Positions 1-64,000 of a DNA stretch of 64,000 bases are shown here, piece after piece; the first letter of the stretch is position 1; every line of letters starts with the position of its first letter. The DNA is taken from assembly GCF_029581575.1 (NCBI RefSeq), contig NZ_CP089975.1, positions 1,488,001 through 1,552,000 on the forward strand, in the 5' to 3' direction. The position numbers and the translations under genes are program-made. The DNA comes from Moraxella nasibovis. GTDB taxonomy: Bacteria; Pseudomonadota; Gammaproteobacteria; Pseudomonadales; Moraxellaceae. The notes under the pieces are model-generated. The model was not told the origin of the DNA. It was given only the letters and a program-made list of their open reading frames with translations, and did not search any database.

Positions 1-394
1 CCGGTGCGCCTAGGATGCGTGGTTTGACACCAAGTTTGGCCTCCGCCGTCAAAAGCGCTTTCATGCCAGTATAGACGCCGTTTTCGGTCGTGCCGACGAT
101 GGCCGATGCCTGCGTAGATTCGTCATCATGATGCGGCACACGCACCACCACCGTGATGGCGTTGGTCTGATCGCTGATGGCTTGTAGGGATTTGGCCAGC
201 GTGCCTTGTTTGCCTGCCTTACCCACAGCGGATTGGACATTGGTGATCAGAACTGGCGTATTTTCTGGGAAAAATTGGGCATCGGCATCGCTTGCGGTGG
301 CAACAAGTCCGATGACTGCTGTCGATACGGTACGAATGGGGCGTGTGCCTTCGTTAATCTCCAGCACTTTGACGCCGTGATGGTAATCGGTCAT
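1..394 (-). CDS. FI: Phage tail sheath protein FI (partial, N-terminal 131 codons)
   Basis: The reading frame starts at an ATG (394-392) behind an AAGGAGT ribosome-binding site and runs open off the left window edge. It begins MTDYHHGVKVLEINEG and continues with IRTVSTAVIGLVATASDAD, typical of the contractile tail sheath N-terminus of P2-like phages. The sheath contracts around the tail tube during DNA delivery. It is the first gene of a leftward late operon divergent from baseplate gene V, so tube and tape-measure genes are expected to its left. Family identity is clear; the C-terminal half is not in the window. Confidence 0.9.
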   Translation of the reverse strand, partial: MTDYHHGVKVLEINEGTRPIRTVSTAVIGLVATASDADAQFFPENTPVLITNVQSAVGKAGKQGTLAKSLQAISDQTNAITVVVRVPHHDDESTQASAIVGTTENGVYTGMKALLTAEAKLGVKPRILGAP

Positions 395-468
395 ATAGAC
401 TCCTTAGGTGGTCAAATTCAAAAACACCCTTAGGATAACGACACCCATAACAAAAATCGCTCACCCCA

Positions 469-530
469 TGTTGTAGATGATTGATTTACAACAACCCACA
501 CGCCACACATCGCATGATGATGGTTAAGAT
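469..530 (+). promoter_or_regulatory. Late-operon promoter with activator palindrome (copy 1)
   Basis: A perfect inverted repeat TGTTGTA-N11-TACAACA (469-493) is followed by a block also present at 15645-15706 and by a -10-like TAAGAT (525-530). The palindrome centre is about 56 bp before the inferred start near 537. P2 late promoters have a dyad (TGT-N12-ACA type) near -55 bound by the zinc-finger activator Ogr; the spacing here is close to that. No good -35 is present, as expected for an activated promoter. Activator identity is inferred; its gene is not in the window. Confidence 0.7.
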
Positions 531-557
531 AAGGCAAAATTAATTTTGGTTTGACTT

Positions 558-1199
558 ATGAGCCACGACATCATCCGCAGACTTGAAAATCTTATCCGCA
601 TTGGCACAGTCGCCAGCGTGGATCATGCTGCTGCACGCTGTACAGTGGACTGCGTGGGTATCATGACCGCCCCGCTGCCGTGGATCGCCGCACGAGCTGG
701 CACAGATAGGACTTGGGATGCTCCGACAGTGGGCGAACAAGTGCTGGTCTTTGCCCCTGGTGGCGAGATGATGCAAGCGGTGGTGCTGATGGGGCTGTAT
801 CATGATGGCAACCCAGCACCCGCTGCCCAGCCAAATATTAAGACACGACACTTTGAAGATGGCTGTACCATCACTTATGACACGAGCGCCCACGCCCTAT
901 CAGCGATTTTGCCAAGCGGCGGCACGGCAGTCATCACAGCAAATGGCGGCGTTACCATCAATGCCAACGCTGGTATCACCATCAACGCCTCTGGTGGTGC
1001 AACCATCAACGGAAACACCAAAATCAACGGCAATCTCAACATCTCAGGCGGTATCGCAGGCGGTACCGGCGGTGGCGGCGGTGCGACGATTAACGGCACA
1101 GTCAAAGCAACAGGCGATGTGGTGGCGGGCAATATCAGCGTCCAAAATCACAAACATCGTGAGCAAGGCGACGGTGCGATGACTTCGGGGGCGATGTGA
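558..1199 (+). CDS. V: Phage baseplate assembly protein V (tail spike)
   Basis: A 213-residue protein. The N-terminal half has the OB-fold region of gpV-type spikes (around VDCVGIMTAPLPWI). The second half has repeated short strands of the TINAN/TINAS/TINGN kind between about residues 125 and 185, forming the triple-stranded beta-helix of the membrane-piercing spike. It heads the V-W-J-I baseplate operon in P2 order and follows the late promoter directly. No strong ribosome-binding site is visible before the ATG. Length fits gpV (about 211). Confidence 0.92.
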   Translation: MSHDIIRRLENLIRIGTVASVDHAAARCTVDCVGIMTAPLPWIAARAGTDRTWDAPTVGEQVLVFAPGGEMMQAVVLMGLYHDGNPAPAAQPNIKTRHFEDGCTITYDTSAHALSAILPSGGTAVITANGGVTINANAGITINASGGATINGNTKINGNLNISGGIAGGTGGGGGATINGTVKATGDVVAGNISVQNHKHREQGDGAMTSGAM

Positions 1200-1534
1200 T
1201 GATCAGCAGACATGACGGGCAAGTGATGAGCCACATTGACCAAATCCGCCAATCCATCACAGACATTCTCACCACGCCCGTCGGCAGCCGTGTCATGCGT
1301 CGTGACTACGGCTCGCTGTTGCCTGAACTGATTGACCGCCCGATTGATGATGTGCTGATTTTACAAGCCTATTCTGCGATTTATACCGCCCTTCTTCGGT
1401 GGGAAAACCGTGTCATCATTGAGGCGATCAGCATCGGACAAGTCAAGCAAGGCATTTTGGAGGTGCGACTTTACGCCCATCTTGCCGAGTTTGGCGTGGA
1501 TGGCGTGCTGGATGTCGGTGTCGCATTAAGCTAG
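1199..1534 (+). CDS. W: Phage baseplate assembly protein W (gp25-like)
   Basis: A 111-residue protein of the gp25/gpW baseplate wedge family. It contains the family pattern TPVGSRVMRRDYGSLLPELI near residue 28, with the conserved R-x-x-YGS. The ATG at 1199 overlaps the stop of V by one base (TGATG); a GTG one codon upstream is also possible. It joins the baseplate wedge to the sheath and is followed by J as in P2. Confidence 0.92.
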   Translation: MISRHDGQVMSHIDQIRQSITDILTTPVGSRVMRRDYGSLLPELIDRPIDDVLILQAYSAIYTALLRWENRVIIEAISIGQVKQGILEVRLYAHLAEFGVDGVLDVGVALS

Positions 1535-1548
1535 AACTGGGGATAAAA

Positions 1549-2442
1549 ATGAATGTTGATTTTAATACACTTGCCATGCCTGACATGATCGAGACGCTTG
1601 ATTATGAAACGATTTTAAATAATCGCAAACAAGCACTCATCGCACGCTTTGATGGCAAAGAGCAGGACAATATCCGTGCAATTTTGGCTCGTGAAAGTGA
1701 GCCTTTGACGAAGTTTATTGAGGAAAATGCGTATCGTGAGCTGATTTTGCGTCATCGCATCAACACGGCCGCTCGTGCGTGTCTGTTGGCGTATGCCACG
1801 GGGGCGGACCTTGACCACATTGCTGCTAATTTTAATGTCTCTCGTCTACTGATAACACCTGCCACTGAAGATAGTCCTGCCGTCTATGAGTCGGACGAGG
1901 TATTTCGTGGGCGAGTGCAAAGAGCCTTTGACCGCCTATCAGTGGCAGGGCCAGAGGCGGCGTATAAATACCACTGCCTGTCTGCTGATGGGCGTGTGGC
2001 GGATGTGGCGGTGATTAGCCCCAGCCCTGCCGTGGTGAATATCGCCATCTTGCAGGCAGACAGTCAGACAGGCGAGGCATCAGATGAGCTGGTGGACATA
2101 GTCAATCGTGCGGTCAATGCCGAACATGTACGCCCTATCGCTGATCGTGTGAGCGTCCAGTCCGCCACCATCACACCCTACCGCATTCGCGCCAAGCTCT
2201 ACATCACCAAAGACCCAGAGGCATCGGCGGTACTTGCTACCGCCAAAGCCAAAACCCAAGCCTACACTCAAGCAAAAAATCGCATCGGTCGCTCGGTACG
2301 CCTGACCGCCATCCACCACTGTCTGCACATTGATGGTGTGGCACGCATTGAGTTGATTGAACCAAAGGCCGACATCGCCATCAGTGCATTACAGGCGGCG
2401 TATTGTGAATCCATTGACATTAGCATTGGGGGTATTGAGTGA
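1549..2442 (+). CDS. J: Phage baseplate assembly protein J
   Basis: A 297-residue baseplate wedge protein of the gpJ/gp47 family. The N-terminal part resembles family members (EENAYRELILRHRINTAA, then TGADLDHIAANFNV), and the middle carries the RVQRAFDRLSVAGPEAAYKY segment typical of gpJ. The ATG follows a GGGGATAA ribosome-binding site. Its stop overlaps the start of I by four bases, suggesting translational coupling. Length matches P2 gpJ (302). Confidence 0.93.
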   Translation: MNVDFNTLAMPDMIETLDYETILNNRKQALIARFDGKEQDNIRAILARESEPLTKFIEENAYRELILRHRINTAARACLLAYATGADLDHIAANFNVSRLLITPATEDSPAVYESDEVFRGRVQRAFDRLSVAGPEAAYKYHCLSADGRVADVAVISPSPAVVNIAILQADSQTGEASDELVDIVNRAVNAEHVRPIADRVSVQSATITPYRIRAKLYITKDPEASAVLATAKAKTQAYTQAKNRIGRSVRLTAIHHCLHIDGVARIELIEPKADIAISALQAAYCESIDISIGGIE

Positions 2443-2984
2443 ATATCAATCATCTGCTACCGCCCAACGCCACCGCCTTTGAACACGCCATCACAAGCGA
2501 GCTTGCCAGTAGCACTCATCTTGATGTCAATATTGACACGATAAGCCGCATTGATGAAGTCAGTGATGATTTTTTGGGCTTTTTAGCGTGGCAATATTCA
2601 GTGGATAGCTGGGACGAAAGCTGGCAACCATCACTCAAAAGAGAATTGATTAAAAAATCATTTCGCCAGCACCAGCTCAAAGGCACCAGAACAGCAGTAC
2701 GTGAAATCTTAGAAAAATTTGGCTATGAGGCGACTTTTACTGAGTGGTGGGAGGCTGAGCCAAACCTACCAGCAGGCTCGTTTCGCCTAGAATTATCCAC
2801 CGCAGGGGCGGCCATGAGCGAGGCGGTCTACCAAGAGCTTAATCGACTCATCAACGACGCCAAGCCAGTCAGCCGCCACCTGACCAATTTATCCATTACT
2901 TTAACGCCAAAAAGCGACCTATATCTGGGCGTGGCGGTGCAGATGGGTGATGAGACTACCATCTATCCTAGGGAGACAACATGA
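2439..2984 (+). CDS. I: Phage tail protein I
   Basis: A 181-residue tail protein of the P2 gpI family, recognisable from LLPPNATAFEHAITSELASS and DFLGFLAWQYSVDSWDESW. It starts at GTG 2439 overlapping the end of J and ends with an ATGA overlap into the tail-fibre gene, so J, I and fibre form a coupled run. gpI lies between baseplate and fibres. Confidence 0.92.
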   Translation: MNINHLLPPNATAFEHAITSELASSTHLDVNIDTISRIDEVSDDFLGFLAWQYSVDSWDESWQPSLKRELIKKSFRQHQLKGTRTAVREILEKFGYEATFTEWWEAEPNLPAGSFRLELSTAGAAMSEAVYQELNRLINDAKPVSRHLTNLSITLTPKSDLYLGVAVQMGDETTIYPRETT

Positions 2985-5743
2985 CCACTTATCATACGCT
3001 GATTACCAATAACGGCAAGGCACAGATTGCCAACGCCATCAATACCAACACCAAAGTCGCCATCACACACCTTGCCGTAGGCGATGGTCGAGGGGCGACA
3101 CCTGCGCCCAATGCCACCGCCACACGCCTTACCGCCGAAAAAGCTCGTGTGGCGGTCAATCATGTCGGACGCCACGCCACCACCGCCAACTGGATTGAGG
3201 TTCATGCCATCATTCCATCAAGCACGGGCGGATTCACCGTGCGTGAGTTCGGTCTGTACGCTGGCACGACACTCATTGCCGTAGGCTCATTTCCTGCGAC
3301 CTACAAGCCATCCGCCACCGAAGGCGGCGCCCGTGAGATGAGCATCAAGCTCATCATCGCCGTGGAAAACGCCAGTGTGGTCAATGTAACACTTGACGAT
3401 TCGCTCGTCTATGCAACACGAAAATGGGTGGAGGATAATTTTGTCAATCATGACGAAGTAATTGATAATCTAACCTCTACCGAAACAACCAAGCCGCTAT
3501 CTGCTCATCAAGGCAAAATCCTAAACGACAAAATCACCGCCACAGACGCCAAGGCAGACACCAAAGCCAATCAGTCCACCACCATCATCGCAGGTAATGG
3601 CTTGACAGGCGGTGGCGATTTATCCACCCATCGTACGCTATCACTTGGCACACCCAGTAAAATCACCGCAAACAGCACCAATGTGGCAGTCTCCAATACC
3701 CATAGCCACGAGATTGATAAGGCAAGCACGACCATACAGGGCATTGTCCAACTTAATGACACCTTGACCAGCACAGCGACCAATCAGGCTTTGACAGCGA
3801 ATCAGGGTAAAATCCTTGATGAGAAAATCACCGCCGTCAATGCCACTGCCAACACCAAAGCCAATCAGTCCACTACCATCACCGCAGGCAATGGCTTGAC
3901 AGGCGGTGGTAATATGACCGCCAACCGCACGGTCGCACTTGGCACGCCAAGCCAAATCACCGCAAGCACAACCAACAGCGTCACAGCAACCAGCCACACC
4001 CATGCTATCGATAAGGCAAGCACGAGCGTGGCAGGTGTTGTCCAGCTGAATGACACCTTGGCAAGCACCGCCACCAATCAGGCTTTAACAGCGAATCAGG
4101 GCAAGGCGCTGAATGATAACAAACTGGATAAAACTGGAGGTGTCTTGACAGGGACACTCTATGCGGCGAACAGCGGTATTAAAGCTGCCAGCGATAATGA
4201 TACAGGCATTGAGTGGTTGCGTGATGGTGTGGTGCGAATGATTGCCGATGGTCGAGAACGCTTAATAATTGAGCATGGTGGTACAACTTTAAAAACCCAA
4301 GACGGCATTAAACTTTCTCTGCAAAACGATAAAAATCTTGTGCTGTATGATGAACAAAATCGCCCTGTTTTTTCCAGTAATGCTGTATTGTCAGACCTAG
4401 CAGGCAAAGTCAATAAAGCTGGCGATACAATGACAGGACATCTTGCTGTTACCTATAATTCTGACTGGGTGGGTATGGCAGTCAAAAACCCAAATAATCA
4501 AAAAAATGGTTTTTATGATGTGAATATTGGTGGCGTAACCAGAGGGTCATTCCAAATTGCTCACGCAGGTAATAACGCTTACAACGCCATCATCAATATC
4601 ACTCCACAAGGCGACAATGCAGAGGGAAGAATTGCAGGTCTAACGGTTTCAGCAACAGGATTACATTCTCACACCTATGGACATTTGCACGAGTATTTTG
4701 TAAAAACTCGTGACGATCAAACCATTGATGGTAACAAGACTTTTAGTCAAGAAGTGGTTACAACTCAAGCCAATGGCTTTCGCATTAAAAACTCCGCCAA
4801 AAATCGTTCAATTTTTTGGCGGTTTGATGGAGATGTATTGTATTTATTAAAAACCCCAAATGGAGACCCGAATGGCAACTGGGATGATGCTCGTCCCTTG
4901 GAATGGAATGTTAATACCAATCAGCTTGTGGTGCGTGGCAATGCCGATACTACAACACGACTCCAAACCGCCCGTAACATCGCAATGACTGGCGATGGCT
5001 CGTGGAATGTCAATTTTGATGGTTCTGGTAATGCCATAGGCGTGATGACTTTATCCAATTCTGGCGTAACCGCAGGCTCTTATAACTCAGTAACAGTGGA
5101 CGCAAAGGGTCGTGTTACTCGTGGACTAACCCAAACGCACGGATTAGTAACAGCAACCAGTGCGACAGGCACAACCAACACCGCCACCACCAACACCAAC
5201 ACATTCTTGAACATCGTGGCAAGTGGCGTGGGGCAAACTGCGTCCGTTGGCTCAAGTACGCAAATCACAGGCACGAATGGCATAAGCGTATCATCAGATA
5301 CTGCTGGTAAGCTTATTGTTACTCGTGATAGTAACTCGCCTACCGCTACCAAACTCCAAACCGCCCGCACCATCAGCCTAACTGGGGCGGTAACTGGTAA
5401 TGTCAATTTTGATGGGTCGGGGAATGTGAGTTTAACTACTACTCAACAAGGATTTACACAAGACTTTGCTGAAAGTGGGTATTCAAAGTTGCCCAATGGA
5501 TTAATCGTTCAATGGGGGAAGACACCTTTAATACCAGATGAAGGCAATGCTGATATTAGATTCCCTATTGCTTTCCCAAGGGGGGTCTTATCCATACAGC
5601 TCACCGAAGATAACAACACCACCAGAAATGCTCATGCCAGCCATTGTATTGCGAGAAATGCAAACCTGACCGGTTTTAATTTTTGGTTTAATTCAACTTT
5701 ATCCATTAGCACAAAATGTTACTGGATGGCTATTGGCTATTAG
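2981..5743 (+). CDS. H: Phage tail fibre protein with collar N-terminus and internal 98-residue repeats
   Basis: A 920-residue receptor-binding fibre. Residues 1 to about 160 match the tail-collar/fibre attachment domain (VAITHLAVGDGRGATPAPNA; GGFTVREFGLYAG). From about residue 190 there are two near-identical units with a 294-base period carrying KANQSTTI and AGNGLTGGG, joined by the fibre motif VQLNDTL-TSTATNQALTANQGK, which recurs in degenerate form. The end (GFTQDFAESGYSKLPNGLIV through YWMAIGY) resembles the gp53-like C-terminal fibre fold. The C-terminus probably decides host receptor; the repeats are likely recombination points. Confidence 0.9.
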   Translation: MTTYHTLITNNGKAQIANAINTNTKVAITHLAVGDGRGATPAPNATATRLTAEKARVAVNHVGRHATTANWIEVHAIIPSSTGGFTVREFGLYAGTTLIAVGSFPATYKPSATEGGAREMSIKLIIAVENASVVNVTLDDSLVYATRKWVEDNFVNHDEVIDNLTSTETTKPLSAHQGKILNDKITATDAKADTKANQSTTIIAGNGLTGGGDLSTHRTLSLGTPSKITANSTNVAVSNTHSHEIDKASTTIQGIVQLNDTLTSTATNQALTANQGKILDEKITAVNATANTKANQSTTITAGNGLTGGGNMTANRTVALGTPSQITASTTNSVTATSHTHAIDKASTSVAGVVQLNDTLASTATNQALTANQGKALNDNKLDKTGGVLTGTLYAANSGIKAASDNDTGIEWLRDGVVRMIADGRERLIIEHGGTTLKTQDGIKLSLQNDKNLVLYDEQNRPVFSSNAVLSDLAGKVNKAGDTMTGHLAVTYNSDWVGMAVKNPNNQKNGFYDVNIGGVTRGSFQIAHAGNNAYNAIINITPQGDNAEGRIAGLTVSATGLHSHTYGHLHEYFVKTRDDQTIDGNKTFSQEVVTTQANGFRIKNSAKNRSIFWRFDGDVLYLLKTPNGDPNGNWDDARPLEWNVNTNQLVVRGNADTTTRLQTARNIAMTGDGSWNVNFDGSGNAIGVMTLSNSGVTAGSYNSVTVDAKGRVTRGLTQTHGLVTATSATGTTNTATTNTNTFLNIVASGVGQTASVGSSTQITGTNGISVSSDTAGKLIVTRDSNSPTATKLQTARTISLTGAVTGNVNFDGSGNVSLTTTQQGFTQDFAESGYSKLPNGLIVQWGKTPLIPDEGNADIRFPIAFPRGVLSIQLTEDNNTTRNAHASHCIARNANLTGFNFWFNSTLSISTKCYWMAIGY

Positions 5744-5755
5744 GAGATTTAAGCA

Positions 5756-6343
5756 ATGAAACAATTTAGCCCAATGACACAAGCATTTTATGATAGCGAG
5801 TTTGAATACCCATCATTGCCAGATGATTTAATTGAAATTGATGACGTCCAACACAAGCTATTGCTGGCAAATATCAATAAAGGGTGCCACATTAGAGAGG
5901 ATTTGACCGCATCGCAACCACGTCCAAACCCTAATTATATCTGGAAAGATGGCGATTGGGTGCTTGGCGTAGATAAAGCTGTTTTGCAGTCCCAAATCTG
6001 GGAACAAATCAAAGCTCATCGCCATGCTGTCACCCGTGGCGGGGTCTATGTCAAATCCGTCAAAAAGTGGTTTCATACAGACGACAGCTCTCGCACGCAG
6101 TACTTGGCTTTGCAAATCTTGCCAGAATTGCCAGCAGATTTGATGTGGAAAACGATGGACAATAGCTTTGTCAAATTAACCAAGCCACTTTTGACTGAGC
6201 TTGCGATGACGATTTTGGCGAATGAACAGGCGGACTTTGCCAATGCTGAACGCCACCGCATGGCAATGTTACAGGTGGATAATCCCTTGGATTATGATTA
6301 TTCAGACGGCTGGACAGCCATTTATGAACCAACTACCAAATAA
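5756..6343 (+). CDS. DUF4376-type tail-fibre-associated protein (putative assembly chaperone)
   Basis: A 195-residue protein after the fibre, with a GGAG site before its ATG. The C-terminal half shows the DUF4376 pattern: IKAHRHAVTRGGVYVKS, then a W-F-H-T-D-x-S-S-R-x-Q-Y segment near residues 103-116. The N-terminal half (NPNYIWKDGDWVLG) looks like tail-fibre assembly proteins. Position and domain make it the probable chaperone or accessory protein for the fibre; that role is inferred. Confidence 0.7.
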   Translation: MKQFSPMTQAFYDSEFEYPSLPDDLIEIDDVQHKLLLANINKGCHIREDLTASQPRPNPNYIWKDGDWVLGVDKAVLQSQIWEQIKAHRHAVTRGGVYVKSVKKWFHTDDSSRTQYLALQILPELPADLMWKTMDNSFVKLTKPLLTELAMTILANEQADFANAERHRMAMLQVDNPLDYDYSDGWTAIYEPTTK

Positions 6344-6354
6344 GGAGATGGGCT

Positions 6355-6810
6355 GTGAATCAAGTCTATTTAGCCTGTTATCACGGACGAGCAAGCCGAT
6401 TAAGCCACCGTATCTGTGATGGCATCACTAAGTTTTTTACCAAAGGCGGGTATTCACATTGTGAAATTGCTATCAGTCTGTCTGATGGTCGCTATCAATG
6501 CTACTCAAGCAGTTATCGTGATGGCGGCGTGCGTACCAAGACCATGCGTCTGTCCTCTGATAAGTGGGATTTGCTAGCACTTGATGGCTTGCCAGCCGCC
6601 CGCATTGAAGACTACTTTGCCCAGACCAAAGAGGCGGGCTATGACCTCTTTGGGGCGCTTGGTTGTGTGGCGGGATTAAGACAGCACGCTGATCGGTATT
6701 TTTGCTCGGAGTGGTGCTTTAATGTGATTTTTGGCAGCAATCAAGGCTGGCGATTTAGCCCCAATCAGCTTGCCCAGATTGCCTGCCATCTGGGTCATAT
6801 CGGAGAATAA
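6355..6810 (+). CDS. Permuted NlpC/P60-like (YiiX-type) cysteine hydrolase
   Basis: A 151-residue protein starting at GTG 6355 behind AAGGAGAT. It has the permuted papain-fold layout: an early histidine in YSHCEIAISL (about residue 36) and a later cysteine in RYFCSEWCFN (about residue 120), as in YiiX/YebB-type NlpC/P60 enzymes. Such enzymes cut amide or ester bonds in peptidoglycan peptides or lipids. It lies just before the holin-like genes, so a role in lysis or entry is plausible. The substrate is unknown. Confidence 0.65.
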   Translation: MNQVYLACYHGRASRLSHRICDGITKFFTKGGYSHCEIAISLSDGRYQCYSSSYRDGGVRTKTMRLSSDKWDLLALDGLPAARIEDYFAQTKEAGYDLFGALGCVAGLRQHADRYFCSEWCFNVIFGSNQGWRFSPNQLAQIACHLGHIGE

Positions 6811-6812
6811 CA

Positions 6813-7109
6813 GTGAATGATTTATACAACTATCTATCGGAGGTGTGGTTACACACCAAGGTCGCCACCATGAGCTTTGTCATGGCGACACTGATGGCGG
6901 TATTTCGCACCAAAGCACAGCATGGGCGTGTGGACTTGCTTGAGTCTATCATGTGCGGATTATTCGCCATCGGTATTTGGTCGTTTTTGGATTGGTTTGG
7001 TATTCCACAGACGGCAAGTGTCGGCATTGCGTCCGCCATTGGGTATTTTGGCACGCATTGGCTGGCTGACTTTATCAAAAACTATCTGTCCAAAGGAGTT
7101 AAAAAATGA
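6813..7109 (+). CDS. Lambda-type phage holin family protein
   Basis: A 98-residue membrane protein starting at GTG 6813. It has hydrophobic stretches at about residues 18-28, 45-58 and 68-80, and resembles the lambda phage holin family of P2-like phages (TMSFVMATLMAVFRT; FAIGIWSFLDWFG). Holins make membrane lesions that time lysis. It overlaps the next membrane-protein gene by four bases and precedes an M15 endolysin candidate. Confidence 0.75.
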   Translation: MNDLYNYLSEVWLHTKVATMSFVMATLMAVFRTKAQHGRVDLLESIMCGLFAIGIWSFLDWFGIPQTASVGIASAIGYFGTHWLADFIKNYLSKGVKK

Positions 7110-7438
7110 CTTTTATCAAAGATAATGTCTTTCAATATTTATCCGTAAAACTACCAGCACTCGGGGCATTCATCATGCTGGTACTCATCCCCGCCCTGCA
7201 AGTGGCGGTAGATTATCAGATTATCCCCACCGAATATCATGCCTTTATCACAGGTGGGGTAATGCTGGTCTTAACCATGCTGGGGCGTAAGATTTATCAA
7301 CCAAGCCTACACACCCAAAGCGATGGTACGCCATCAGCCAAAGAAACGGTGAAACAGGCGGTCAAGGCAGTCGCCCACGATGCTGCCTATCGTGAGCTAC
7401 ACCGCCAAATCATCAAAAAACCTAAGCGTAAAAAATAA
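7106..7438 (+). CDS. Second holin-like phage membrane protein
   Basis: A 110-residue protein with two hydrophobic segments (about residues 16-35 and 46-60) and a strongly basic C-terminal tail (HRQIIKKPKRKK). Size, two-helix layout, basic tail and position between a holin and an endolysin candidate suggest a second holin or an antiholin. The family was not recognised with certainty. Confidence 0.6.
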   Translation: MTFIKDNVFQYLSVKLPALGAFIMLVLIPALQVAVDYQIIPTEYHAFITGGVMLVLTMLGRKIYQPSLHTQSDGTPSAKETVKQAVKAVAHDAAYRELHRQIIKKPKRKK

Positions 7439-7447
7439 GGAGATACA

Positions 7448-7927
7448 ATGACCCAACTCACCAAAAACTTCACCCTCTCCGAGCTAACCCGCTCAGCTAC
7501 CGCCACACGGCTAAGGCTCAACAACACCCCAGACGAACGCACGACAACGAATCTAAGAATCGCCGCTCGTGCCTTGTGGCAACCTGTGCGAGACATCTTG
7601 GGCGTGCCAATGGTTGTAAGCAGTGGCTATCGCAGCCCTACGCTCAACCGTGCCATCGGTGGCAGCACCACATCAGCTCACTGTTACGGGCTTGCGATTG
7701 ACTTTACCGCCCCAGCCTTTGGCAACACTCGTAAAGTCGCCCGCCACCTGGTGGCAGAATTAAAGGAGCGTGGCATTAAGTTTGACCAGCTGATCCTTGA
7801 ATTTCCAGACAGCCCAAATTCATGGATTCACTTAGGCTACAAGCACCCGAACGGACAACAGCGTGGGCAAGTCTTGACCGCCGTCAAGCGTGGCGGTCGT
7901 ACGGTGTATTTGAGTGGATTAAGATAA
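7448..7927 (+). CDS. M15-family D-Ala-D-Ala carboxypeptidase-like endolysin
   Basis: A 159-residue peptidase M15_3-type protein. N-terminal FTLSELTRSATA is followed by VSSGYRSPTLNRAIGG, the zinc site S-A-H-x-x-G-x-A-x-D (SAHCYGLAIDF, about residue 75) and a distal WIHLGY supplying the last histidine. These enzymes cleave peptidoglycan peptides. It ends the rightward lysis block, following a GGAG site, and is followed by a terminator. A second, unrelated lysin lies at 10182-10976. Confidence 0.88.
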   Translation: MTQLTKNFTLSELTRSATATRLRLNNTPDERTTTNLRIAARALWQPVRDILGVPMVVSSGYRSPTLNRAIGGSTTSAHCYGLAIDFTAPAFGNTRKVARHLVAELKERGIKFDQLILEFPDSPNSWIHLGYKHPNGQQRGQVLTAVKRGGRTVYLSGLR

Positions 7928-7933
7928 AAAAGC

Positions 7934-7969
7934 AAAACGCCCAAAGCTGGCAGGCTCTGAGCGTTTTTA
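7934..7969 (+). terminator. Rho-independent terminator of the baseplate-lysis operon
   Basis: AAAACGC and GCGTTTT arms (7934-7940 / 7961-7967) run into a T-run just after the endolysin stop. The loop is long, with minor internal pairing. Confidence 0.6.
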
Positions 7970-8002
7970 ATTTAACCCTTTTGATATGGAAAAAGGCTAA
8001 AT

Positions 8003-8158
8003 ATGAATATTGATGATTATACCAAGATTTTTGCATTTTTGCTAGACAAGGTGGATAAAATGAAGAACTCCCGTTATTGGTCGCTGTGGTTTTTTGGACT
8101 ATTTACTGTTACCTTGATTTTTGCACCCAATTTTATCCATGCGATTAAATGGTGGTAG
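8003..8158 (+). CDS. 51-residue membrane protein of antirepressor module 1
   Basis: An ATG ORF behind AAAAGG encodes 51 residues: a charged start containing FAFLLDKVDKMK, one hydrophobic helix (about 26-45), and the ending HAIKWW. It is a paralogue of the product of 12714-12863, sharing FLLDKV-x-KM and a terminal I-x-x-[VI]-[KR]-WW. It ends three bases before the promoter of the C4-like RNA. Function unknown; a small phage membrane protein (lysis, exclusion or immunity accessory) is possible. Confidence 0.65.
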   Translation: MNIDDYTKIFAFLLDKVDKMKNSRYWSLWFFGLFTVTLIFAPNFIHAIKWW

Positions 8159-8161
8159 GGC

Positions 8162-8190
8162 TTGACAAGGCATAGGCAATGAGCTAATAT
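8162..8190 (+). promoter_or_regulatory. Sigma70 promoter of antirepressor module 1
   Basis: TTGACA (8162-8167), a 17-base spacer and TAATAT (8185-8190): close to consensus. Module 2 has the equivalent TTGCAA-N17-TAATAT with the same GCTAATATAA context. Start expected near 8197. Confidence 0.8.
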
Positions 8191-8196
8191 AAGCCC

Positions 8197-8256
8197 AAGG
8201 TGTCAGAACCCCAATAACTAGCGGATAACCGCACCCGAAAGCCCAAGCGGTTTTTT
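8197..8256 (+). ncRNA. c4: C4-like antisense RNA of module 1
   Basis: A short untranslated segment between the promoter and a terminator hairpin (AACCGC 8227-8232 / GCGGTT 8247-8252, then a T-run). It holds TCAGAA (8203-8208) and TAACTAGCGG (8215-8224), complementary to TTCTGA (8437-8442) and CCG-a-CTAGTTA (8422-8432) further along the same transcript. CCGC (8229-8232) can pair with the preceding GCGG or with the terminator's GCGG, an alternative fold. P1/P7 C4 RNA represses antirepressor synthesis in cis this way. Assignment rests on layout, complementarity and the second copy. Confidence 0.7.
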
Positions 8257-8371
8257 ATTGCCTAAAATTCCCTTTCATACCGTTCATCAAATTTGATGAA
8301 CGCTCAAAATATAACCGATGTTGAAATTCCAACATCGAAAACCGAACCGCAAATTAGCGGAACGAAAAGTT

Positions 8372-8488
8372 ATGTTAGGGGGGCGGAGAGATAAGGTGGC
8401 TTGCCACACGAATAATCCCAGCCGACTAGTTACGGCTTCTGAACCCCCTAGCACCCTAACAAGGGTAAATTTCAGAAAATTTAACTAG
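8372..8488 (+). CDS. Leader ORF (icd-like position) before antirepressor 1
   Basis: A 38-codon ORF starts at ATG 8372 and ends in a TAG overlapping the AGGAG ribosome-binding site of the KilA-N gene ten bases on. It covers the predicted C4 target, as icd does in P1, where blocking the leader's translation lowers ant expression. The matching frame in module 2 stops after seven codons, so the peptide itself may not matter. Coding status is uncertain. Confidence 0.4.
   Translation: MLGGRRDKVACHTNNPSRLVTASEPPSTLTRVNFRKFN
8378..8442 (+). promoter_or_regulatory. C4 target region of module 1
   Basis: This stretch contains CCG-a-CTAGTTA-cggc-TTCTGA (8422-8442), complementary to the antisense RNA, and a hairpin GTGG-CTTG-CCAC (8396-8407). 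Module 2 has GTAG-CTTG-CTAC at the same place, a compensating G-C to A-T change with the same CTTG loop. GGGgGCGG (8379-8386) may give a second short contact with CCGCaCCC of the antisense RNA. Confidence 0.65.
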
Positions 8489-8497
8489 GAGTTCCTT

Positions 8498-9214
8498 ATG
8501 AACGCACTTACCATTGCCAATCACTCAATCCGTACATCAGGCGATTTGTATTCACTCAACGACCTGCATAAATCATCTGGCGGAAATGCCAAACATCAGC
8601 CAGCCAACTTTATGCGTAACGAACAAACCCAAGAACTTATCCACGCCATTGAAGAAGAAGGCTCTGTCGCTTATCACACCATTCGGGGTGGCAACGCCAA
8701 ACAACAAGGTACATTTGTCTGCCGTGAGTTGGTCTATGCCTATGCGATGTGGATCTCTGCCAAGTTTCACTTAATGGTCATTCGTGCTTTTGATGCGTTA
8801 AATACTGGGGCTATCTCTTGTCTTAGCAATCATCAAGGGCTGTCTGTCTGCCAAGCCGCCACATTACAAAAAGCAGTCAAGGCAAAGTGTCGCTATGACC
8901 GCCGTCATTATCAAAGACTGTACAATGCCCTGTATGATGAATTTGGCGTGAAGAGCTACAAGGATATTTTGCCTGAGGACTTTGAGACGGCGATGGATTT
9001 TATCCAAGCATTTCGGTTTGATGAACATGAAGAACTGGCACGCTCTGCCGAGCTACTGGCATGGCATACCAAGCACATCTATGACTGGTACAAGCAAATC
9101 GAACACCCCTTACGAGCCATCGCTCCACAGCTGTCGGCACAGGTGCATGACCACATCATCTATGCCAATGGCTATGCAGGTCAGGTGGGGCGTAGGCTTG
9201 CCATGACTAGATAA
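8498..9214 (+). CDS. KilA-N domain antirepressor-type protein
   Basis: A 238-residue protein. Residues 1 to about 105 form a KilA-N domain (IRTSGDLYSLNDLHKSSGG; FVCRELVYAYAMWISAKFHL). Residues from about 115 carry the P22 antirepressor C-terminal type domain (CQAATLQKAVKAKCRYDRRH; QRLYNALYDEFGVKSYK), nearly identical to that of 11930-12652. Such proteins bind phage repressors or DNA and promote induction. It follows AGGAG and the C4-like leader, and its end overlaps the convergent gene S by eight bases. The antirepressor role is inferred. Confidence 0.82.
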   Translation: MNALTIANHSIRTSGDLYSLNDLHKSSGGNAKHQPANFMRNEQTQELIHAIEEEGSVAYHTIRGGNAKQQGTFVCRELVYAYAMWISAKFHLMVIRAFDALNTGAISCLSNHQGLSVCQAATLQKAVKAKCRYDRRHYQRLYNALYDEFGVKSYKDILPEDFETAMDFIQAFRFDEHEELARSAELLAWHTKHIYDWYKQIEHPLRAIAPQLSAQVHDHIIYANGYAGQVGRRLAMTR

Positions 9215-9662
9215 GCCCTTCTAGGTAGTCTAGCACCGCCTCATCAATTATCTGCTTATCCTCGTCCGAGATACCCAGTAGCTCACGCACAGGATAGGCG
9301 GCACTCGTGCCACGCTTGGCATTGATGCGGGCGGTGAGTCCGTATTGATGCACTTCGGCGACTTGTGCCATGCGTCCGACATAGCCGATGGCAAAGCCTT
9401 CACTGCTTTGTTCTATTTTCATGTGGCGGGCTTGCTTGATGGTGTTCATCATCTTTTTACGCACTCGTTGCCCACGGCGTTTACGCTGGGGCTTTTTGGG
9501 CGTGTAGGCAGAGCCATCGACATTCTGCTGGGCGGTGATACGCTTTTTTTGGTTGTTGCGTACTTTTTGGGCGAGCGTCTTTTTGAGCTTTAACATTTGC
9601 CCATCAGACAGCCCATCAATGATACGCTCTAAATGCTCGGGTAGGTAGGACAGCTCAGCCAC
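9207..9662 (-). CDS. S: Phage tail completion protein S (virion morphogenesis)
   Basis: A 151-residue protein from GTG 9662, which overlaps the stop of R; a longer in-frame extension to 9842 lies wholly inside R and is not needed. P2 gpS is 150 residues. Family features include the basic middle (GSAYTPKKPQRKRRGQRVRKK), GYVGRMAQVAEVHQYG and AAYPVRELLGIS near the end. It caps the tail before head joining. It is last in the leftward L-X-lysin-R-S block. Confidence 0.88.
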   Translation of the reverse strand: MAELSYLPEHLERIIDGLSDGQMLKLKKTLAQKVRNNQKKRITAQQNVDGSAYTPKKPQRKRRGQRVRKKMMNTIKQARHMKIEQSSEGFAIGYVGRMAQVAEVHQYGLTARINAKRGTSAAYPVRELLGISDEDKQIIDEAVLDYLEGLI

Positions 9663-10185
9663 GAATATCCACCAACGGCATCTCAAGCATCCATTTTTCT
9701 TCTGGCATGCCTGTGGGAAATTCGCCCAGCACCGCATCATTCTTGGCGTCGATGATTTGCACCTTTTGGGTGGGCGTTGGGCGTGTGTAAGTAGGCTCGG
9801 CTGGATAGTCAAAGACCGCCTTGCCGTCCGTTTCTTTGACAATAACTCGCTCGGTCAATGGCAAAGTGATGGACAGATCTACTTTGCGATTATCCAAAAT
9901 ATCCGCCACGAATTTTACGCCGTCTTTTGCCTTATCAAGATTTGCCAAAAGCTCGCTTTGGTGGTCTCGTAGCCATGCGTAGAGTGCCACCGCTACCGCT
10001 GCCATGTCCTCGGCAAAGTCGGTGATGATGACATTGAGCGTGTAGCGATATTCGAACGACAGCCCATTGGCAAGCGTATTAACCATTCGCCCCTCATCAA
10101 CAAAGATGAGCAGACGGTCAGGGTTTTTGGCAAGTTCTGGTAGGCTTGCCAAAAGGTGCGAGCGTAGCAGATTAGGCTTTTTCAT
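9655..10185 (-). CDS. R: Phage tail completion protein R
   Basis: A 176-residue protein of the P2 gpR family: MKKPNLLRSHLLASLPELAK followed by DRLLIFVDEGRMVNTLANG and SFEYRYTLNVIITDFAEDM. It acts with S in finishing the tail. Its ATG overlaps the lysin stop by four bases and its stop overlaps the S start. P2 gpR is about 155, so this one is slightly longer. Confidence 0.9.
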   Translation of the reverse strand: MKKPNLLRSHLLASLPELAKNPDRLLIFVDEGRMVNTLANGLSFEYRYTLNVIITDFAEDMAAVAVALYAWLRDHQSELLANLDKAKDGVKFVADILDNRKVDLSITLPLTERVIVKETDGKAVFDYPAEPTYTRPTPTQKVQIIDAKNDAVLGEFPTGMPEEKWMLEMPLVDIRG

Positions 10186-10976
10186 AGCGACTCCAAGCGT
10201 CTTAATTCTGCCAAAAACTTATAATCATAGCCCAGCTTTTGGTAGTCTTTGCCGTTATATAGCATAAAGACCTTATCCCAGTCGCCTTTTTGCAGTGCGT
10301 CTAATAGTCCTTTTTTGGTTTTGATGAAGCGCACAAAGGCATCGAGCTGGTGGCTCTCGCTTGTCTGCATTTGCATCACAAAGTCATCGATGGATTCATA
10401 GCCCAATGCCTGCCAATTTTCGCCCATGATTTGAAAACAGCCCCAGCTTGCCGAGCTGTGTGCCAAATCTTTATCAATGGTCTTGGCAAAATTGAGCCGT
10501 ACATATTCAGATAAGCCACCTTTGTAGCCGCCTGTTTTTGGGTTGATGATATTTGGGTGGCGAGCCGTCAGTTCGTCCGCTCTGCTTTTGCCATATTTGG
10601 CTTTAACTAGACGGTAAAATACATGGCGTTCAAATAAGATTTTAGGCTTATTTGACCCAATAAAACCACCACCAGCACTCTCCACCTTAGCAAAAGCACG
10701 CACCACATTGACAGGCACGCCAAGCTCAGTCGCCGCCGTCTCATAGTCTGCCATAGACAGCAGATGAGTTGACGGCTCGCCCTGTAATGCCTGCCATGTC
10801 TTAATACCCACCACGCCATCAACGGCAAGACCTGCCTTACCCTGATAATTTATGACCGCTTTTTCGGTGGCACTGCCAAAGTCGCCATCGATGGCAAGTT
10901 TTGCCCCATGTTCATTGAGTTTGGCTTGTAGCTGGGCGACTTTTTCGCCCTTGCTGCCGTATTTAAGAGGTTTCAT
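10182..10976 (-). CDS. Endolysin: peptidoglycan-binding plus N-acetylmuramidase domains
   Basis: A 264-residue lysin. Residues about 5-65 form a PG_binding_1 domain (LKYGSKGEKVAQLQAKLNEH; IDGDFGSATEKAVINYQ). Residues about 85-262 match the N-acetylmuramidase domain (PF11860), with FAKVESAGGGFIGSNKPKIL carrying the likely catalytic glutamate and SSASWGCFQIMGENWQALG. It cuts the glycan strand. It takes the lysozyme slot between X and R, so the phage carries two different lysins. Confidence 0.9.
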   Translation of the reverse strand: MKPLKYGSKGEKVAQLQAKLNEHGAKLAIDGDFGSATEKAVINYQGKAGLAVDGVVGIKTWQALQGEPSTHLLSMADYETAATELGVPVNVVRAFAKVESAGGGFIGSNKPKILFERHVFYRLVKAKYGKSRADELTARHPNIINPKTGGYKGGLSEYVRLNFAKTIDKDLAHSSASWGCFQIMGENWQALGYESIDDFVMQMQTSESHQLDAFVRFIKTKKGLLDALQKGDWDKVFMLYNGKDYQKLGYDYKFLAELRRLESL

Positions 10977-10979
10977 TGT

Positions 10980-11186
10980 TTAGCTCCAAAGTTGAATGGT
11001 TTGTTTGACGGGGTTGGTTTTGATGAGTGTGGGCAAGATGACCTTTGTGCCGATGGGCAAGATGACATCTGCACGGGCAAGATGCGGATTAACCGCCAGT
11101 ATCTCTTCCACCACTGACCTGCCATAGTAGCGATAGCTGATGGCATCAATACTGTCATTTTGAATACTATAAACGGTGCGGTTCAT
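10980..11186 (-). CDS. X: Phage tail protein X (LysM-like)
   Basis: A 68-residue protein with the gpX pattern: DSIDAISYRYYGRS, VEEILAVNPHLA and LPIGTKVILP. P2 gpX is 67 residues. The LysM-like fold is typical of small tail assembly proteins. It overlaps L by four bases upstream and lies three bases before the lysin. Confidence 0.92.
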   Translation of the reverse strand: MNRTVYSIQNDSIDAISYRYYGRSVVEEILAVNPHLARADVILPIGTKVILPTLIKTNPVKQTIQLWS

Positions 11187-11632
11187 ATCAGCTCCACCAC
11201 CGTTTGATTACGCCCCTGCATCTGGGCGATTGCCCACATTTTATTTCGCCGATATTCATCAATCGTTGCCGACAGCTCCGCCGCCTTGTCAGAGCCTTTG
11301 TTGGTGCTGTCGTAATTGCGATATTTTTCACACACTTTCGCCCCCACACCGTTGGCGATGGCGGAAAAATACCACACTTCAAAGGCGTTTCTGCCGTCAA
11401 TGACAGCTGTGGATAAGTCGGTAAGTCTGCCAGCTTTCTTGGTCAATGGGTCAAGCAGTCGCATGACATCCAGCGTCTCTTCTAAGATAATCTGATGCAA
11501 GCGAAAATCCGTCACCGAGCCATCAACCCGCACAAAATCACGCACCTCACTTACGCTCACCGATGGGAAAAATTCCCCACCGTCAATCTGTGACAAGGCT
11601 GTGGATAACTCGCCATTGGCAATCAAGCTCAT
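11183..11632 (-). CDS. L: Phage head completion/stabilization protein L
   Basis: A 149-residue gpL-family protein: GEFFPSVSVSEVRDFVRVDG, DFRLHQIILEETLDVMRLLD and a C-terminal YDSTNKGSDKAAELSATIDE stretch. It completes filled heads. In P2, L directly follows M; here antirepressor module 2 (about 11640-12863) separates them, so L-X-lysin-R-S must be read through the module or use another promoter. Confidence 0.9.
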   Translation of the reverse strand: MSLIANGELSTALSQIDGGEFFPSVSVSEVRDFVRVDGSVTDFRLHQIILEETLDVMRLLDPLTKKAGRLTDLSTAVIDGRNAFEVWYFSAIANGVGAKVCEKYRNYDSTNKGSDKAAELSATIDEYRRNKMWAIAQMQGRNQTVVELI

Positions 11633-11653
11633 CTTTTATCTCCAAAAAATAAC

Positions 11654-11682
11654 TTGCAAAATAAAATTCAATAGGCTAATAT
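11654..11682 (+). promoter_or_regulatory. Sigma70 promoter of antirepressor module 2
   Basis: TTGCAA (11654-11659), 17 bases, TAATAT (11677-11682), matching the module 1 promoter in spacing and in GCTAATATAA. Start expected near 11689. Confidence 0.75.
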
Positions 11683-11688
11683 AACCAC

Positions 11689-11743
11689 AAGGTCTCAAAA
11701 GCCTATTATCAAGCGGTCATCACACCGTCATCGTGATTTTTTT
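11689..11743 (+). ncRNA. c4: C4-like antisense RNA of module 2
   Basis: It has CTCAAAA-g-CCT-at-TATCAAG (11694-11713), complementary over 17 pairs to CTTGATA-c-AGG-TTTTGAG (11824-11841) on the same transcript. A hairpin ATCAC/GTGAT (11719-11723 / 11733-11737) leads into a T-run, with an alternative CGGT/ACCG stem (11714-11717 / 11724-11727). TCATCACACCG (11717-11727) also matches CGGTGCGATGA of the target at ten of eleven positions. The boxes differ from module 1 yet remain complementary to their own target. Confidence 0.72.
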
Positions 11744-11775
11744 ATGCCTATACCATATATGATAAGTTATGGTTA

Positions 11776-11841
11776 GCGGTGCGATGATATAAGGTAGCTT
11801 GCTACACGAATAAATCCGCCTGACTTGATACAGGTTTTGAG
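11776..11841 (+). promoter_or_regulatory. C4 target region of module 2
   Basis: It contains CGGTGCGATGA (11777-11787), the hairpin GTAG-CTTG-CTAC (11794-11805), and CTTGATA-c-AGG-TTTTGAG (11824-11841). No leader ORF spans it: the ATG at 11769 meets TAA after seven codons. Control may therefore act by RNA structure or premature termination rather than leader translation. Confidence 0.62.
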
Positions 11842-11929
11842 CCGCTAACCGCCCTAATTTCCCACTTACCCAATTTGGGTAAGTGAAAAAACAGGGATTA
11901 TATTCAACCTATCAAAAAGGTATATCAAG

Positions 11930-12652
11930 ATGAAAGCATTAACTTTCCAAAACATCACTCTTTCCCCTGCCAAAGTAGATAATCAAATTTGGCTAACTTC
12001 TACTGATATTGCACAAGCCTTAGGCTATTCTCAACCAAATGCGGTTACCAAGCTGTATAATCAAAATGCTGATGAGTTTCGCTCAGATACAACGCAAGTT
12101 ATAGATAATCCAAAACAGAAAAATTCAACAATCCGCATTTTCTCCCTGCGTGGTTGCCATCTTATCGCTATGTTTGCCCGCACCAAAGTCGCCAAAGAGT
12201 TCCGTCAATGGGTGCTAGACATCTTGGATAAAGAAGTGGGCGAGCCTACCATCTGCACCTGTGAGCCACGCCTATCTGACCGCCAAGCCGCCACACTCCA
12301 TAAAGCCATCAAAGCCAAATGCCGCTATGAACGCCGTCATTATCAACGGCTGTATAACGCCCTGTATGATGAGTTTGATGTCAGAAGCTATAAAGCCATC
12401 AACCCTGCCGACTATCAGGCGGCGATGGACTTTGTGCGACGGTTCGAGCTTGACCCCATCGCCAGTCTCAATCTGCCAGCCATCCACAGTATCCTTACCG
12501 ACCAAATCCGCCAAAACCGTGAAGCCAGAAGCGAGATTGATGGTCTGCTTAGTGGATTTCGCCGAATGCTGGAGCATATCGACGACTTACAAAGCCGCCT
12601 GCATGTCAGTGAATGCAATGTCGCTGCTCTACAACGGCAACTGTTAGGCTAG
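11930..12652 (+). CDS. Bro-N domain antirepressor-type protein
   Basis: A 240-residue protein. Residues 1 to about 105 are a Bro-N domain (NQIWLTSTDIAQALGYSQPN; FSLRGCHLIAMFARTKVAKE). Residues about 120-180 repeat the C-terminal domain of the module 1 protein (RQAATLHKAIKAKCRYERRH; RLYNALYDEFDVRSYK). The last 55 residues look like a coiled coil. Bro-N and KilA-N are DNA-binding domains common in phage antirepressors. It lies against the late operon's direction. Confidence 0.82.
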   Translation: MKALTFQNITLSPAKVDNQIWLTSTDIAQALGYSQPNAVTKLYNQNADEFRSDTTQVIDNPKQKNSTIRIFSLRGCHLIAMFARTKVAKEFRQWVLDILDKEVGEPTICTCEPRLSDRQAATLHKAIKAKCRYERRHYQRLYNALYDEFDVRSYKAINPADYQAAMDFVRRFELDPIASLNLPAIHSILTDQIRQNREARSEIDGLLSGFRRMLEHIDDLQSRLHVSECNVAALQRQLLG

Positions 12653-12680
12653 GTTCACTACCCCACAGCTTAAAATCCCA

Positions 12681-12705
12681 CCCCACGCAGCCCGACTGTG
12701 TGGGG
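12681..12705. terminator. Strong hairpin between convergent module 2 genes
   Basis: CCCCACGCAG (12681-12690) pairs with CTGTGTGGGG (12696-12705) around a five-base loop; ten pairs, one G-U. No T-run follows on either strand, so it is only a probable terminator or an end-protecting hairpin. Confidence 0.5.
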
Positions 12706-12713
12706 CGTTGGTG

Positions 12714-12863
12714 CTACCACCAGCGAACAGCAGTGATGATGTCTGGCAATGCAAAAAACAACAGACCCATCAAAATAACCGACAAGATTGCCAAAAATCG
12801 CCAAGTTTGCATTTTTATTACCTTATCTAGTAAAAAATTAAGAAGTTTGATATAATCTTCCAC
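12714..12863 (-). CDS. 49-residue membrane protein of antirepressor module 2
   Basis: The frame is open back to a TTG at 12995, but GTG 12863 behind AGAAGGA is the better start because the product then matches the 8003-8158 protein end to end: FLLDKV-I-KM, one hydrophobic helix (about residues 20-38), and the ending AVRWW. A small membrane protein accompanying each antirepressor module suggests linked function, but no role is known. Confidence 0.6.
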   Translation of the reverse strand: MEDYIKLLNFLLDKVIKMQTWRFLAILSVILMGLLFFALPDIITAVRWW

Positions 12864-13031
12864 AAGATTTAATCCTTCTGCATTAAGGTTAAATTTAGAA
12901 AAAGTCCAGACCGCCACAGTTTGGGCTTTTTTGTTAATTTTATTAAAAACACGGGAACGGCTGACGGCATGGTTGCAAGATAAATCAGCAATCAAGACAT
13001 CAGCAGACCCGTGTTGGCGCGAGGCACGCTT

Positions 13032-13718
13032 TTAAGCGGCGGCAAGTTTTTTGGCGGACGCCAAATCTGCTTTACCACCGCATTTGTCATGTAGGGCTAA
13101 TGCCATAGACAAGGCATCCACCGCCAAATCCGCCCCTTGACCTGTCTGCTTGGCACACGCCAGATAATGCCGACCGATGGCAAGATACAGCTTGGCACGC
13201 ACTTCATCCGGCATATCACGAGCGGTGGCAGCTAGGCTTTCATCACCCAACAAATCATGCAAGGCGTGCAATGCGTCCGTGTCAATCGGCTCGTTTTGCT
13301 TTTGGCGTTTTAGCTCATTTTCGGCAAGCTCTTCGGTCAAGATACACGCCACCGTGCGTTTGAACGCATCGGGCATCACCAAAGAATGCACCAAAGCATA
13401 GCGACCGATCTGCAAGGCTTTGGCGTACTGGCGCAAATCCAAGCACCACACCAGCATCGTCATCACAACTTCATCTTGTACGCCAGCGTTGGCGGACAGC
13501 ACGCCGTCCACATAGGGCAGATGATGTTCAATAAGTTTGGCTTTTAGCTCGTTTTTAAGCTCCAAGCCTTGCAGCTGTTTTAGCCTATGCCTGTCATTGG
13601 CAAGCTGTGCCAGCTGTAACTCGTACGAGCTGGCATTTTGCATAGAGCCGTATTCTGCCGCACGCTCAGCATCGGCTTTGGCTTGGTGCTGTAGAAAATG
13701 TCGTCTAGCAAGGTTCAT
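13032..13718 (-). CDS. M: Terminase small (endonuclease) subunit M
   Basis: A 228-residue gpM-family protein: ARRHFLQHQAKADAERAAEY, then LIEHHLPYVDGVLSANAG and VWCLDLRQYAKALQIGRYAL. With gpP it cuts cos DNA for packaging. The C-terminal third is alanine-rich. It follows the major capsid gene by nine bases, as in P2. Confidence 0.92.
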   Translation of the reverse strand: MNLARRHFLQHQAKADAERAAEYGSMQNASSYELQLAQLANDRHRLKQLQGLELKNELKAKLIEHHLPYVDGVLSANAGVQDEVVMTMLVWCLDLRQYAKALQIGRYALVHSLVMPDAFKRTVACILTEELAENELKRQKQNEPIDTDALHALHDLLGDESLAATARDMPDEVRAKLYLAIGRHYLACAKQTGQGADLAVDALSMALALHDKCGGKADLASAKKLAAA

Positions 13719-13727
13719 AACGCCCCC

Positions 13728-14759
13728 TTATGCCACGATTTCGATGTTTTCCGCCATCGCACACAAGCCCAAATCTTCAATAAAGTAGCCTTCGTTGGAG
13801 CTTTCGTAGTTTTCGATTTGATCTCGCTTGGCGTTGTCAACGATGGTGCGACGGCGTGCGCCTTCTTGGACATAGATGGACAGATTGTCAAAAGTTGTGA
13901 CCAAAATCGTCCCTTCTGGGAAAAACGGCACGGCATACACAGGCAGATTGCCCATGCGTTTTTGTGCGATGATGGTGTCAGCAGCCAGGCTTTCGGTATT
14001 TTGCTGGTCTTTATTGACCAGTGGGAAATACTTATCAGCGACCATTTTACGACTGGTAATCACCACCAAATCAGGATTATTCTGGTGCCACGGCTCAATC
14101 ATCTCATCGACTAAGTTCATCACTAGTGCGTCTAGGTTGTGGTAGTCGCATTCATCGGTTTTGCCGATTTTGATTTTTTGGTCGTCTTTACCTGCTTTGA
14201 GCGTGCGAGATTCATTCTCGGTGCGTTGGTGCTGTAACCAGCCAATATTGACATCTTGCAAAAGTTGATTGGTATTAAAATCAGTCTCTTTGGCGACTTT
14301 AACGCCATTAAAGCCGATCATGATGCGATCTAGGGCCTGGCGCTTGACAATGACATCACGGAACTTGGCATAAAAATCTGGGAATTTCGCCCATTGATCC
14401 AGCTTAGCGTAAGCAATCGCCGTGTCAAAATTGGTCTTGGCGCATTCGTACTGGCGAGAATCCAGCATGGTCGGATCAATCGGCTGGCGGTCTTTTGCCT
14501 GCGTGTCAGTACGGCTGGCAATCGGACGGCTCACGCCAAGACCAATGCCCTGACCTTTCATTTCACGCACCAAATAGGTGTTAATTTTGCTCAAAAATTC
14601 GCTAGATTCTTGAATTTTGGTCTCCAAGGTCTGCTGTACGGACGGCTCAACGGTGAATTTTTCGTGGACCGAAGTAACTTGGTTAATGGCGGCAAGACTT
14701 GCCATTGCTTGATTAAATAATGCTCGTGTTTCGTTACGCATTTTTTTGCTCCTTAGCAA
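13728..14759 (-). CDS. N: Major capsid protein N (P2 family)
   Basis: A 343-residue capsid protein. It begins MRNETRALFNQAMASLAAIN at the internal ATG six residues on (14741), so the true start may be there; family cues include GLGVSRPIASRTDT, LDSRQYECAKTNFDTAIAYA and NPDLVVITSRKMVADKYFPL. It overlaps the end of O by seven bases from the upstream start. It forms the icosahedral shell after cleavage by gpO. Confidence 0.92.
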   Translation of the reverse strand: MLRSKKMRNETRALFNQAMASLAAINQVTSVHEKFTVEPSVQQTLETKIQESSEFLSKINTYLVREMKGQGIGLGVSRPIASRTDTQAKDRQPIDPTMLDSRQYECAKTNFDTAIAYAKLDQWAKFPDFYAKFRDVIVKRQALDRIMIGFNGVKVAKETDFNTNQLLQDVNIGWLQHQRTENESRTLKAGKDDQKIKIGKTDECDYHNLDALVMNLVDEMIEPWHQNNPDLVVITSRKMVADKYFPLVNKDQQNTESLAADTIIAQKRMGNLPVYAVPFFPEGTILVTTFDNLSIYVQEGARRRTIVDNAKRDQIENYESSNEGYFIEDLGLCAMAENIEIVA

Positions 14760-15577
14760 TCAATCGCATGATGAATATGGGTATGGCTCACCGCCAGCGG
14801 TCTGTCAGGGATGGCGGCGATGCTGTCAATCTGGGTGCTTAGCGTCTGCACTTGTTGTTTTAGCTCACGGATCTCGTCAGACTTGGCGTCCAGCTGTTCT
14901 TTGAATTGCTGACACAATTCATCAAAGCACTTGGTCAGATCAACGATTTCAACTTCGTCTTCCGTCTCTTCTTGACCTTCTAAGTCGTCTTGTTCGTCCG
15001 AGCTGTCTTTGGCGTCTTTGTCGGTGAAAAACTGAGCGATGCGCTCTACGATACTATCCGCCAGCGACTTAGGCTCACTAAAATCAAAGTCCGTCAATAC
15101 CGCTGCTGTGAACAGATTACCCTCTGACTGTTTGCGGTCAGCAAGGGGATTTTGTTTAGCATTAGCACAAAAGGTCAGCATCTCAGTACCAAGGCTTGCT
15201 GGGCTGTCTGTTACTGCCAAGCCCACCAAATACGCCTTGCCAGTCTTAGCAAAGTTAGTATCAATCTCCACCGAGGTGTAGATTTTTTGATTTTTAGCAT
15301 TGAGTGCTTTTAGTTTGTCATTAGGCTTAATTTGGGCAAACAACGCCAAACGCTCTTCACCATCAACCATCACCGCGTCAGATTTGAGTGCCAGTACATC
15401 ACCGTACGCACCAAACTCACTGTCAGGATACCAACCACGCACATGCTCTACATTGATGCGTGCGCCATAGATGGCTGGGTCATAAGTTGCCGCCATCTGC
15501 TCAATCCACTCAGGCTGAATCTCTCTGCCGTCGGTGGTTTGCCCTGCCGTAGCAATGCGAAACCATTTCATACTCAT
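14753..15577 (-). CDS. O: Capsid scaffolding protein O (serine protease)
   Basis: A 274-residue gpO-family protein. The N-terminal protease part has KWFRIATAGQTTDGREIQPE, INVEHVRGWYPDSEFGAYGD (catalytic His region) and TDSPASLGTEMLTF with the likely Ser. An acidic linker and coiled coil (about residues 195-255) make the scaffold. It heads the leftward O-N-M operon opposite P, behind a GGAG site. Confidence 0.92.
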   Translation of the reverse strand: MSMKWFRIATAGQTTDGREIQPEWIEQMAATYDPAIYGARINVEHVRGWYPDSEFGAYGDVLALKSDAVMVDGEERLALFAQIKPNDKLKALNAKNQKIYTSVEIDTNFAKTGKAYLVGLAVTDSPASLGTEMLTFCANAKQNPLADRKQSEGNLFTAAVLTDFDFSEPKSLADSIVERIAQFFTDKDAKDSSDEQDDLEGQEETEDEVEIVDLTKCFDELCQQFKEQLDAKSDEIRELKQQVQTLSTQIDSIAAIPDRPLAVSHTHIHHAIDC

Positions 15578-15644
15578 AGGAAATCTCCAAAATTCATAGA
15601 CAGCAAAAGACTAACCCACCACCACCGATAAAACAAACCACCAA

Positions 15645-15706
15645 TGTTGTAAACCTGCCATCTACAACAGCCCACACGCCACACATCGCATGATGATGGT
15701 TAAGAT
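15645..15706 (+). promoter_or_regulatory. Late-operon promoter with activator palindrome (copy 2)
   Basis: TGTTGTA-N11-TACAACA (15645-15669), then a roughly 50-base block nearly identical to 494-541, and TAAGAT (15701-15706). The N11 spacer differs from copy 1 while both arms are kept, which marks the arms as the recognised part. It lies between divergent O and P. Confidence 0.7.
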
Positions 15707-15732
15707 AAGGCAAATTTGACGACAACCGCCTT

Positions 15733-17499
15733 ATGAGTAATTTAACCGACATTGCCAGCCTTGAATTGGTGCTAGATAACCGCCTCAAAGCCAAATTTTT
15801 ATGTTGGCTGGGCTGGCGTAATGCCGACATCGCAGAAGCTCTGGGCGAAAATGAAAACACCATTGCCAGCTGGAAGTCCCGTGACAAATGGGAGCAGATA
15901 CACGGCGAAAATCGTGTAGAACAAGCCCTGCAAGTACGCCTCATGACCCTTGTCATGAAAGAAAAGAAAAACTCTGGCGACTATAAAGAAATCAGCGAAT
16001 TGTTCAAAAACTACAAAGAATTTGTGCGACTAGAACGCTACCGAGACGGTGGCAACGAAGCCGACCTAAACCCCAAAGTATCAGAACGAGGCAAAGCCAA
16101 AAAACGCAAAGCCAATACTTTTGATGATGAAGCGGTGGAAAAGCTGGTACTTGCCTTTGAAGAGTCGTTATTTGATTACCAGCGCACTTGGTATCAAGCT
16201 GGTGATGAGCGAACGCGTGTGATTTTAAAATCACGCCAGATTGGGGCGACTTGGTATTTTGCTCGTGAGGCATTAGTAGACGCTGTTACCACAGGACGCA
16301 ATCAAATCTTTTTGTCAGCATCAAAAGCCCAAGCCCATATTTTCAAAGAATACATCAAGCAGTTCGCCCATTCTGCCTGTGGCGTGGAGCTATCAGGCGA
16401 CCCGATTGTGCTGTCGAATGGGGCAAATTTGACTTTTTTAGGCACGAATGCCCGAACCGCACAGGGTCATCACGGCAATTTTTACTTTGATGAATTTTTT
16501 TGGGTTTATGGTTTTGACGAGCTAAACAAAGTCGCCTCAGGTATGGCCATGCACAAAAAATGGCGTAAAACCTACTTTTCCACGCCGTCCACTATGGCAC
16601 ACGAAGCCTATACTTTTTGGACTGGATCACGATTTAACAAGGGCAAGCCCAAAGACAAGCACCTTAATATTGATGTATCGCACAAAGCACTCAAAGACGG
16701 CAAACGCTGTGATGACAAACTCTGGCGGCAAGTAGTAACGATTATGGACGCACAAGCTGGTGGCTGTGATTTGTTTGATATTGACGAGCTTAGATTTGAA
16801 TATTCAGCGGCAGACTTTGCCAATCTTTTGATGTGCGAATTTGTCGATGACGGCGAGTCAGTATTTCCACTTAATATGCTCCAGCCGTGTATGGTGGACT
16901 CTTGGGAAGTGTGGCGTGAAGATTATCGCCCCTTACACAGCCGCCCTTTTGGCAATAAACCTGTGTGGGTGGGCTATGACCCTGCTGAGACTGGTGACAG
17001 TGCAGGTCTTGTCGTGGTTGCTCCGCCTGCGGTGGCAAATGGTAAATTCCGTGTGCTAGAACGACAGCAGTTTAAGGGTATGGACTTTGCCGCACAGGCG
17101 AACATCATCAAAGGCATTACCCAAAGGTACAATGTTACCTACATCGGTATTGACACCACAGGCATGGGAACGGGCGTGGCACAATTAGTCAAATCATTCT
17201 TTCCTGCTCTGACGACTTTTCACTATTCGCCAGAAGTCAAAACCCAATTGGTTCTAAAAGCGTGGGATGTGGTCAAAAATGGACGGCTGGAATTTGACGC
17301 AGGACATACCGACATCGCCCACAGCCTAATGAGCATCAAAAAGACGCTCACCGCAAGTCAAAAACAGATGACCTTTGTCGCTAGTCGCAATGATGACATC
17401 GGTCATGCTGACCTAGCGTGGGCGTTAATGCACGCCCTACACCATGAGCCACTGGCAGGACAAACCGAACAGACGACAAGTTTTATGGAGTTTTCTTAA
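15733..17499 (+). CDS. P: Terminase large (ATPase) subunit P
   Basis: A 588-residue gpP-type packaging motor. The N-terminal 60 residues contain a small-terminase-like helix-turn-helix (LGWRNADIAEALGENENTIA). The ATPase has LKSRQIGATWY (about residue 163) as Walker A-like and FYFDEFFW (about residue 253) as Walker B. The nuclease part includes WVGYDPAETGDSAGLVVVAP and the late GHADLAWALMHAL. It reads rightward from late promoter 2; its stop overlaps the methyltransferase ATG by one base. Confidence 0.95.
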   Translation: MSNLTDIASLELVLDNRLKAKFLCWLGWRNADIAEALGENENTIASWKSRDKWEQIHGENRVEQALQVRLMTLVMKEKKNSGDYKEISELFKNYKEFVRLERYRDGGNEADLNPKVSERGKAKKRKANTFDDEAVEKLVLAFEESLFDYQRTWYQAGDERTRVILKSRQIGATWYFAREALVDAVTTGRNQIFLSASKAQAHIFKEYIKQFAHSACGVELSGDPIVLSNGANLTFLGTNARTAQGHHGNFYFDEFFWVYGFDELNKVASGMAMHKKWRKTYFSTPSTMAHEAYTFWTGSRFNKGKPKDKHLNIDVSHKALKDGKRCDDKLWRQVVTIMDAQAGGCDLFDIDELRFEYSAADFANLLMCEFVDDGESVFPLNMLQPCMVDSWEVWREDYRPLHSRPFGNKPVWVGYDPAETGDSAGLVVVAPPAVANGKFRVLERQQFKGMDFAAQANIIKGITQRYNVTYIGIDTTGMGTGVAQLVKSFFPALTTFHYSPEVKTQLVLKAWDVVKNGRLEFDAGHTDIAHSLMSIKKTLTASQKQMTFVASRNDDIGHADLAWALMHALHHEPLAGQTEQTTSFMEFS

Positions 17500-18173
17500 T
17501 GAATATCGACTTACATCAAGGCGACTGCTTGGATATTTTAAAACAAATTCCAGATGGCTCGGTGGATATGGTGCTGACCGATCCACCGTATGGCATCAAT
17601 TATCAGTCGTCGCGCAGATACAAGGTCAAGAAATTTGACAAGATCTTAAATGATGAAACGCCATTTACTCAATTTATCGCACATTTACCACGATTATTAA
17701 GCAAAGACGGCTGTGGCATGATTTTCACAAGATGGGATAAACAACAAATATTTATTGATGAGTTAAAAGCCCACGGCATCAATCCCAAAAACATCATCAT
17801 TTGGGATAAGGTCGCACATGGCATGGGAGACCTAAAAAGAGCCTTTGGCTCAAGATATGAAAGCATTATTTTTTATTGCAATCATGGATTTATGTTTAAT
17901 GGCAAACGCCCAACCGATATTGTGCGTTTTAATCGCATAGGGGGGAGTTTAATACACCCAAATCAAAAACCGATTGAATTGTTGCAATACTTAATAGAAA
18001 AATGCACCAGACCAAACTCAACCATTCTAGACTGCTTTATGGGTAGCGGCTCAACAGGCGTCGCTTGTGTTAATACTGGGCGAAATTTTATTGGCATTGA
18101 ATTAGATGAACATTATTTTTCGGTCGCCAAAAATCGCATTAACAATCAACTTAACGAACAGGAAACATCATGA
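17499..18173 (+). CDS. DNA methyltransferase (N4/N6 type, beta-class order)
   Basis: A 224-residue methyltransferase with DPPYGINY (motif IV, about residue 28) before the SAM-binding FMGSGSTG (about residue 177), the beta-class order. NQKP precedes the C-terminal half. It modifies adenine N6 or cytosine N4; the site is unknown. It is embedded between P and Q with one- and four-base overlaps, so it is made with the packaging proteins and may protect phage DNA from host restriction. P2 itself has no gene here. Confidence 0.9.
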   Translation: MNIDLHQGDCLDILKQIPDGSVDMVLTDPPYGINYQSSRRYKVKKFDKILNDETPFTQFIAHLPRLLSKDGCGMIFTRWDKQQIFIDELKAHGINPKNIIIWDKVAHGMGDLKRAFGSRYESIIFYCNHGFMFNGKRPTDIVRFNRIGGSLIHPNQKPIELLQYLIEKCTRPNSTILDCFMGSGSTGVACVNTGRNFIGIELDEHYFSVAKNRINNQLNEQETS

Positions 18174-19150
18174 CAAACCAACCCGTCGCTTTTACCTTTG
18201 GCGAGCCTGTCGCCATGCACGACCGAGAAATTTTTGACTATGTAGAATGCTGGCACAACGGTCGCTGGTACGAACCGCCTGTGAATTTACACGGTTTGTC
18301 CAAAGCCTACAAATCCACACCGTATTTATCCAGCGGTATTATTTTTAAACGCAATTTTCTTGCCAATTTATTCATCCCACACGCCAAACTTGGCCGCAAA
18401 GCCTTTGAGCAGATTGCCCTAGACTTCATCTGGTGTGGCAATGCCTATCTTGAAGAAATCCGCAGTGTGCGTGGCGGTGTGTTACGCTACCAGCCAAGCC
18501 TCGCCAAATACACCAGAGCAGGCAAAAATGGACAATTTTTCATGCTTTATGATGATGAATTGGGCTATCAAGAGCATAAATTTAGTAGCCGAATTTGCCA
18601 CATCAAAGAATGCGACATTAACCAAGAAATCTATGGCTCGCCTGAATATTATGCCGCCTTGCAGTCAGCGTGGCTCAACGAATCAGCGACGCTATTTCGC
18701 CGCAAATACTACAATAACGGCTCGCACGCAGGCTTTATCTTGTATGTCAATGACCCTGCCAACGACCCCAATGACATTGACGCACTCCGCCAAGCATTAA
18801 AAGACAGCAAAGGACCGGGCAATTTTCGCAATTTGTTCTTTTACAGCCCGAATGGCAAAAAAGACGGCATTCAAATTATCCCTGTATCTGAAATCGCCGC
18901 CAAAGATGATTTTGGCACAATCAAAAACATCAGCCGAGATGATGTACTATCCGCACTGCGTATCCCACCACAACTGTTAGGCATCGTGCCAACCAACGCC
19001 GGCGGTTTTGGATCAATCCGCGATGCATCTGAGATGTTTTGGCGAAATGAAATTTTGCCACTACAAGCTCGGCTAGAAATCATCAATGAATGGGCTGGGG
19101 ATGAGATTGTGAGGTTTAGGGATTATAAGGTGTCTGGCAACGAAGAATAA
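18170..19150 (+). CDS. Q: Portal protein Q
   Basis: A 326-residue P2-type portal: FDYVECWHNGRWYEPPVNLH, YLSSGIIFKRNFLANLF, DFIWCGNAYLEEIRS and LRIPPQLLGIVPTNAGGFGS. Twelve copies form the vertex for DNA entry. P2 gpQ is 344. It is the last recognisable phage gene on this side and is followed by a terminator. Confidence 0.93.
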   Translation: MTNQPVAFTFGEPVAMHDREIFDYVECWHNGRWYEPPVNLHGLSKAYKSTPYLSSGIIFKRNFLANLFIPHAKLGRKAFEQIALDFIWCGNAYLEEIRSVRGGVLRYQPSLAKYTRAGKNGQFFMLYDDELGYQEHKFSSRICHIKECDINQEIYGSPEYYAALQSAWLNESATLFRRKYYNNGSHAGFILYVNDPANDPNDIDALRQALKDSKGPGNFRNLFFYSPNGKKDGIQIIPVSEIAAKDDFGTIKNISRDDVLSALRIPPQLLGIVPTNAGGFGSIRDASEMFWRNEILPLQARLEIINEWAGDEIVRFRDYKVSGNEE

Positions 19151-19154
19151 ACCA

Positions 19155-19185
19155 AAAACCCAAGTCAAAACTTGGGTTTTATTGT
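19155..19185 (+). terminator. Terminator after portal gene
   Basis: AAAACCCAAG (19155-19164), six-base loop, CTTGGGTTTT (19171-19180): a perfect ten-pair stem with a T-run, five bases after the Q stop. Confidence 0.85.
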
Positions 19186-19472
19186 ATAATTTAACACCAA
19201 ATTTACACCATTTGATATTTATTTTATAAAAAAATATTTAATTTCAATAACTTATATTAAATAGTGGAAATATCTATCATCGGTGCGACACTAATTCTCT
19301 TAGTATTTGATTTTAAAGCATTTTGTAGGGGAAGCATTGATTTATAAGCCTTGTAAGGAATTAGGATTATGGATTATTTTTGTGTATTTTAGCGTAATTT
19401 TGCGACTTTTTGGGGAATTTTATGTCAGACAAACCAGCTTTTGGCACTGATTTAAAAACACCTTAAAAAAAC
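19186..19472. other. AT-rich gap at the prophage-host junction
   Basis: No gene, tRNA or convincing attachment core is visible. A 14-codon ORF (ATG 19422) behind GGGG ends at TAA; it may be a remnant. The prophage end must lie in or near this stretch, but the partner att sequence is outside the window. Confidence 0.4.
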
Positions 19473-19498
19473 AAAGGCTCGACAACCATCGAGCCTTT
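19473..19498 (-). terminator. Terminator after the OppA-type gene
   Basis: AAAGGCTCGA (19473-19482), six-base loop, TCGAGCCTTT (19489-19498); a run of A on the left gives the T-run for the leftward gene. Confidence 0.85.
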
Positions 19499-19516
19499 GA
19501 TGTGGTGAGTATGTGA

Positions 19517-21175
19517 TTATTTTTTGACAGACCAGTGGCGTGCTTGCCACAGATCGAGCGGGTCTGTATTGGAAAAGCCTTGAACATGTGGCTTAACCAG
19601 TCGCACATTGGCATAGTACAAGACATCAATCTGCGTACTGTCATTTTCCATGATTTTTTCAGCCTGATTGTACAAATTGACACGACCTTGGGCATCAAGC
19701 GATGGATCCAGCGTCTTTAACATCAGCTGATCAAAGGCAGGATTGACATAGCGTGTCCAGTTGTTTGAGTTGTTGGATTTGCGCAGATTTAGGAAGGTGG
19801 ATGCCTCATTATAATCACCACACCATCTTGCACGCACCATCTGATAATTACCCGCACGGCGAGAGTCAAGATAAGTCTTCCATTCTTGATTGGTCAGGCT
19901 GATGTCCACCACGCCCAGCGCTTCGCTCCAAAGACCTGTGGCAGCGACAGCGATTTTTTTGTGCTGCTCATTGGTGTCATACAAAAGCTCAAATTTTAGC
20001 GGATTTTGCGCACTATACCCCGCCTCAGCCAAGAGTTTTTTGGCTTCCTCAATGCGCTTTGCCTTATCCCACGCTTTCCACTCAGGGGTGTTGCTCACGC
20101 CACCTGCGATAGAAATCGGTGTGAATTGATAAGCAGGAATTTGACCTTGACCCAAGACCTTCTCTGTGATGATCTCACGATCCAGCGCCAATGCCAACGC
20201 ACGGCGGACTTTTGGATCATCAAACGGTGCTTTGGTGTGATTTAGGTCATAATAATAAGTGCATAGGGTCGGTGCGGTTTTAAGTTCATCGCCCAAAGAT
20301 TGTTTGAGCGCCTCAAACTGCTCTGGCGGCAGCTCGCTGGCGGTGATGTCCACCTCGCCTGCTTGATAGCGCTGTACATCGGTGGTTGCTGATGTGATTG
20401 GCAGCACGACAAGCTTGTCAAGCTTGGTGTTAGCATCGTCATAAAAAGCTGGGTTTCTTTCTAGGACGATTTTTTCATTGACAATCCATTCGACAGGCTT
20501 ATAAGCGCCATTGACGACGATGTTCTTTGGGTCGGTCCATTTTTCACCGAAAGCCTCAACCGTCTTTTGATGTACAGGCACGACGGTGCTATGAATCATC
20601 ATGTCAGGCAAATATGGCACAGCCTCTGACAGCGTGATTTGTAGCGTGTGGTCGTCCAGTGCCTCGATGCCAAGCGTGCTTGGGTCTTTTTTGGCATTGA
20701 TGACATCCTCAGCATTTAAGAGCTTGGCATCTTCTAGGTAGCTGGCATAAGGTGAGCCAAGCTTGGGATCGACCAAACGGCGAAAGCTGTACACAAAGTC
20801 ATGCGCCGTCACCGGATCGCCATTGCTCCACTTAGCATCGCTACGCAGCTTGAAAGTCCACACTTTATTATCAGGCGTACTCCACTCGGTCGCCATCGCA
20901 GGGACGGTCTTGCCGTCTGCGTCGGTCTGCACCAAGCCCATGCTAAACTGACGAATGATGTTCGACTCCTGCACGCCTTGGGCAAGCTGTGGGTCGAGCG
21001 TCTCGGGTTCGCTGGCGTTATTGATGGTAATGACCTGCTCGGCAGCACTGCCATCTGCGGCAGCGGCAGGTGCGGCGGCATCAGTGGCAGGCTTATTGTC
21101 ATTGCCACAGGCGCTAAGACCAAGTGCGGCGATGAGTGCGAGTGCAAGTTTGTGTTTTGGTAAAATGTGGGTCAT
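19517..21175 (-). CDS. Peptide ABC transporter substrate-binding lipoprotein (OppA/MppA type)
   Basis: A 552-residue SBP_bac_5 protein. The ATG at 21175 (after AAGGAA) starts MTHILPKHKLALALIAALG with lipobox LSAC; the longer frame to 21223 only adds residues before the signal peptide. EPETLDPQLAQGVQESNI and DLFEGLV-like ITLSEAVPYLPDM regions fit the oligopeptide-binding family. It binds peptides in the periplasm for import. No permease genes are adjacent, so it probably works with a system elsewhere, as MppA does. Confidence 0.9.
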   Translation of the reverse strand: MTHILPKHKLALALIAALGLSACGNDNKPATDAAAPAAAADGSAAEQVITINNASEPETLDPQLAQGVQESNIIRQFSMGLVQTDADGKTVPAMATEWSTPDNKVWTFKLRSDAKWSNGDPVTAHDFVYSFRRLVDPKLGSPYASYLEDAKLLNAEDVINAKKDPSTLGIEALDDHTLQITLSEAVPYLPDMMIHSTVVPVHQKTVEAFGEKWTDPKNIVVNGAYKPVEWIVNEKIVLERNPAFYDDANTKLDKLVVLPITSATTDVQRYQAGEVDITASELPPEQFEALKQSLGDELKTAPTLCTYYYDLNHTKAPFDDPKVRRALALALDREIITEKVLGQGQIPAYQFTPISIAGGVSNTPEWKAWDKAKRIEEAKKLLAEAGYSAQNPLKFELLYDTNEQHKKIAVAATGLWSEALGVVDISLTNQEWKTYLDSRRAGNYQMVRARWCGDYNEASTFLNLRKSNNSNNWTRYVNPAFDQLMLKTLDPSLDAQGRVNLYNQAEKIMENDSTQIDVLYYANVRLVKPHVQGFSNTDPLDLWQARHWSVKK

Positions 21176-21343
21176 GGCAGATTCCTTGCAAGCTTGAATG
21201 AATGGTGTTAATAAATCGTCCAATTCAATCTGGACTCTGCTATGCTACACCAATATTTACCAAAGTACAATACAATAGCAAATAATATTTCAGCCTTTAA
21301 TATGGTTTTATGAATAAAAGTTATCAAATCCACCACGAGTTGG

Positions 21344-22171
21344 CTATTGGTATTGACTAAGTAGCGCCTCAAAGTTACGACTGGTGATCTCTGCCATCTC
21401 TTCGCTCGTCTTGTCATAGACTTTGGCGAGTGCCTCCGCCACATAAGGCACATAAGTCGGCTCATTGTCACGCCCACGCTTAGGCACTGGCGCAAGGTAT
21501 GGACTGTCCGTCTCGATTAGGATGCGGTCAAGCGGCAATTTTTTGGCAACTTCTCTGAGCGCATCAGATTTATTAAAACTGACAATGCCTGAAAACGAAA
21601 TATACATACCCAAATCAAGCGCTCGCTTGGCAAAGGCATAATCTTCGGTAAAACAATGAATGATGCCGTGTTCGCATTTTTCGGCAGTCAACAGATCTAG
21701 CGTGTCGTGATAAGCACTGCGAGTATGTACGATGATGGGTTTTTTGACGCTTTGGCTGGCGTGAATGTGCGTGGCAAAGCTGTGTTTTTGGGCAACTTTT
21801 TTGGTGTCGTCCCAATGATAATCCAGACCCGTCTCACCAAACGCCCAGACCTTATCGTGATTATAAGACAGCAATTTTTCCACCGTCACGCCTGCCAGCA
21901 CACTCTCATCTTGACAAGGGTGCAGCCCCACACTCATGCCAATGTCAAGCGCCTCGTCGGATCTGTCCACCCACGCCTTGATGTCGTCAAATTCATCATA
22001 ATGACACATGATCGCCATCGCTCGGCTGACATTTGCCGACTTCATGGCATTTAAAAGATTTTGCGGCTGATGGTCGTGATTGTCCAATTTTAGATAGGTT
22101 AAATGGCAATGGCTGTCTGTAAACATGGCGTACAAGCTTTTCGTTTTGGTTATTGGGTTTTGGTAAGTCAT
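21344..22171 (-). CDS. TatD-family metal-dependent hydrolase
   Basis: A 275-residue TatD/YcfH-type deoxyribonuclease-like enzyme. Metal and active-site motifs are FTDSHCHL (about residue 17), FGETGLDYHW, IVHTRSAYHD, IIHCFTEDYAFA and ILIETDSPYLAP. ATG 22126 (MFTDSHCHL) is an alternative start giving the usual family N-terminus; neither has a good ribosome-binding site. Members act in DNA repair and RNA turnover. Confidence 0.9.
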   Translation of the reverse strand: MTYQNPITKTKSLYAMFTDSHCHLTYLKLDNHDHQPQNLLNAMKSANVSRAMAIMCHYDEFDDIKAWVDRSDEALDIGMSVGLHPCQDESVLAGVTVEKLLSYNHDKVWAFGETGLDYHWDDTKKVAQKHSFATHIHASQSVKKPIIVHTRSAYHDTLDLLTAEKCEHGIIHCFTEDYAFAKRALDLGMYISFSGIVSFNKSDALREVAKKLPLDRILIETDSPYLAPVPKRGRDNEPTYVPYVAEALAKVYDKTSEEMAEITSRNFEALLSQYQ

Positions 22172-22180
22172 TTAGATCCA

Positions 22181-22255
22181 GTGGCGATACAAGCACTCAT
22201 AGCAAATCTTCACCCGCTCTGCTGCCTTAGGCGCTGCAAAGTCTTGTATCGCCAC
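22181..22255. repeat. 13-bp inverted repeat upstream of the TatD gene
   Basis: GTGGCGATACAAG (22181-22193) and CTTGTATCGCCAC (22243-22255) are exact inverted copies 49 bases apart. There is no T-run. It could be a remnant of a small mobile element or an RNA structure. Confidence 0.55.
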
Positions 22256-22314
22256 CAGATTCTGTTAAGGCAGGTATTATAACAGCTTAGCAGCACATAC
22301 CGCAACGCCACAAG

Positions 22315-23530
22315 CTAGCCTCTCCCCGTACTAAGCCCCGCCTTCCCATTCGCCACAATCGTATTAAACAGTACTTTCCAAGCGGACAATTTCGGATTGG
22401 GCGATTTGCCTTCACCAATCAACCGCATTTGCGACATATACCAATCCATTTCAAGCACCGCCCCCACTTTTTTATCAAGCGGTGCAAAGCCTGTTTTAAT
22501 GCGGTTTGTGGTCAAAGTTTGATACGAGCCATTTTGAATTTGCTTGGGCAAATCAGGCATTAGGGCAAGCGGACGGGCAATGCCGATTAAATCCAAATTG
22601 CCACTTTTTAACGCGTCATTCATCGCTGTTTCACTTCTAAATCCGCCCGTAATAATCAAGGGTACTTGGCTGATTTTGCGTCCCTTTTCGGCATAATCTA
22701 GGAAAAAGGCTTCTCTTTGGCGAGTGCTGGATTTTTCAGCCAACATTGCAGGGCTTTCGTAGTTTCCGCCAGAAATTTCAATAAAATCAATGCCCAATTC
22801 CGATAATTTGGCGACCACCGCAAGGCTGTCGTTTTCATCAAAACCGCCTTTTTGAAAATCGGCTGAATTTAATTTCACGCCCACCAAAAAATCAGAACGG
22901 ACAGCTTCACGAATGCCTTGATAAATTTTTAATAAAAAATTCATACGGTTAGTCAAACTTCCGCCCCAGTCATCGGTGCGAGTGTTGTGGTGTGGCGACA
23001 AAAATTGGCTAATCAAATAGCCGTGTGCGGCGTGAATTTGCACACCGCTAAATCCTGCTTGTTCGGCGATTTTGGCGGTCGTGATGAATTCGCCAATAAT
23101 TTGTTCAATTTCAACCGCTTGCAAGGCTCGTGGCGGATTGATAAAACCGTCCATTCCCTTTAACGGCACGGCACTTGGGGCGACAGGTTCACGATTGACC
23201 GCTTTGGGCGATTGTTTGCCTGCGTGGTTGATTTGCATAATCATCAGCGTGCCTGCGGTTTTGCCTGCCTGAGCCCACGCTTTGAGCATAGGGAGAGAGC
23301 GGTCGTCCGACACCACGACATCGCCCACCGAGCCTTTGCCGTTTGGCGACACCATCACATTGCCCGTAACCAGCACGCACGCCCGCCCCGCCCAATGCCC
23401 AAGTGCGGTACAGATTGACAAGGGCTTGGGTCGGCTGGTTGTCTGTGGCGAGCTGTTCTTCCATTGCCGATTTGAAAAAGCGGTTTTTGGCGGTCGTGCC
23501 GTTGGGGAAAGTAAAAGGTTGAAATAGCAT
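22315..23530 (-). pseudogene. NADH:flavin oxidoreductase (Old Yellow Enzyme family), frameshifted
   Basis: The gene starts at ATG 23530 (MLFQPFTFPNGTTAKNRFFK) and its frame runs to about WALGGAGV. The rest (LVTGNVMV onward) is in another frame ending at 22315. The junction has a tandem GCAC-GCAC (23373-23380 on the plus strand); removing one four-base unit restores WALGGAGVLVTGNVMV. Conserved NHAGKQSPK and GVQIHAAHGYLISQFLSPH are intact. This is a +4 disruption, a true pseudogene or a sequencing or slippage variant. It would reduce enones or other substrates with FMN. Confidence 0.88.
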
Positions 23531-23555
23531 AGGGGGTTCTCTTTTTGGTTTATAG

Positions 23556-23580
23556 GTTTAAAAATTTAAACTTATTATAA
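23556..23580 (-). promoter_or_regulatory. Operator-promoter box of the flavin oxidoreductase gene
   Basis: GTTTAAA-AA-TTTAAAC (23556-23571) is a 7-2-7 palindrome directly followed, on the plus strand, by TTATTATAA, which is TATAAT read leftward. The same 25 bases, with three changes, occur upstream of the ArsR gene (24701-24725). Confidence 0.65.
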
Positions 23581-23629
23581 GGGGGAATGTGGGGGAAGTC
23601 AAGGGAAAATTCTGTTTGTTAATCTGTAA

Positions 23630-23685
23630 GGTGCGTACCACGCACCCTTAAAAATTCACGCCTAAAATGGTGCGTATTACGCACC
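23630..23685. repeat. Pair of short palindromes GGTGCGTA...TACGCACC
   Basis: GGTGCG-TACCA-CGCACC (23630-23646) and GGTGCGTA-T-TACGCACC (23669-23685) lie in the gap between two leftward genes. They look like two units of a small palindromic intergenic repeat; neither has a T-run. Confidence 0.6.
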
Positions 23686-23718
23686 TTACGCCTAAAAATC
23701 ATCTAAATATTTTATTTT

Positions 23719-24357
23719 TCAAGCACCCAACTCCCAAATTTCCCCTTTCTCCAAAATCCCCGTTTTATTTTTGGCAACTGCTTGTATCATTGCCTTTGCC
23801 AAAGCATCGGTCGGCATAGGTTTGGCGGATAACAATAAACCAAAGTGATTTAAAAATGATAAGGCTTTTTCGCTGACCATTTCGCCCAAACGGTCGCTGT
23901 TTTCTCGTTTTAATAAAGGCGGTCGCAAAATGGTTAAATGGGTTAAACCAATATTTTGCAAAGCCGTTTCCAATTCGCCTTTTAAACGATAATAAAACAA
24001 TCGGCTATTTGCATTCGCTCCGTCCGATGACAATACCAAAAATCGTGCAATGCCATTTTGTTTGGCGATATTGGCAAACACAAGCGGATAATCAAAATCT
24101 ATTTTGCGTTGATTTTGTTGATTGCCCGCTTGTTTTAAAGTTGTGCCAAGACAGCAAAACAGCACATCGCCTTTTATTTTATCCGCCCAATCATCGGGCG
24201 TATCAAAATCAATCAAATGCACGGTTAATTTTGGGTGCGTGATTGCCACAGGTTTTCGCACAAAAATCATCACACTTTGGTAATGCTCATTATTTAATAA
24301 TAATTGGGTCAGGGCATTGCCTGTCGCCCCTGTTGCACCAATAACAATTGCTTTCAT
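23719..24357 (-). CDS. NAD(P)-binding SDR-like protein (YraR/TIP30 type)
   Basis: A 212-residue Rossmann protein: VIGATGATGNALTQLLL (GxxGxxG, residue 7 on), VLFCCLGTTLKQAG, and FYYRLKGELETAL with the Y-x-x-x-K pattern. It resembles atypical SDRs of the YraR/HIM-like group with no settled substrate. It lies one base after the ArsR gene, so the two are co-transcribed, with the flavin oxidoreductase downstream. Confidence 0.78.
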   Translation of the reverse strand: MKAIVIGATGATGNALTQLLLNNEHYQSVMIFVRKPVAITHPKLTVHLIDFDTPDDWADKIKGDVLFCCLGTTLKQAGNQQNQRKIDFDYPLVFANIAKQNGIARFLVLSSDGANANSRLFYYRLKGELETALQNIGLTHLTILRPPLLKRENSDRLGEMVSEKALSFLNHFGLLLSAKPMPTDALAKAMIQAVAKNKTGILEKGEIWELGA

Positions 24358-24358
24358 T

Positions 24359-24688
24359 TTATTTACCCTGATTACTCGGACAATATCTTTTCATCAATTC
24401 AACCAATTCGCCCATTTTTTCAATTTCATCTTTCATTGCCAAACTGTAAAAGCGTTCTTTGCCGATTTGTTCTACGCTGACGGCATTGGCAGAAAGCATA
24501 ATTTTCAAATGGTGAGACACCGCAGGGCGAGACAAATGCAGATTTTCGGTAATGTCATTGACCCGCATCGCCCCATTTTCCAGCAATAATTTCAAAATCA
24601 AATGGCGGTTTTCGTCCGCAAGCACAGTAAAAATCGGAATGCACGACTTTAACAGCGTCATAGAATTATCAATATCAGTATTTGGCAT
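24359..24688 (-). CDS. ArsR-family transcriptional regulator
   Basis: A 109-residue winged-helix repressor from ATG 24688 (a TTG three codons up is possible). The helix-turn-helix region reads NDITENLHLSRPAVSHHLKI (about residues 43-62), preceded by LADENRHLILKLLLENG. No ELCVCDL metal motif is present, so it may sense something other than arsenic-type metals. It probably represses its own operon and the flavin oxidoreductase through the shared boxes. Confidence 0.87.
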   Translation of the reverse strand: MPNTDIDNSMTLLKSCIPIFTVLADENRHLILKLLLENGAMRVNDITENLHLSRPAVSHHLKIMLSANAVSVEQIGKERFYSLAMKDEIEKMGELVELMKRYCPSNQGK

Positions 24689-24700
24689 ATTTGTCAAAAA

Positions 24701-24725
24701 GTTTAAAAATTTGGACTTATTATAG
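24701..24725 (-). promoter_or_regulatory. Operator-promoter box of the ArsR operon
   Basis: GTTTAAA-AA-TTTGGAC with TATAAT (24724-24719, leftward), a near copy of 23556-23580. The operator covers the expected start site, as is usual for ArsR repressors. Confidence 0.65.
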
Positions 24726-24760
24726 CAAAGTTTTTGGCATCTGGCTTAGATTTATGATGA

Positions 24761-25438
24761 CTATGAATAATCCCTCGCCCCAAACAGCGCCGTCCCCACA
24801 CGCACGATGGTCGAGCCATGCGCCACCGCCTCCGCCATGTCGCCACTCATGCCCATCGACAGCACATCCCAATGCGGCAGACTTGACGACGCCGCCACTT
24901 CGTCAAACAATGCCTTAGCACGAGCAAAAGCATCGCCACCCTCTTTGGCAGGAATGATCATCATGCCACGCAGGCAAAGCTTGGGCAAGTCTTTGATTTG
25001 ATTCACCAAATCCATGAGCTCATCTGGCTGCACACCAGATTTGCTTGCCTCGTCATCGATATTGACCTGAATCAGCACATTCAAGGGCGGCAAATCGCCC
25101 CGCTGCTCGTTCAGACGCTTGGCGATGATGTCTCGCTCGATGGTGTGCACCCAGTCAAAATGCTGTGCGATGTCACGAGTCTTGTTGCGCTGAATGCTGC
25201 CGATGTAGTGCCAAACAATCGGCAAATCAGCCAGCTCACTTTGTTTGGGCAGCGCCTCTTGTAGGTAATTTTCACCAAAATCTCGCTGCCCAAGCTCAAA
25301 CAGAGCACGAATGTCTGTCGCAGGCTTAGTCTTGGACACCGCCAGCAGCTGTGCTGGCTTTAAAAAGCCTGTTTTGGTGTTGGCAAGCGACAGCTGATGA
25401 GTGACGCTTTGATAATTATGCAAAAGCTGCTGATTCAT
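24761..25438 (-). CDS. yggS: YggS-family PLP homeostasis protein
   Basis: A 225-residue PLPBP/YggS protein: LLAVSKTKPATDIRALFELG carries the PLP lysine (VSKTKP), then FGENYLQEALPKQ, WHYIGSIQRNKTRDIAQHFD, and LSMGMSGDMAEAVAHGSTIV near the end. It buffers pyridoxal phosphate and affects amino acid balance. It is divergent from pilT, the usual arrangement in Acinetobacter and Pseudomonas. Two TACAAT -10-like sites (in TTGTATCACAG repeats at 25475 and 25487) precede it. Confidence 0.93.
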   Translation of the reverse strand: MNQQLLHNYQSVTHQLSLANTKTGFLKPAQLLAVSKTKPATDIRALFELGQRDFGENYLQEALPKQSELADLPIVWHYIGSIQRNKTRDIAQHFDWVHTIERDIIAKRLNEQRGDLPPLNVLIQVNIDDEASKSGVQPDELMDLVNQIKDLPKLCLRGMMIIPAKEGGDAFARAKALFDEVAASSSLPHWDVLSMGMSGDMAEAVAHGSTIVRVGTALFGARDYS

Positions 25439-25632
25439 GATAAGACCTGATGTTTGATGTTATAAAGTAAGTCATTGTATCACAGATTGTATCACAGTTT
25501 GCCATCACAAATCAGCCAAAGTCGCACCACCCTCCCCATCACTTTTTAGAAAAATGATTTGGCAAGTGCGACAAAACATGCTTTAATAAAGCGGCTTTAA
25601 GATGGTTTTGGGACAGTTTTAGGACGGTATTT

Positions 25633-26670
25633 ATGGATAATTTGCACGCATTGCTTGCCTACGCCAAACAAAACAACGCCTCAGATGTACACCTGTCGGC
25701 AGGCGAGTCGGTGCGTCTGCGTATTGATGGGCAGACGCACGCCATCAGTACGCCGCCTTTGAGTGACGATGCGGTGCGCCATCTCATCAAGGGTGTGATG
25801 AGCGATGCTCAATACGCCAAGCTTACCTCACAAAAAGAGCTGGATTTTTCTTTTGAAATTGATGGCTTGTGCCGATTGCGTGCCAATATTTTTCACCAAA
25901 ACCGTGGCATCTCGGCCGCCTTTCGCCTCATTCGTGACGACATCATGAGCCTTGATATGTTGAATACTGGCGATACTTTGAAAGATTTTTGTCAGTTAAA
26001 TCAAGGGCTTATCTTAGTCACTGGCGCCACAGGCTCTGGCAAATCCACCACGCTTGCCGCCATGATAGACCACATCAACCGCACAAGAGCGGTGCACATT
26101 CTCACCCTTGAAGACCCCATCGAAGTCATTCACACTTCCAAGCACGCACTCATCAATCAGCGTGAGATCCACCGTGACACGCACGACTTTGAAAGTGCGC
26201 TGCGTGCCGCCATGCGTGAAGACCCTGATGTGATTTTGATCGGTGAGCTGCGAGATCTTCCCAGCATCCGTCTAGCGCTGCGTGCCGCCGAAACAGGACA
26301 TCTGGTGCTGGCGACGCTACACACCAACAGCGCTGCCAAAGCCATCGACCGCATCATCGATGTCTTTGACGCACACGAAAAAAACATGATTCGCACCATG
26401 CTCTCAGAGTCGCTCCAAGCCGTTATCGCTCAGACGCTCGTGCCTAAGATTGGTGGCGGACGAGTCGCCGCTTTTGAGATCATGACCGCCACAAGCGCCG
26501 TGCGTAATCTGATCCGTGAAAACAAAGTCGCCCAGATGTACTCCGCCATTCAGACGGGCAGCGCTGACGGCATGGTCAGCCTTGACACCAGCCTAAGACA
26601 GCTCGCCCAAGCAGGCATCATCAGCGCTCAGACCGCCAAAAGCCTTGCCAAGCACCCAGAAAACTTCTGA
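25633..26670 (+). CDS. pilT: Type IV pilus retraction ATPase PilT
   Basis: A 345-residue PilT. SDVHLSAGESVRLRIDG marks the N-terminal domain, GATGSGKSTTLAAMI (about residue 136) the Walker A, REDPDVILIGELRD the Walker B with catalytic Glu, then HTNSAAKAIDRIIDVF, and the PilT-specific AVRNLIRENKVAQMYSAIQT (about residues 290-309). It powers pilus retraction and twitching. pilU, which often follows pilT, is absent; a repeat follows instead. Confidence 0.95.
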   Translation: MDNLHALLAYAKQNNASDVHLSAGESVRLRIDGQTHAISTPPLSDDAVRHLIKGVMSDAQYAKLTSQKELDFSFEIDGLCRLRANIFHQNRGISAAFRLIRDDIMSLDMLNTGDTLKDFCQLNQGLILVTGATGSGKSTTLAAMIDHINRTRAVHILTLEDPIEVIHTSKHALINQREIHRDTHDFESALRAAMREDPDVILIGELRDLPSIRLALRAAETGHLVLATLHTNSAAKAIDRIIDVFDAHEKNMIRTMLSESLQAVIAQTLVPKIGGGRVAAFEIMTATSAVRNLIRENKVAQMYSAIQTGSADGMVSLDTSLRQLAQAGIISAQTAKSLAKHPENF

Positions 26671-26675
26671 CAGTC

Positions 26676-26768
26676 TGTTGGGTTGGGTTAATCTTGAAAA
26701 ATACAACAAATTCAATGAGTTACACCGTAAATGTTGGATTACGCTGTCGCTAACCTGAGCCTACGGGC
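26676..26768. repeat. Dispersed GTAGGTTGGG repeat, copy 1 (degenerate)
   Basis: Shares TTGGGTTGGG, CAACAAATTCAATGAGTTAC, AAATGTTGGATTACGCTGTC and a GCCTACGGGC end with copies at 27619, 29458, 30078 and 62991. Its right end supplies the TAG stop of the convergent lipoprotein gene. Confidence 0.75.
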
Positions 26769-27561
26769 TGTCCATCACTTCAATCCGATAAATCAAAGTT
26801 ATTCCTGCTGGCAAATTGGGGTGATAAGGCGTGTCGCCATAGCCATTCAGATGATTTGGTACATACAGCTCAATAACGCCCCCTTGCCCAATTTGTGCCA
26901 AACCCTCACGCCAAAAACTCTGATAACAGCATTCAGATAGTTGCAAAGTCTGTTCGCCAATTTCTTGGGTGTTTTCTATGACCTGCCTACCATAAGGCTT
27001 ACCCCACAGCACCAAGCCATCAATGGTACTGACTTGATAATGCACCACCACTTCATCGCCCAAAATTTTGCCTGTGCCTTGCTTGATAATTTTGTACTGT
27101 AAACCTGACGGCATTGTTTTGATATTTGGGTCTTTGGCATTGTTTGCCAAAAAGTTTTCGCCAATTTTACGATTAAACTCACCTTCTCGCCTTTTTTGAT
27201 TGGTTTGTTGGATTTGCAATTCGTCATTGGCTCTTAAAAACATTTGTTCGCTATAAGCCATTGACTTGCCCGTTATCCTATCTTGTATGCCTTGTGCGTA
27301 GGCTCGTCTATCCCTATTACTCGCAACGCCCCGCTCCAACATCATATCAATGTACGCCTGCCGCTCTTGTTCATCCTTGATATTTGCGACACTTTCTGCG
27401 TGCATATAGCCAAAATAATAGCTGACAATTTTGATGTTTTTTATCATTTGTTCATCAAGTGCAATCTTTTGATGATTTGGTACGACAAAATTTTGCTGAA
27501 TGTTTGTTTGACAACCCACCAAACCACACATTAGCCCAATTAGAAATATTCTTACATTCAT
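26761..27561 (-). CDS. FKBP-type peptidyl-prolyl isomerase lipoprotein
   Basis: A 266-residue protein from ATG 27561: signal MNVRIFLIGLMCGLVGCQ with lipobox LVGC. Residues about 40-140 match the FkpA/Mip dimerisation region (SYYFGYMHAESVANI), then MPSGLQYKIIKQGTG opens the FKBP domain. The domain is shorter and divergent (VVVHYQVSTIDGLVLWGKPY; PAGITLIYRIEVMD), and active-site residues are not all kept, so isomerase activity is uncertain. A longer start (27609) adds residues before the signal peptide. Confidence 0.8.
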   Translation of the reverse strand: MNVRIFLIGLMCGLVGCQTNIQQNFVVPNHQKIALDEQMIKNIKIVSYYFGYMHAESVANIKDEQERQAYIDMMLERGVASNRDRRAYAQGIQDRITGKSMAYSEQMFLRANDELQIQQTNQKRREGEFNRKIGENFLANNAKDPNIKTMPSGLQYKIIKQGTGKILGDEVVVHYQVSTIDGLVLWGKPYGRQVIENTQEIGEQTLQLSECCYQSFWREGLAQIGQGGVIELYVPNHLNGYGDTPYHPNLPAGITLIYRIEVMDSP

Positions 27562-27618
27562 CTTAATGCACCCAAAATCCATAAAAAACACCGCCCAATT
27601 TTGAACCACACCCCAAAA

Positions 27619-27706
27619 GCCCGTAGGTTGGGTTGAGGTACGAAACCCAACAAATTCAATGAGTTACGCCATAAATGCTGGGTTACGCTGTCGCTAAATT
27701 AGCCTA
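27619..27706. repeat. Dispersed GTAGGTTGGG repeat, copy 2
   Basis: A clean copy: GCCCGTAGGTTGGGTTGAGG, GAAACCCAACAAATTCAATG, AAATGCTGGGTTACGCTGTC and an AGCCTAC end. Its end gives the TAG stop of the 27704-28183 gene, so that gene's natural C-terminus may have been replaced. Confidence 0.85.
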
Positions 27707-28183
27707 CTGTTCTTTTTGATACATACGCAAAAGTTTAATCAATTCATCTTTATACTCATCGTTATATGGAATAAAATATTTTTTATCATTTATTGATATA
27801 AGTATTTTATCATAAACGTAATGTGAAGTTATTCTACTCCATGGCGTCATTTTTTTAATCTCAATTAATTCAATGTTATTTAAATATTCATATTGAAACG
27901 GTGAAAATTTTAATGCTATTTTTTCATCAAGAAAAAATATTCCTAGAGCGGTTTTTTTTAATAAATATCTATATGCAAGATTTTGCAAACTAAACCCAAA
28001 ACCAGCAATGCAAAGAAATAGTGAAAAATATGTATGAGATGATGGAAGTAGTCCAAAGAAAATATAAAATGAACAGAGAGTAACAAAAATGGTTGGTATC
28101 ATTTCAAAATTCTTTGCATCTAAATATTTTGGATTGATGTATTTATTATACCTATCATAATCCAAATTTTTAATAATATTCAT
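27704..28183 (-). CDS. Hypothetical two-helix membrane protein
   Basis: A 159-residue AT-rich gene. Two hydrophobic helices (about residues 29-47 and 51-68) precede a soluble C-terminal part rich in Ile, Lys and Tyr with no recognised family. It begins in the region next to the IS110 element and ends in repeat copy 2. Composition suggests acquisition. Function unknown. Confidence 0.6.
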   Translation of the reverse strand: MNIIKNLDYDRYNKYINPKYLDAKNFEMIPTIFVTLCSFYIFFGLLPSSHTYFSLFLCIAGFGFSLQNLAYRYLLKKTALGIFFLDEKIALKFSPFQYEYLNNIELIEIKKMTPWSRITSHYVYDKILISINDKKYFIPYNDEYKDELIKLLRMYQKEQ

Positions 28184-28239
28184 TTTATCTCTCTGTCATT
28201 GGCAAGAAGTCCGTAGATACCATCTCTCCCCACCCCTTG

Positions 28240-29247
28240 TCAAGCCATATTATCTATCCTAACTTGTGGGGTGTAGGGAGTTTGGTGTTTGATCACACCA
28301 AAGCAGATTTGCACCAATTTACGCATACAAGCACATAAAGCTTGCATTTTGCATTTGCCATTTTGTTGTAAGCGTTCGTATTGGTCTTTAATGTCTGGAT
28401 TGTACTTGGTGGCAACGACTGCTGCCATATACAGCTTAGCTCTTAATTGAGCATTGCCTGTTTTGGCAAGTCTTGATCTGCCTTTAAACAATCCTGATTC
28501 TTGTTGTTTGGGAATCAACCCTAAAAAAGCAGAGACTTGTTTGGCATTGTTAAATTGTTTGGTATTAAACAAACTAAGCATTTGTCTTGACACCACCTGT
28601 CCCACTCCTTTGATGCTTTGTAAGAGTGTTTGCTCTTCTTTAAGTTTGGGGTGGTTGTTGATATGAGTGTCAATGTCATCGTTTAATTTGCTGATTGCCA
28701 ATTTTAATGCCACAATCATCTCGTCAATGGATTGTTTAACAATGGGGGTTGTGTCTGCCACTTCTGCTTTTTCTTTGCGGTTTTCTTCTCGCTGTAAGTC
28801 TTCATTTAGAGCATCAAGACGAGAAAGCAAAGACTTTAAATGACGAGCTTCAATACTTGGGGCAATCCAAGCATCAGGGTGGGTGGCTCTGCCATATCTG
28901 GCAAGGACAATACTGTCTTTTTTATCTGTCTTTTGTCTTACGCCTAAACTGTCCGCATAGTGTTTGACAAAGGCAGGATTGATGATAGAGACTTTAAAGC
29001 CTAAATCGTGTAAATAATACGCCAAAGGTTCGTGATATACCCCTGTGGCTTCCATAATAAGATGAATGTCGTTAAAGCTGACACTTGCACCAAGATTGGT
29101 TTTAAGCCAATGAATGATGTGTTCAAAGTCATCAAAGTGATTATTAAAGACTTTGGTTTTGACTTTCATTGTACTTAACTCTTTAAGCCAAGCCACATCC
29201 AGCTTGTGCTTGCTAACATCAATACCAACATAATAAGTCATTGTCAT
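28240..29247 (-). CDS. IS110-family DEDD transposase
   Basis: A 335-residue recombinase. YYVGIDVSKHKLDVAWL opens the DEDD (RuvC-like) domain, with IHLIMEATGVYHEPLAYYLH and KTDKKDSIVLARYG supplying further acidic residues. A coiled-coil linker (about 140-200) leads to the Tnp_20 domain: LLQSIKGVGQVVSRQMLS and FNNAKQVSAFLGLIPKQQES with the likely catalytic serine. It is related to the Moraxella invertase Piv. Intact, so possibly active. Starts at ATG 29247 or 29241. Confidence 0.93.
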   Translation of the reverse strand: MTMTYYVGIDVSKHKLDVAWLKELSTMKVKTKVFNNHFDDFEHIIHWLKTNLGASVSFNDIHLIMEATGVYHEPLAYYLHDLGFKVSIINPAFVKHYADSLGVRQKTDKKDSIVLARYGRATHPDAWIAPSIEARHLKSLLSRLDALNEDLQREENRKEKAEVADTTPIVKQSIDEMIVALKLAISKLNDDIDTHINNHPKLKEEQTLLQSIKGVGQVVSRQMLSLFNTKQFNNAKQVSAFLGLIPKQQESGLFKGRSRLAKTGNAQLRAKLYMAAVVATKYNPDIKDQYERLQQNGKCKMQALCACMRKLVQICFGVIKHQTPYTPQVRIDNMA

Positions 29248-29446
29248 CTAGCCTTGTTCATTCAGCGTCATGATTGAAAATCAATCAAGCGCTTGGATAC
29301 CATTCAGATTGTACGATGATAAGAAAGCTACTTGGGTTTAATCTACGAGACAGCATCAAAGTACTCAGGTTGGGTAGAAACTACCAAGTAACTTAGGGTG
29401 ATGGTATAATCTACCATGCCATCACCAAGATAGCTAGTCTTGGTGG
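29244..29446 (-). ncRNA. Predicted bridge RNA of the IS110 element
   Basis: On the transposase strand: a 5' stem-loop CACCAAGA/TCTTGGTG (29445-29438 / 29430-29423); a loop closed by AGTTACTTGG/CCAAGTAGCT (29393-29384 / 29335-29326) containing ACCCAACCT (29375-29367), identical to the left target plus core, and CGTAG (29347-29343), complementary to the right target CTACG; then ATGGTATC (29303-29296), identical to the element's right end plus core, and ACAAG (29257-29253), complementary to CTTGT at its left end. This is the target-loop/donor-loop plan of IS621 bridge RNA. Exact ends are inferred. Confidence 0.75.
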
Positions 29447-29457
29447 TGAGATACAAG

Positions 29458-29550
29458 GTTGGGTTGGGCTGAGCTTGCGAAACCCAACAAATTTAATGAG
29501 TTATGCCATAAATGCTGGGTTACGCTATCGCTAACCCAGCCTACGAGCTG
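29458..29550. repeat. Dispersed GTAGGTTGGG repeat, copy 3 (interrupted by IS110)
   Basis: GTTGGGTTGGGCTGAGCTTG, GAAACCCAACAAATTTAATG, AAATGCTGGGTTACGCTATC and CCCAGCCTACGAGCTG. The first bases, CCGTAG, lie across the IS at 28211-28216. Confidence 0.85.
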
Positions 29551-29597
29551 CCATATCAGCAGCCACATTGACATCTCAGCATAGGCAGTGGTACATA

Positions 29598-30044
29598 TTA
29601 ATGCCTATATTTACACTCCGAATGTCTTGATTGCCATGATAAATCCACATACACATAAGGAACATTCTCTGATGTAATGTTAGTGCCAAAGGATAAGGCA
29701 ATATCTTCTTTACAGTACAGCGCTCTATTTACATCTTGTTCAGTTAAAATCCATTGGTTGTTTTTTATATTTTGATGAATTTTTTGCATGGTGTGTTCGG
29801 TGGGATTGTAATAGTAATACATAAGTACCACAGCTCCACCCTGACGGTCAATCTGCCACTGTCGGTCAGGTTTGGTCAGGTCATAAACAATTTGATTCAT
29901 CAGTCTTGGAAATTCGGTTTCAAGCAAATGTTGGCGATCACGGTAATTATGAGGTTTTGATTGATAAAAACCTTTAATTTCAACAAACATGTAGAATATA
30001 AAAACACTAGCAATGATGATATGCAAATACCCTTTAGGTTTCAT
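29598..30044 (-). CDS. Hypothetical single-pass membrane-anchored protein
   Basis: A 148-residue protein with one N-terminal hydrophobic segment (about residues 7-22) and a polar remainder containing VVLMYYYYNPTEHTMQ and two late cysteines. No family recognised. It follows AAGGAGTGG. It is flanked on both sides by dispersed repeat copies, so it may be a mobile or strain-variable gene. Confidence 0.6.
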   Translation of the reverse strand: MKPKGYLHIIIASVFIFYMFVEIKGFYQSKPHNYRDRQHLLETEFPRLMNQIVYDLTKPDRQWQIDRQGGAVVLMYYYYNPTEHTMQKIHQNIKNNQWILTEQDVNRALYCKEDIALSFGTNITSENVPYVYVDLSWQSRHSECKYRH

Positions 30045-30077
30045 TTTCCACTCCTTAAAATCAACCGCTTAATCTCA

Positions 30078-30170
30078 GCCCGTAGGTTGGGCTTTGCTTG
30101 CGAAACCCAACAAATTCAATGAGCTACACCACAAATGTCGGGTTTCACATTCGTTCAGCCCAACCTACCG
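30078..30170. repeat. Dispersed GTAGGTTGGG repeat, copy 4
   Basis: CCCGTAGGTTGGGCTTTGCT, GAAACCCAACAAATTCAATG, then AGCCCAACCTACCG. Both ends match as an inverted repeat (CGTAGGTTGGGC / GCCCAACCTACCG), best showing the terminal-inverted-repeat nature of the family. The rest of the gap to fur holds nothing recognised except a terminator. Confidence 0.85.
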
Positions 30171-30336
30171 TGCTATACTTTTGATATTTTTTATCAAGAT
30201 GATATCTAAAAATTTAAATCCTCAGACTAATATTTTCTTAAAAAACAACAAAATCAATGATTTATTCCATAATGCCAAATTTTTACCATCAACCGCACCC
30301 GACCGCTTAATGGCTCATCGGCATAAACTTGGTAAT

Positions 30337-30361
30337 AAAAATAGCCCAACTGGGCTATTTT
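30337..30361 (-). terminator. Terminator downstream of fur
   Basis: AAAATAGCCC (30337-30346) pairs with GGGCTATTTT (30352-30361); nearly symmetrical, so usable from either side. Confidence 0.8.
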
Positions 30362-30420
30362 CCAACTAAAAAGATGTTTGGATAGTACATCAAATTGATG
30401 ATGCACAAACCTGACAAATG

Positions 30421-30855
30421 TCAGCTCTCCAAAGTCTTTTGACACTCTTCATCGCTACACACACCATGTAGCACCAAAGAATGCGCCGACAGCTTAAAGC
30501 CGTGCTCTTCTGCCACACGCAGCTGCTCTTCTTCGATGGCTTGGTTGTTAAACTCAACAATCTTACCACACACATCACACACCAGATGGTCGTGATGGTC
30601 TTCTTGAACAATCTCAAATACCGACAGATTATTCTCAAAATTATGACGCTCCACGATGCCCGCCTGCTCAAACTGGGTCAGCACACGATACACCGTCGCC
30701 AAGCCCACATCCTCACCCTGTGATGCCAGCGCACGATACACATCTTCTGCGCTCATGTGATGATGCTCAGCCGTCTCCAAAAGCTCCAAAATCTTGATGC
30801 GTGGCAGCGTTACTTTAAGTCCAGCCTTACGCAAATCTTTATTGGTAAATGCCAT
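30421..30855 (-). CDS. fur: Ferric uptake regulator Fur
   Basis: A 144-residue Fur: RKAGLKVTLPRIKILELLE, then HHMSAEDVYRALASQGEDVG and LATVYRVLTQFEQAGIVERH form the winged helix; EDHHDHLVCDVCGKIVEF is the metal site. It represses iron uptake genes when loaded with Fe2+. It is divergent from bamE, as in Acinetobacter and Pseudomonas (fur-omlA). Confidence 0.97.
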   Translation of the reverse strand: MAFTNKDLRKAGLKVTLPRIKILELLETAEHHHMSAEDVYRALASQGEDVGLATVYRVLTQFEQAGIVERHNFENNLSVFEIVQEDHHDHLVCDVCGKIVEFNNQAIEEEQLRVAEEHGFKLSAHSLVLHGVCSDEECQKTLES

Positions 30856-31146
30856 AGTTTTTCACCTTTTATCTTAGTATGATTGATTTTATCAAACATC
30901 GCCATCAAGGCAATTATCATCTGATAATCAATTGCAATTTTAGGCATACTTTATCACATTTTCATCAAAATTACAGCTAAAAAATGTGTAAATTCATCAT
31001 AATTTCTCAACGATGACGCAATGGATTAAAAATCAACCTCATTCACATTTTACGCCATCATAAGACGGACGCACAAAAAACTTGCATATTTCATGGCTTG
31101 CGTTTAATATGGTAAGGATTTTATTGTTATTGTTTTGAGTTTTATC

Positions 31147-31512
31147 ATGAAAAAAATCTTAGCAACCGCCCTACTGGCTTCTGTGACCGCACTGTCTGGC
31201 TGTCAAATTTTTCGTGTTTATACCATTGATTTGCCACAAGGTACGCCAATCAGCGCCCAAAGTGCCGCAGCCCTACAAGTCGGCATGACGGCAAACCAAG
31301 TGCTGTATTTGGTGGGTAGTCCTGCCGTGCGAGACACCCTAAATCCAAACCGCTGGGACTATCTGTATGACTACACCGCAGGCACAGACGGTCGCCGCAA
31401 AGGCAAAAGCGACATCAAAAATGCCAGCCAATACATGAGCGTCTATTTTGATAACAACGGACGAGTGGTGCGCATTGACGGACGAGACAGCCTACCCACA
31501 AAGGCGCAATAA
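31147..31512 (+). CDS. bamE: Outer membrane assembly lipoprotein BamE
   Basis: A 121-residue SmpA/OmlA protein from ATG 31147: MKKILATALLASVTALSGCQ with lipobox LSGC, then VGMTANQVLYLVGSPAVRDT, NRWDYLYDYTAG and MSVYFDNNGRVVRIDG. It is part of the Bam complex inserting beta-barrel proteins. A TTG four codons upstream is not needed. Confidence 0.94.
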   Translation: MKKILATALLASVTALSGCQIFRVYTIDLPQGTPISAQSAAALQVGMTANQVLYLVGSPAVRDTLNPNRWDYLYDYTAGTDGRRKGKSDIKNASQYMSVYFDNNGRVVRIDGRDSLPTKAQ

Positions 31513-31553
31513 GCCACACGCTCATCTTGGCTTAATTGGCATAATCGCATAAT

Positions 31554-31588
31554 AAAAAAGCACGCATTTTAATATTGCGTGCTTTTTT
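31554..31588. terminator. Bidirectional terminator between bamE and rnfH
   Basis: AAAAAAGCACGCA (31554-31566) and TGCGTGCTTTTTT (31576-31588) form a 13-pair stem with A/T ends serving both convergent genes. Confidence 0.9.
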
Positions 31589-31612
31589 AGGAATGTTACA
31601 TTTTTAAAAATG

Positions 31613-31963
31613 CTACATTTTGGCGGTCTTAGACTTCATGCGTGATTTGGATTTTTGTTTGCGTTTTGCCATTGGGTCGTGCGTCAGCGGACGATAAATC
31701 TCAATGCGATCGCCATCGCACAGCACCGCATCTAGGCGTTTTTTTTGACTATATATGCCCACACGCCACGCCTTGTGGTTGGGGTCGGCATCTGCATTAA
31801 GCTTGCACCAGTCGCCAAGACCTTGCAGCGCTGGCAAATCAAGCCAACCACTGATGATGAGTGCTTGATGAATGGTCGTCCCCGCAGGCACGGCAAGCTC
31901 AGCATACAGCTGCTCACCATCGGCGCTCACACACCCCAAAGCGATGTCAATCACGCCAGCCAT
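31613..31963 (-). CDS. rnfH: RnfH-family ubiquitin-like protein
   Basis: A 116-residue RnfH (RatB) homologue from ATG 31963, overlapping the end of the upstream transporter by 13 bases; the open frame to 32032 lies inside that gene. GTTIHQALIISGWLDLP and VGIYSQKKRLDAVLCDGDRI then EIYRPLTHDPMAKRKQK are family marks, with a basic tail. It normally neighbours bamE and ratA; ratA and smpB are not here. Confidence 0.88.
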   Translation of the reverse strand: MAGVIDIALGCVSADGEQLYAELAVPAGTTIHQALIISGWLDLPALQGLGDWCKLNADADPNHKAWRVGIYSQKKRLDAVLCDGDRIEIYRPLTHDPMAKRKQKSKSRMKSKTAKM

Positions 31964-33057
31964 TCCATGACAAGCCCAATCAAAGCTGCGACGATCGCCA
32001 GTGGCACGACGATACGCACGAGCACTCGCCAAAGATTATAGCGCGCCTCGCTGCCAAAGTTGAGCGTCTTTCTAAGATGGCTGATTTTCATCACAAAGCC
32101 TGCAAACACCGCCAGCACCAGCACACTCGCCAAGCCAAGCACCGACAGCGCCACGATAAGCACGCTCGATGGCAAAAGCCCAAATGCCACGCCAAGCACC
32201 AATAAAATCACGCCGCCCATCACCATGCCAAAGCGAGACATGAGCTGACCGCCTGCATAAAACAGCAAAAAAGCCGCCAAGAAAATCATGCCCACGCCAC
32301 TCACAGCAAAAGAAAGAGGTGTCACCATCGCACTTGCCGCCAAGAGCGCCAATGAACCAAAAATCAGCTGCGTCAGCCAAATGGGCAAAATCATGCCCGT
32401 CAAAGATTTCTTAGACTGTACAAGCTCTGGTGCCGTGCCACTACTGCCAAACCAGTAAAGACCCGTACCCACACCCACGGACAACAGCGCAAACAACACC
32501 GCCCGCCCCCACTCACCAAGGCTAAGCTCGGTCATCACAGGAATGCTCACACCACTGGCAAGCCCGCCATCAAACAGCGAAATCAATGAACCGATCAAGA
32601 TGAGTGCCAACGCCATCGGCAACAGGCGTGATTTTAATAAACTTAAAATCAGCACAATCACCATCAGCCCCACACTCAGCCCAAAGCTTGGCACATTGAT
32701 GCTCTGATCAAATTGGGGGAAATGCGCCTGCACGCCCTGCGCCACTCGTGCGGTGATGTTGGCTGCGATCATCACAGACAGCACCACCGACAAGCCTGCA
32801 AAAATACGCCACACCACCGACGCATCTGCCTCACGAGTCAGTTTTTGCATACCCTGCCAAGGCGGTGTGGCGCTGCGAGCCGATAATGCAAACTCTACAA
32901 ACAAAATCGGCAGCCCAATCAGTGTCATCGCAATCAGCCAAACAAGCCAAAAATCAAGCTCTCTTGCCATGTTCGGCGCAAGCTGCTGAGCAAAGAGCAG
33001 CGGCAAGGCACACGCCACAAAAAACACCATCTGTCTATGGAACATATTTTTACTCAT
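31951..33057 (-). CDS. Multi-pass membrane protein, neurotransmitter-sodium-symporter-like
   Basis: A 368-residue protein with about ten hydrophobic helices. LIGLPILFVEFALSARSATP resembles the NSS-family segment following helix 2, and SLVVLSV-type helices follow. It is shorter than usual NSS transporters (about 450) and the sodium site in helix 1 is not clearly kept, so substrate and function are open. Overlaps rnfH, so probably co-transcribed. GTGATACAAT-type promoter sequence lies just upstream. Confidence 0.6.
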   Translation of the reverse strand: MSKNMFHRQMVFFVACALPLLFAQQLAPNMARELDFWLVWLIAMTLIGLPILFVEFALSARSATPPWQGMQKLTREADASVVWRIFAGLSVVLSVMIAANITARVAQGVQAHFPQFDQSINVPSFGLSVGLMVIVLILSLLKSRLLPMALALILIGSLISLFDGGLASGVSIPVMTELSLGEWGRAVLFALLSVGVGTGLYWFGSSGTAPELVQSKKSLTGMILPIWLTQLIFGSLALLAASAMVTPLSFAVSGVGMIFLAAFLLFYAGGQLMSRFGMVMGGVILLVLGVAFGLLPSSVLIVALSVLGLASVLVLAVFAGFVMKISHLRKTLNFGSEARYNLWRVLVRIVVPLAIVAALIGLVMEWLA

Positions 33058-33112
33058 TTAATAAAGATGCGTCATTGTATCACAAAACCACAGTGATACA
33101 AGAAACCACGGA

Positions 33113-33141
33113 CAACAAAAAACCCCAAGACGGGGCTTTTT
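33113..33141 (-). terminator. Terminator after cytochrome c4 gene
   Basis: CCCC (33123-33126) and GGGG (33132-33135), flanked by A6 and T5; short stem but strong A/T flanks. Confidence 0.65.
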
Positions 33142-33159
33142 GCATTAGCAGCAGTAGAA

Positions 33160-33852
33160 TTAGTGAACCGCTGACAAGAACTCAGACAAGATCTTGATGT
33201 CTTTATCAGACAGCTTAGCAGCGACCATCTGCATCATGCCTTTTTCGCCTTTCTTGGCGGCATCATTGGTACGCAGCTGCTCATCCATCAAGCCTTCATC
33301 CTCACGACCTGCTGCACGGAACATTTTTAGCTGAGTCGCCAGATAAGTAGCGTGCTGACCGCCCAGACGGGGGAAAGCTGCCCACTCATTGCCCGCACCT
33401 TTGGGATCATGACAGCCTGCACACGGAATGATGCCACGAGACTTGTCACCGCCCAGATAAAGCTTTTGTGCTGCGGCATAAGTCGCCTTATTACCATAAC
33501 CTGGTGTCCATGGCGCTTGACTGGCATAATAACCTGCCACATTCGCCAAGTCCTGCTGAGTCAAGCCTACAAGCTGAGCTTCCATCACCCCATTGCGGCG
33601 CGCTTTGGTCTTAAAATCCACCAGCTGCTTGTACAGATATTTGATGTTCTGACCACCAAGGTTTGGCTGAGCAGGGGCAACGCTCACACCGTTAGCACCG
33701 TGACAGGCGGCGCAGTTGGCATCAACGATTGCTTTACCCGCCTCGACATTATAGCTAGGTACAGTAACGATGGCACTGGCATTCATGCTGGCAATACCAA
33801 AACCCGTGGCAAGGACAAGTTTGGCAAGAAGGGCTTTATTTGCAGGTTTCAT
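33160..33852 (-). CDS. Dihaem cytochrome c4
   Basis: A 230-residue periplasmic c4-type cytochrome: signal peptide to about residue 27 (IASMNASA), haem sites CAACH (about 47) and CAGCH (about 143), each followed by the c4 motif pattern (PNLGGQNIKYLYKQLVDFKT; PRLGGQHATYLATQLKMFRA). It carries electrons to terminal oxidases. A TATAAT lies upstream (33969-33964). Confidence 0.93.
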   Translation of the reverse strand: MKPANKALLAKLVLATGFGIASMNASAIVTVPSYNVEAGKAIVDANCAACHGANGVSVAPAQPNLGGQNIKYLYKQLVDFKTKARRNGVMEAQLVGLTQQDLANVAGYYASQAPWTPGYGNKATYAAAQKLYLGGDKSRGIIPCAGCHDPKGAGNEWAAFPRLGGQHATYLATQLKMFRAAGREDEGLMDEQLRTNDAAKKGEKGMMQMVAAKLSDKDIKILSEFLSAVH

Positions 33853-34381
33853 AACAATTTCCTACTAACTACTGGGACTATCCCAAGTCTTGGGTTTTGT
33901 TGAAAATAACTCAATTTTAAAAATTGGCTTTTGGCGGCAGACCGACCACACCAAAATAATTGCTATTATAGCAAGACTTCACTAAATTTTCCTACAAAAA
34001 TTGTGGTTTTGGTAACATTTTTTTCATTTTTTTCGCTTTTTTATTGAAATTACAAGAAAAATGCAGACGATACTGCATTTTATACCGACCATCGCACTCA
34101 TTTTTATTAAATAAATTTCATTAAAATCTAAAAATCATGAAAATAAATCAAAATATCACAAGACATTCATCCATCATCATAATCATTTATCATCATAATC
34201 CGTTTCAAAAACTCATTTCATCAAACCCACTTTGATGGGATTTTTTTATCCAAAGTCACTTATCGCCATGCTTATTCTTTTGGATTTTGAATGTTGCACT
34301 TCTTTAGACAAAGCTCATTTATCGCTATTTTTTGCCTTTTGTGCTACACTATTTTTATTTAAAAACAACAAGACGCAACTT
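33853..34381. other. 529-bp AT-rich gap between divergent cytochrome c4 and engB
   Basis: Contains the cytochrome promoter region and a likely engB promoter near 34337-34362. Runs of A and T and ATCAT repeats dominate. An open frame from 34232 in frame with engB has hydrophobic, unrelated sequence and is not considered coding. No RNA gene recognised. Confidence 0.5.
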
Positions 34382-35098
34382 ATGACCACCACCGATTATC
34401 AAAAAATCATACGCCAGACCACCTTTGCCTTGTCCGCCCCCACCTTGAAACTTTGCCCTGCTGACACAGGCTTTGAAGTGGCGTTTGCGGGTCGCTCAAA
34501 CGCTGGCAAATCATCCGCCATCAACACCATCACTCATCAAAAGCAGCTCGCCCGCTCATCCAAAACCCCAGGGCGCACGCAGATGATTAATTTTTTTAAT
34601 GTCGGCTCGCCCCACAGTCGCATCGTCGATTTACCTGGTTATGGCTATGCGCAAGTACCAGAGGCGATGAAAATCAAATGGCAAAAAGAGCTTGAAAATT
34701 ATCTGGTGCATCGGACGAGCCTGACGGGTTTGATTTTGCTCACTGACATTCGCCATCCGCTCAAATATTTTGATGAGCAAATGCTTCACTGGGCAAAGGA
34801 CGGCGAGCTGCCGGTGCATGTACTTTTGACCAAAGCAGACAAACTAAAACGAGGCGCACAAAAAACCGCCCTGCTACAAACAAAAAAACAATTGCAAGCC
34901 CTAGATTTGCCATTTTCCATTCAGCTTTTCTCAGCGCTCAATAAAGAGGGGCTTGATGAGCTGGCGGATGTTTTGGGCAATTGGCTGCATTTGGGCGAGG
35001 AGCTGTCTTTTGATGACAATGCGACCGATGACTTGGCGCATGATGAGCCAGAAAATGATGAGCCAGAAAGTGCCACTTTGGACAATGCACAAGGATAA
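34382..35098 (+). CDS. engB: Ribosome biogenesis GTP-binding protein EngB
   Basis: A 238-residue YihA/YsxC GTPase: GRSNAGKSSAINTI (G1), PGRTQMINFF (G2), DLPGYGYAQVPEAMKIKWQK (G3), LTKADKLKRG (G4), FSALNKEGL (G5). It helps assemble the 50S subunit. A 30-residue acidic C-terminal tail (DDNATDDLAHDEPENDEPES) extends beyond the usual end. ATG 34382 is the family start. Three bases separate it from rsmI. Confidence 0.95.
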   Translation: MTTTDYQKIIRQTTFALSAPTLKLCPADTGFEVAFAGRSNAGKSSAINTITHQKQLARSSKTPGRTQMINFFNVGSPHSRIVDLPGYGYAQVPEAMKIKWQKELENYLVHRTSLTGLILLTDIRHPLKYFDEQMLHWAKDGELPVHVLLTKADKLKRGAQKTALLQTKKQLQALDLPFSIQLFSALNKEGLDELADVLGNWLHLGEELSFDDNATDDLAHDEPENDEPESATLDNAQG

Positions 35099-35101
35099 GT
35101 A

Positions 35102-35929
35102 ATGACAGGCATTTTATACATTGTCGCCACGCCGATTGGCAATTTGGGGGACATAACGGCACGAGCCATTGACACTTTAAAGGCAGTAGATGTCATCGCC
35201 TGCGAAGACACACGCACAAGCGGTAAATTATTAAATTTTTTTAATATATCTACACCCACCATCGCCTATCATGAGCACAATGCCGACACCCAAACCGCAC
35301 GGCTGATTGAACGCCTACAAAGCGGACAAAGCATCGCTCTCATCTCGGACGCTGGCACGCCACTCATCTCCGACCCCGGCTTTCGGCTGGTCAAAGCTTG
35401 CCATAAAGTCGGCGTGCAGGTAGTGCCTATTGTGGGAGCGTGTGCGGTGATTGGGGCGTTGAGCGTGGCTGGTTTGCCGTCTGATAAGTTCAGCTTTGTG
35501 GGTTTTTTACCCGCCAAACAGCACGGACGAGTAGAAAGCTTAAAGGCTTATCAAAACCATAGTGAAACCTTGATTTTTTATGAAGCACCGCACCGCATTG
35601 TGGAATGTCTGACCGACATGGTGGCTGTATTTGGCGGTGAGCGAGAAGCGACACTTTGCCGAGAAATCAGCAAGACTTTTGAGACAATTAAAAAGCTACC
35701 ACTGGCTGATTTGTTAGAATTTGTAAAAAATGATGACAACCAACAACGAGGTGAAATCGTCCTTGTGGTCGCAGGAAATACCGCCCAGACGACCGCCACC
35801 GATTATGACGACTGGCTACTTGCCATCGCCAAAGAGCTGCCGCCCAAAAAAGCAAGCGGTATTGTCGCAGAAGTCTTAGGGCTTAAAAAAAGCGAAGTGT
35901 ACGACAGGCTGCTTACACTGACCAAATGA
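35102..35929 (+). CDS. rsmI: 16S rRNA (cytidine-1402-2'-O)-methyltransferase RsmI
   Basis: A 275-residue SAM-dependent tetrapyrrole-methylase-fold enzyme: LYIVATPIGNLGDITARAID, VIACEDTRTSGKLL, ALISDAGTPLISDPGFRLV and FYEAPHRIVECLTDM. It methylates C1402 of 16S rRNA. It follows AAGGATAA, in an operon with engB. Confidence 0.96.
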   Translation: MTGILYIVATPIGNLGDITARAIDTLKAVDVIACEDTRTSGKLLNFFNISTPTIAYHEHNADTQTARLIERLQSGQSIALISDAGTPLISDPGFRLVKACHKVGVQVVPIVGACAVIGALSVAGLPSDKFSFVGFLPAKQHGRVESLKAYQNHSETLIFYEAPHRIVECLTDMVAVFGGEREATLCREISKTFETIKKLPLADLLEFVKNDDNQQRGEIVLVVAGNTAQTTATDYDDWLLAIAKELPPKKASGIVAEVLGLKKSEVYDRLLTLTK

Positions 35930-35951
35930 CGATGAGCCAGCGGTGATGTCC

Positions 35952-35988
35952 GTGCGCCAATGATGACTTATCAGTCTCATTGGCGCAC
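35952..35988. terminator. 12-bp hairpin between convergent rsmI and nitrilase genes
   Basis: GTGCGCCAATGA (35952-35963) and TCATTGGCGCAC (35977-35988) pair perfectly. No T-run, so termination is only probable. Confidence 0.5.
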
Positions 35989-36051
35989 CCAAGCCATCAC
36001 ACTCTGACCAAACTTTTACTATCTTTTTCCATCACCTGCTTTTGCCATCGC

Positions 36052-36903
36052 CTAGCCTAAGCGGTGGCAGTCAAAGATTGGCATGCTTTGGCGAATCTTG
36101 GTTTGTTTGGCTTTGTCAAATTCACCATAAATCACCAAATATCCTTGTTCACCTGTCTCAGTCTGCTCACTGTGGGCGATGATTTGCCCTTGCGCATCAA
36201 CCATCATCGAATGACCCCAAGTTTCACGAGTGCTTGTGCCGATGCGATGCGTGCCACCTTGGGCGCTACCAATCATCAGGCATTGGCTGTCCAAGGCTCG
36301 AGCCTGCAATAACAGCTGCCAGTGCGCCTGACCTGTCCGATAAGTAAAAGCGGCAGGCACGCTGATGATGTCTGCGCCCATCTGACGCAGCCGCTGCGCC
36401 ATCGCAGGAAATCTGGCATCAAAGCAAATCATCATGCCCAAATGCACAGTCTCCCCTTTGATGTTCATGGGCGCCACCACCAGTCGCTCACCCGCCTCAA
36501 AAGTCTTGCCCTCATCATAGCTGCCAGTGCTGTCATCAACAGTAGCACGAAACAGATGAATCTTATCATAGCGAGCGACTTGCACCCCTTGCGGGTCAAA
36601 AAGCAAGCTCGTCTGGCGGTATTTATCCTGTGTCGTCGGCGTGCCATCTGCTCGCACAGCACAAGGCAAAGTCCCCGCCAAAATATAAACGCCACACTGC
36701 TTGGCAAGCGCTGACAGCTCACAAACCATCTCATCAAATCTCAAAGCAAGTTCGCCTTGCCTGCCCATCACGCACATATTTTCAGGCAGTACGATGACAT
36801 CGGCACGCACGGCAGCCTCGGTACACGCCCGTTTGATGATGTCAAGATTTGCGTCGATGTTGGTTTGGCTGTTTAGCTGAATGCTGGCGATTTGAACGCT
36901 CAT
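36052..36903 (-). CDS. Nitrilase-family carbon-nitrogen hydrolase
   Basis: A 283-residue enzyme with the catalytic triad visible: Glu in VIVLPENMCVMG (about residue 43), Lys in RYDKIHLFRATV (about 114), Cys in GMMICFDARFPAMAQRLRQM (about 155). The Nit2-like pattern suggests omega-amidase or deaminated-glutathione amidase activity; which one is not resolved. Start chosen at MSVQIASIQLNS (36903); ten bases after thiS. Confidence 0.9.
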   Translation of the reverse strand: MSVQIASIQLNSQTNIDANLDIIKRACTEAAVRADVIVLPENMCVMGRQGELALRFDEMVCELSALAKQCGVYILAGTLPCAVRADGTPTTQDKYRQTSLLFDPQGVQVARYDKIHLFRATVDDSTGSYDEGKTFEAGERLVVAPMNIKGETVHLGMMICFDARFPAMAQRLRQMGADIISVPAAFTYRTGQAHWQLLLQARALDSQCLMIGSAQGGTHRIGTSTRETWGHSMMVDAQGQIIAHSEQTETGEQGYLVIYGEFDKAKQTKIRQSMPIFDCHRLG

Positions 36904-36913
36904 GATTACTCCC

Positions 36914-37114
36914 CTAGCCGCCACCGACCGCTTGCACAACTTCAATACTCATGCCTTCACAAATGGTCGTGTCAGACAAGCGAGACTTTGGCACGAGCAT
37001 GCCATCGATCTCCACGGCAAATCTACCCTCGGTCATGCCAAGCTCGGTCAAGAGTTCAAGTACGCTGGCGTGGTCTGTATTGCGACTTTCGCCGTTTAAA
37101 GTGATGTTTTTCAT
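36914..37114 (-). CDS. thiS: Sulfur carrier protein ThiS
   Basis: A 66-residue ubiquitin-fold protein ending EVVQAVGGG, the Gly-Gly tail that is adenylated and thiocarboxylated to donate sulfur for the thiamine thiazole ring. Length is standard. thiG, the usual next gene, is not here; a nitrilase follows instead. Confidence 0.93.
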   Translation of the reverse strand: MKNITLNGESRNTDHASVLELLTELGMTEGRFAVEIDGMLVPKSRLSDTTICEGMSIEVVQAVGGG

Positions 37115-37272
37115 GATGGATTATAATCTTTACTTTATTGGTTTTAAAAATTGTCAAAATTTAAAGTCATCGGAATTTTATGGTGTAAGCTTAGGTTTTA
37201 CTAGGTTTTTAAAGTGGTGGTCAAACTCTTAAAAGCGGTAAAACTCTTAAAATATATGGCTAAATCAGCTTT

Positions 37273-37644
37273 TTATTTGGCTGATTTTGATGGCAAGATG
37301 AAAGCAAGGCAAAGCCAGCCTAAAATCATCAGCACGCCACCGATGGGCGTCACCATGCCCAGCCACTTGGGCGCACCCAGTGCGATGGCATATAGCGTAC
37401 CGCTAAAAATCAGCACGCCTGCTTGTAAAAGACCGGCAGGCAGATGGACACGATGACGCCCAAAAGCATCAAGCACGCCCAGCGCCAACAGCCCCAATGC
37501 ATGCACAAATAAATACAGCGTGGCAGTCTGCCAAATGCCAATCTCATAAGCGCCCACCATGTCTTTTAAACCATGCGCACCAAACGCCCCCAAGGTCACA
37601 CCCACCGCTAAGTTTAGGGCAGCGATTTTAAGCCAAGTCATCAC
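37273..37644 (-). CDS. DUF423 (YgdD-type) membrane protein
   Basis: A 123-residue protein with four hydrophobic helices and the DUF423 signature LGAFGAHGLKD near residue 20, followed by YLFVHALGLLALG and IFSGTLYAIAL. Function unsettled across the family. Confidence 0.88.
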   Translation of the reverse strand: MMTWLKIAALNLAVGVTLGAFGAHGLKDMVGAYEIGIWQTATLYLFVHALGLLALGVLDAFGRHRVHLPAGLLQAGVLIFSGTLYAIALGAPKWLGMVTPIGGVLMILGWLCLAFILPSKSAK

Positions 37645-37718
37645 ACTCCACCAGATTAAAATTTACCAAAACCAAACACCAAAAAAACCAAGCACCAAGA
37701 AATCAAGCCCAACCTGAC

Positions 37719-38861
37719 TCAATCACTCAGCATGGCGCTGTCTAGGGTCATCGCCTCACGAATCTTATCCATGGCGTTTTTTTCGATCTGACGGACACGC
37801 TCGGCGGAGATGTTGTACACCGCAGCCAAATCATGCAAAGTGGATTTTTGATCGGCAAGCCAGCGCTGAGTGATGATGTCTCGTGAGCGCTCATCCAGCT
37901 CATCCATCGCCTCTTTAAGGGCGCTTGTCGTATTTTCCTCCCAGTCAGCCTCCTCGACGACATCGGCAGGGTTGATGGCGTCCTCCAAGAACAGCTGTGG
38001 TGCATAACGCCCCTCGTCTTCGTCCGAGTCCTGCATCTCAAAAGACGCATCATAGCTCGTCAGACGACTCTCCATTTCAAGCACCTGCTTGACCGTCACA
38101 TTCAAGTCACGGGCGATCGCCTCCGCCTCTTCTAAGGTGAGCTGATTGGACGATTTTTTAAGACTTCTTAGATTAAAAAACAGCTTACGGTGCGCCTTGG
38201 TGGTGGCGACTTTGACGATTCGCCAGTTTTTGATGACAAATTCATGAATCTCCGCCTTAATCCAATGCACCGCAAAGCTCACCAGACGCACGCCTTTGGT
38301 GGGGTCAAAGCGTTTCACCGCCTTCATCAAGCCCAAATTTCCCTCTTGAATGAGATCCGCCTGAGACAGCCCATAGCCAGAATAACTGCGAGCAATATGA
38401 ATCACAAAGCGCAGATGACTCATCACCAAAAGCCGTGCCGCCTCGACATCGCCATCATGATAATAGCGCTCGGCAAGCTGCTTTTCTTCCTCTGGCGTCA
38501 AGATAGGAATCTGATGCACGGTATTAATATAAGCGCCCAGATTCACCCCTGGTGCTGCCAAATGAGTCGGCATGGCAGGCACCAGATCTCGTGTCGCCAC
38601 CGCATAATCTGGCGCTTGCTGAGCTTTGTGGGTATGCTCGATGACAGCTCGGCTTGATTTGGCAGGCTGATAATCATCATCCAGCTCGTCGTAGTCGATG
38701 TCCTCGATGTCATCAACTTCATGAAACCCATCACCAAGCATCGCTTCATCAAGCGCATAGCCACTTACATAATCCTGCTCAAAGCCGCCCTCAAAACCAC
38801 CTTCAAAGTCATCTTGAAAGTCGTCGTCATAGTCATCAAAATCGTTGCGTTTTTTTGTCAT
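37719..38861 (-). CDS. rpoH: Heat-shock sigma factor RpoH with acidic N-terminal extension
   Basis: A 380-residue sigma-32. The core from about residue 100 is standard: HLRFVIHIARSYSGYGLSQA (region 2), VRLVSFAVHWIKAEIHEFV, the RpoH box segment AHRKLFFNLRSLKK, and a C-terminal helix-turn-helix (LHDLAAVYNISAERVRQIEK). Typical RpoH is about 285 residues; here about 95 extra residues, mostly Asp, Glu, Gly and Tyr, precede it. The ATG is followed at once by the acidic run and no internal start has a clear site. The extension could bind regulators or tune stability; that is inference. Confidence 0.93.
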   Translation of the reverse strand: MTKKRNDFDDYDDDFQDDFEGGFEGGFEQDYVSGYALDEAMLGDGFHEVDDIEDIDYDELDDDYQPAKSSRAVIEHTHKAQQAPDYAVATRDLVPAMPTHLAAPGVNLGAYINTVHQIPILTPEEEKQLAERYYHDGDVEAARLLVMSHLRFVIHIARSYSGYGLSQADLIQEGNLGLMKAVKRFDPTKGVRLVSFAVHWIKAEIHEFVIKNWRIVKVATTKAHRKLFFNLRSLKKSSNQLTLEEAEAIARDLNVTVKQVLEMESRLTSYDASFEMQDSDEDEGRYAPQLFLEDAINPADVVEEADWEENTTSALKEAMDELDERSRDIITQRWLADQKSTLHDLAAVYNISAERVRQIEKNAMDKIREAMTLDSAMLSD

Positions 38862-38909
38862 TGTCGTACTATTAAAAAAATCCCAACCCTATTGTAAGGC
38901 TTAATGACG

Positions 38910-39284
38910 CTAAACGCTAGCCTTTTTTGTGATGATAAAGTGAAAAAAGTTTTCTGTATTGTGCGGCTGTGTATCACTTTGCCAAGTGACGACCTCATGA
39001 CCTTGTTTTTGGCAAAACGCTACCAAATCAGTCTGAGAGTTTTTGTCACTTGCCACCAGATACAGGCTCTCGCCATCTGCCACCGAGCGCAGGGCAATTT
39101 TTGCTTTTAAAAGTGGCATCGGACATGGCATGCCTCTGGCATCAAAATAAGCGCCAAGCACTTGATCTTGACTGACAAACTTATCACGAATGCTCTCATG
39201 AATTAAAGCGATGTCATCATCGCCAAGCTTGTCGCTAAGCGCATCGCTGATGGTAAGATGAAATGAAGTGGTGCGTGCTGTCAT
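38910..39284 (-). CDS. TusA-like sulfurtransferase-family protein
   Basis: A 124-residue protein with the TusA signature DARGMPCPMPLLKAKIALRS (CPxP, Cys about residue 54) and the rest of the small alpha/beta fold. An extra 45 residues precede the domain. The C-terminus is FHFIITKK, as in TusA (FxFxIxKG). It may pass persulfide sulfur for tRNA thiolation or cofactor synthesis. Confidence 0.85.
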   Translation of the reverse strand: MTARTTSFHLTISDALSDKLGDDDIALIHESIRDKFVSQDQVLGAYFDARGMPCPMPLLKAKIALRSVADGESLYLVASDKNSQTDLVAFCQKQGHEVVTWQSDTQPHNTENFFHFIITKKASV

Positions 39285-39571
39285 GTTGGTTGATTCTCCA
39301 CATATAAACTTGATGAAACTTGCTTAAATATGGCTTATAAATCTACAACTTATCAATTAAAGCCCAAGCACATCAAAAGCTCGTTTCACTTTTTTGGTAT
39401 ATTTTAGCACATTTAACATTGGTACATAACACTGGTACATTTAACAAAAGGCGTCTCATCAGCGTGATGCACTGGCACCAAAAATCAAGCAACCCTCAGT
39501 CAAATCTCAGCACTGGCAAAGGATGAGCAAGCTTTTATAAAATCCAGCAAGCTTTGGCTACCAATCATCGC

Positions 39572-39600
39572 TTGATTATCACTTGTATTACATTTATAGT
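39572..39600 (+). promoter_or_regulatory. Likely promoter of the M48 protease gene
   Basis: TTGATT (39572-39577), 17 bases, TATAGT (39595-39600), thirty bases before the ATG. The rest of the 346-bp gap (39285-39630) shows nothing recognisable. Confidence 0.55.
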
Positions 39601-39630
39601 GGCTAAATTAGGATTAGCATCATCAGATTT

Positions 39631-41136
39631 ATGAAAAAACTCAGCATCAGCGTCGCCGTCTCGTTGATGGCGATGGGCGCAGCAGCCGAACCAAACAGCC
39701 ATCTGCCCAGCCAAGACACCATCAAAGCACCCGCACTCAGCGCTGGCGTCAGCTTTAATGAACAGCATCACAATCGCCAAGTCGCCCTGTGGTCGCTTAG
39801 GCAGATTAACGCCGCCTTGCCACTCATCGATGACGCATGGTCCACCCAGACACTCTACGCCATGACAGCGCAGATGAATGCCACGGTGCGCACCCAGCCC
39901 ATTCTTGCCACACCCATCATCAGCGACCCTAGCATCAACGCTTTTGCCGTGCCAGGTGGCATCATCGGCATCAATACAGGGACCATTTTGCAAGCAAAAA
40001 GCTTAGATGAAGTGGCCAGCGTCCTGGCGCATGAGATCGCTCACCTTAGTCAGCGCCATTATGAACACCGCCAAGAAAACAACAAAAAACTGATGGCGCT
40101 ACAACTGGGCGGTCTCTTAGCAGCGATCGCCGCCAGCGCCGTCAATGGCGATGCGGCACTGGCAGCAATGGCAGGCGCTCAGACCGCCAGCGCTGAAAAC
40201 GCCGCCGCCCACAGCCGTGAACACGAACGAGAAGCAGATCGAGTCGGTCAGCAGATCTTGGTGCAAGCAGGCTACGATGCACACGCCATGCCCAGATTTT
40301 TTAATCGCCTGTACAAGCAAGTCAGCCTTCATCAATCCAAAAACGCCTTTGCGCCAAGCTTTATGCAATCACACCCCTTTACGATGGAGCGTTTATCTGA
40401 GTCCACAGCACGCGCATCAAGCCACCCCAGCACATCCATGCACGATAAGCAAAGACACGCCAAGACTTTTGATTTGCTGTATTGGCGGCTTAAATACCTA
40501 AGCAAGCAAACCACCTTGGCGGAGCTTAGCGCCAACGCCAAGCAAAGCCAAGGCGCACGGTTGGCGATGGTCATGCACCTCACCGATCATCACCAGTATC
40601 AAAAAGCCCAAAAAAGCTTTGATGAAGGTCATTTTTCGTCAGAAGATGTGCTCGCCATGATGGTGCAAGCCGATCTTTACACCGCTCAGCACCGCCACAA
40701 GGACGCCATCCGAGTGCTGACGCCATTACAAGCCATCTACCCCGAGCGGCGTGACTTGCGTCTGTATCTGGCAAAAAATCTCATCTTAGACAATCAAACT
40801 GCCGACGCCCTAGCCTTGGTACAAGACCTCACCCAAAGCCTGCCGCATGATTTACAAGCTTGGCAGCTCATCTGGCGAGCCTACGAACAAAAAGCCCGCC
40901 AAGACACAAATCATCAGTCGCTATCCACGCTCTACGCCCTACAAGCACGCTCACAAATCGAGCTTTGGACGGGCAAATACGACGGCGCACTACAATCCAA
41001 CGCCCAAGCTACCAAAACCTTAGAATCCCTCATGAGTGACGACTCATACAGCGCCAGTAGCCTACACGCTTTAAGCCACTTACTTCAAAAAGACAAAGAC
41101 ACCATCTTGGCAGCCAAGGCCTACAAGCCCAGATAA
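39631..41136 (+). CDS. M48-family periplasmic metalloprotease (BepA-like)
   Basis: A 501-residue protein: signal peptide to about residue 19 (MAMGAAA), GGIIGINTGTILQ, zinc motif LAHEIAHLSQRH (about 133) and the third ligand in REHEREADRVGQQILVQAGY. The C-terminal 200 residues are helical repeats of TPR kind. BepA degrades misassembled outer membrane proteins; a like role is inferred from architecture. Confidence 0.92.
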   Translation: MKKLSISVAVSLMAMGAAAEPNSHLPSQDTIKAPALSAGVSFNEQHHNRQVALWSLRQINAALPLIDDAWSTQTLYAMTAQMNATVRTQPILATPIISDPSINAFAVPGGIIGINTGTILQAKSLDEVASVLAHEIAHLSQRHYEHRQENNKKLMALQLGGLLAAIAASAVNGDAALAAMAGAQTASAENAAAHSREHEREADRVGQQILVQAGYDAHAMPRFFNRLYKQVSLHQSKNAFAPSFMQSHPFTMERLSESTARASSHPSTSMHDKQRHAKTFDLLYWRLKYLSKQTTLAELSANAKQSQGARLAMVMHLTDHHQYQKAQKSFDEGHFSSEDVLAMMVQADLYTAQHRHKDAIRVLTPLQAIYPERRDLRLYLAKNLILDNQTADALALVQDLTQSLPHDLQAWQLIWRAYEQKARQDTNHQSLSTLYALQARSQIELWTGKYDGALQSNAQATKTLESLMSDDSYSASSLHALSHLLQKDKDTILAAKAYKPR

Positions 41137-41147
41137 AGCCAAAACAT

Positions 41148-41175
41148 AAAAAAGGGTGAGTCCCCCACCCTTTTT
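41148..41175 (+). terminator. Terminator after the M48 gene
   Basis: AAAAAAGGGTG (41148-41158), seven-base loop, CACCC plus T5 (41166-41175). Confidence 0.85.
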
Positions 41176-41259
41176 AATAATCATATTTTTATATGTTTCA
41201 ACAATCACACGGCTTTGTCGGTCAATACAGTGATGCCTTAAAGCTCATGCCAAAACTCA

Positions 41260-41706
41260 TCATGCCGTTAAGGCTTTTTTGACCAAGCCTGAAATCACCG
41301 CAGGATCCGCCTGCCCTGCCGTCTTGTCTTTGACAGCATTCATCACACGCCCCATGTCTTTCATGCCCGCTGCGCCAAGCTCTGTGATGGTGGTGGCGAC
41401 GATCTGGCTCAGCGCCTCATCCGACAGCTGCTCTGGCAAAAATTGGCTGATGACATCGATTTCAAACTGCTCTTTTTGCGCCAAATCCTCACGACCATTG
41501 GCAGTGTAGATGCCCAAAGACTCTTGGCGCTGCTTGATTTGCTTTTGCAAAATTGCCAGCACTTCTTTGTCATCAAGCTCACTTTGCCCGTCGATTTCGA
41601 TTTGCTTGATTGCCGCTTGGACATTACGCAAGACCTTCACCTGCTCCATTTCTTTGGCTTTCATGGCGGTCTTGATGGCGTCGCTAAGCGTGGTTTTTAG
41701 TGTCAT
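41260..41706 (-). CDS. yqeY: GatB/YqeY domain protein
   Basis: A 148-residue YqeY protein from ATG 41706 behind GGAGAAA: MTLKTTLSDAIKTAMKAKEM, KVLRNVQAAIKQIEID, QFLPEQLSDEALSQIV and MGRVMNAVKDKTAGQADPAV. Related to the tRNA-binding tail of GatB; probable tRNA-linked role. Its start region lies in a 128-bp tandem duplication. Confidence 0.93.
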   Translation of the reverse strand: MTLKTTLSDAIKTAMKAKEMEQVKVLRNVQAAIKQIEIDGQSELDDKEVLAILQKQIKQRQESLGIYTANGREDLAQKEQFEIDVISQFLPEQLSDEALSQIVATTITELGAAGMKDMGRVMNAVKDKTAGQADPAVISGLVKKALTA

Positions 41707-41952
41707 GATTTTCTCCAAAATTTAAATCGCCTAGATGGCGTGTGTCGTTTATGGGTTTAATTTGCCTTTGATGAAGCCGATGATCACAGGCAGCGTGGTG
41801 AATGCAATGATGCCAAAAATCACATTAGTGTCATGATTTTCTCCAAAATTTAAATCGCCTAGATGGCGTGTGTCGTTTATGGGTTTAATTTGCCTTTGAT
41901 GAAGCCGATGATCACAGGCAGCGTGGTGAATGCAATGATGCCAAAAATCACA
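41697..41952. repeat. 128-bp perfect tandem duplication at the dedA-yqeY junction
   Basis: Bases 41697-41824 are repeated as 41825-41952. Each copy holds the last 25 codons of dedA, the gap, and the yqeY ribosome-binding site with its ATG. The right copy serves dedA; the left copy serves yqeY and carries an orphan dedA tail. The two copies look identical, so the event is recent or maintained. Confidence 0.92.
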
Positions 41953-42542
41953 TAGGTAAAATTGTCTTTGACCACTGGCTGATTGCCAAAGAAAAACCCA
42001 AGCAAAATAAAAGACGCAATCCAACAAAAGCCGCCGATCACATTATAAGCCAAAAACTTCTGATAATTCATGCTGCCTGCACCCGCCACAAAAGGCGCAA
42101 AGGTGCGAGCAAAAGGCAAAAATCTGGCAAAGATGATCGTCTTACCGCCATGCTTGTCAAAAAAAGCCTGCGTTTTTAATAGCTGCTGTTGATTGATGAA
42201 GCGATAGTTTTTTTGAAATACCTTAGGACCGATGTATCTGCCAATGTGATAATTTAAGGTGTCGCCAAGCACAGCAGCCACGAACAAAAGCCCAATGAGC
42301 AAGGCAGGATTGAGCGCACCTGTCACCGCCGCCAGCGCACCTGCGGCAAACAGCAGGCTGTCCCCCGGTAAAAACGGCATGACCACAAAGCCCGTCTCGA
42401 CAAAGATAATCACAAACAAAATGCCATAAATCCACAAGCCATAATCCGTCAAAAACTGCGCCAAATGCAGGTCGATGTGCAAAATAAAATCGATGAGTTG
42501 TAGAATGATGTCCATGCTTGCTGTCCGATGGGCTTTGGTCAA
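41877..42542 (-). CDS. DedA-family membrane protein
   Basis: A 221-residue DedA/SNARE-associated protein: VVMPFLPGDSLLFAAGALAA, then IFARFLPFARTFAPFVAGAG with the F-x-R-x-x-P-x-x-R-x-x-x-P motif, and NVIGGFCWIASFILLGFFFG. DedA proteins recycle lipid carriers and support membrane potential. The start may be MDIILQLIDFILH at 42515. Its 3' end lies in the tandem duplication. Confidence 0.92.
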   Translation of the reverse strand: MTKAHRTASMDIILQLIDFILHIDLHLAQFLTDYGLWIYGILFVIIFVETGFVVMPFLPGDSLLFAAGALAAVTGALNPALLIGLLFVAAVLGDTLNYHIGRYIGPKVFQKNYRFINQQQLLKTQAFFDKHGGKTIIFARFLPFARTFAPFVAGAGSMNYQKFLAYNVIGGFCWIASFILLGFFFGNQPVVKDNFTYVIFGIIAFTTLPVIIGFIKGKLNP

Positions 42543-42623
42543 ATCAAAATTGCGTAACGAATCATTTTATCAAAATCTGGCTGTCATCACAAGTCATCTG
42601 TCTTTTTGGTTGGCAAGCTTTGA

Positions 42624-42666
42624 TGAAAATTTTTAAGTTTTATGCTAATATGGTGAAAATTTTTAA
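42624..42666. promoter_or_regulatory. Direct repeats TGAAAATTTTTAA upstream of metR
   Basis: Two exact 13-base copies (42624-42636 and 42654-42666), 30 bp apart, between dedA and metR. The second continues to TTCATC giving a TGAA...TTCA dyad with nine bases inside, not the five of the enterobacterial MetR box. Possible autoregulatory site. Confidence 0.4.
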
Positions 42667-42686
42667 TTCATCAGCAGTACATTGAT

Positions 42687-43574
42687 ATGCTAGAAATTCG
42701 CCACCTTCAAATGCTTTCCACACTGGCACGCCACGGCTCACTTGCCACCACTGCCGATGAGATGAATCTGACCGCCTCAGCCATCTCGCATCAGCTCAAA
42801 GAGCTTGAAAGCCACTATGACATCACGCTGGTCAACCGTCGCACTCGCCCCGTGTCCTTCACTCCTGCTGGTAAGCTACTGCTACAGCTTGCCAATAACA
42901 TTTTGCCACAAGTGGCACGCACCACCTCTGAAATCAAGCGTCTTGCGCACGGTCAGGCAGGCAGACTACGACTTGCCAGCGAGTGTCACAGCTGCTTTGA
43001 CTGGCTGATGCCGATTTTGAATGTCTATCGCCGTGAGTATAGCGATGTGGAGCTTGACTTCGCCACAGGCTTTGAGCCAGAGCCACATCAAATGCTCATC
43101 GATGGCGACATTGATCTGCTCATCACCACCAGCGACTTGCCCATAGACGGCATCAGCTATCAGCCACTGTTTACTTATGAAAGCCGTCTGGTGCTGTCGC
43201 CTGCACACCGCCTTGCCAGCCAAAGCGCCATCAGCCCAGAAGACCTGACCGACGAGACGCTCATCGTTTATCCTGTCGAGCAAGAGCGCCTTGACATCAT
43301 CGCCAAATTTCTAAGCCCTGCCAACATCACCCCAAAACAGCTGCGCACCACAGAGCTTACCGCCATGCTCATTCAGCTCGTCGCCAGTGAGCGTGGCGTG
43401 GCAGCACTGCCCGACTGGGTGTCCGCCGAATACGAAAAAAAAGGCTGGATCGTCAGCCGACCTTTGGGCAGCGGTGTGCATTGCCAACTGTATGCCGCCG
43501 TACGCACACGCAGCTTAGATGCTGCTTATATGAAAGGCTTTTTGGCGCTCTTAGACGGCATTGTCAAACCCTAA
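42687..43574 (+). CDS. metR: LysR-family regulator MetR
   Basis: A 295-residue LysR regulator: LEIRHLQMLSTLARHGSLAT, NLTASAISHQLKELESHYDI (recognition helix) and the MetR-like LRLASECHSCFDWLMPIL and DIDLLITTSDLPIDGISYQP. It controls methionine synthesis in response to homocysteine. Its targets are not adjacent; metX-metW lies 7 kb away. Confidence 0.88.
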   Translation: MLEIRHLQMLSTLARHGSLATTADEMNLTASAISHQLKELESHYDITLVNRRTRPVSFTPAGKLLLQLANNILPQVARTTSEIKRLAHGQAGRLRLASECHSCFDWLMPILNVYRREYSDVELDFATGFEPEPHQMLIDGDIDLLITTSDLPIDGISYQPLFTYESRLVLSPAHRLASQSAISPEDLTDETLIVYPVEQERLDIIAKFLSPANITPKQLRTTELTAMLIQLVASERGVAALPDWVSAEYEKKGWIVSRPLGSGVHCQLYAAVRTRSLDAAYMKGFLALLDGIVKP

Positions 43575-43810
43575 ACATGAGCTAATCAGTCATTTAAAAT
43601 GATGGTATTTTTTAAATAAATGAATATTTTAGTTTTATCATACAAACAAAATATCAGTACAGAGTCTTTAACTGCTATAATAAGCGTGCAACAAATGGAA
43701 TTATTACAAGTGTGCATTTGCTGATTGTGTGATTGGCTGCCACTTGTAATTGCGGTTTGATGTTGAATTTTTATCAAATCACCAATTAACCGAATTTTAT
43801 GACACGATAA

Positions 43811-46045
<2,235 letters not shown>

Positions 46046-46056
46046 TCTCACTTCAC

Positions 46057-46088
46057 AAAAAATGCCATCTGTCTAGGTGGCATTTTTT
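46057..46088 (+). terminator. Terminator after icd
   Basis: AAAAAATGCCA and TGGCATTTTTT arms around a ten-base loop. Confidence 0.9.
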
Positions 46089-46129
46089 CTTGATTGGGCA
46101 TTAAAATCAAGCAAAACACGCCGATTTCC

Positions 46130-46621
46130 ATGAAAAAATCCTTTACAACCATCGTCAGTTATCTTGTGATATTTTTGCTTATTTATGGCGTCATCAACTG
46201 GTGGCGAGCCCCCGCCATGCCCCAAACGCCACAGCTTTTGTATCAAGACCGACACACAAACACCACCGATGTCATCGCCCAAAGCCATGACACGCCTATT
46301 TTATTGTACTTTTGGGGGACATGGTGCAGTGTCTGCACGCTGACCACACCACACATACAGACTTTGCACGCTGACGGCACACCCATCGTTAGCATTGCTG
46401 TCACATCGGCAAGCACGGCAGAATTATCCACATACCTAACAACGCATAATTACACTTTTATTACCATCAACGACCTAGACGGAGCGATTTTTAACGCATG
46501 GCAAGGCAAGGTGACGCCTTCTTTTGTCATTTTAAAAGACGGCAAAGTCCAGCAAAGCTTCACTGGCATCACGCCCTTGTGGCTGCTAAAATTGCGATTA
46601 TACTTGGCAAATATGGGCTAA
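46130..46621 (+). CDS. Membrane-anchored thioredoxin-like disulfide oxidoreductase
   Basis: A 163-residue protein from ATG 46130: one N-terminal helix ([17 protein letters not shown]), then a thioredoxin fold with active site [14 protein letters not shown] and the cis-Pro loop KVTPSFVIL. It resembles ScsD/TlpA-type proteins that reduce or isomerise disulfides in the periplasm. The frame extends to 46094 but lacks a signal there. Confidence 0.88.
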
Positions 46622-46713
46622 ATTTTAGCGATACTCGCCCATTTTCATTAGAGTTTTTCATTATCAGGGCTTGTGTTATAATAGCAAAATTTCCACCATT
46701 AAAGAGAAACATT

Positions 46714-47337
46714 ATGAGCGCACAAGGCACACTATACATCATCACTGCCGCATCAGGCACAGGCAAAACCAGTCTGGTCAAAGAACTGCTCGCCAGCACT
46801 GATAAGCTACAAGTCAGCATTTCGCACACCACCAGACAGCCCAGACCTGCCGAAACGGACGGCGTGCACTATCACTTTACCACCAAAGAAAATTTTGAAG
46901 CGCTCATCGCTGACGATTCTTTTTTGGAATATGCCGAAGTTTTTGGCAATTATTATGGCACCAGCAAGCAGGCGGTAGAAACCCTGCTTGCACAAGGCAT
47001 TGATGTGATTTTGGAAATTGATTGGCAAGGGGCATTACAAGTGAAAGAAAAATTCGCCCAAGCGGTGATGATTTTTATCCTACCGCCAAGCAAAGCCGCC
47101 CTACAAAGCCGCCTGTCCAACCGTGGTCAAGACAGTGAAGAAGTCATCAACACTCGCCTAGCAGGGGCAGTTACCGAAATGAAAAATTACCATCATTTTG
47201 ACTATGTCGTCATCAATGATGACTTTAATGTCGCACTTGGCGATTTACAAACCATCATTCACGCCAAACGCCTAAGCACCGCCCAACAACAAATCCGCCA
47301 GCGTGCATTACTTGACGCACTGCTTGCGAGCGACTGA
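46714..47337 (+). CDS. gmk: Guanylate kinase
   Basis: A 207-residue Gmk from ATG 46714 behind [27 protein letters not shown] (P-loop), [34 protein letters not shown] and [12 protein letters not shown]. The P-loop is AASGTGKT rather than the commoner APSGAGKT. It makes GDP from GMP. Its stop overlaps the next ATG by one base. Confidence 0.96.
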
Positions 47338-48311
47338 TGGCACGGCTGATTCTTTTTGGTTTATTGGCTGGATTTTTCTTTAGCAGCACCTTTGTTTTAA
47401 ACGAATTGATGGCAAGTCAAGGCGGACATTGGTTCTGGTCGGCAAGCGGTCGCTATATTTTTATGTGGCTGATTTTAAGTCTGGTCATCAGCCTAAAATA
47501 CGGCACATCAACCCTACTGGCACTGTGCCGACTGTTCCACGCTCACGCAGGTTTTTGGTGTGTGGCAGGCAGTATTGGCTTTGGCGGTTTTTATGCCTTT
47601 TTATGCTTTGGGGCGGATCATGCCCCCAGCTGGGTCATCGCCGCCACTTTTCAATTTACCAGCGTGGCAAGTTTGATCGTCCTTGCGATGTTTGGCGAGA
47701 GCCTAAGCAAATCCGTCATCGGCACAAGCCTGCTCATCTTTACAGGTGTTTTGATTGCCAATGTGGGCGAAGGCTTACATGATGACAGTATTTCTTTGGG
47801 TGATTTGCTATTGCTTGGGGCATTGCCTGCCCTGTTGTCAGGATTTTGTTTTCCGATTGGCAATCAGCTCGTCTGGTACGCCGCCAACAAAGCCCAAAAC
47901 CCATCTGCCATGCCAAGTCGCCTACCAAACGGCGTGCCAAGCATGACATCGCCACTCATTCACAGTGCCGTGAATAAAGTCTGGCTTTTGACCACAGGCT
48001 CGTTGCCGTTTTGGTTGGTGCTAGGACTTGTGGTGGCTCCAGAATCACCCAGCTCATCACAAATCATCAACACATTTTTGGTGGCGTTATTTGCTGGTGT
48101 CATCGCCACGAGCATTTTTTTATTTGCTCGCAGTCAGGCCAGCACAGGCGGACAGGTCGCTGCCATTGACGCCACCCAAGCCAGCGAAATGATTTTTGCG
48201 ATTTTTGGCGGCATGATATTACTCGGCTCATCCGCACCGTCTGCTTTGAGCTTGGCAGGCATTGGCATGGTGGTGCTTGGTCTGTATCGCTTTGCCAACA
48301 TGAAATCTTAG
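47337..48311 (+). CDS. DMT-superfamily (multidrug-resistance efflux type) transporter
   Basis: A 324-residue protein with about ten helices in two halves: LFGLLAGFFFSSTFVLNELM, FCFPIGNQLVWYAANKAQNP and DATQASEMIFAIFGGMILLG. It matches the putative multidrug-resistance efflux transporter family (PF13536). Substrate unknown. Starts on the last base of gmk, so translation is coupled. Confidence 0.82.
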   Translation: MARLILFGLLAGFFFSSTFVLNELMASQGGHWFWSASGRYIFMWLILSLVISLKYGTSTLLALCRLFHAHAGFWCVAGSIGFGGFYAFLCFGADHAPSWVIAATFQFTSVASLIVLAMFGESLSKSVIGTSLLIFTGVLIANVGEGLHDDSISLGDLLLLGALPALLSGFCFPIGNQLVWYAANKAQNPSAMPSRLPNGVPSMTSPLIHSAVNKVWLLTTGSLPFWLVLGLVVAPESPSSSQIINTFLVALFAGVIATSIFLFARSQASTGGQVAAIDATQASEMIFAIFGGMILLGSSAPSALSLAGIGMVVLGLYRFANMKS

Positions 48312-48324
48312 GATTAGGATACTG

Positions 48325-48972
48325 ATGATGGCGATATTTAGCCCAGAATTGATGATTTATCTGATGGATATGGTAGGCGTGGTGGCGTGTGCGATCGCAG
48401 GAACGACGCTCGCCTTGCACAAACGCTTTGATCTGTTTGGCTGTATTTTGGTCTCCATGATCAACGCCATCGGTGGTGGTACGATTCGTGATGTCATGCT
48501 TGATCGCCATCCGCTGTTTTGGATGACGGATTTGACTTATGTTGTCATCATCACACTCACTTCGCTCATCTGTCAGATATTTTTTAATCATTATCAAAAA
48601 ATAGACCGCACGCTCAAATTCTTTGATGCGATTGGTCTGGCAGCGTTTAGCGTGATTGGGTTAAAGGTCGGCTTGTCATTTGGCGCACATCCGATGATTG
48701 CGGTGATGATGGCGGTTTTGACCAGCATTGCAGGCGGCATCATGCGTGATATGATTTGCAATGAAATCCCACTGGTTCTACAAAAAGAAATCTACATCAG
48801 CGCCAGTATCGCAGGCTCGCTGTTGTATTTTGCCTTAGAAGGCTTGGGCGTGGCAAATGGCGTTCAAGACACGCTGACACTCGCCACCATCTTTGGCGTG
48901 CGAATGCTGGCGGTGCATTTGGATTGGCATTTACCCTCCATTCGCCTAAATCATCGCAGCAACGATCCATAA
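48325..48972 (+). CDS. TRIC-type cation channel family protein (UPF0126)
   Basis: A 215-residue protein of two homologous three-helix repeats, each with the glycine signature: INAIGGGTIRDVMLDRHPLF and TSIAGGIMRDMICNEIPLVL. Prokaryotic TRIC homologues form trimeric cation channels. It follows the transporter by 13 bases. Confidence 0.9.
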   Translation: MMAIFSPELMIYLMDMVGVVACAIAGTTLALHKRFDLFGCILVSMINAIGGGTIRDVMLDRHPLFWMTDLTYVVIITLTSLICQIFFNHYQKIDRTLKFFDAIGLAAFSVIGLKVGLSFGAHPMIAVMMAVLTSIAGGIMRDMICNEIPLVLQKEIYISASIAGSLLYFALEGLGVANGVQDTLTLATIFGVRMLAVHLDWHLPSIRLNHRSNDP

Positions 48973-48978
48973 CCCAAC

Positions 48979-49008
48979 AAAAAAAGGCGTGGTACATACG
49001 CCTTTTTT
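48979..49008 (+). terminator. Terminator after the TRIC-type gene
   Basis: AAAAAAAGGCGT and ACGCCTTTTTT arms around a seven-base loop. The following gap to 49195 shows nothing recognisable. Confidence 0.9.
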
Positions 49009-49195
49009 ATATAGTAAATTAAACTCAAAATGCACCATATTAGGTTTTTTGCTCACAGTGAGCTGTCGAACCATAACAGCAAACCATTCCACCCGAAGGC
49101 AAGCTTAATGACGAACGGTTTTGGTGATTTTTAAAGTTAAATCACTACACGACCACCTTTACTGGCCTCATTCCCTTCATTTCAATCCGATGAAT

Positions 49196-50158
49196 TTACA
49201 AATAACGACCCACCAGCTGTGCCATCAGCTCAATATGCAATTCGTCTGTATTTAACGCAGGAATGTACTCATAAGACTTGCCACCAGCGCTTAAAAAGTT
49301 ATCACGATTTTCAACAGCAAGCTCTTCTAGCGTCTCAAGACAATCTGCACTAAATGCCGGGCTTAGCACCTGCACCGACACGCCCGCCTGCCCCCACTCG
49401 CTCAAAAGCTCATCGGTATAAGGCTTAAGCCATTCTTGAGCCCCGAAACGAGACTGAAAACTGATCGCCCATTCATGCGTGGCAAGTCCCAATTCAGACG
49501 CCACCAATACGGCAGTTTTACGGCACTGCTCGGCATAAGGGTCGCCCTTGTCTGCATAAGGCTTAGGGATGCCATGAAAGCTCATGAGCAGACGATCTGC
49601 TCGCCCATGCTCATCCCAAAAGCGGCGAATGCTCTGTGCCAATGCCTGTATGTACAAAGGATGATCGTGATAATCGCGCACAAATTGCACCATCGGCATA
49701 TTGCGTTGTTGTTTGCAATAATCCGCCACCTTATCAAACACCGCCGCCGTGGTCGTCGCTGAGTATTGCGGGTACAGTGGCAACACAATCAAATCATCAT
49801 AACCCTTATCTTGCAATGTCGCCATCACATCTTTGATGTTAGGATTGCCATAGGTTGTGGCGGCAAAAACAGGGATATTTTTTCCGTCTTTGATGAGTTT
49901 GTCTTGTAATAACGCCACTTGTTTTTTTAAAATGGCAAGCAGTGGTGAGCCATCAGCCGTCCAAACGCTTTGATAGGCATGGGCGACTCGCTTAGGACGA
50001 GTGGTCAGGACAAATACATTTAAAATGATTTGCCAGATGGGTTTTGGAATTTCAATCACCCGAGTATCGGACAAAAATTCACGCAGATAACGGCGGACGC
50101 CTGCTGGCGTTGGCTCATCAGGCGTACCCAGATTGACAAGTAAAATTGCAGTTTTCAT
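49196..50158 (-). CDS. hemH: Ferrochelatase
   Basis: A 320-residue HemH: AILLVNLGTPDEPTPAGVRR, VWTADGSPL, MSFHGIPKPYADKGDPY with the metal-site His, and SPAFSADCLETLEELAVENR with the conserved Glu. It inserts Fe2+ into protoporphyrin. It is divergent from metX. Confidence 0.96.
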   Translation of the reverse strand: MKTAILLVNLGTPDEPTPAGVRRYLREFLSDTRVIEIPKPIWQIILNVFVLTTRPKRVAHAYQSVWTADGSPLLAILKKQVALLQDKLIKDGKNIPVFAATTYGNPNIKDVMATLQDKGYDDLIVLPLYPQYSATTTAAVFDKVADYCKQQRNMPMVQFVRDYHDHPLYIQALAQSIRRFWDEHGRADRLLMSFHGIPKPYADKGDPYAEQCRKTAVLVASELGLATHEWAISFQSRFGAQEWLKPYTDELLSEWGQAGVSVQVLSPAFSADCLETLEELAVENRDNFLSAGGKSYEYIPALNTDELHIELMAQLVGRYL

Positions 50159-50316
50159 AAAAATCGGTCATCAGGTTTTGATATTACCGCTTAGTTTATC
50201 ATTTTTTGGATGAAATGACAGTTTATTTGCACCAATCTTTGTATTTTATTTGATAAATAATCCAACTTACCGCAACCAATCGCCCCAGCCTTCGACCAAA
50301 ACTTTCGGATTAAAAA

Positions 50317-50346
50317 TTGCTTAAAAGCCCTGCAAAGTGTTACAAT
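50317..50346 (+). promoter_or_regulatory. Promoter of metX
   Basis: TTGCTT (50317-50322), 18 bases, TACAAT (50341-50346). The longest open frame begins on this -35, so the true metX start must be downstream. Confidence 0.65.
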
Positions 50347-50415
50347 AACGCCACATTTTACACAATGCAGCTTTTACGCAGTTTTAAAAAACACGCACAA
50401 ATAACGGAATTTTTC

Positions 50416-51645
50416 GTGGAACAGACTACCGCCCCTTATCTTGATCCGCCATCTGTCGGCATTGTAACGCCGCAGGTTTTGCATTTTGACGAGCCACTTT
50501 TATTAGAATGCGAGCGAACTTTGCCAAGTTTTGATTTAGTGATTGAAACTTATGGCACGCTAAATGCCGACAAATCAAACGCCATCTTAATCTGTCACGC
50601 CCTGTCAGGCAGCCATCACGCCGCAGGCTACCACAGCGAGACGGACGAAAAAGCCGGCTGGTGGGACGCACTCATCGGCAATGGCAAGGCGATTGATACC
50701 AGTCAGTTTTTTGTGGTGTGCCTAAACAACATCGGCTCATGCCACGGTTCCACAGGTCCCACCACCATCAATCCTGAGACAGGTGAGATGTGGGGGGCAG
50801 ATTTTCCACTCATCACCATCAAAGACTGGGTCAAGACCCAAGTCATGCTCTCCGACCGTCTAGGCATTGAAAAATGGCACGCCATCGTCGGCGGCTCGAT
50901 GGGCGGTATGCAGGCGCTGCAATGGTCGGTGGACTACCCCGACCGCCTTGCTCGTGCCGTCATCATCGCAAGCACGCCCAAGCTGTCCGCTCAAAACATC
51001 GCCTTCAATGAAGTGGCACGCCAGTCCATCTTGTCCGACCCCGATTTTCACGGCGGCTCTTATGCCAAGCACGGCACCTACCCCAGACGAGGGCTGATTT
51101 TGGCACGCATGGTCGGACACATCACCTACATCACCGAGGAGGCGATGCGAGCCAAATTTGGACGAGATTTGAAATCTGGCAAATTCATGTACGGCTTTGA
51201 TGTCGAATTTCAGGTGGAAAGCTATCTGCGTTATCAAGGTGAGCGATTTAGCAAAAATTTTGATGCCAATACTTATCTTTTGATGACCAAAGCTTTGGAT
51301 TATTTTGACCCCACCCGAGATTACACGCCTGAACATCTGGACGAAAAAAGCGCCCTGAAAGAGACGCTGTCACGCACCAGCTGTCAGTTTTTGATCGTGT
51401 CATTCACGACCGATTGGCGATTTAGCCCAGAGCGCTCGGTGGAGATTGTCGATGCACTCATGGCAAATGGCAAAGATGTCAGCTTTGTTAATGTGGACGC
51501 ACCGCACGGGCATGACTCGTTTTTGTTTGACATTCCAAGATATGTGGGCGCAGTCAAAGGATTTTTGTCCGCTTCCTTGCCGACCCAGACTCCCAAAAAC
51601 AACCACATCAGCCCACAAGAGATTTCAAAATTAGCCAGACAATGA
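50416..51645 (+). CDS. metX: Homoserine O-acetyltransferase MetX
   Basis: A 409-residue alpha/beta hydrolase: [20 protein letters not shown], nucleophile Ser in [14 protein letters not shown], Asp in [14 protein letters not shown] and His in [14 protein letters not shown]. It acetylates homoserine for methionine synthesis. GTG 50416 gives the family N-terminus (SVGIVTPQ soon after); ATG 50365 is the alternative. metW follows. Confidence 0.95.
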
Positions 51646-51699
51646 TTTTATAATCAATAGACAATACAATCAAACCGACAATCAAAAACAAGGAAAACC

Positions 51700-52311
51700 A
51701 TGACCAGCATCGACCACCAACTTGCCGAAAGATGGATACAGCCCCACGCCAAAGTGCTTGATTTGGGCTGTGGCGATGGCACGCTTTTGGCGCACTTAAA
51801 GCAGCATCTGGGCGTGTCAGGCTACGGTCTTGAAATTGACCCCGATAAGATCAATCAAGGCATCGCCAAAGGTCTAAACATCATCGAGCAAGACCTTAAC
51901 GATGGTCTGGCTCGCTTTGCCGACAACAGCTTTGATACGGTGGTCATGGCTCGTGCCTTGCAAGCAGTCAAAAACCCCCAAGATCTACTCAATGACATGC
52001 TGCGTGTCGCCAAAGAAGGCATCGTTACCTTTCCTAATTTCGCCTATTGGCAAAACCGTGTGTACCTAGGCATCAAAGGCATCATGCCCATGAGTGAAAC
52101 GCTGCCGCACCAATGGTACGACACGCCGAACATCCATCTTTGCACTTTCAAAGACTTTGAGCGACTTTGTCATGACAATGGCATCACCATCCTTGATACA
52201 GTCGCCATCAATGATGACGCCAATTTGCCCAACAAACTCATGAGCCGATTTGTCAAGCATGCGCCGAATCTACTGGCCGATGTGGCGATTTACCGCATTG
52301 CGAAAAATTAA
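51700..52311 (+). CDS. metW: Methionine biosynthesis protein MetW
   Basis: A 203-residue methyltransferase-fold protein: VLDLGCGDGTLLAHLKQHLG, YGLEIDPDKINQGIAKGLNI, MARALQAVKNPQDLLNDMLR, then VTFPNFAYWQNRVYLGIKGI. It partners MetX in Pseudomonas and Acinetobacter, activating or channelling its reaction. It follows AAGGAAA. Confidence 0.95.
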   Translation: MTSIDHQLAERWIQPHAKVLDLGCGDGTLLAHLKQHLGVSGYGLEIDPDKINQGIAKGLNIIEQDLNDGLARFADNSFDTVVMARALQAVKNPQDLLNDMLRVAKEGIVTFPNFAYWQNRVYLGIKGIMPMSETLPHQWYDTPNIHLCTFKDFERLCHDNGITILDTVAINDDANLPNKLMSRFVKHAPNLLADVAIYRIAKN

Positions 52312-52416
52312 CTCACAAAGCCTGCACCTTTTGTAACATCTCATTCATTGAATTTTGGGTGTCAAAGTGCTAACATAGATGGATTGTTTATTTGAGTTTA
52401 TGCTTTGGAGTCTTTT

Positions 52417-53001
52417 ATGAAAATGCTTAAAATTGCCCTACTTCCTTTGGCGCTTGGTACGGCGGTGCTTAGTCATGCGCAGACCACCACGACCACGAGC
52501 AGTTTTGAAAGCAGCAATTTTGAACGCATGGACATCAACAGCCTAACCGCCAGAGCCGCTCAGGGCAACCATCACGCCCAGTTTTTCCTAGCAAAACGCC
52601 TACAAAAAGGTGAAGGCGTCGCCAAAGACCCTAGCCGTGCTGCTTACTGGTACACCCGAGCCGCCGAGCAAAACGCCTCGCCTGCTCAGCTAAATCTTGG
52701 TCTGATGTATCTGCGTGGCGAAGGCGTCAAAGCAAACATGAATGAAGCTCGTAAATGGCTAGAAAAAGCCGCTCACTTGGGTGACAACCGTGCCAGCTAC
52801 GCCCTTGCGGTGCTTGATGAGCGTGAAAAACGCCTAGTCGATGCCTACAAATGGTACGACCTATCCAGCCGTGATGGCATGCTCGACCAAAACATCAAAA
52901 ACAAAGCTCAAACCAAAATCGGTCAGCTTGCGCTAAACCTTTCCTCCAAAGACATCGAAAAAGCCAAAACCAGCGCTAACAACTGGTTTCAAAACCGCTG
53001 A
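52417..53001 (+). CDS. Secreted Sel1-repeat protein
   Basis: A 194-residue protein from ATG 52417 behind GGAG. Signal peptide to about residue 21 (LGTAVLSHA), then Sel1-type repeats: AQFFLAKRLQKGEGVAKDPS, AQLNLGLMYLRGEGVKANMN and ASYALAVLDEREKRLVDAYK. Sel1 proteins serve as periplasmic scaffolds. Partner unknown. Confidence 0.88.
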   Translation: MKMLKIALLPLALGTAVLSHAQTTTTTSSFESSNFERMDINSLTARAAQGNHHAQFFLAKRLQKGEGVAKDPSRAAYWYTRAAEQNASPAQLNLGLMYLRGEGVKANMNEARKWLEKAAHLGDNRASYALAVLDEREKRLVDAYKWYDLSSRDGMLDQNIKNKAQTKIGQLALNLSSKDIEKAKTSANNWFQNR

Positions 53002-53014
53002 TGCCCACCTGCAC

Positions 53015-53058
53015 AAAAAAAACCACCCCAAAAAATAGCCTTTCTGGGGTGGTTTTTT
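53015..53058. terminator. Terminator after the Sel1 gene
   Basis: AAAAAAAACCACCCCA (53015-53030) and TGGGGTGGTTTTTT (53045-53058) form a strong stem. Confidence 0.9.
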
Positions 53059-53121
53059 AACCACTCTTATCCAAAAATTTTCTTCAAACTTAAAAAAAAT
53101 CATAAGATTAAAAAAAGCTAC

Positions 53122-53952
53122 CTAGAACAACTCGCCCTGACCTTTGATTTCTGGCGTTTTTACCACAAAACCATAAGCGGACAATTTTTCTTTTAACATC
53201 ATGATGTTATAAAACGAATGGGCGTTGGTCGTATTTTGAAAATAAATAAAAAGCTCATCAAAATTGGTACGATGACTAAAAATCTCATCAGCGATTTTAC
53301 TAAGTTCATCCTCGCTATAACGATAATCGTGTCGCTCTTTGGTACTCTCTTTTTCCCACCAATCGCTACGCCGTCCGTGCAACCGATAATAGGCGGTGCG
53401 AGCATTCGCCCAAAAAGGTGTATTGGGTAAACCGATGTTTTTAGGATAATCGGTATTGACCCAAATCAGATTGGGCGAGTTGGCAAAATGGGTAAAGACA
53501 GGCTTGATGTGCCAACTGGGGTGGCGAAATTCTATGGCAAGTGCTTGATTTTCAAACCATTTTACCATTTCTGCCAAATACTGACGGTTGGCAAAATTTC
53601 GCTCAAAGCTGTGGGGAAATTGCAATAATAAGGGGGCAAGATAACCTTGCAAAGGTGTAAGAATGTTCAAAAACGCTTGGGCGGTTTTGGCGGTGGCGGT
53701 AAAATTGTGGCTAAAATCTTGGTGCAGTTTTAGGCTAAATTTAAGTCGTCCATCCGCTTTGTTTAGCATACCCAATAAGGTTTTTTGCCCAATGGAGGCG
53801 TGAAAACTTGCGTTAATTTCCACACAGTCATAATGATTGGCATAGTGGTGCAAAAACTCGCCAGCCTTTGCACCGTGTGGGTACAGCGTGCCAATCAAAT
53901 CGGTATCGCTATACCCACCTGTGCCAATATAAATGGTTGATTTAGTCATCAA
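53122..53952 (-). CDS. DUF72 (YecE-type) protein
   Basis: A 276-residue DUF72 TIM-barrel protein: [66 protein letters not shown] and [10 protein letters not shown]. Biochemical role unknown. Its ATG overlaps the ddc stop by four bases, so it is coupled to ddc. Confidence 0.9.
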
Positions 53953-55493
53953 TCAATCGGCGGTGTATAAGTACCGTTTTTGATGTCGTCTTTAATCCGC
54001 TCCGCCTCACTCAACACTTGCGCAAGCAAGGCTTGTACATTTTCAAGCGTGGCGATTGGGCTTAGCGTCGTCATCTTTAATGATTGCACATTTTGACGGC
54101 TATCAATCACCCGAGTAACGCCAATGTTGGCTTCACCACGAGCAAATAACTCATCAGCGACATTTTGGTTCAAATTATCAATGAAATCGCTAGGATAATC
54201 TTTTGGCACAACACGGAACAGCACGGACGCAAATTGTGGCTCAACCAACAACTCTAAACCATCAGTCGCTTTAATATAATCCGCCACTTGGCGAGTGAGT
54301 TTGACCCCATGGTCAATCATTGAGCCGTACAATTCTTCGCCCAACGCCTCAACCGTCATCCACAGTTTCAACGCATCAAAACGGCGAGTGGTCTGCAAAG
54401 ACTTTGACACCAAGTTTGGCACGCCATGCTCTTCGTCATAAGCAGAGTTCAAATACTCCGCCTCGTAGTGCATAAAGCGGTAATTTTGCTCATCTTTAAG
54501 CAGGAATGCACCGCACGAAATGCTTTGGAAATAGTGCTTATGAAAATCAAGCGTTACCGAGTCCGACAGCTCAATGCCGTCCAGCATATTACGGTATTCG
54601 TTGGACAACAGCAATGCCCCACCCCACGCCGCGTCAATGTGCAGCCACGAGCCGAACTCATCGCACAGCTTGCGAATGGCTTTGATGTCGTCAATCGCCC
54701 CTGCGTCCGTTGTGCCAGCCGTTGCCACGACACACGCCACGATATTGCCTTTGGCGTGCAAATCCGCCATTGTTTTGGCAAGGGCGGTGGTGTCCATTTG
54801 GGCGTTGTCATTGACAGGGACAGTTACGACCGATTGAAAGCCCATGCCCATCATCGCCATGTTTTTTTGTACGCTAAAATGGGCGTTTTCTGAACAGATG
54901 ACTTTCACTTTTTGCATTGCATCGGCAGGGATACCGTCTTTTTGCACGCTCCATTCTTTACCGTCAGCATTTTGGTAGTTTTTGGCGATTGCCCAATCAC
55001 GAGCCAAAAGCACGCCCATCAAGTTAGACTGCGTACCACCTGATGTGAACACGCCTGCCTGCCCTGCCCCATAGCCGACCTTTTGGCGTAACCAGTCAAT
55101 GAGCTGAACTTCCATCAATGAACCTGCTGGCGACTGGTCCCATGAGTCCATGGATTGATTGGTTGCATTGATTAAAACTTCGGCGATTTGCGATGTTACC
55201 ATCGTTGGACAATGCAAATGTGCCAAAGAATGTGGGTGATGTACTTTTAGGCTTTTGTTCAAAAACAATTCCACAAGGCGGTCAAGCGATTTTTGTACAC
55301 CCAAGCCGTCTTTTTGTGGGTTAAAGCTAATCTCTGAGCGTAGCTGTTTGATGCTACCGCCTGTGTACATTTTGTCATTTTTAAGCCAGTTTGAGACGGC
55401 TTGAACTGCTTGATTCATCGCTTGCTCATAGTCAGCGATAGAGTTTGGGTCGTTGCAAAGTAGGGCTTGGCGGTGTTGTTCAAAAGTTGGCAT
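53949..55493 (-). CDS. ddc: L-2,4-diaminobutyrate decarboxylase
   Basis: A 514-residue group II PLP decarboxylase, close to the Acinetobacter enzyme: [60 protein letters not shown] and the PLP lysine in [20 protein letters not shown]. It makes 1,3-diaminopropane. The aminotransferase gene dat, usually next to ddc, is missing; a truncated restriction gene stands upstream instead. Confidence 0.92.
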
Positions 55494-55543
55494 GGCTACA
55501 TCCTAAAAGTAAAAAATGCTTTATTTTAGCATATTTGCATCAT

Positions 55544-57971
55544 TTAATACACCTTATTATTTTCGGTCAATTCATTAACTTTTTGCACCACTTGATAGCC
55601 TACTTCATCATTTATTTCAAAAAATCGTTTGGCACACGCAATTTTAAACCGCTCTTCCCACCTCAATTTATCAACCACCACCCCATCTTGAATGGATTTA
55701 TCGCCTGTATTTTTAGTCTCAGCAATAAAATAAACCTGCTCGCCATTTTTATTGATGACAACCGCCCAATCAGGATTATAATTACCAATTGGTGTTGGGA
55801 TTTTAAACTTTTTGGGTAATTTAAAATAAAACGCCACTTGCTCATCATAATTTTCACAATCGGTTGCAAACTGATGCTCAGTGGTTGAATCCAAATCCAA
55901 TATACCATTATAAATGGTTTTATCCATTTTATTGACATCAAAAGTATAATCATTGGCATAAATTTGATAAGTTTCAAACAAACTTTGCTCATACATATCA
56001 TTAAGTTGTTCATATTGAATGCCATTTATCATCAATGATTGCAACTGACGGTTAATAATCTCTGCCACAATTTCAATAAAGCGTTGTGGGTTATTTTTAA
56101 TCTCATCAATTCTGCCAGATTGCTTTAAAATCTCTACCAAAGTTTGGCGGGTTAGACCTGTTTTTTCTTGCAATGCCTTTAAAATATCAGGTATGGCAAT
56201 TTTTTTGTCCAAATACTGGTAATCAGAATAAACCTCTTCTGCCTGTACACCCATTTCGCTATTTTGAATGAGTCGTGCTTTTTTAATTTCAATTTTTGGT
56301 TTGGCAATGGCTGGCATTTTGTTTAATGCTTGGCTTGCCAATTTAATCAATTCATCGCTATCAAATGCAACACGATATTTGGTTTTTTGGCGAACACGCT
56401 CCCAAATTTGTAAAAATAGTGGGTCGGTAAACGCATCAAAACGATAAGTTACCGTGCGTTCATTTTTAGCGTCTTTGATATTAGATTTTTCAAATTTAAC
56501 ACCACAATCATCAACATATTCCTGCTGTAAACTGCTGGCAAATTGCTCATAACTTTCATTGGGAATCACGGTCAAAATATTAACCTGTTCATCATAAATT
56601 CGCTCACCTTTTTGATTCACAGGTAAACGAAGTCCACGCCCAATTTCTTGGCGTTTTTTAATGGTAGATGTGGTTTCATTTAAAGTACAAATCTGAAAAA
56701 CATTGGGATTATCCCAACCTTCTTTTAATGCCGAATGACTAAAAATAAATCGCACAGGCTCATCAAAAGACAATAACCGTTCTTTATCTTTCATAATCAA
56801 TTCATAAGCATCGTTATCATCTTTGGTTGTGCCGTTACTATTTTTGGCATTGCCTTTTTTGTCTTGGCTAAAATAGCCATTATGTACGCCACTTGCTGAT
56901 TGTTTGGTTTCTAATTCATACAATTCTTCAAACCACTCATAAAATTTCCCCAATTCACCTTGTGCATTGGTGCGATAATTTTCCACTTTATCAATAAAAA
57001 ATAGCGACAATACTTTAATGCCTAATGGATTTAACTGCTTTTCACGCTGCAGATGTGCTTTAATTGTGGCGTGAATTTGCTGTTTCATAATATCATCTTT
57101 AAGATAATCCAAATTTACGCCACGGGCAATTTCTACGCCATTAGAAAATCTAACTATTTTGTTTTCTAAATCAATGCCTGTAACCATAAACCCTTGATAG
57201 TTGGGATTTTGTTTTGATAGTTTATATAAATCATTATTTTTGTCATTGGTTGTTACAGTAACAACTTTTCTTTTTAATTCTTTATTTTCATTAACATCAA
57301 TAAGTATTTTGGCTTTTAATCCGCCTTTATTGACCACTTCTTTTAATTCAATAAAAGCATTATTTTTATCCTGCGACACCACAGAATTGACAACAATTTG
57401 TTTTACCAAATTCTTTTCAAATGCTTGTACAGGATTTAGGCTATATACTTTATTGATAATTTCTTTATGCGTTGCCGAATATCCAATCGTAAATAATGGA
57501 TTTAAATTTTCAATGGCATTTTTGCGTTTATCACTGCTGATATTTTGTGGTTCATCAATAATAATGATTGGGTTTGTTGCTTGAATCAAATCCATTAACA
57601 CGCCATTTTCTCGCTGTTGATTGATGATATTGCTTTCTTTTTCAAAAGACTGAATATTCATCACCAAAATTTCAATATTTGTACTTGTCGCAAAATGTTT
57701 TAATACATTGGTTTTTTGACCGCTATATTCGCCATAATGATAAATGGGCGAATTAAATTCATCTTTAAAATGGGCTTTTGTGCTATTTAAAGTTTGCAAT
57801 ACACCTTCACGAATGGCGACACTTGGCACAACAATGATAAATTTTCTCCAGCCATAGCGTTGATAAAGCTCAAAAATGGTATTTAAATAAACAAAAGTTT
57901 TGCCTGTACCTGTTTCCATTTCTACACTAAAATACAAACTATCCAATTTATCTGCAAAATCCATACCTTTT
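55544..57971 (-). pseudogene. Type III restriction enzyme Res subunit, 5'-truncated
   Basis: About 806 codons remain of a gene normally near 950-1000. It starts near FSVEMETGTGKTFVYLNTIF (helicase motif I) and keeps IIIIDEPQNI (DEAD-like), IGYSATHKE, FSHSALKEGWDNPN, RQEIGRGLRLPVN (motif VI) and a C-terminal nuclease region (NYNPDWAVVI; YFIAETKNTG). About 100 N-terminal residues are lost where the sequence meets the IS21 left end. No mod gene is present. An ORF can still start at ATG 57964, but the enzyme is probably inactive. Confidence 0.85.
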
Positions 57972-58081
57972 TGACCACCTATTCCAGCCCCAAATGGACA
58001 AAGATTCCAATTTAAAATGACCAGTCATTCCGATAAATGCTGGTCATTTGATTTTTTTATATGATTGTTATTTGGATAAAT

Positions 58082-58822
58082 CTAATTGATCATATAAGTC
58101 GATTTTTTCCGCATGGATTCCCCTGTTAATGTAATAGGATATGATCGGTGAATAATGCGATCTAATATAGCGTCAGCAATGGTCGCCTCAGAAAATAAAT
58201 CATGCCAATTTGCAACAGGATACTGACTAGTTATCATCAGACCTCCAACACTAGATTGCTTGTCAATAATGTCCAGTAACACAGGGCATATCTGTGGTAG
58301 CAATTCACCTATGCCAAAGTCATCAATGATTAACAAATCCACCTTGCAATATTTTTGCTTAACCTTGGCAATACTACCATCAGCGATTGACAAAATGATA
58401 TCTTCATACAAATCAGCAGCTTGAACAAACATCACTTTTCTTAAATTGCGGCAAGCATGATTACCCAAGGCACAAGCCAGCCAAGTTTTACCCGTGCCAG
58501 TAGCTCCTACAATAATGACACCTCGATGTTTATCTATCCATTCATCTTCCAATAAATGCGAAATGGCATCAGGGTTTAATCTTTTACTACTATAATCCAT
58601 ATCTTCAATTCTGGCTTTACTGTAGCGAAATTTGGCATTTTTGATTAATTTATTGACATAATTATTATGTCGTTGATTAATCTCATGCTCCAACATGCCA
58701 TCAATGAGTTGCGCTGTACCAATTTGAGGATTGCTTGGCGTTAGATATTGAGCTTCATAGTAATTGGCAGCATGGCTAAGTTTTAACTGTTTGAGTTTAG
58801 ATATTATTTTGTTGTTAGACAT
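58082..58822 (-). CDS. istB: IstB, ATP-binding transposition helper
   Basis: A 246-residue AAA+ protein: KLKQLKLSHAANYYEAQYLT, IIVGATGTGKTWLACALGNH (Walker A), VDLLIIDDFGIGELLPQICP (Walker B) and SQYPVANWHDLFSEATIADA. It targets and activates IstA. Nine bases separate it from istA. Apparently intact. Confidence 0.95.
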   Translation of the reverse strand: MSNNKIISKLKQLKLSHAANYYEAQYLTPSNPQIGTAQLIDGMLEHEINQRHNNYVNKLIKNAKFRYSKARIEDMDYSSKRLNPDAISHLLEDEWIDKHRGVIIVGATGTGKTWLACALGNHACRNLRKVMFVQAADLYEDIILSIADGSIAKVKQKYCKVDLLIIDDFGIGELLPQICPVLLDIIDKQSSVGGLMITSQYPVANWHDLFSEATIADAILDRIIHRSYPITLTGESMRKKSTYMIN

Positions 58823-58831
58823 ACTTATCTC

Positions 58832-60424
58832 CTAGATTGAAATCGTGTTGTATTGATTTGCATAGTAACTTGAGCCACGGATATTTTCGTGTGTTTGATT
58901 TTTAGAAAACACAACATCTAACTCTTCCATGGTTGGAACAATCAGATGATTATTCTTTTGATAAACTTTGTTTTTAAATACCGAAACAATTCTGTCAATC
59001 GCATTGATATTAAGTTTTTGTATATAGTCAAATCCCTGTTCGATTTGCAAGGCTGGAACTTTGTTTTCAAACAGATATCGCTTTAATTGATTAAGCTTTT
59101 TAAGATTGTTGGCATATCCTGATTTGTTACTCAATATCTTTTGAATGACGAAACTGATTTGCACACCGATGCTTTGCGCCCAAGCAACCAGTCTGTCTGG
59201 TTGCATCTCATCTTGTAGTTGATGATTTCTTGGCATGTGTTCATTTAAGATGCTATTGCCTGATAGGATACGTGCATGGCTGGCAATCAATTCTCTATTT
59301 AAGTACAGATCAATTGTCCGATCTGTCATTTTAGCATCGACATATTGACCAATAAACTGATAAGGTACGGAATATCCAATACCTTCCAAGGTTACTGTAT
59401 AAAACTCAGAAACTTTAAGATGATAGGTCCATTGGCATACTTCGTATCCTCTACCAGGTAGTGGATTAAGAAATTGCTGATCGGTCTTACTAAAGCAAGT
59501 GTAGCGACTCTCTGGATAGCGCTTGGTTGTTTTTGTATTTAAAATAACAAGTTCTTGTGCAAGCACATCATTCAATTCATCAAGATGGAAAAATTTACGG
59601 TTTCTTAATTTGGCCAAAATACCCATTTGCACAATGCGCACTGCTAATTCCGCCATAGACTTATCCTGAGGTTTTCTTGGACGCGAGGGAAAAATTATAA
59701 TATTGTAATGATCAGCAAGCTCACTATAAGAGGCGTTTAGATGCACTCCAGTTTTATTATTGCTGATCACGGCAGATTTTAAATTATCAGTGATAAGCTT
59801 TTGAGGCACTCCACCAAAATAATCAAACATGCGAATATGACACATCTGCCAGTCATCAACCTTTTGTGAGGCGACAGCAGTGCAAAAGATGTAGCCTGAT
59901 GCTGGCAATATACCGACAAATATTTGAGCATTGATGGCGACTTGACCTGTCTGTTCATTATAGATTGGCATTGTTTGACCACAAAAATCTACCTGTACCA
60001 TTTCGCCAGCTTTATAAGTTTGTCGCTTACTTGGGCGTACAGTTTTCTTGTATTTGCGATACATCTCGCAAAACTGGGAGTAGCCGATGCCATCAGGATG
60101 AACGGCTTTAAATTCTTGCCATAGTAGCTCTAAAGTCACATTAGGCCGTGACATTTCTTGATCAATATATGCCCAATCAGGATGGGACTTGACATGCTTG
60201 GTCTTGTGTGGATTGTAGACCTTTTCAATTCCTAGCAGTCTACGCATTTCGAGGTCATTGACAGTCAGCAATTCATCAATATCCACCGTACAGTTATTGC
60301 ATAATTGCCGTATTTTAGCCACTGTTGTTGGTGAAATCTTCTGATTGCGTGCAATTTCACGATTGCTTAGTTCTTGCTTGATTTGCCGTAGCACAGCACG
60401 GATGATTTTGTTAGCTATTTTCAT
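58832..60424 (-). CDS. istA: IstA, IS21-family DDE transposase
   Basis: A 530-residue transposase from about ATG 60424 (MKIANKIIRAVLRQIKQELS). Helix-turn-helix NREIARNQKISPTTVAKIRQ, then catalytic Asp in MVQVDFCGQTMPIY, second Asp in KLITDNLKSAVI and Glu in KPQDKSMAELAVRIVQMGIL, and a C-terminal Mu-type domain. Nearby upstream ATGs at 60433 and 60439 are possible. Confidence 0.93.
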   Translation of the reverse strand: MKIANKIIRAVLRQIKQELSNREIARNQKISPTTVAKIRQLCNNCTVDIDELLTVNDLEMRRLLGIEKVYNPHKTKHVKSHPDWAYIDQEMSRPNVTLELLWQEFKAVHPDGIGYSQFCEMYRKYKKTVRPSKRQTYKAGEMVQVDFCGQTMPIYNEQTGQVAINAQIFVGILPASGYIFCTAVASQKVDDWQMCHIRMFDYFGGVPQKLITDNLKSAVISNNKTGVHLNASYSELADHYNIIIFPSRPRKPQDKSMAELAVRIVQMGILAKLRNRKFFHLDELNDVLAQELVILNTKTTKRYPESRYTCFSKTDQQFLNPLPGRGYEVCQWTYHLKVSEFYTVTLEGIGYSVPYQFIGQYVDAKMTDRTIDLYLNRELIASHARILSGNSILNEHMPRNHQLQDEMQPDRLVAWAQSIGVQISFVIQKILSNKSGYANNLKKLNQLKRYLFENKVPALQIEQGFDYIQKLNINAIDRIVSVFKNKVYQKNNHLIVPTMEELDVVFSKNQTHENIRGSSYYANQYNTISI

Positions 60425-60483
60425 AAGTTGCATTCTCATTGGATATAAATTAAGGGTTAATCTAAATTTTGAGGATTGCAAAA

Positions 60484-60524
60484 CTCTTGAAAAGCTTGAC
60501 ATATCAAGCCTTTCAAGAGATAAT
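60484..60524 (+). promoter_or_regulatory. Sigma70 promoter overlapped by a 16-bp inverted repeat
   Basis: TTGACA (60496-60501), 17 bases, GATAAT (60519-60524), directed rightward. CTCTTGAAAAGCTTGA (60484-60499) and TCAAGCCTTTCAAGAG (60504-60519) pair with one mismatch across the same stretch, an operator-like dyad covering the -35 and spacer. Confidence 0.6.
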
Positions 60525-60557
60525 ACATATGTCTCTACCTAAAAGACATTTTGTATC

Positions 60558-60588
60558 AACACCCCTGATTGCCGTCAGGGGTGTTTTG
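60558..60588 (+). terminator. Hairpin terminator 35 bases after the 60484 promoter
   Basis: AACACCCCTG (60558-60567) pairs with CAGGGGTGTT (60576-60585), then TT. With the promoter it would bound a transcript of roughly 55-60 bases. Nothing else is recognised up to 60677. Confidence 0.6.
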
Positions 60589-60677
60589 CAATCAATGATT
60601 AAAAAATATTATAGCTCTACTTCATTAACTACTCCTTTTTTACATCTCAGTTTAAATATCACACATCTGCAAACAAA

Positions 60678-60848
60678 TCAGCTCTCTTGTGTTATCTTTT
60701 TTTCTCGTCGAATCTTTTCTTCATTAATCAGCTTGGCAACAAAGCCAGACAATGACTGAAAGTCCTGCGCTGCTTGTTGTCTTGCCCATTCTTTTAATTC
60801 TGATGGAATTTTGGTGTTTAATTGCTCCATCGTCTGAGAGTCTAACAT
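60678..60848 (-). CDS. Small ribbon-helix-helix (Arc/CopG-type) protein
   Basis: A 56-residue protein: MEQLNTKIPSELKEWARQQA, then FQSLSGFVAKLINEEKIRR, the strand-helix-helix plan of Arc/CopG repressors. The ATG follows GAGGTAATT. It diverges from the 61014 regulator across an AT-rich gap. A toxin partner is not evident, so it may be an antitoxin remnant or a plasmid/phage repressor. Confidence 0.65.
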   Translation of the reverse strand: MLDSQTMEQLNTKIPSELKEWARQQAAQDFQSLSGFVAKLINEEKIRREKKITQES

Positions 60849-60919
60849 AATTACCTCTATATTTTCTTTTTACATCCAGGTTTCGTATGTTAATATAATA
60901 ATGATACTTAAGTCAAGAA

Positions 60920-60935
60920 ATTTTAATATTAAAAT
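60920..60935. promoter_or_regulatory. Perfect 16-bp palindrome between divergent regulators
   Basis: ATTTTAATATTAAAAT lies midway between the ribbon-helix-helix gene and the Arc-HTH gene, a possible operator. The very AT-rich setting raises the chance of coincidence. Confidence 0.35.
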
Positions 60936-61013
60936 AATATTTTTAGTGACTAAATAATGCTATTTTATAGAGCATTGTATATAATAGGATGATTTAGTCA
61001 GTTGGGGTATAAT

Positions 61014-61937
61014 ATGAGTGCTGAAGTACAGGTTAACTTGCGTTTACCTATCGAATTAAAGGAGCGCATACACAATGAAGCTCGAAAAAATAATCGCTCA
61101 TTGAATGCAGAGCTTGGAGATAGGTTGCAAAAATCTTTTGTTGGCCTGGATGATGCTCACTTTGACATACTTGATAAGTTAGAGGAATTAATTACAAGGC
61201 ATCAAGCCTCCAGCAGAACAAAAAATATTGGAGATAAACTCAATAGTCTGCTGGGTGAATTATCTCATATCCCTAGTGCACCATACTTGACTCCAGCACT
61301 CATTGCTCACGATTTGGGCTTTGATAGAGCATCCATGGTAGAAAAGTGGTTTCAAGGTAGACTTGAACCTACCTTTGCACAACTAGATATGTTGGCGCAT
61401 TTTTTAGGCGCTAGCCCTGAATGGCTAAGTTTTGACATAGGAGCGTGCTATCCTACACTATGCGCACCATCAATGTTTTCAGCGGAAAGTTTTGTGGAGT
61501 TTTGTTTTACGCCAGAGGAGAGCTTTAATGATGTTGAGCAAGTTCTTTTTATCAGAAATAATAGCGAAGCAGGAGAAGTACTGATTATCAAGCAATACAG
61601 CGTTAGACAAGCAAGAGTATTTGATACCAATATTCACTTAAGTCATGTGGTAGGTGTTACAGGTACTCGAGATCAGGCGGAGTTCGTTGCAGCTCTCAAA
61701 AATATTAAGCAAAGCGACAAAAAGCTAAAAACAATCAGTTATTTAATCAGCCCTGATAAGTACGAAAAGCTAATCAGAGGAGGTGAACACCCGCTGAAAG
61801 TCATTGGTAGGGAACCAGTTAGCTACTGGGCGGATGATATCTGGGACAAACAAATGTATTTGCAGCAAAAAGATAATGAATATTGGCAGGGGTGGAAAGA
61901 TTTATGTATTGCGATTGATACTTATAAGGGTCGGTAA
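61014..61937 (+). CDS. Arc-type RHH plus helix-turn-helix fusion regulator
   Basis: A 307-residue protein from ATG 61014. Residues 1-45 are an Arc-like domain (VQVNLRLPIELKERIHNEAR, NNRSLNAELGDRLQ). Residues about 85-145 resemble an XRE helix-turn-helix (LIAHDLGFDRASMVEKWFQG; FAQLDMLAHFLGASPEWLSF). The C-terminal 150 residues are of unknown family. Probably a phage- or island-type repressor binding two kinds of operator half-site; that is inference. Confidence 0.7.
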   Translation: MSAEVQVNLRLPIELKERIHNEARKNNRSLNAELGDRLQKSFVGLDDAHFDILDKLEELITRHQASSRTKNIGDKLNSLLGELSHIPSAPYLTPALIAHDLGFDRASMVEKWFQGRLEPTFAQLDMLAHFLGASPEWLSFDIGACYPTLCAPSMFSAESFVEFCFTPEESFNDVEQVLFIRNNSEAGEVLIIKQYSVRQARVFDTNIHLSHVVGVTGTRDQAEFVAALKNIKQSDKKLKTISYLISPDKYEKLIRGGEHPLKVIGREPVSYWADDIWDKQMYLQQKDNEYWQGWKDLCIAIDTYKGR

Positions 61938-62260
61938 TTGAAATTTAGTCCTGCATCGCACAATAGCACTACAGAGCCTGCGGCAAGTTTTGCAGTATTT
62001 AGGATTTTATTATAATCTGGTGTGCCTGGGCTGATTTCTCCTGAGTTGATTTTAGCTTGGATGTCATCATTCACCATCCAATCACCCACCATCTCACCGA
62101 TAACAGCACCGACTGCTCCTGCTTCACAAGATTTGTCTTTGGCTTTGGCGGATAGACAGCCTGTCAGACCTGCGGCAAGTTTGTGAGAGAGGTTGTTGAT
62201 GAGCTCATTTGTGGTGGCGATATCTAGCTTTGACAAGTAGCATAGGTGGACTAAGTCCAC
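61922..62260 (-). pseudogene. Fragment of a CdiA/haemagglutinin-type protein (pretoxin region)
   Basis: The readable part (NNLSHKLAAGLTGCLSAKAK, SCEAGAVGAVIGEMVGDWMV, ILNTAKLAAGSV) resembles the region before the toxin in FHA/CdiA-type exoproteins. The first 12 or so codons come from a palindromic repeat (GGTGGACT-a-AGTCCACC, 62246-62262), so its start is not original. It ends shortly after LCDAGLNFNYRPL. A decayed piece of the toxin locus. Confidence 0.6.
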
Positions 62261-62287
62261 CCTACACGACTACCAAAGTACCCACAA

Positions 62288-62788
62288 TCAGTCTTGGTCG
62301 GCTGATGATGTGTTCTTTTTGCTGGATTGCTGAAGTTTTGATACATCAACTGGAAACCTCGGGTTTTCCTCATCCCAAGGCACTTGATGTTCTGCAAAAA
62401 TACGCTCCAAATGCTCGATAAACGGAACATTGATTTGCTCGGTATCAAAATCCTTAAAATATAACTCAATCAGCGAGCGACCTTTGGGGGTTAAGCTGGC
62501 TTCAGACACATACCAAATATTATCCTCATATGGAATGGAGTTGGATAACTGCATGCAAAAATCATCAATATTTTCATAGGTTGTCTCATGACATCTGGGG
62601 TCTTTTATAAGTACATCTGGATCAAAAATGATTATATCGCACATAACCAATCTATAAATTGCTTCCACGCTAAACTGCCAAGGACTAGGGTTTCCGACAG
62701 TCAATAAAAATGCACAACACAACCCATCATCAATTAACACATTTAAAAACCATTGAATACGCTCAGCATTAAGAGTGCTCATTTTCAT
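62288..62788 (-). CDS. Putative immunity protein of the polymorphic toxin locus
   Basis: A 166-residue soluble protein with no recognised family. ERIQWFLNVLIDDGLCCAFL, EAIYRLVMCDIIIFDPDV and WYVSEASLTPKGRSLIELYF are seen. It starts three bases after the short toxin-like ORF upstream, the usual toxin-immunity order, and lies in the same direction as the barnase-barstar pair. Immunity role inferred from position and size. Confidence 0.5.
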   Translation of the reverse strand: MKMSTLNAERIQWFLNVLIDDGLCCAFLLTVGNPSPWQFSVEAIYRLVMCDIIIFDPDVLIKDPRCHETTYENIDDFCMQLSNSIPYEDNIWYVSEASLTPKGRSLIELYFKDFDTEQINVPFIEHLERIFAEHQVPWDEENPRFPVDVSKLQQSSKKNTSSADQD

Positions 62789-62791
62789 AAA

Positions 62792-62983
62792 TTATTCCTT
62801 GGGGAATTTGAGTTTTAAGTTTGTTTTACTGTTATGAGATTTATTTTTTGGCAAATTATGGATTTCTACCGTTGCCGTAGTTGGTAAAGTGTCTCTGCTT
62901 GCTTTGCCAGCAGGTCTATATACCACCCAGGCACCATCGGGAGTTTGCGCCCTCCAACACCCTTGGCAATTATTATTCATCAT
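62792..62983 (-). CDS. Orphan toxin C-terminal fragment
   Basis: A 63-residue ORF: MNNNCQGCWRAQTPDGAWVV, then YRPAGKASRDTLPTTATVEI and a basic end. It looks like the last part of a polymorphic toxin without its delivery region, immediately before a candidate immunity gene. Repeat copy 5 lies just upstream. Toxin family not identified. Confidence 0.45.
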   Translation of the reverse strand: MMNNNCQGCWRAQTPDGAWVVYRPAGKASRDTLPTTATVEIHNLPKNKSHNSKTNLKLKFPKE

Positions 62984-62990
62984 CGTAGCT

Positions 62991-63065
62991 CGGTAGGTTG
63001 GGTTGAGGTACGAAACCCAACAAAATCAAGGAGTTATATCATAATGCTAAGTTACACTATCGCTG
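62991..63065. repeat. Dispersed GTAGGTTGGG repeat, copy 5
   Basis: CGGTAGGTTGGGTTGAGGTA, GAAACCCAACAAAATCAAGG, then ATAATGCTAAGTTACACTAT. Lies between the barstar-like gene and the orphan toxin fragment; its end is more diverged. Confidence 0.78.
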
Positions 63066-63096
63066 GTTGTCTTATGAGCTATAATTAGCCTGAAGT

Positions 63097-63396
63097 CTAT
63101 TTTATTATATAATCAAAACGATCTGCCCAGCCAAAACTCTCATCTTGCTCCTTAACTCTTTGTAAGACATTAATGATTTGGTAGAATACTGACGCGCCCA
63201 TGAATTTTTTTGAATTTTCAGAATTATTCCAAATAATACAAACCGGTCTTTCCACCCCCCAGGAAAGCAAATCCCAAAGAGCATTAAGATTATACCCATA
63301 AAACTCTGTTACATCACACTGAATTGCCAAGGTTCTATGAAAATCTTTTTCAGTTTTAACAATATTACCATCAATCATAATTTGATTCATTTCCAT
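63097..63396 (-). CDS. Barstar-family immunity protein
   Basis: A 99-residue protein with the barstar plan: MIDGNIVKTEKDFHRTLA, FYGYNLNALWDLLSWGVERP (the barnase-binding helix region with N-L-x-A-L-W-D), and a final region around SFGWADRFDYII. It would block the active site of the upstream RNase toxin. Its start overlaps the toxin stop by ten bases, so the two are co-expressed. Confidence 0.88.
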   Translation of the reverse strand: MEMNQIMIDGNIVKTEKDFHRTLAIQCDVTEFYGYNLNALWDLLSWGVERPVCIIWNNSENSKKFMGASVFYQIINVLQRVKEQDESFGWADRFDYIIK

Positions 63397-64000
63397 CTAC
63401 CTATAAAAGTTACAGATTGATAATGGTTTGTTGTAATATATAACAAACCATCGTTTGAATACAAGAGTCTTGTACCTAGTTGTTTTGATCTGGATATGGT
63501 ATTTGTAAGACCAACATCCGCCTCATACCAGATTCTCCTAGGTGCATTAGGTACAACACTGGGAGTATTCCAAAAAATATCTCCTCCAATTTGCTTACCT
63601 GGGTTTGTGCTATTTAAAGCCTTTCCTGTTTGCCATCCATTTTTCCCCGCCTCAATTTTTGTAATGTAATGACTAGGCAACCTTCCATTTGAACGCAAGC
63701 TCTCAATAAGAGAGTTTGCTGCTTCAGTAGTTCTAAGATCCAAATTTAGCCTCATGCCACTATAAGAGCTGGTAGCATACCCATTTACATGGCTAATAGT
63801 GCCAGATAAACTTAGTTGATTGGTTGAGACTGCTTTCTTACCAATCGGCACAAACATTAAAGTTCCAGCCACAACCTGAAAAGAGCCTTGTCCTGTTTTT
63901 CCTTGTTTAACACTCTGAATGCCGCTTGCTATCATAGTGCTACCTGTGGCAATGCGAACAACATTCATTACCTTTCCAGGAGCTGCAAATACAGCATCGC
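63387..64000 (-). CDS. Polymorphic toxin with barnase-like RNase C-terminus (partial)
   Basis: The frame is open to the window edge; an internal ATG (63968) is unlikely to be the start. The last 95 residues align with barnase: YITKIEAGKNGW, GKQIGGDIFWN, RRIWYEADVGLTN, TRLLYSNDGLLYITTNHYQS. Counting from that ATG, K104, E149, R160, R167 and H182 correspond to barnase K27, E73, R83, R87 and H102; the R59 equivalent is absent. The middle (ATGSTMIASGIQSVKQGKTG) is a glycine-rich pretoxin segment. It should cleave RNA in competitors after delivery. Confidence 0.87.
   Translation of the reverse strand, partial: DAVFAAPGKVMNVVRIATGSTMIASGIQSVKQGKTGQGSFQVVAGTLMFVPIGKKAVSTNQLSLSGTISHVNGYATSSYSGMRLNLDLRTTEAANSLIESLRSNGRLPSHYITKIEAGKNGWQTGKALNSTNPGKQIGGDIFWNTPSVVPNAPRRIWYEADVGLTNTISRSKQLGTRLLYSNDGLLYITTNHYQSVTFIGRWK

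Follow-up and report, generated by a model that had tools for sequence, protein, structure and literature searches.

An IS110-group insertion sequence with a putative guide-bearing bridge RNA at a GTAG-tagged REP-like repeat

The window analyzed here, a 64-kb stretch of a single-contig genome (2,227,058 bases; host family Moraxellaceae), contains an IS110-family element lying in a repeated sequence (Table 1), and the question it raises is whether the leader of this element encodes a bridge RNA whose guides spell both the insertion site and the element's own ends. Judged by comparison of sequences, it very probably belongs to the IS621 kind of IS110-group insertion sequences, is autonomous and carries a guide-bearing bridge RNA.

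Table 1. Features of the element and its insertion site, in window positions
Feature	Position	Strand	Details
IS110-family element	28217..29457	minus	1,241 bp including one CT core (left end)
Recombinase gene, 335 aa	28240..29247	minus	PF01548 and PF02371, both IS110-family domains
Right non-coding end, 23 bases	28217..28239	minus	terminates in ATGGTAT; sequence
Left non-coding end (leader), 210 bases, with bridge RNA	29248..29457	minus	sequence, fold, model match
Right CT core copy	28215..28216	minus	followed by ACGG; sequence
Predicted circle-junction -35, TTGACA	28238..28243	minus	overlaps stop codon; consensus score only
Bridge RNA, model-covered part (both loops)	29248..29398	minus	98.4 bits, E=2.2e-25
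Leader 5' stem-loop	29423..29445	minus	fold
Target-loop outer stem, 5' side	29384..29394	minus	11 pairs with 29325-29335
Target-loop outer stem, 3' side	29325..29335	minus	fold, swap test, covariation
Left target guide, ACCCAAC plus core CT	29367..29375	minus	guide 29375-29369, CT 29368-29367
Right target guide, CGTAG	29343..29347	minus	complement of CTACG; weight of fifth-place G/C unproven
Left donor guide, ATGGTATC	29296..29303	minus	sequence, donor-end comparison
Right donor guide, ACAAG	29253..29257	minus	sequence, donor-end comparison
Target repeat, left part	29458..29487	minus	hairpin GTTGGGTTTCGCAAGCTCAGCCCAACCCAAC or nearly so; stops at insertion point

Organization of the element

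There are nine copies of the element in the genome, the one in the window included, all 100% identical over 1,241 bp and with the same boundaries; searching the host genome with PF01548 gave nothing beyond these nine. Two of the copies (L005, 913183-914423, and L004, 915916-917156) are in opposite orientation about 1.5 kb apart and are a possible composite or inversion substrate. At the left boundary CCCAAC is followed by CTTGTATC, with the C of the core at 29457, and at the right boundary AGATGGTAT (28217) is followed by CT (28216-28215) and ACGG. A re-reading of the boundaries thus agrees with the first-pass annotation, which had the element bounded by CT on both sides in a native site CCCAAC-CT-ACGG, and the 210-base leader it described does extend from 29457 to the base preceding the ATG at 29247. 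A long non-coding end upstream of the gene (210 bases) and a short one downstream (23 bases) are the layout of the IS110 group.

The recombinase matches that of IS621 across its length (8wt6; E=4e-54) as well as that of ISCro4 (9t56; E=1e-49), the only distinct solved sequences found. The IS621 active site consists of D11, E60, D102, D105 and S241 (PMC11208158); the counterparts here, from an alignment read by eye, are D10, E66, D108, D111 and S251, and these are invariant in all ten aligned sequences, the window protein included. The protein combines the PF01548 and PF02371 domains with the DEDD motif and conserved serine of the IS110 group.

The predicted -10 of the circle junction, TATCTT, has its halves at 28219-28217 and 29457-29455 and is complete in the circle only, the joined ends giving TTGACA-18-TATCTT with the -10 across the junction (a consensus match), an arrangement also described in IS621 (PMC11208160). 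In 69 elements the best junction score comes to 8.6 of 12, compared with 6.3 for shuffled sequences, and scores of at least 9 occur in 61% versus 4%. Subterminal inverted repeats are 5 bp here and vary from 0 to 11 among the 69 elements, 39 of which lack the first pair; they are reported to be 2-3 bp in the IS110 group and 7-17 bp in IS1111 elements (PMC11208160, PMC11208158). The window element departs from IS1111 both in this length and in having its RNA upstream rather than downstream.

By analogy with IS621, the element would leave as a circle whose joined ends form a promoter serving the recombinase and a bridge RNA about 200 nt long. Pairing would then take place between the donor loop and the junction ATGGTAT-CT-TGT and between the target loop and ACCCAAC-CT-AC(G), with strand exchange by the recombinase at CT and no target duplication. 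The left guide would read the 3' arm of a REP-like hairpin and the right guide its tag.

The nine identical copies and the 335-codon frame, free of stops in all nine, argue for recent activity, and we infer that the bridge RNA is probably a working one. It is improbable that the bridge RNA is real and the element now inactive: nine identical copies could also come from a past burst or from gene conversion, but the intact frames, the identity over the full 1,241 bp, and the preservation of the active-site residues, the guides and the predicted junction promoter all speak for an active element.

Fold and guides of the putative bridge RNA

Positions 28100-29600 match no Rfam family, and a covariance model was therefore built. 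The first alignment of whole leaders was discarded as a basis for structure since it gave only 17 consensus pairs, a consequence of the outer stem being shifted by one base between clades; the stem was accordingly tested without alignment and the model rebuilt on sequences in one register. The resulting model (A4) contains 13 relatives, picked by hand from 24 sequences (A3) because their outer stems share one register. None is of the window's genus or titled Moraxellaceae, and L140, which fits the register, was excluded as Moraxellaceae. This relatives-only model finds the leader in the 64-kb window at 29398-29248 on the minus strand (98.4 bits, E=2e-25, A4 E-values being rough), with no second match up to E=10, and recovers 13 of 18 other loci; the five loci without an A4 match belong to relatives whose proteins are 31-32% identical.

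The fold itself is stable (leader 29445-29258, z=-3.7; none of 200 shuffles is equally stable). The 21 named helix pairs are 97.1% paired on the A4 sequences, compared with 74.5% after shuffling and no more than 56% after a slide of 1-3 columns, figures that are favored by the structure having been drawn from the same sequences, and 17 of the 21 show two-sided (compensatory) changes. When the 3' sides of the outer stem are swapped among 26 distinct segments, with no alignment involved, the true partners form 9.9 contiguous pairs against 6.1, with a maximum of 7.4 in 2,000 swaps. The first-pass annotation had proposed a ten-pair stem (29393-29384/29335-29326), a covariance-model check of the leader and stem covariation among homologues as a test that could refute it; the stem is as claimed, with an eleventh pair (29394/29325) also forming, the model recovers the leader, and the covariation is present. 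Two internal loops and conserved helices in the leader are the features of a bridge RNA.

Between them the target guides can base-pair with the two strands of the insertion site, including its core. The donor guides do likewise with the ends of the element, apart from the second core base on the left, which mismatches CT because a C follows ATGGTATC. The earlier reading of the first loop, as holding the left target with the core and CGTAG as the complement of the right target, thus stands with its positions. That of the second loop stands for the donor guides ATGGTATC and ACAAG and fails at the second core base. The resemblance it drew to the IS621 plan, with a target loop followed by a donor loop and the core within the guides, is borne out in order, position and strand.

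Each of the nine copies has CCCAAC before CTTGTATC at one end and CTAC after GGTAT at the other. The guide ACCCAAC agrees with the left flank at 7/7 positions in eight copies and 6/7 in the ninth, and the right flank is CTACG in seven copies and CTACA in two. Insertion of other copies at unrelated sites had been named beforehand as refuting the guide assignment; all nine share one kind of site. The idea that G is preferred after CTAC was considered and rejected (7 of 9 insertions versus 32 of 53 intact sites, p=0.46).

The target repeat and guide changes among relatives

The target repeat has a stem GTTGGG...CCCAAC with CTAC at its foot, which is GTAG on the opposite strand, and it looks like a GTAG-tagged REP. 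REPs are sorted by GTAG and CGTC tags and an Escherichia coli RAYT is reported to cleave the GTAG motif (PMC3733652); a close relative of the repeat, GTAGGTTGGGCTGAGCTTGCGAAGCCCAAC, is in print (PMC2817692), and the REP queries printed for IS621 end in CCTACG or CCTAC (PMC11208160). The main texts of PMC3733652 and PMC2817692 mention no Moraxella and no Psychrobacter. Counted as words, without stems, CCCAACCTAC is intact at 53 further places in the genome, followed by G at 32 (reversed control, 0) and by another base at 21 (reversed control, 2). The proposal of a repeat-directed target was right and can be narrowed to a repeat resembling a GTAG-tagged REP. Among the insertions, the six-base stem is present upstream in eight of nine and CTAC to the right in all nine. 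Four more exact copies of CCCAACCTAC are within the window (27623-27632, 30082-30091, 30159-30168 and 62993-63002), two of which face each other with 67 bases between them.

Two RAYT-like genes with the same translation (L214, 917338-917634, and L216, 1434865-1435161 in the genome; PF01797, E=3e-8, over the family cut-off) each adjoin complete or partial target repeats, and the element copy at 915916-917156 occupies the repeat just upstream of the first of them. A survey of 232 loci with the genome's own RAYT as query, the host's own matches being additional, located RAYT-like stretches near element relatives in G261, Pseudomonas sp. BN417, Methylobacter sp. BlB1 and Candidatus Nitrotoga sp. 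BS.

Relatives of the element were recovered from genome contigs by an alignment-based scan, a single-protein scan of the contigs having found none. The conserved donor ends (CTTGTATC and GGTATCT) served to delimit the elements, independently of the target, and guides were taken from fixed alignment columns; this excluded relatives that end differently (35 of 133 and 47 of 80). Of 133 loci in the first set 98 passed, representing 36 distinct leaders and 24 guide programs, and in a second set of named loci 33 of 80 passed (28 groups). The left guide in the first set matches its flank at 5.38 of 7 positions versus 2.38 for permuted flanks (maximum 3.77), and the right guide at 3.12 of 4 versus 1.33 (maximum 2.16), with 0 of 10,000 permutations reaching either value and descent uncorrected. 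In the second set, also uncorrected for descent, the left guide scores 6.0 versus 3.2 (0 of 5,000) and the right guide 2.88 versus 2.48, just above permutation (1 of 5,000), the power for the right guide being low because CTAC hardly varies there. The second set thus agrees with a rule that guide follows flank for the left guide, and weakly for the right. Both the covariance model and the left-guide rule hold on sequences outside those used to set them up.

There are departures of several types. The distinct leaders L140, L141, L144, L145, L146, L179 and L187 of the first set match at no more than 3 of 7 of the fixed left-guide columns. Freeing the register brings L144 to 7/7 and L179 and L187 to 6/7 each, with L145 staying unmatched, and L146 shares nine letters with its site two columns away (read by eye). 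Low left-guide scores in the second set are those of L290 (3) and L266 (4). The variable base of the left donor guide equals the element end in all 66 scorable elements (39 C-C, 27 T-T), the donor-guide motif being absent in three of 69. We note that the base beside the core seems free in those of L153-L159 and L190-L200 whose leader type is L153, L154, L155, L157, L158 or L199, a group in which the guide is AGTGCTG or AATGCTG and the site-final base A, T or G.

Hairpins were sought at one insertion each of the 66 of 69 distinct elements with enough flank, without correction for descent. In the CTAC class, 18 of 42 insertions are exactly at a hairpin foot (0.8 in shuffled sequence) and 29 of 42 with one mismatch (3.6). 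For other right targets, none of 24 is exact (0.6) and five of 24 have one mismatch (2.8 expected). That all relatives target hairpins was therefore rejected, with 0 of 24 exact for non-CTAC elements and 0 of 34 for the G011 element. The right guide itself is CTAC in all 45 CTAC-class elements, so that in this class the right guide is devoted to the constant tag and the left guide to the variable stem, which is possibly a new regularity. A split into short and long right guides between the CTAC class and the rest was also rejected, both being above permutation at right-target positions 5-7.

Two relatives are informative. The first is a sister in G012, 81% identical and present in two copies, with the guide ACGCACC and sites ACGCACC and ACACACC. 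The second is the G011 element (55%), with guides GTTCGCC and GCTCAG; all 34 copies were fetched and all are at a matching site, two having one mismatch to the guides. It is very unlikely that the recombinase alone recognizes the repeat, by sequence or hairpin shape, with the leader words being leftovers or regulatory sequence. Nine copies in one repeat family would look alike under protein-only recognition, and 29 of 42 CTAC-class insertions are at hairpins, yet the leader words change with the site across elements, the 81%-identical sister included, and the G011 site has no detectable hairpin while its guides match throughout. Least probable of all, to the point of being negligible, is that the guide matches are chance words of 4-9 bases chosen by a model-aware reader, an explanation refuted at the family level by the fixed-column permutation tests and opposed by the covariance-model match and the nine concordant copies.

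The idea that guides track the commonest host repeat holds only in part. Across 14 of the genus's 21 other genomes, CCCAACCTACG is commonest in the host (32 versus 0-13 in the 14 congeners) and CGCACCCTACG is commonest in G012 (8 versus 0-2), but TTCGCCCTGAGC has more copies in G002 (40) than in G011 (29).

Known systems and cohabiting elements

The element resembles IS621 of Escherichia coli (PMC11208160, PMC11208158) in its DEDD and serine recombinase, a bridge RNA in the upstream end whose target loop comes ahead of the donor loop, the CT core and a REP-like target, a circle-junction promoter being predicted here, and differs in guides and host. With ISEc21 and the IS1111 seekRNA elements it shares an upstream non-coding region and guides to both target strands; IS1111 elements differ in having the RNA downstream and the guide order reversed, and ISEc21 in having as its target a linear site within other insertion sequences, not a REP (PMC11187229). 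ISPpu9, ISPpu10 and ISPa11, compared by insertion habit only, likewise have copies inserted in REP sequences (PMC1525189), ISPa11 being an IS1111-family element (PMC11187229). The target resembles GTAG REPs and their RAYTs in having GTAG beside the GTTGGG...CCCAAC stem and RAYT-like neighbors (PMC3733652, PMC2817692).

IS110 elements that target REPs (PMC1525189, PMC11208160), covariation of guide and target (PMC11208160) and natural guide change between relatives (PMC11187229) are already in the literature, and by its sequence the window element is therefore a clean, fresh example of a known bridge-RNA system, not a new system. Our literature search, with most subscription journals outside its coverage, found no paper joining IS110 guides to the GTAG tag and none on natural trans-guiding. 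The locus illustrates that comparison alone suffices to verify a bridge RNA first recognized in raw sequence. With 81% identical proteins and different left guides and sites, this element and the sister in G012 form a natural matched pair for testing the guide rule. It also links two kinds of mobile element, with REPs as landing pads and an RNA-guided element reading them.

One relative occupies a site that its own guides do not spell. L145 (G132:C6) is 98-100% identical to L144 (G192:C7) in each 100-base block, and L144 occupies the site spelled by its own guides. The L145 site matches its own guides at 6 of 13 positions and those of L188 (G132:C12), in the same genome, at 12 of 13. The comparison, with the left register free, included six genomes with at least two elements, and in 15 other insertions the element's own guide is never worse than the cohabitant's (there are five ties, in which the guides are nearly alike). 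The placement of L145, a single case and no proof, would be accounted for if it had inserted with the bridge RNA of another element or had replaced a resident one; a relative occupying a site that a cohabitant's guides spell is possibly new.

A bolder proposal, which we regard as doubtful, is that the elements of this IS110 branch are RNA-guided specialists for REPs, whose right guide stays on CTAC, complementary to the RAYT-cut GTAG tag, and whose left guide follows the fast-changing stem, and that bridge RNAs also act in trans between cohabitants, installing one at another's sites (L145 in G132, which would enter at CTCTTTCA sites through the guides of L188). If true, the division between tag and stem and insertion with foreign guides would contribute to an explanation of how abundant sites are found by these elements and of the spread of guides.

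Elsewhere in the window, an open frame on the element's strand (27704-28183) has its start codon about 34 bases past the element's right end, and the insertion may alter its expression. The phage-like genes at 558-19150, with tail, protease, terminase-like and portal-like products (translations read by eye), suggest a Mu-like prophage.
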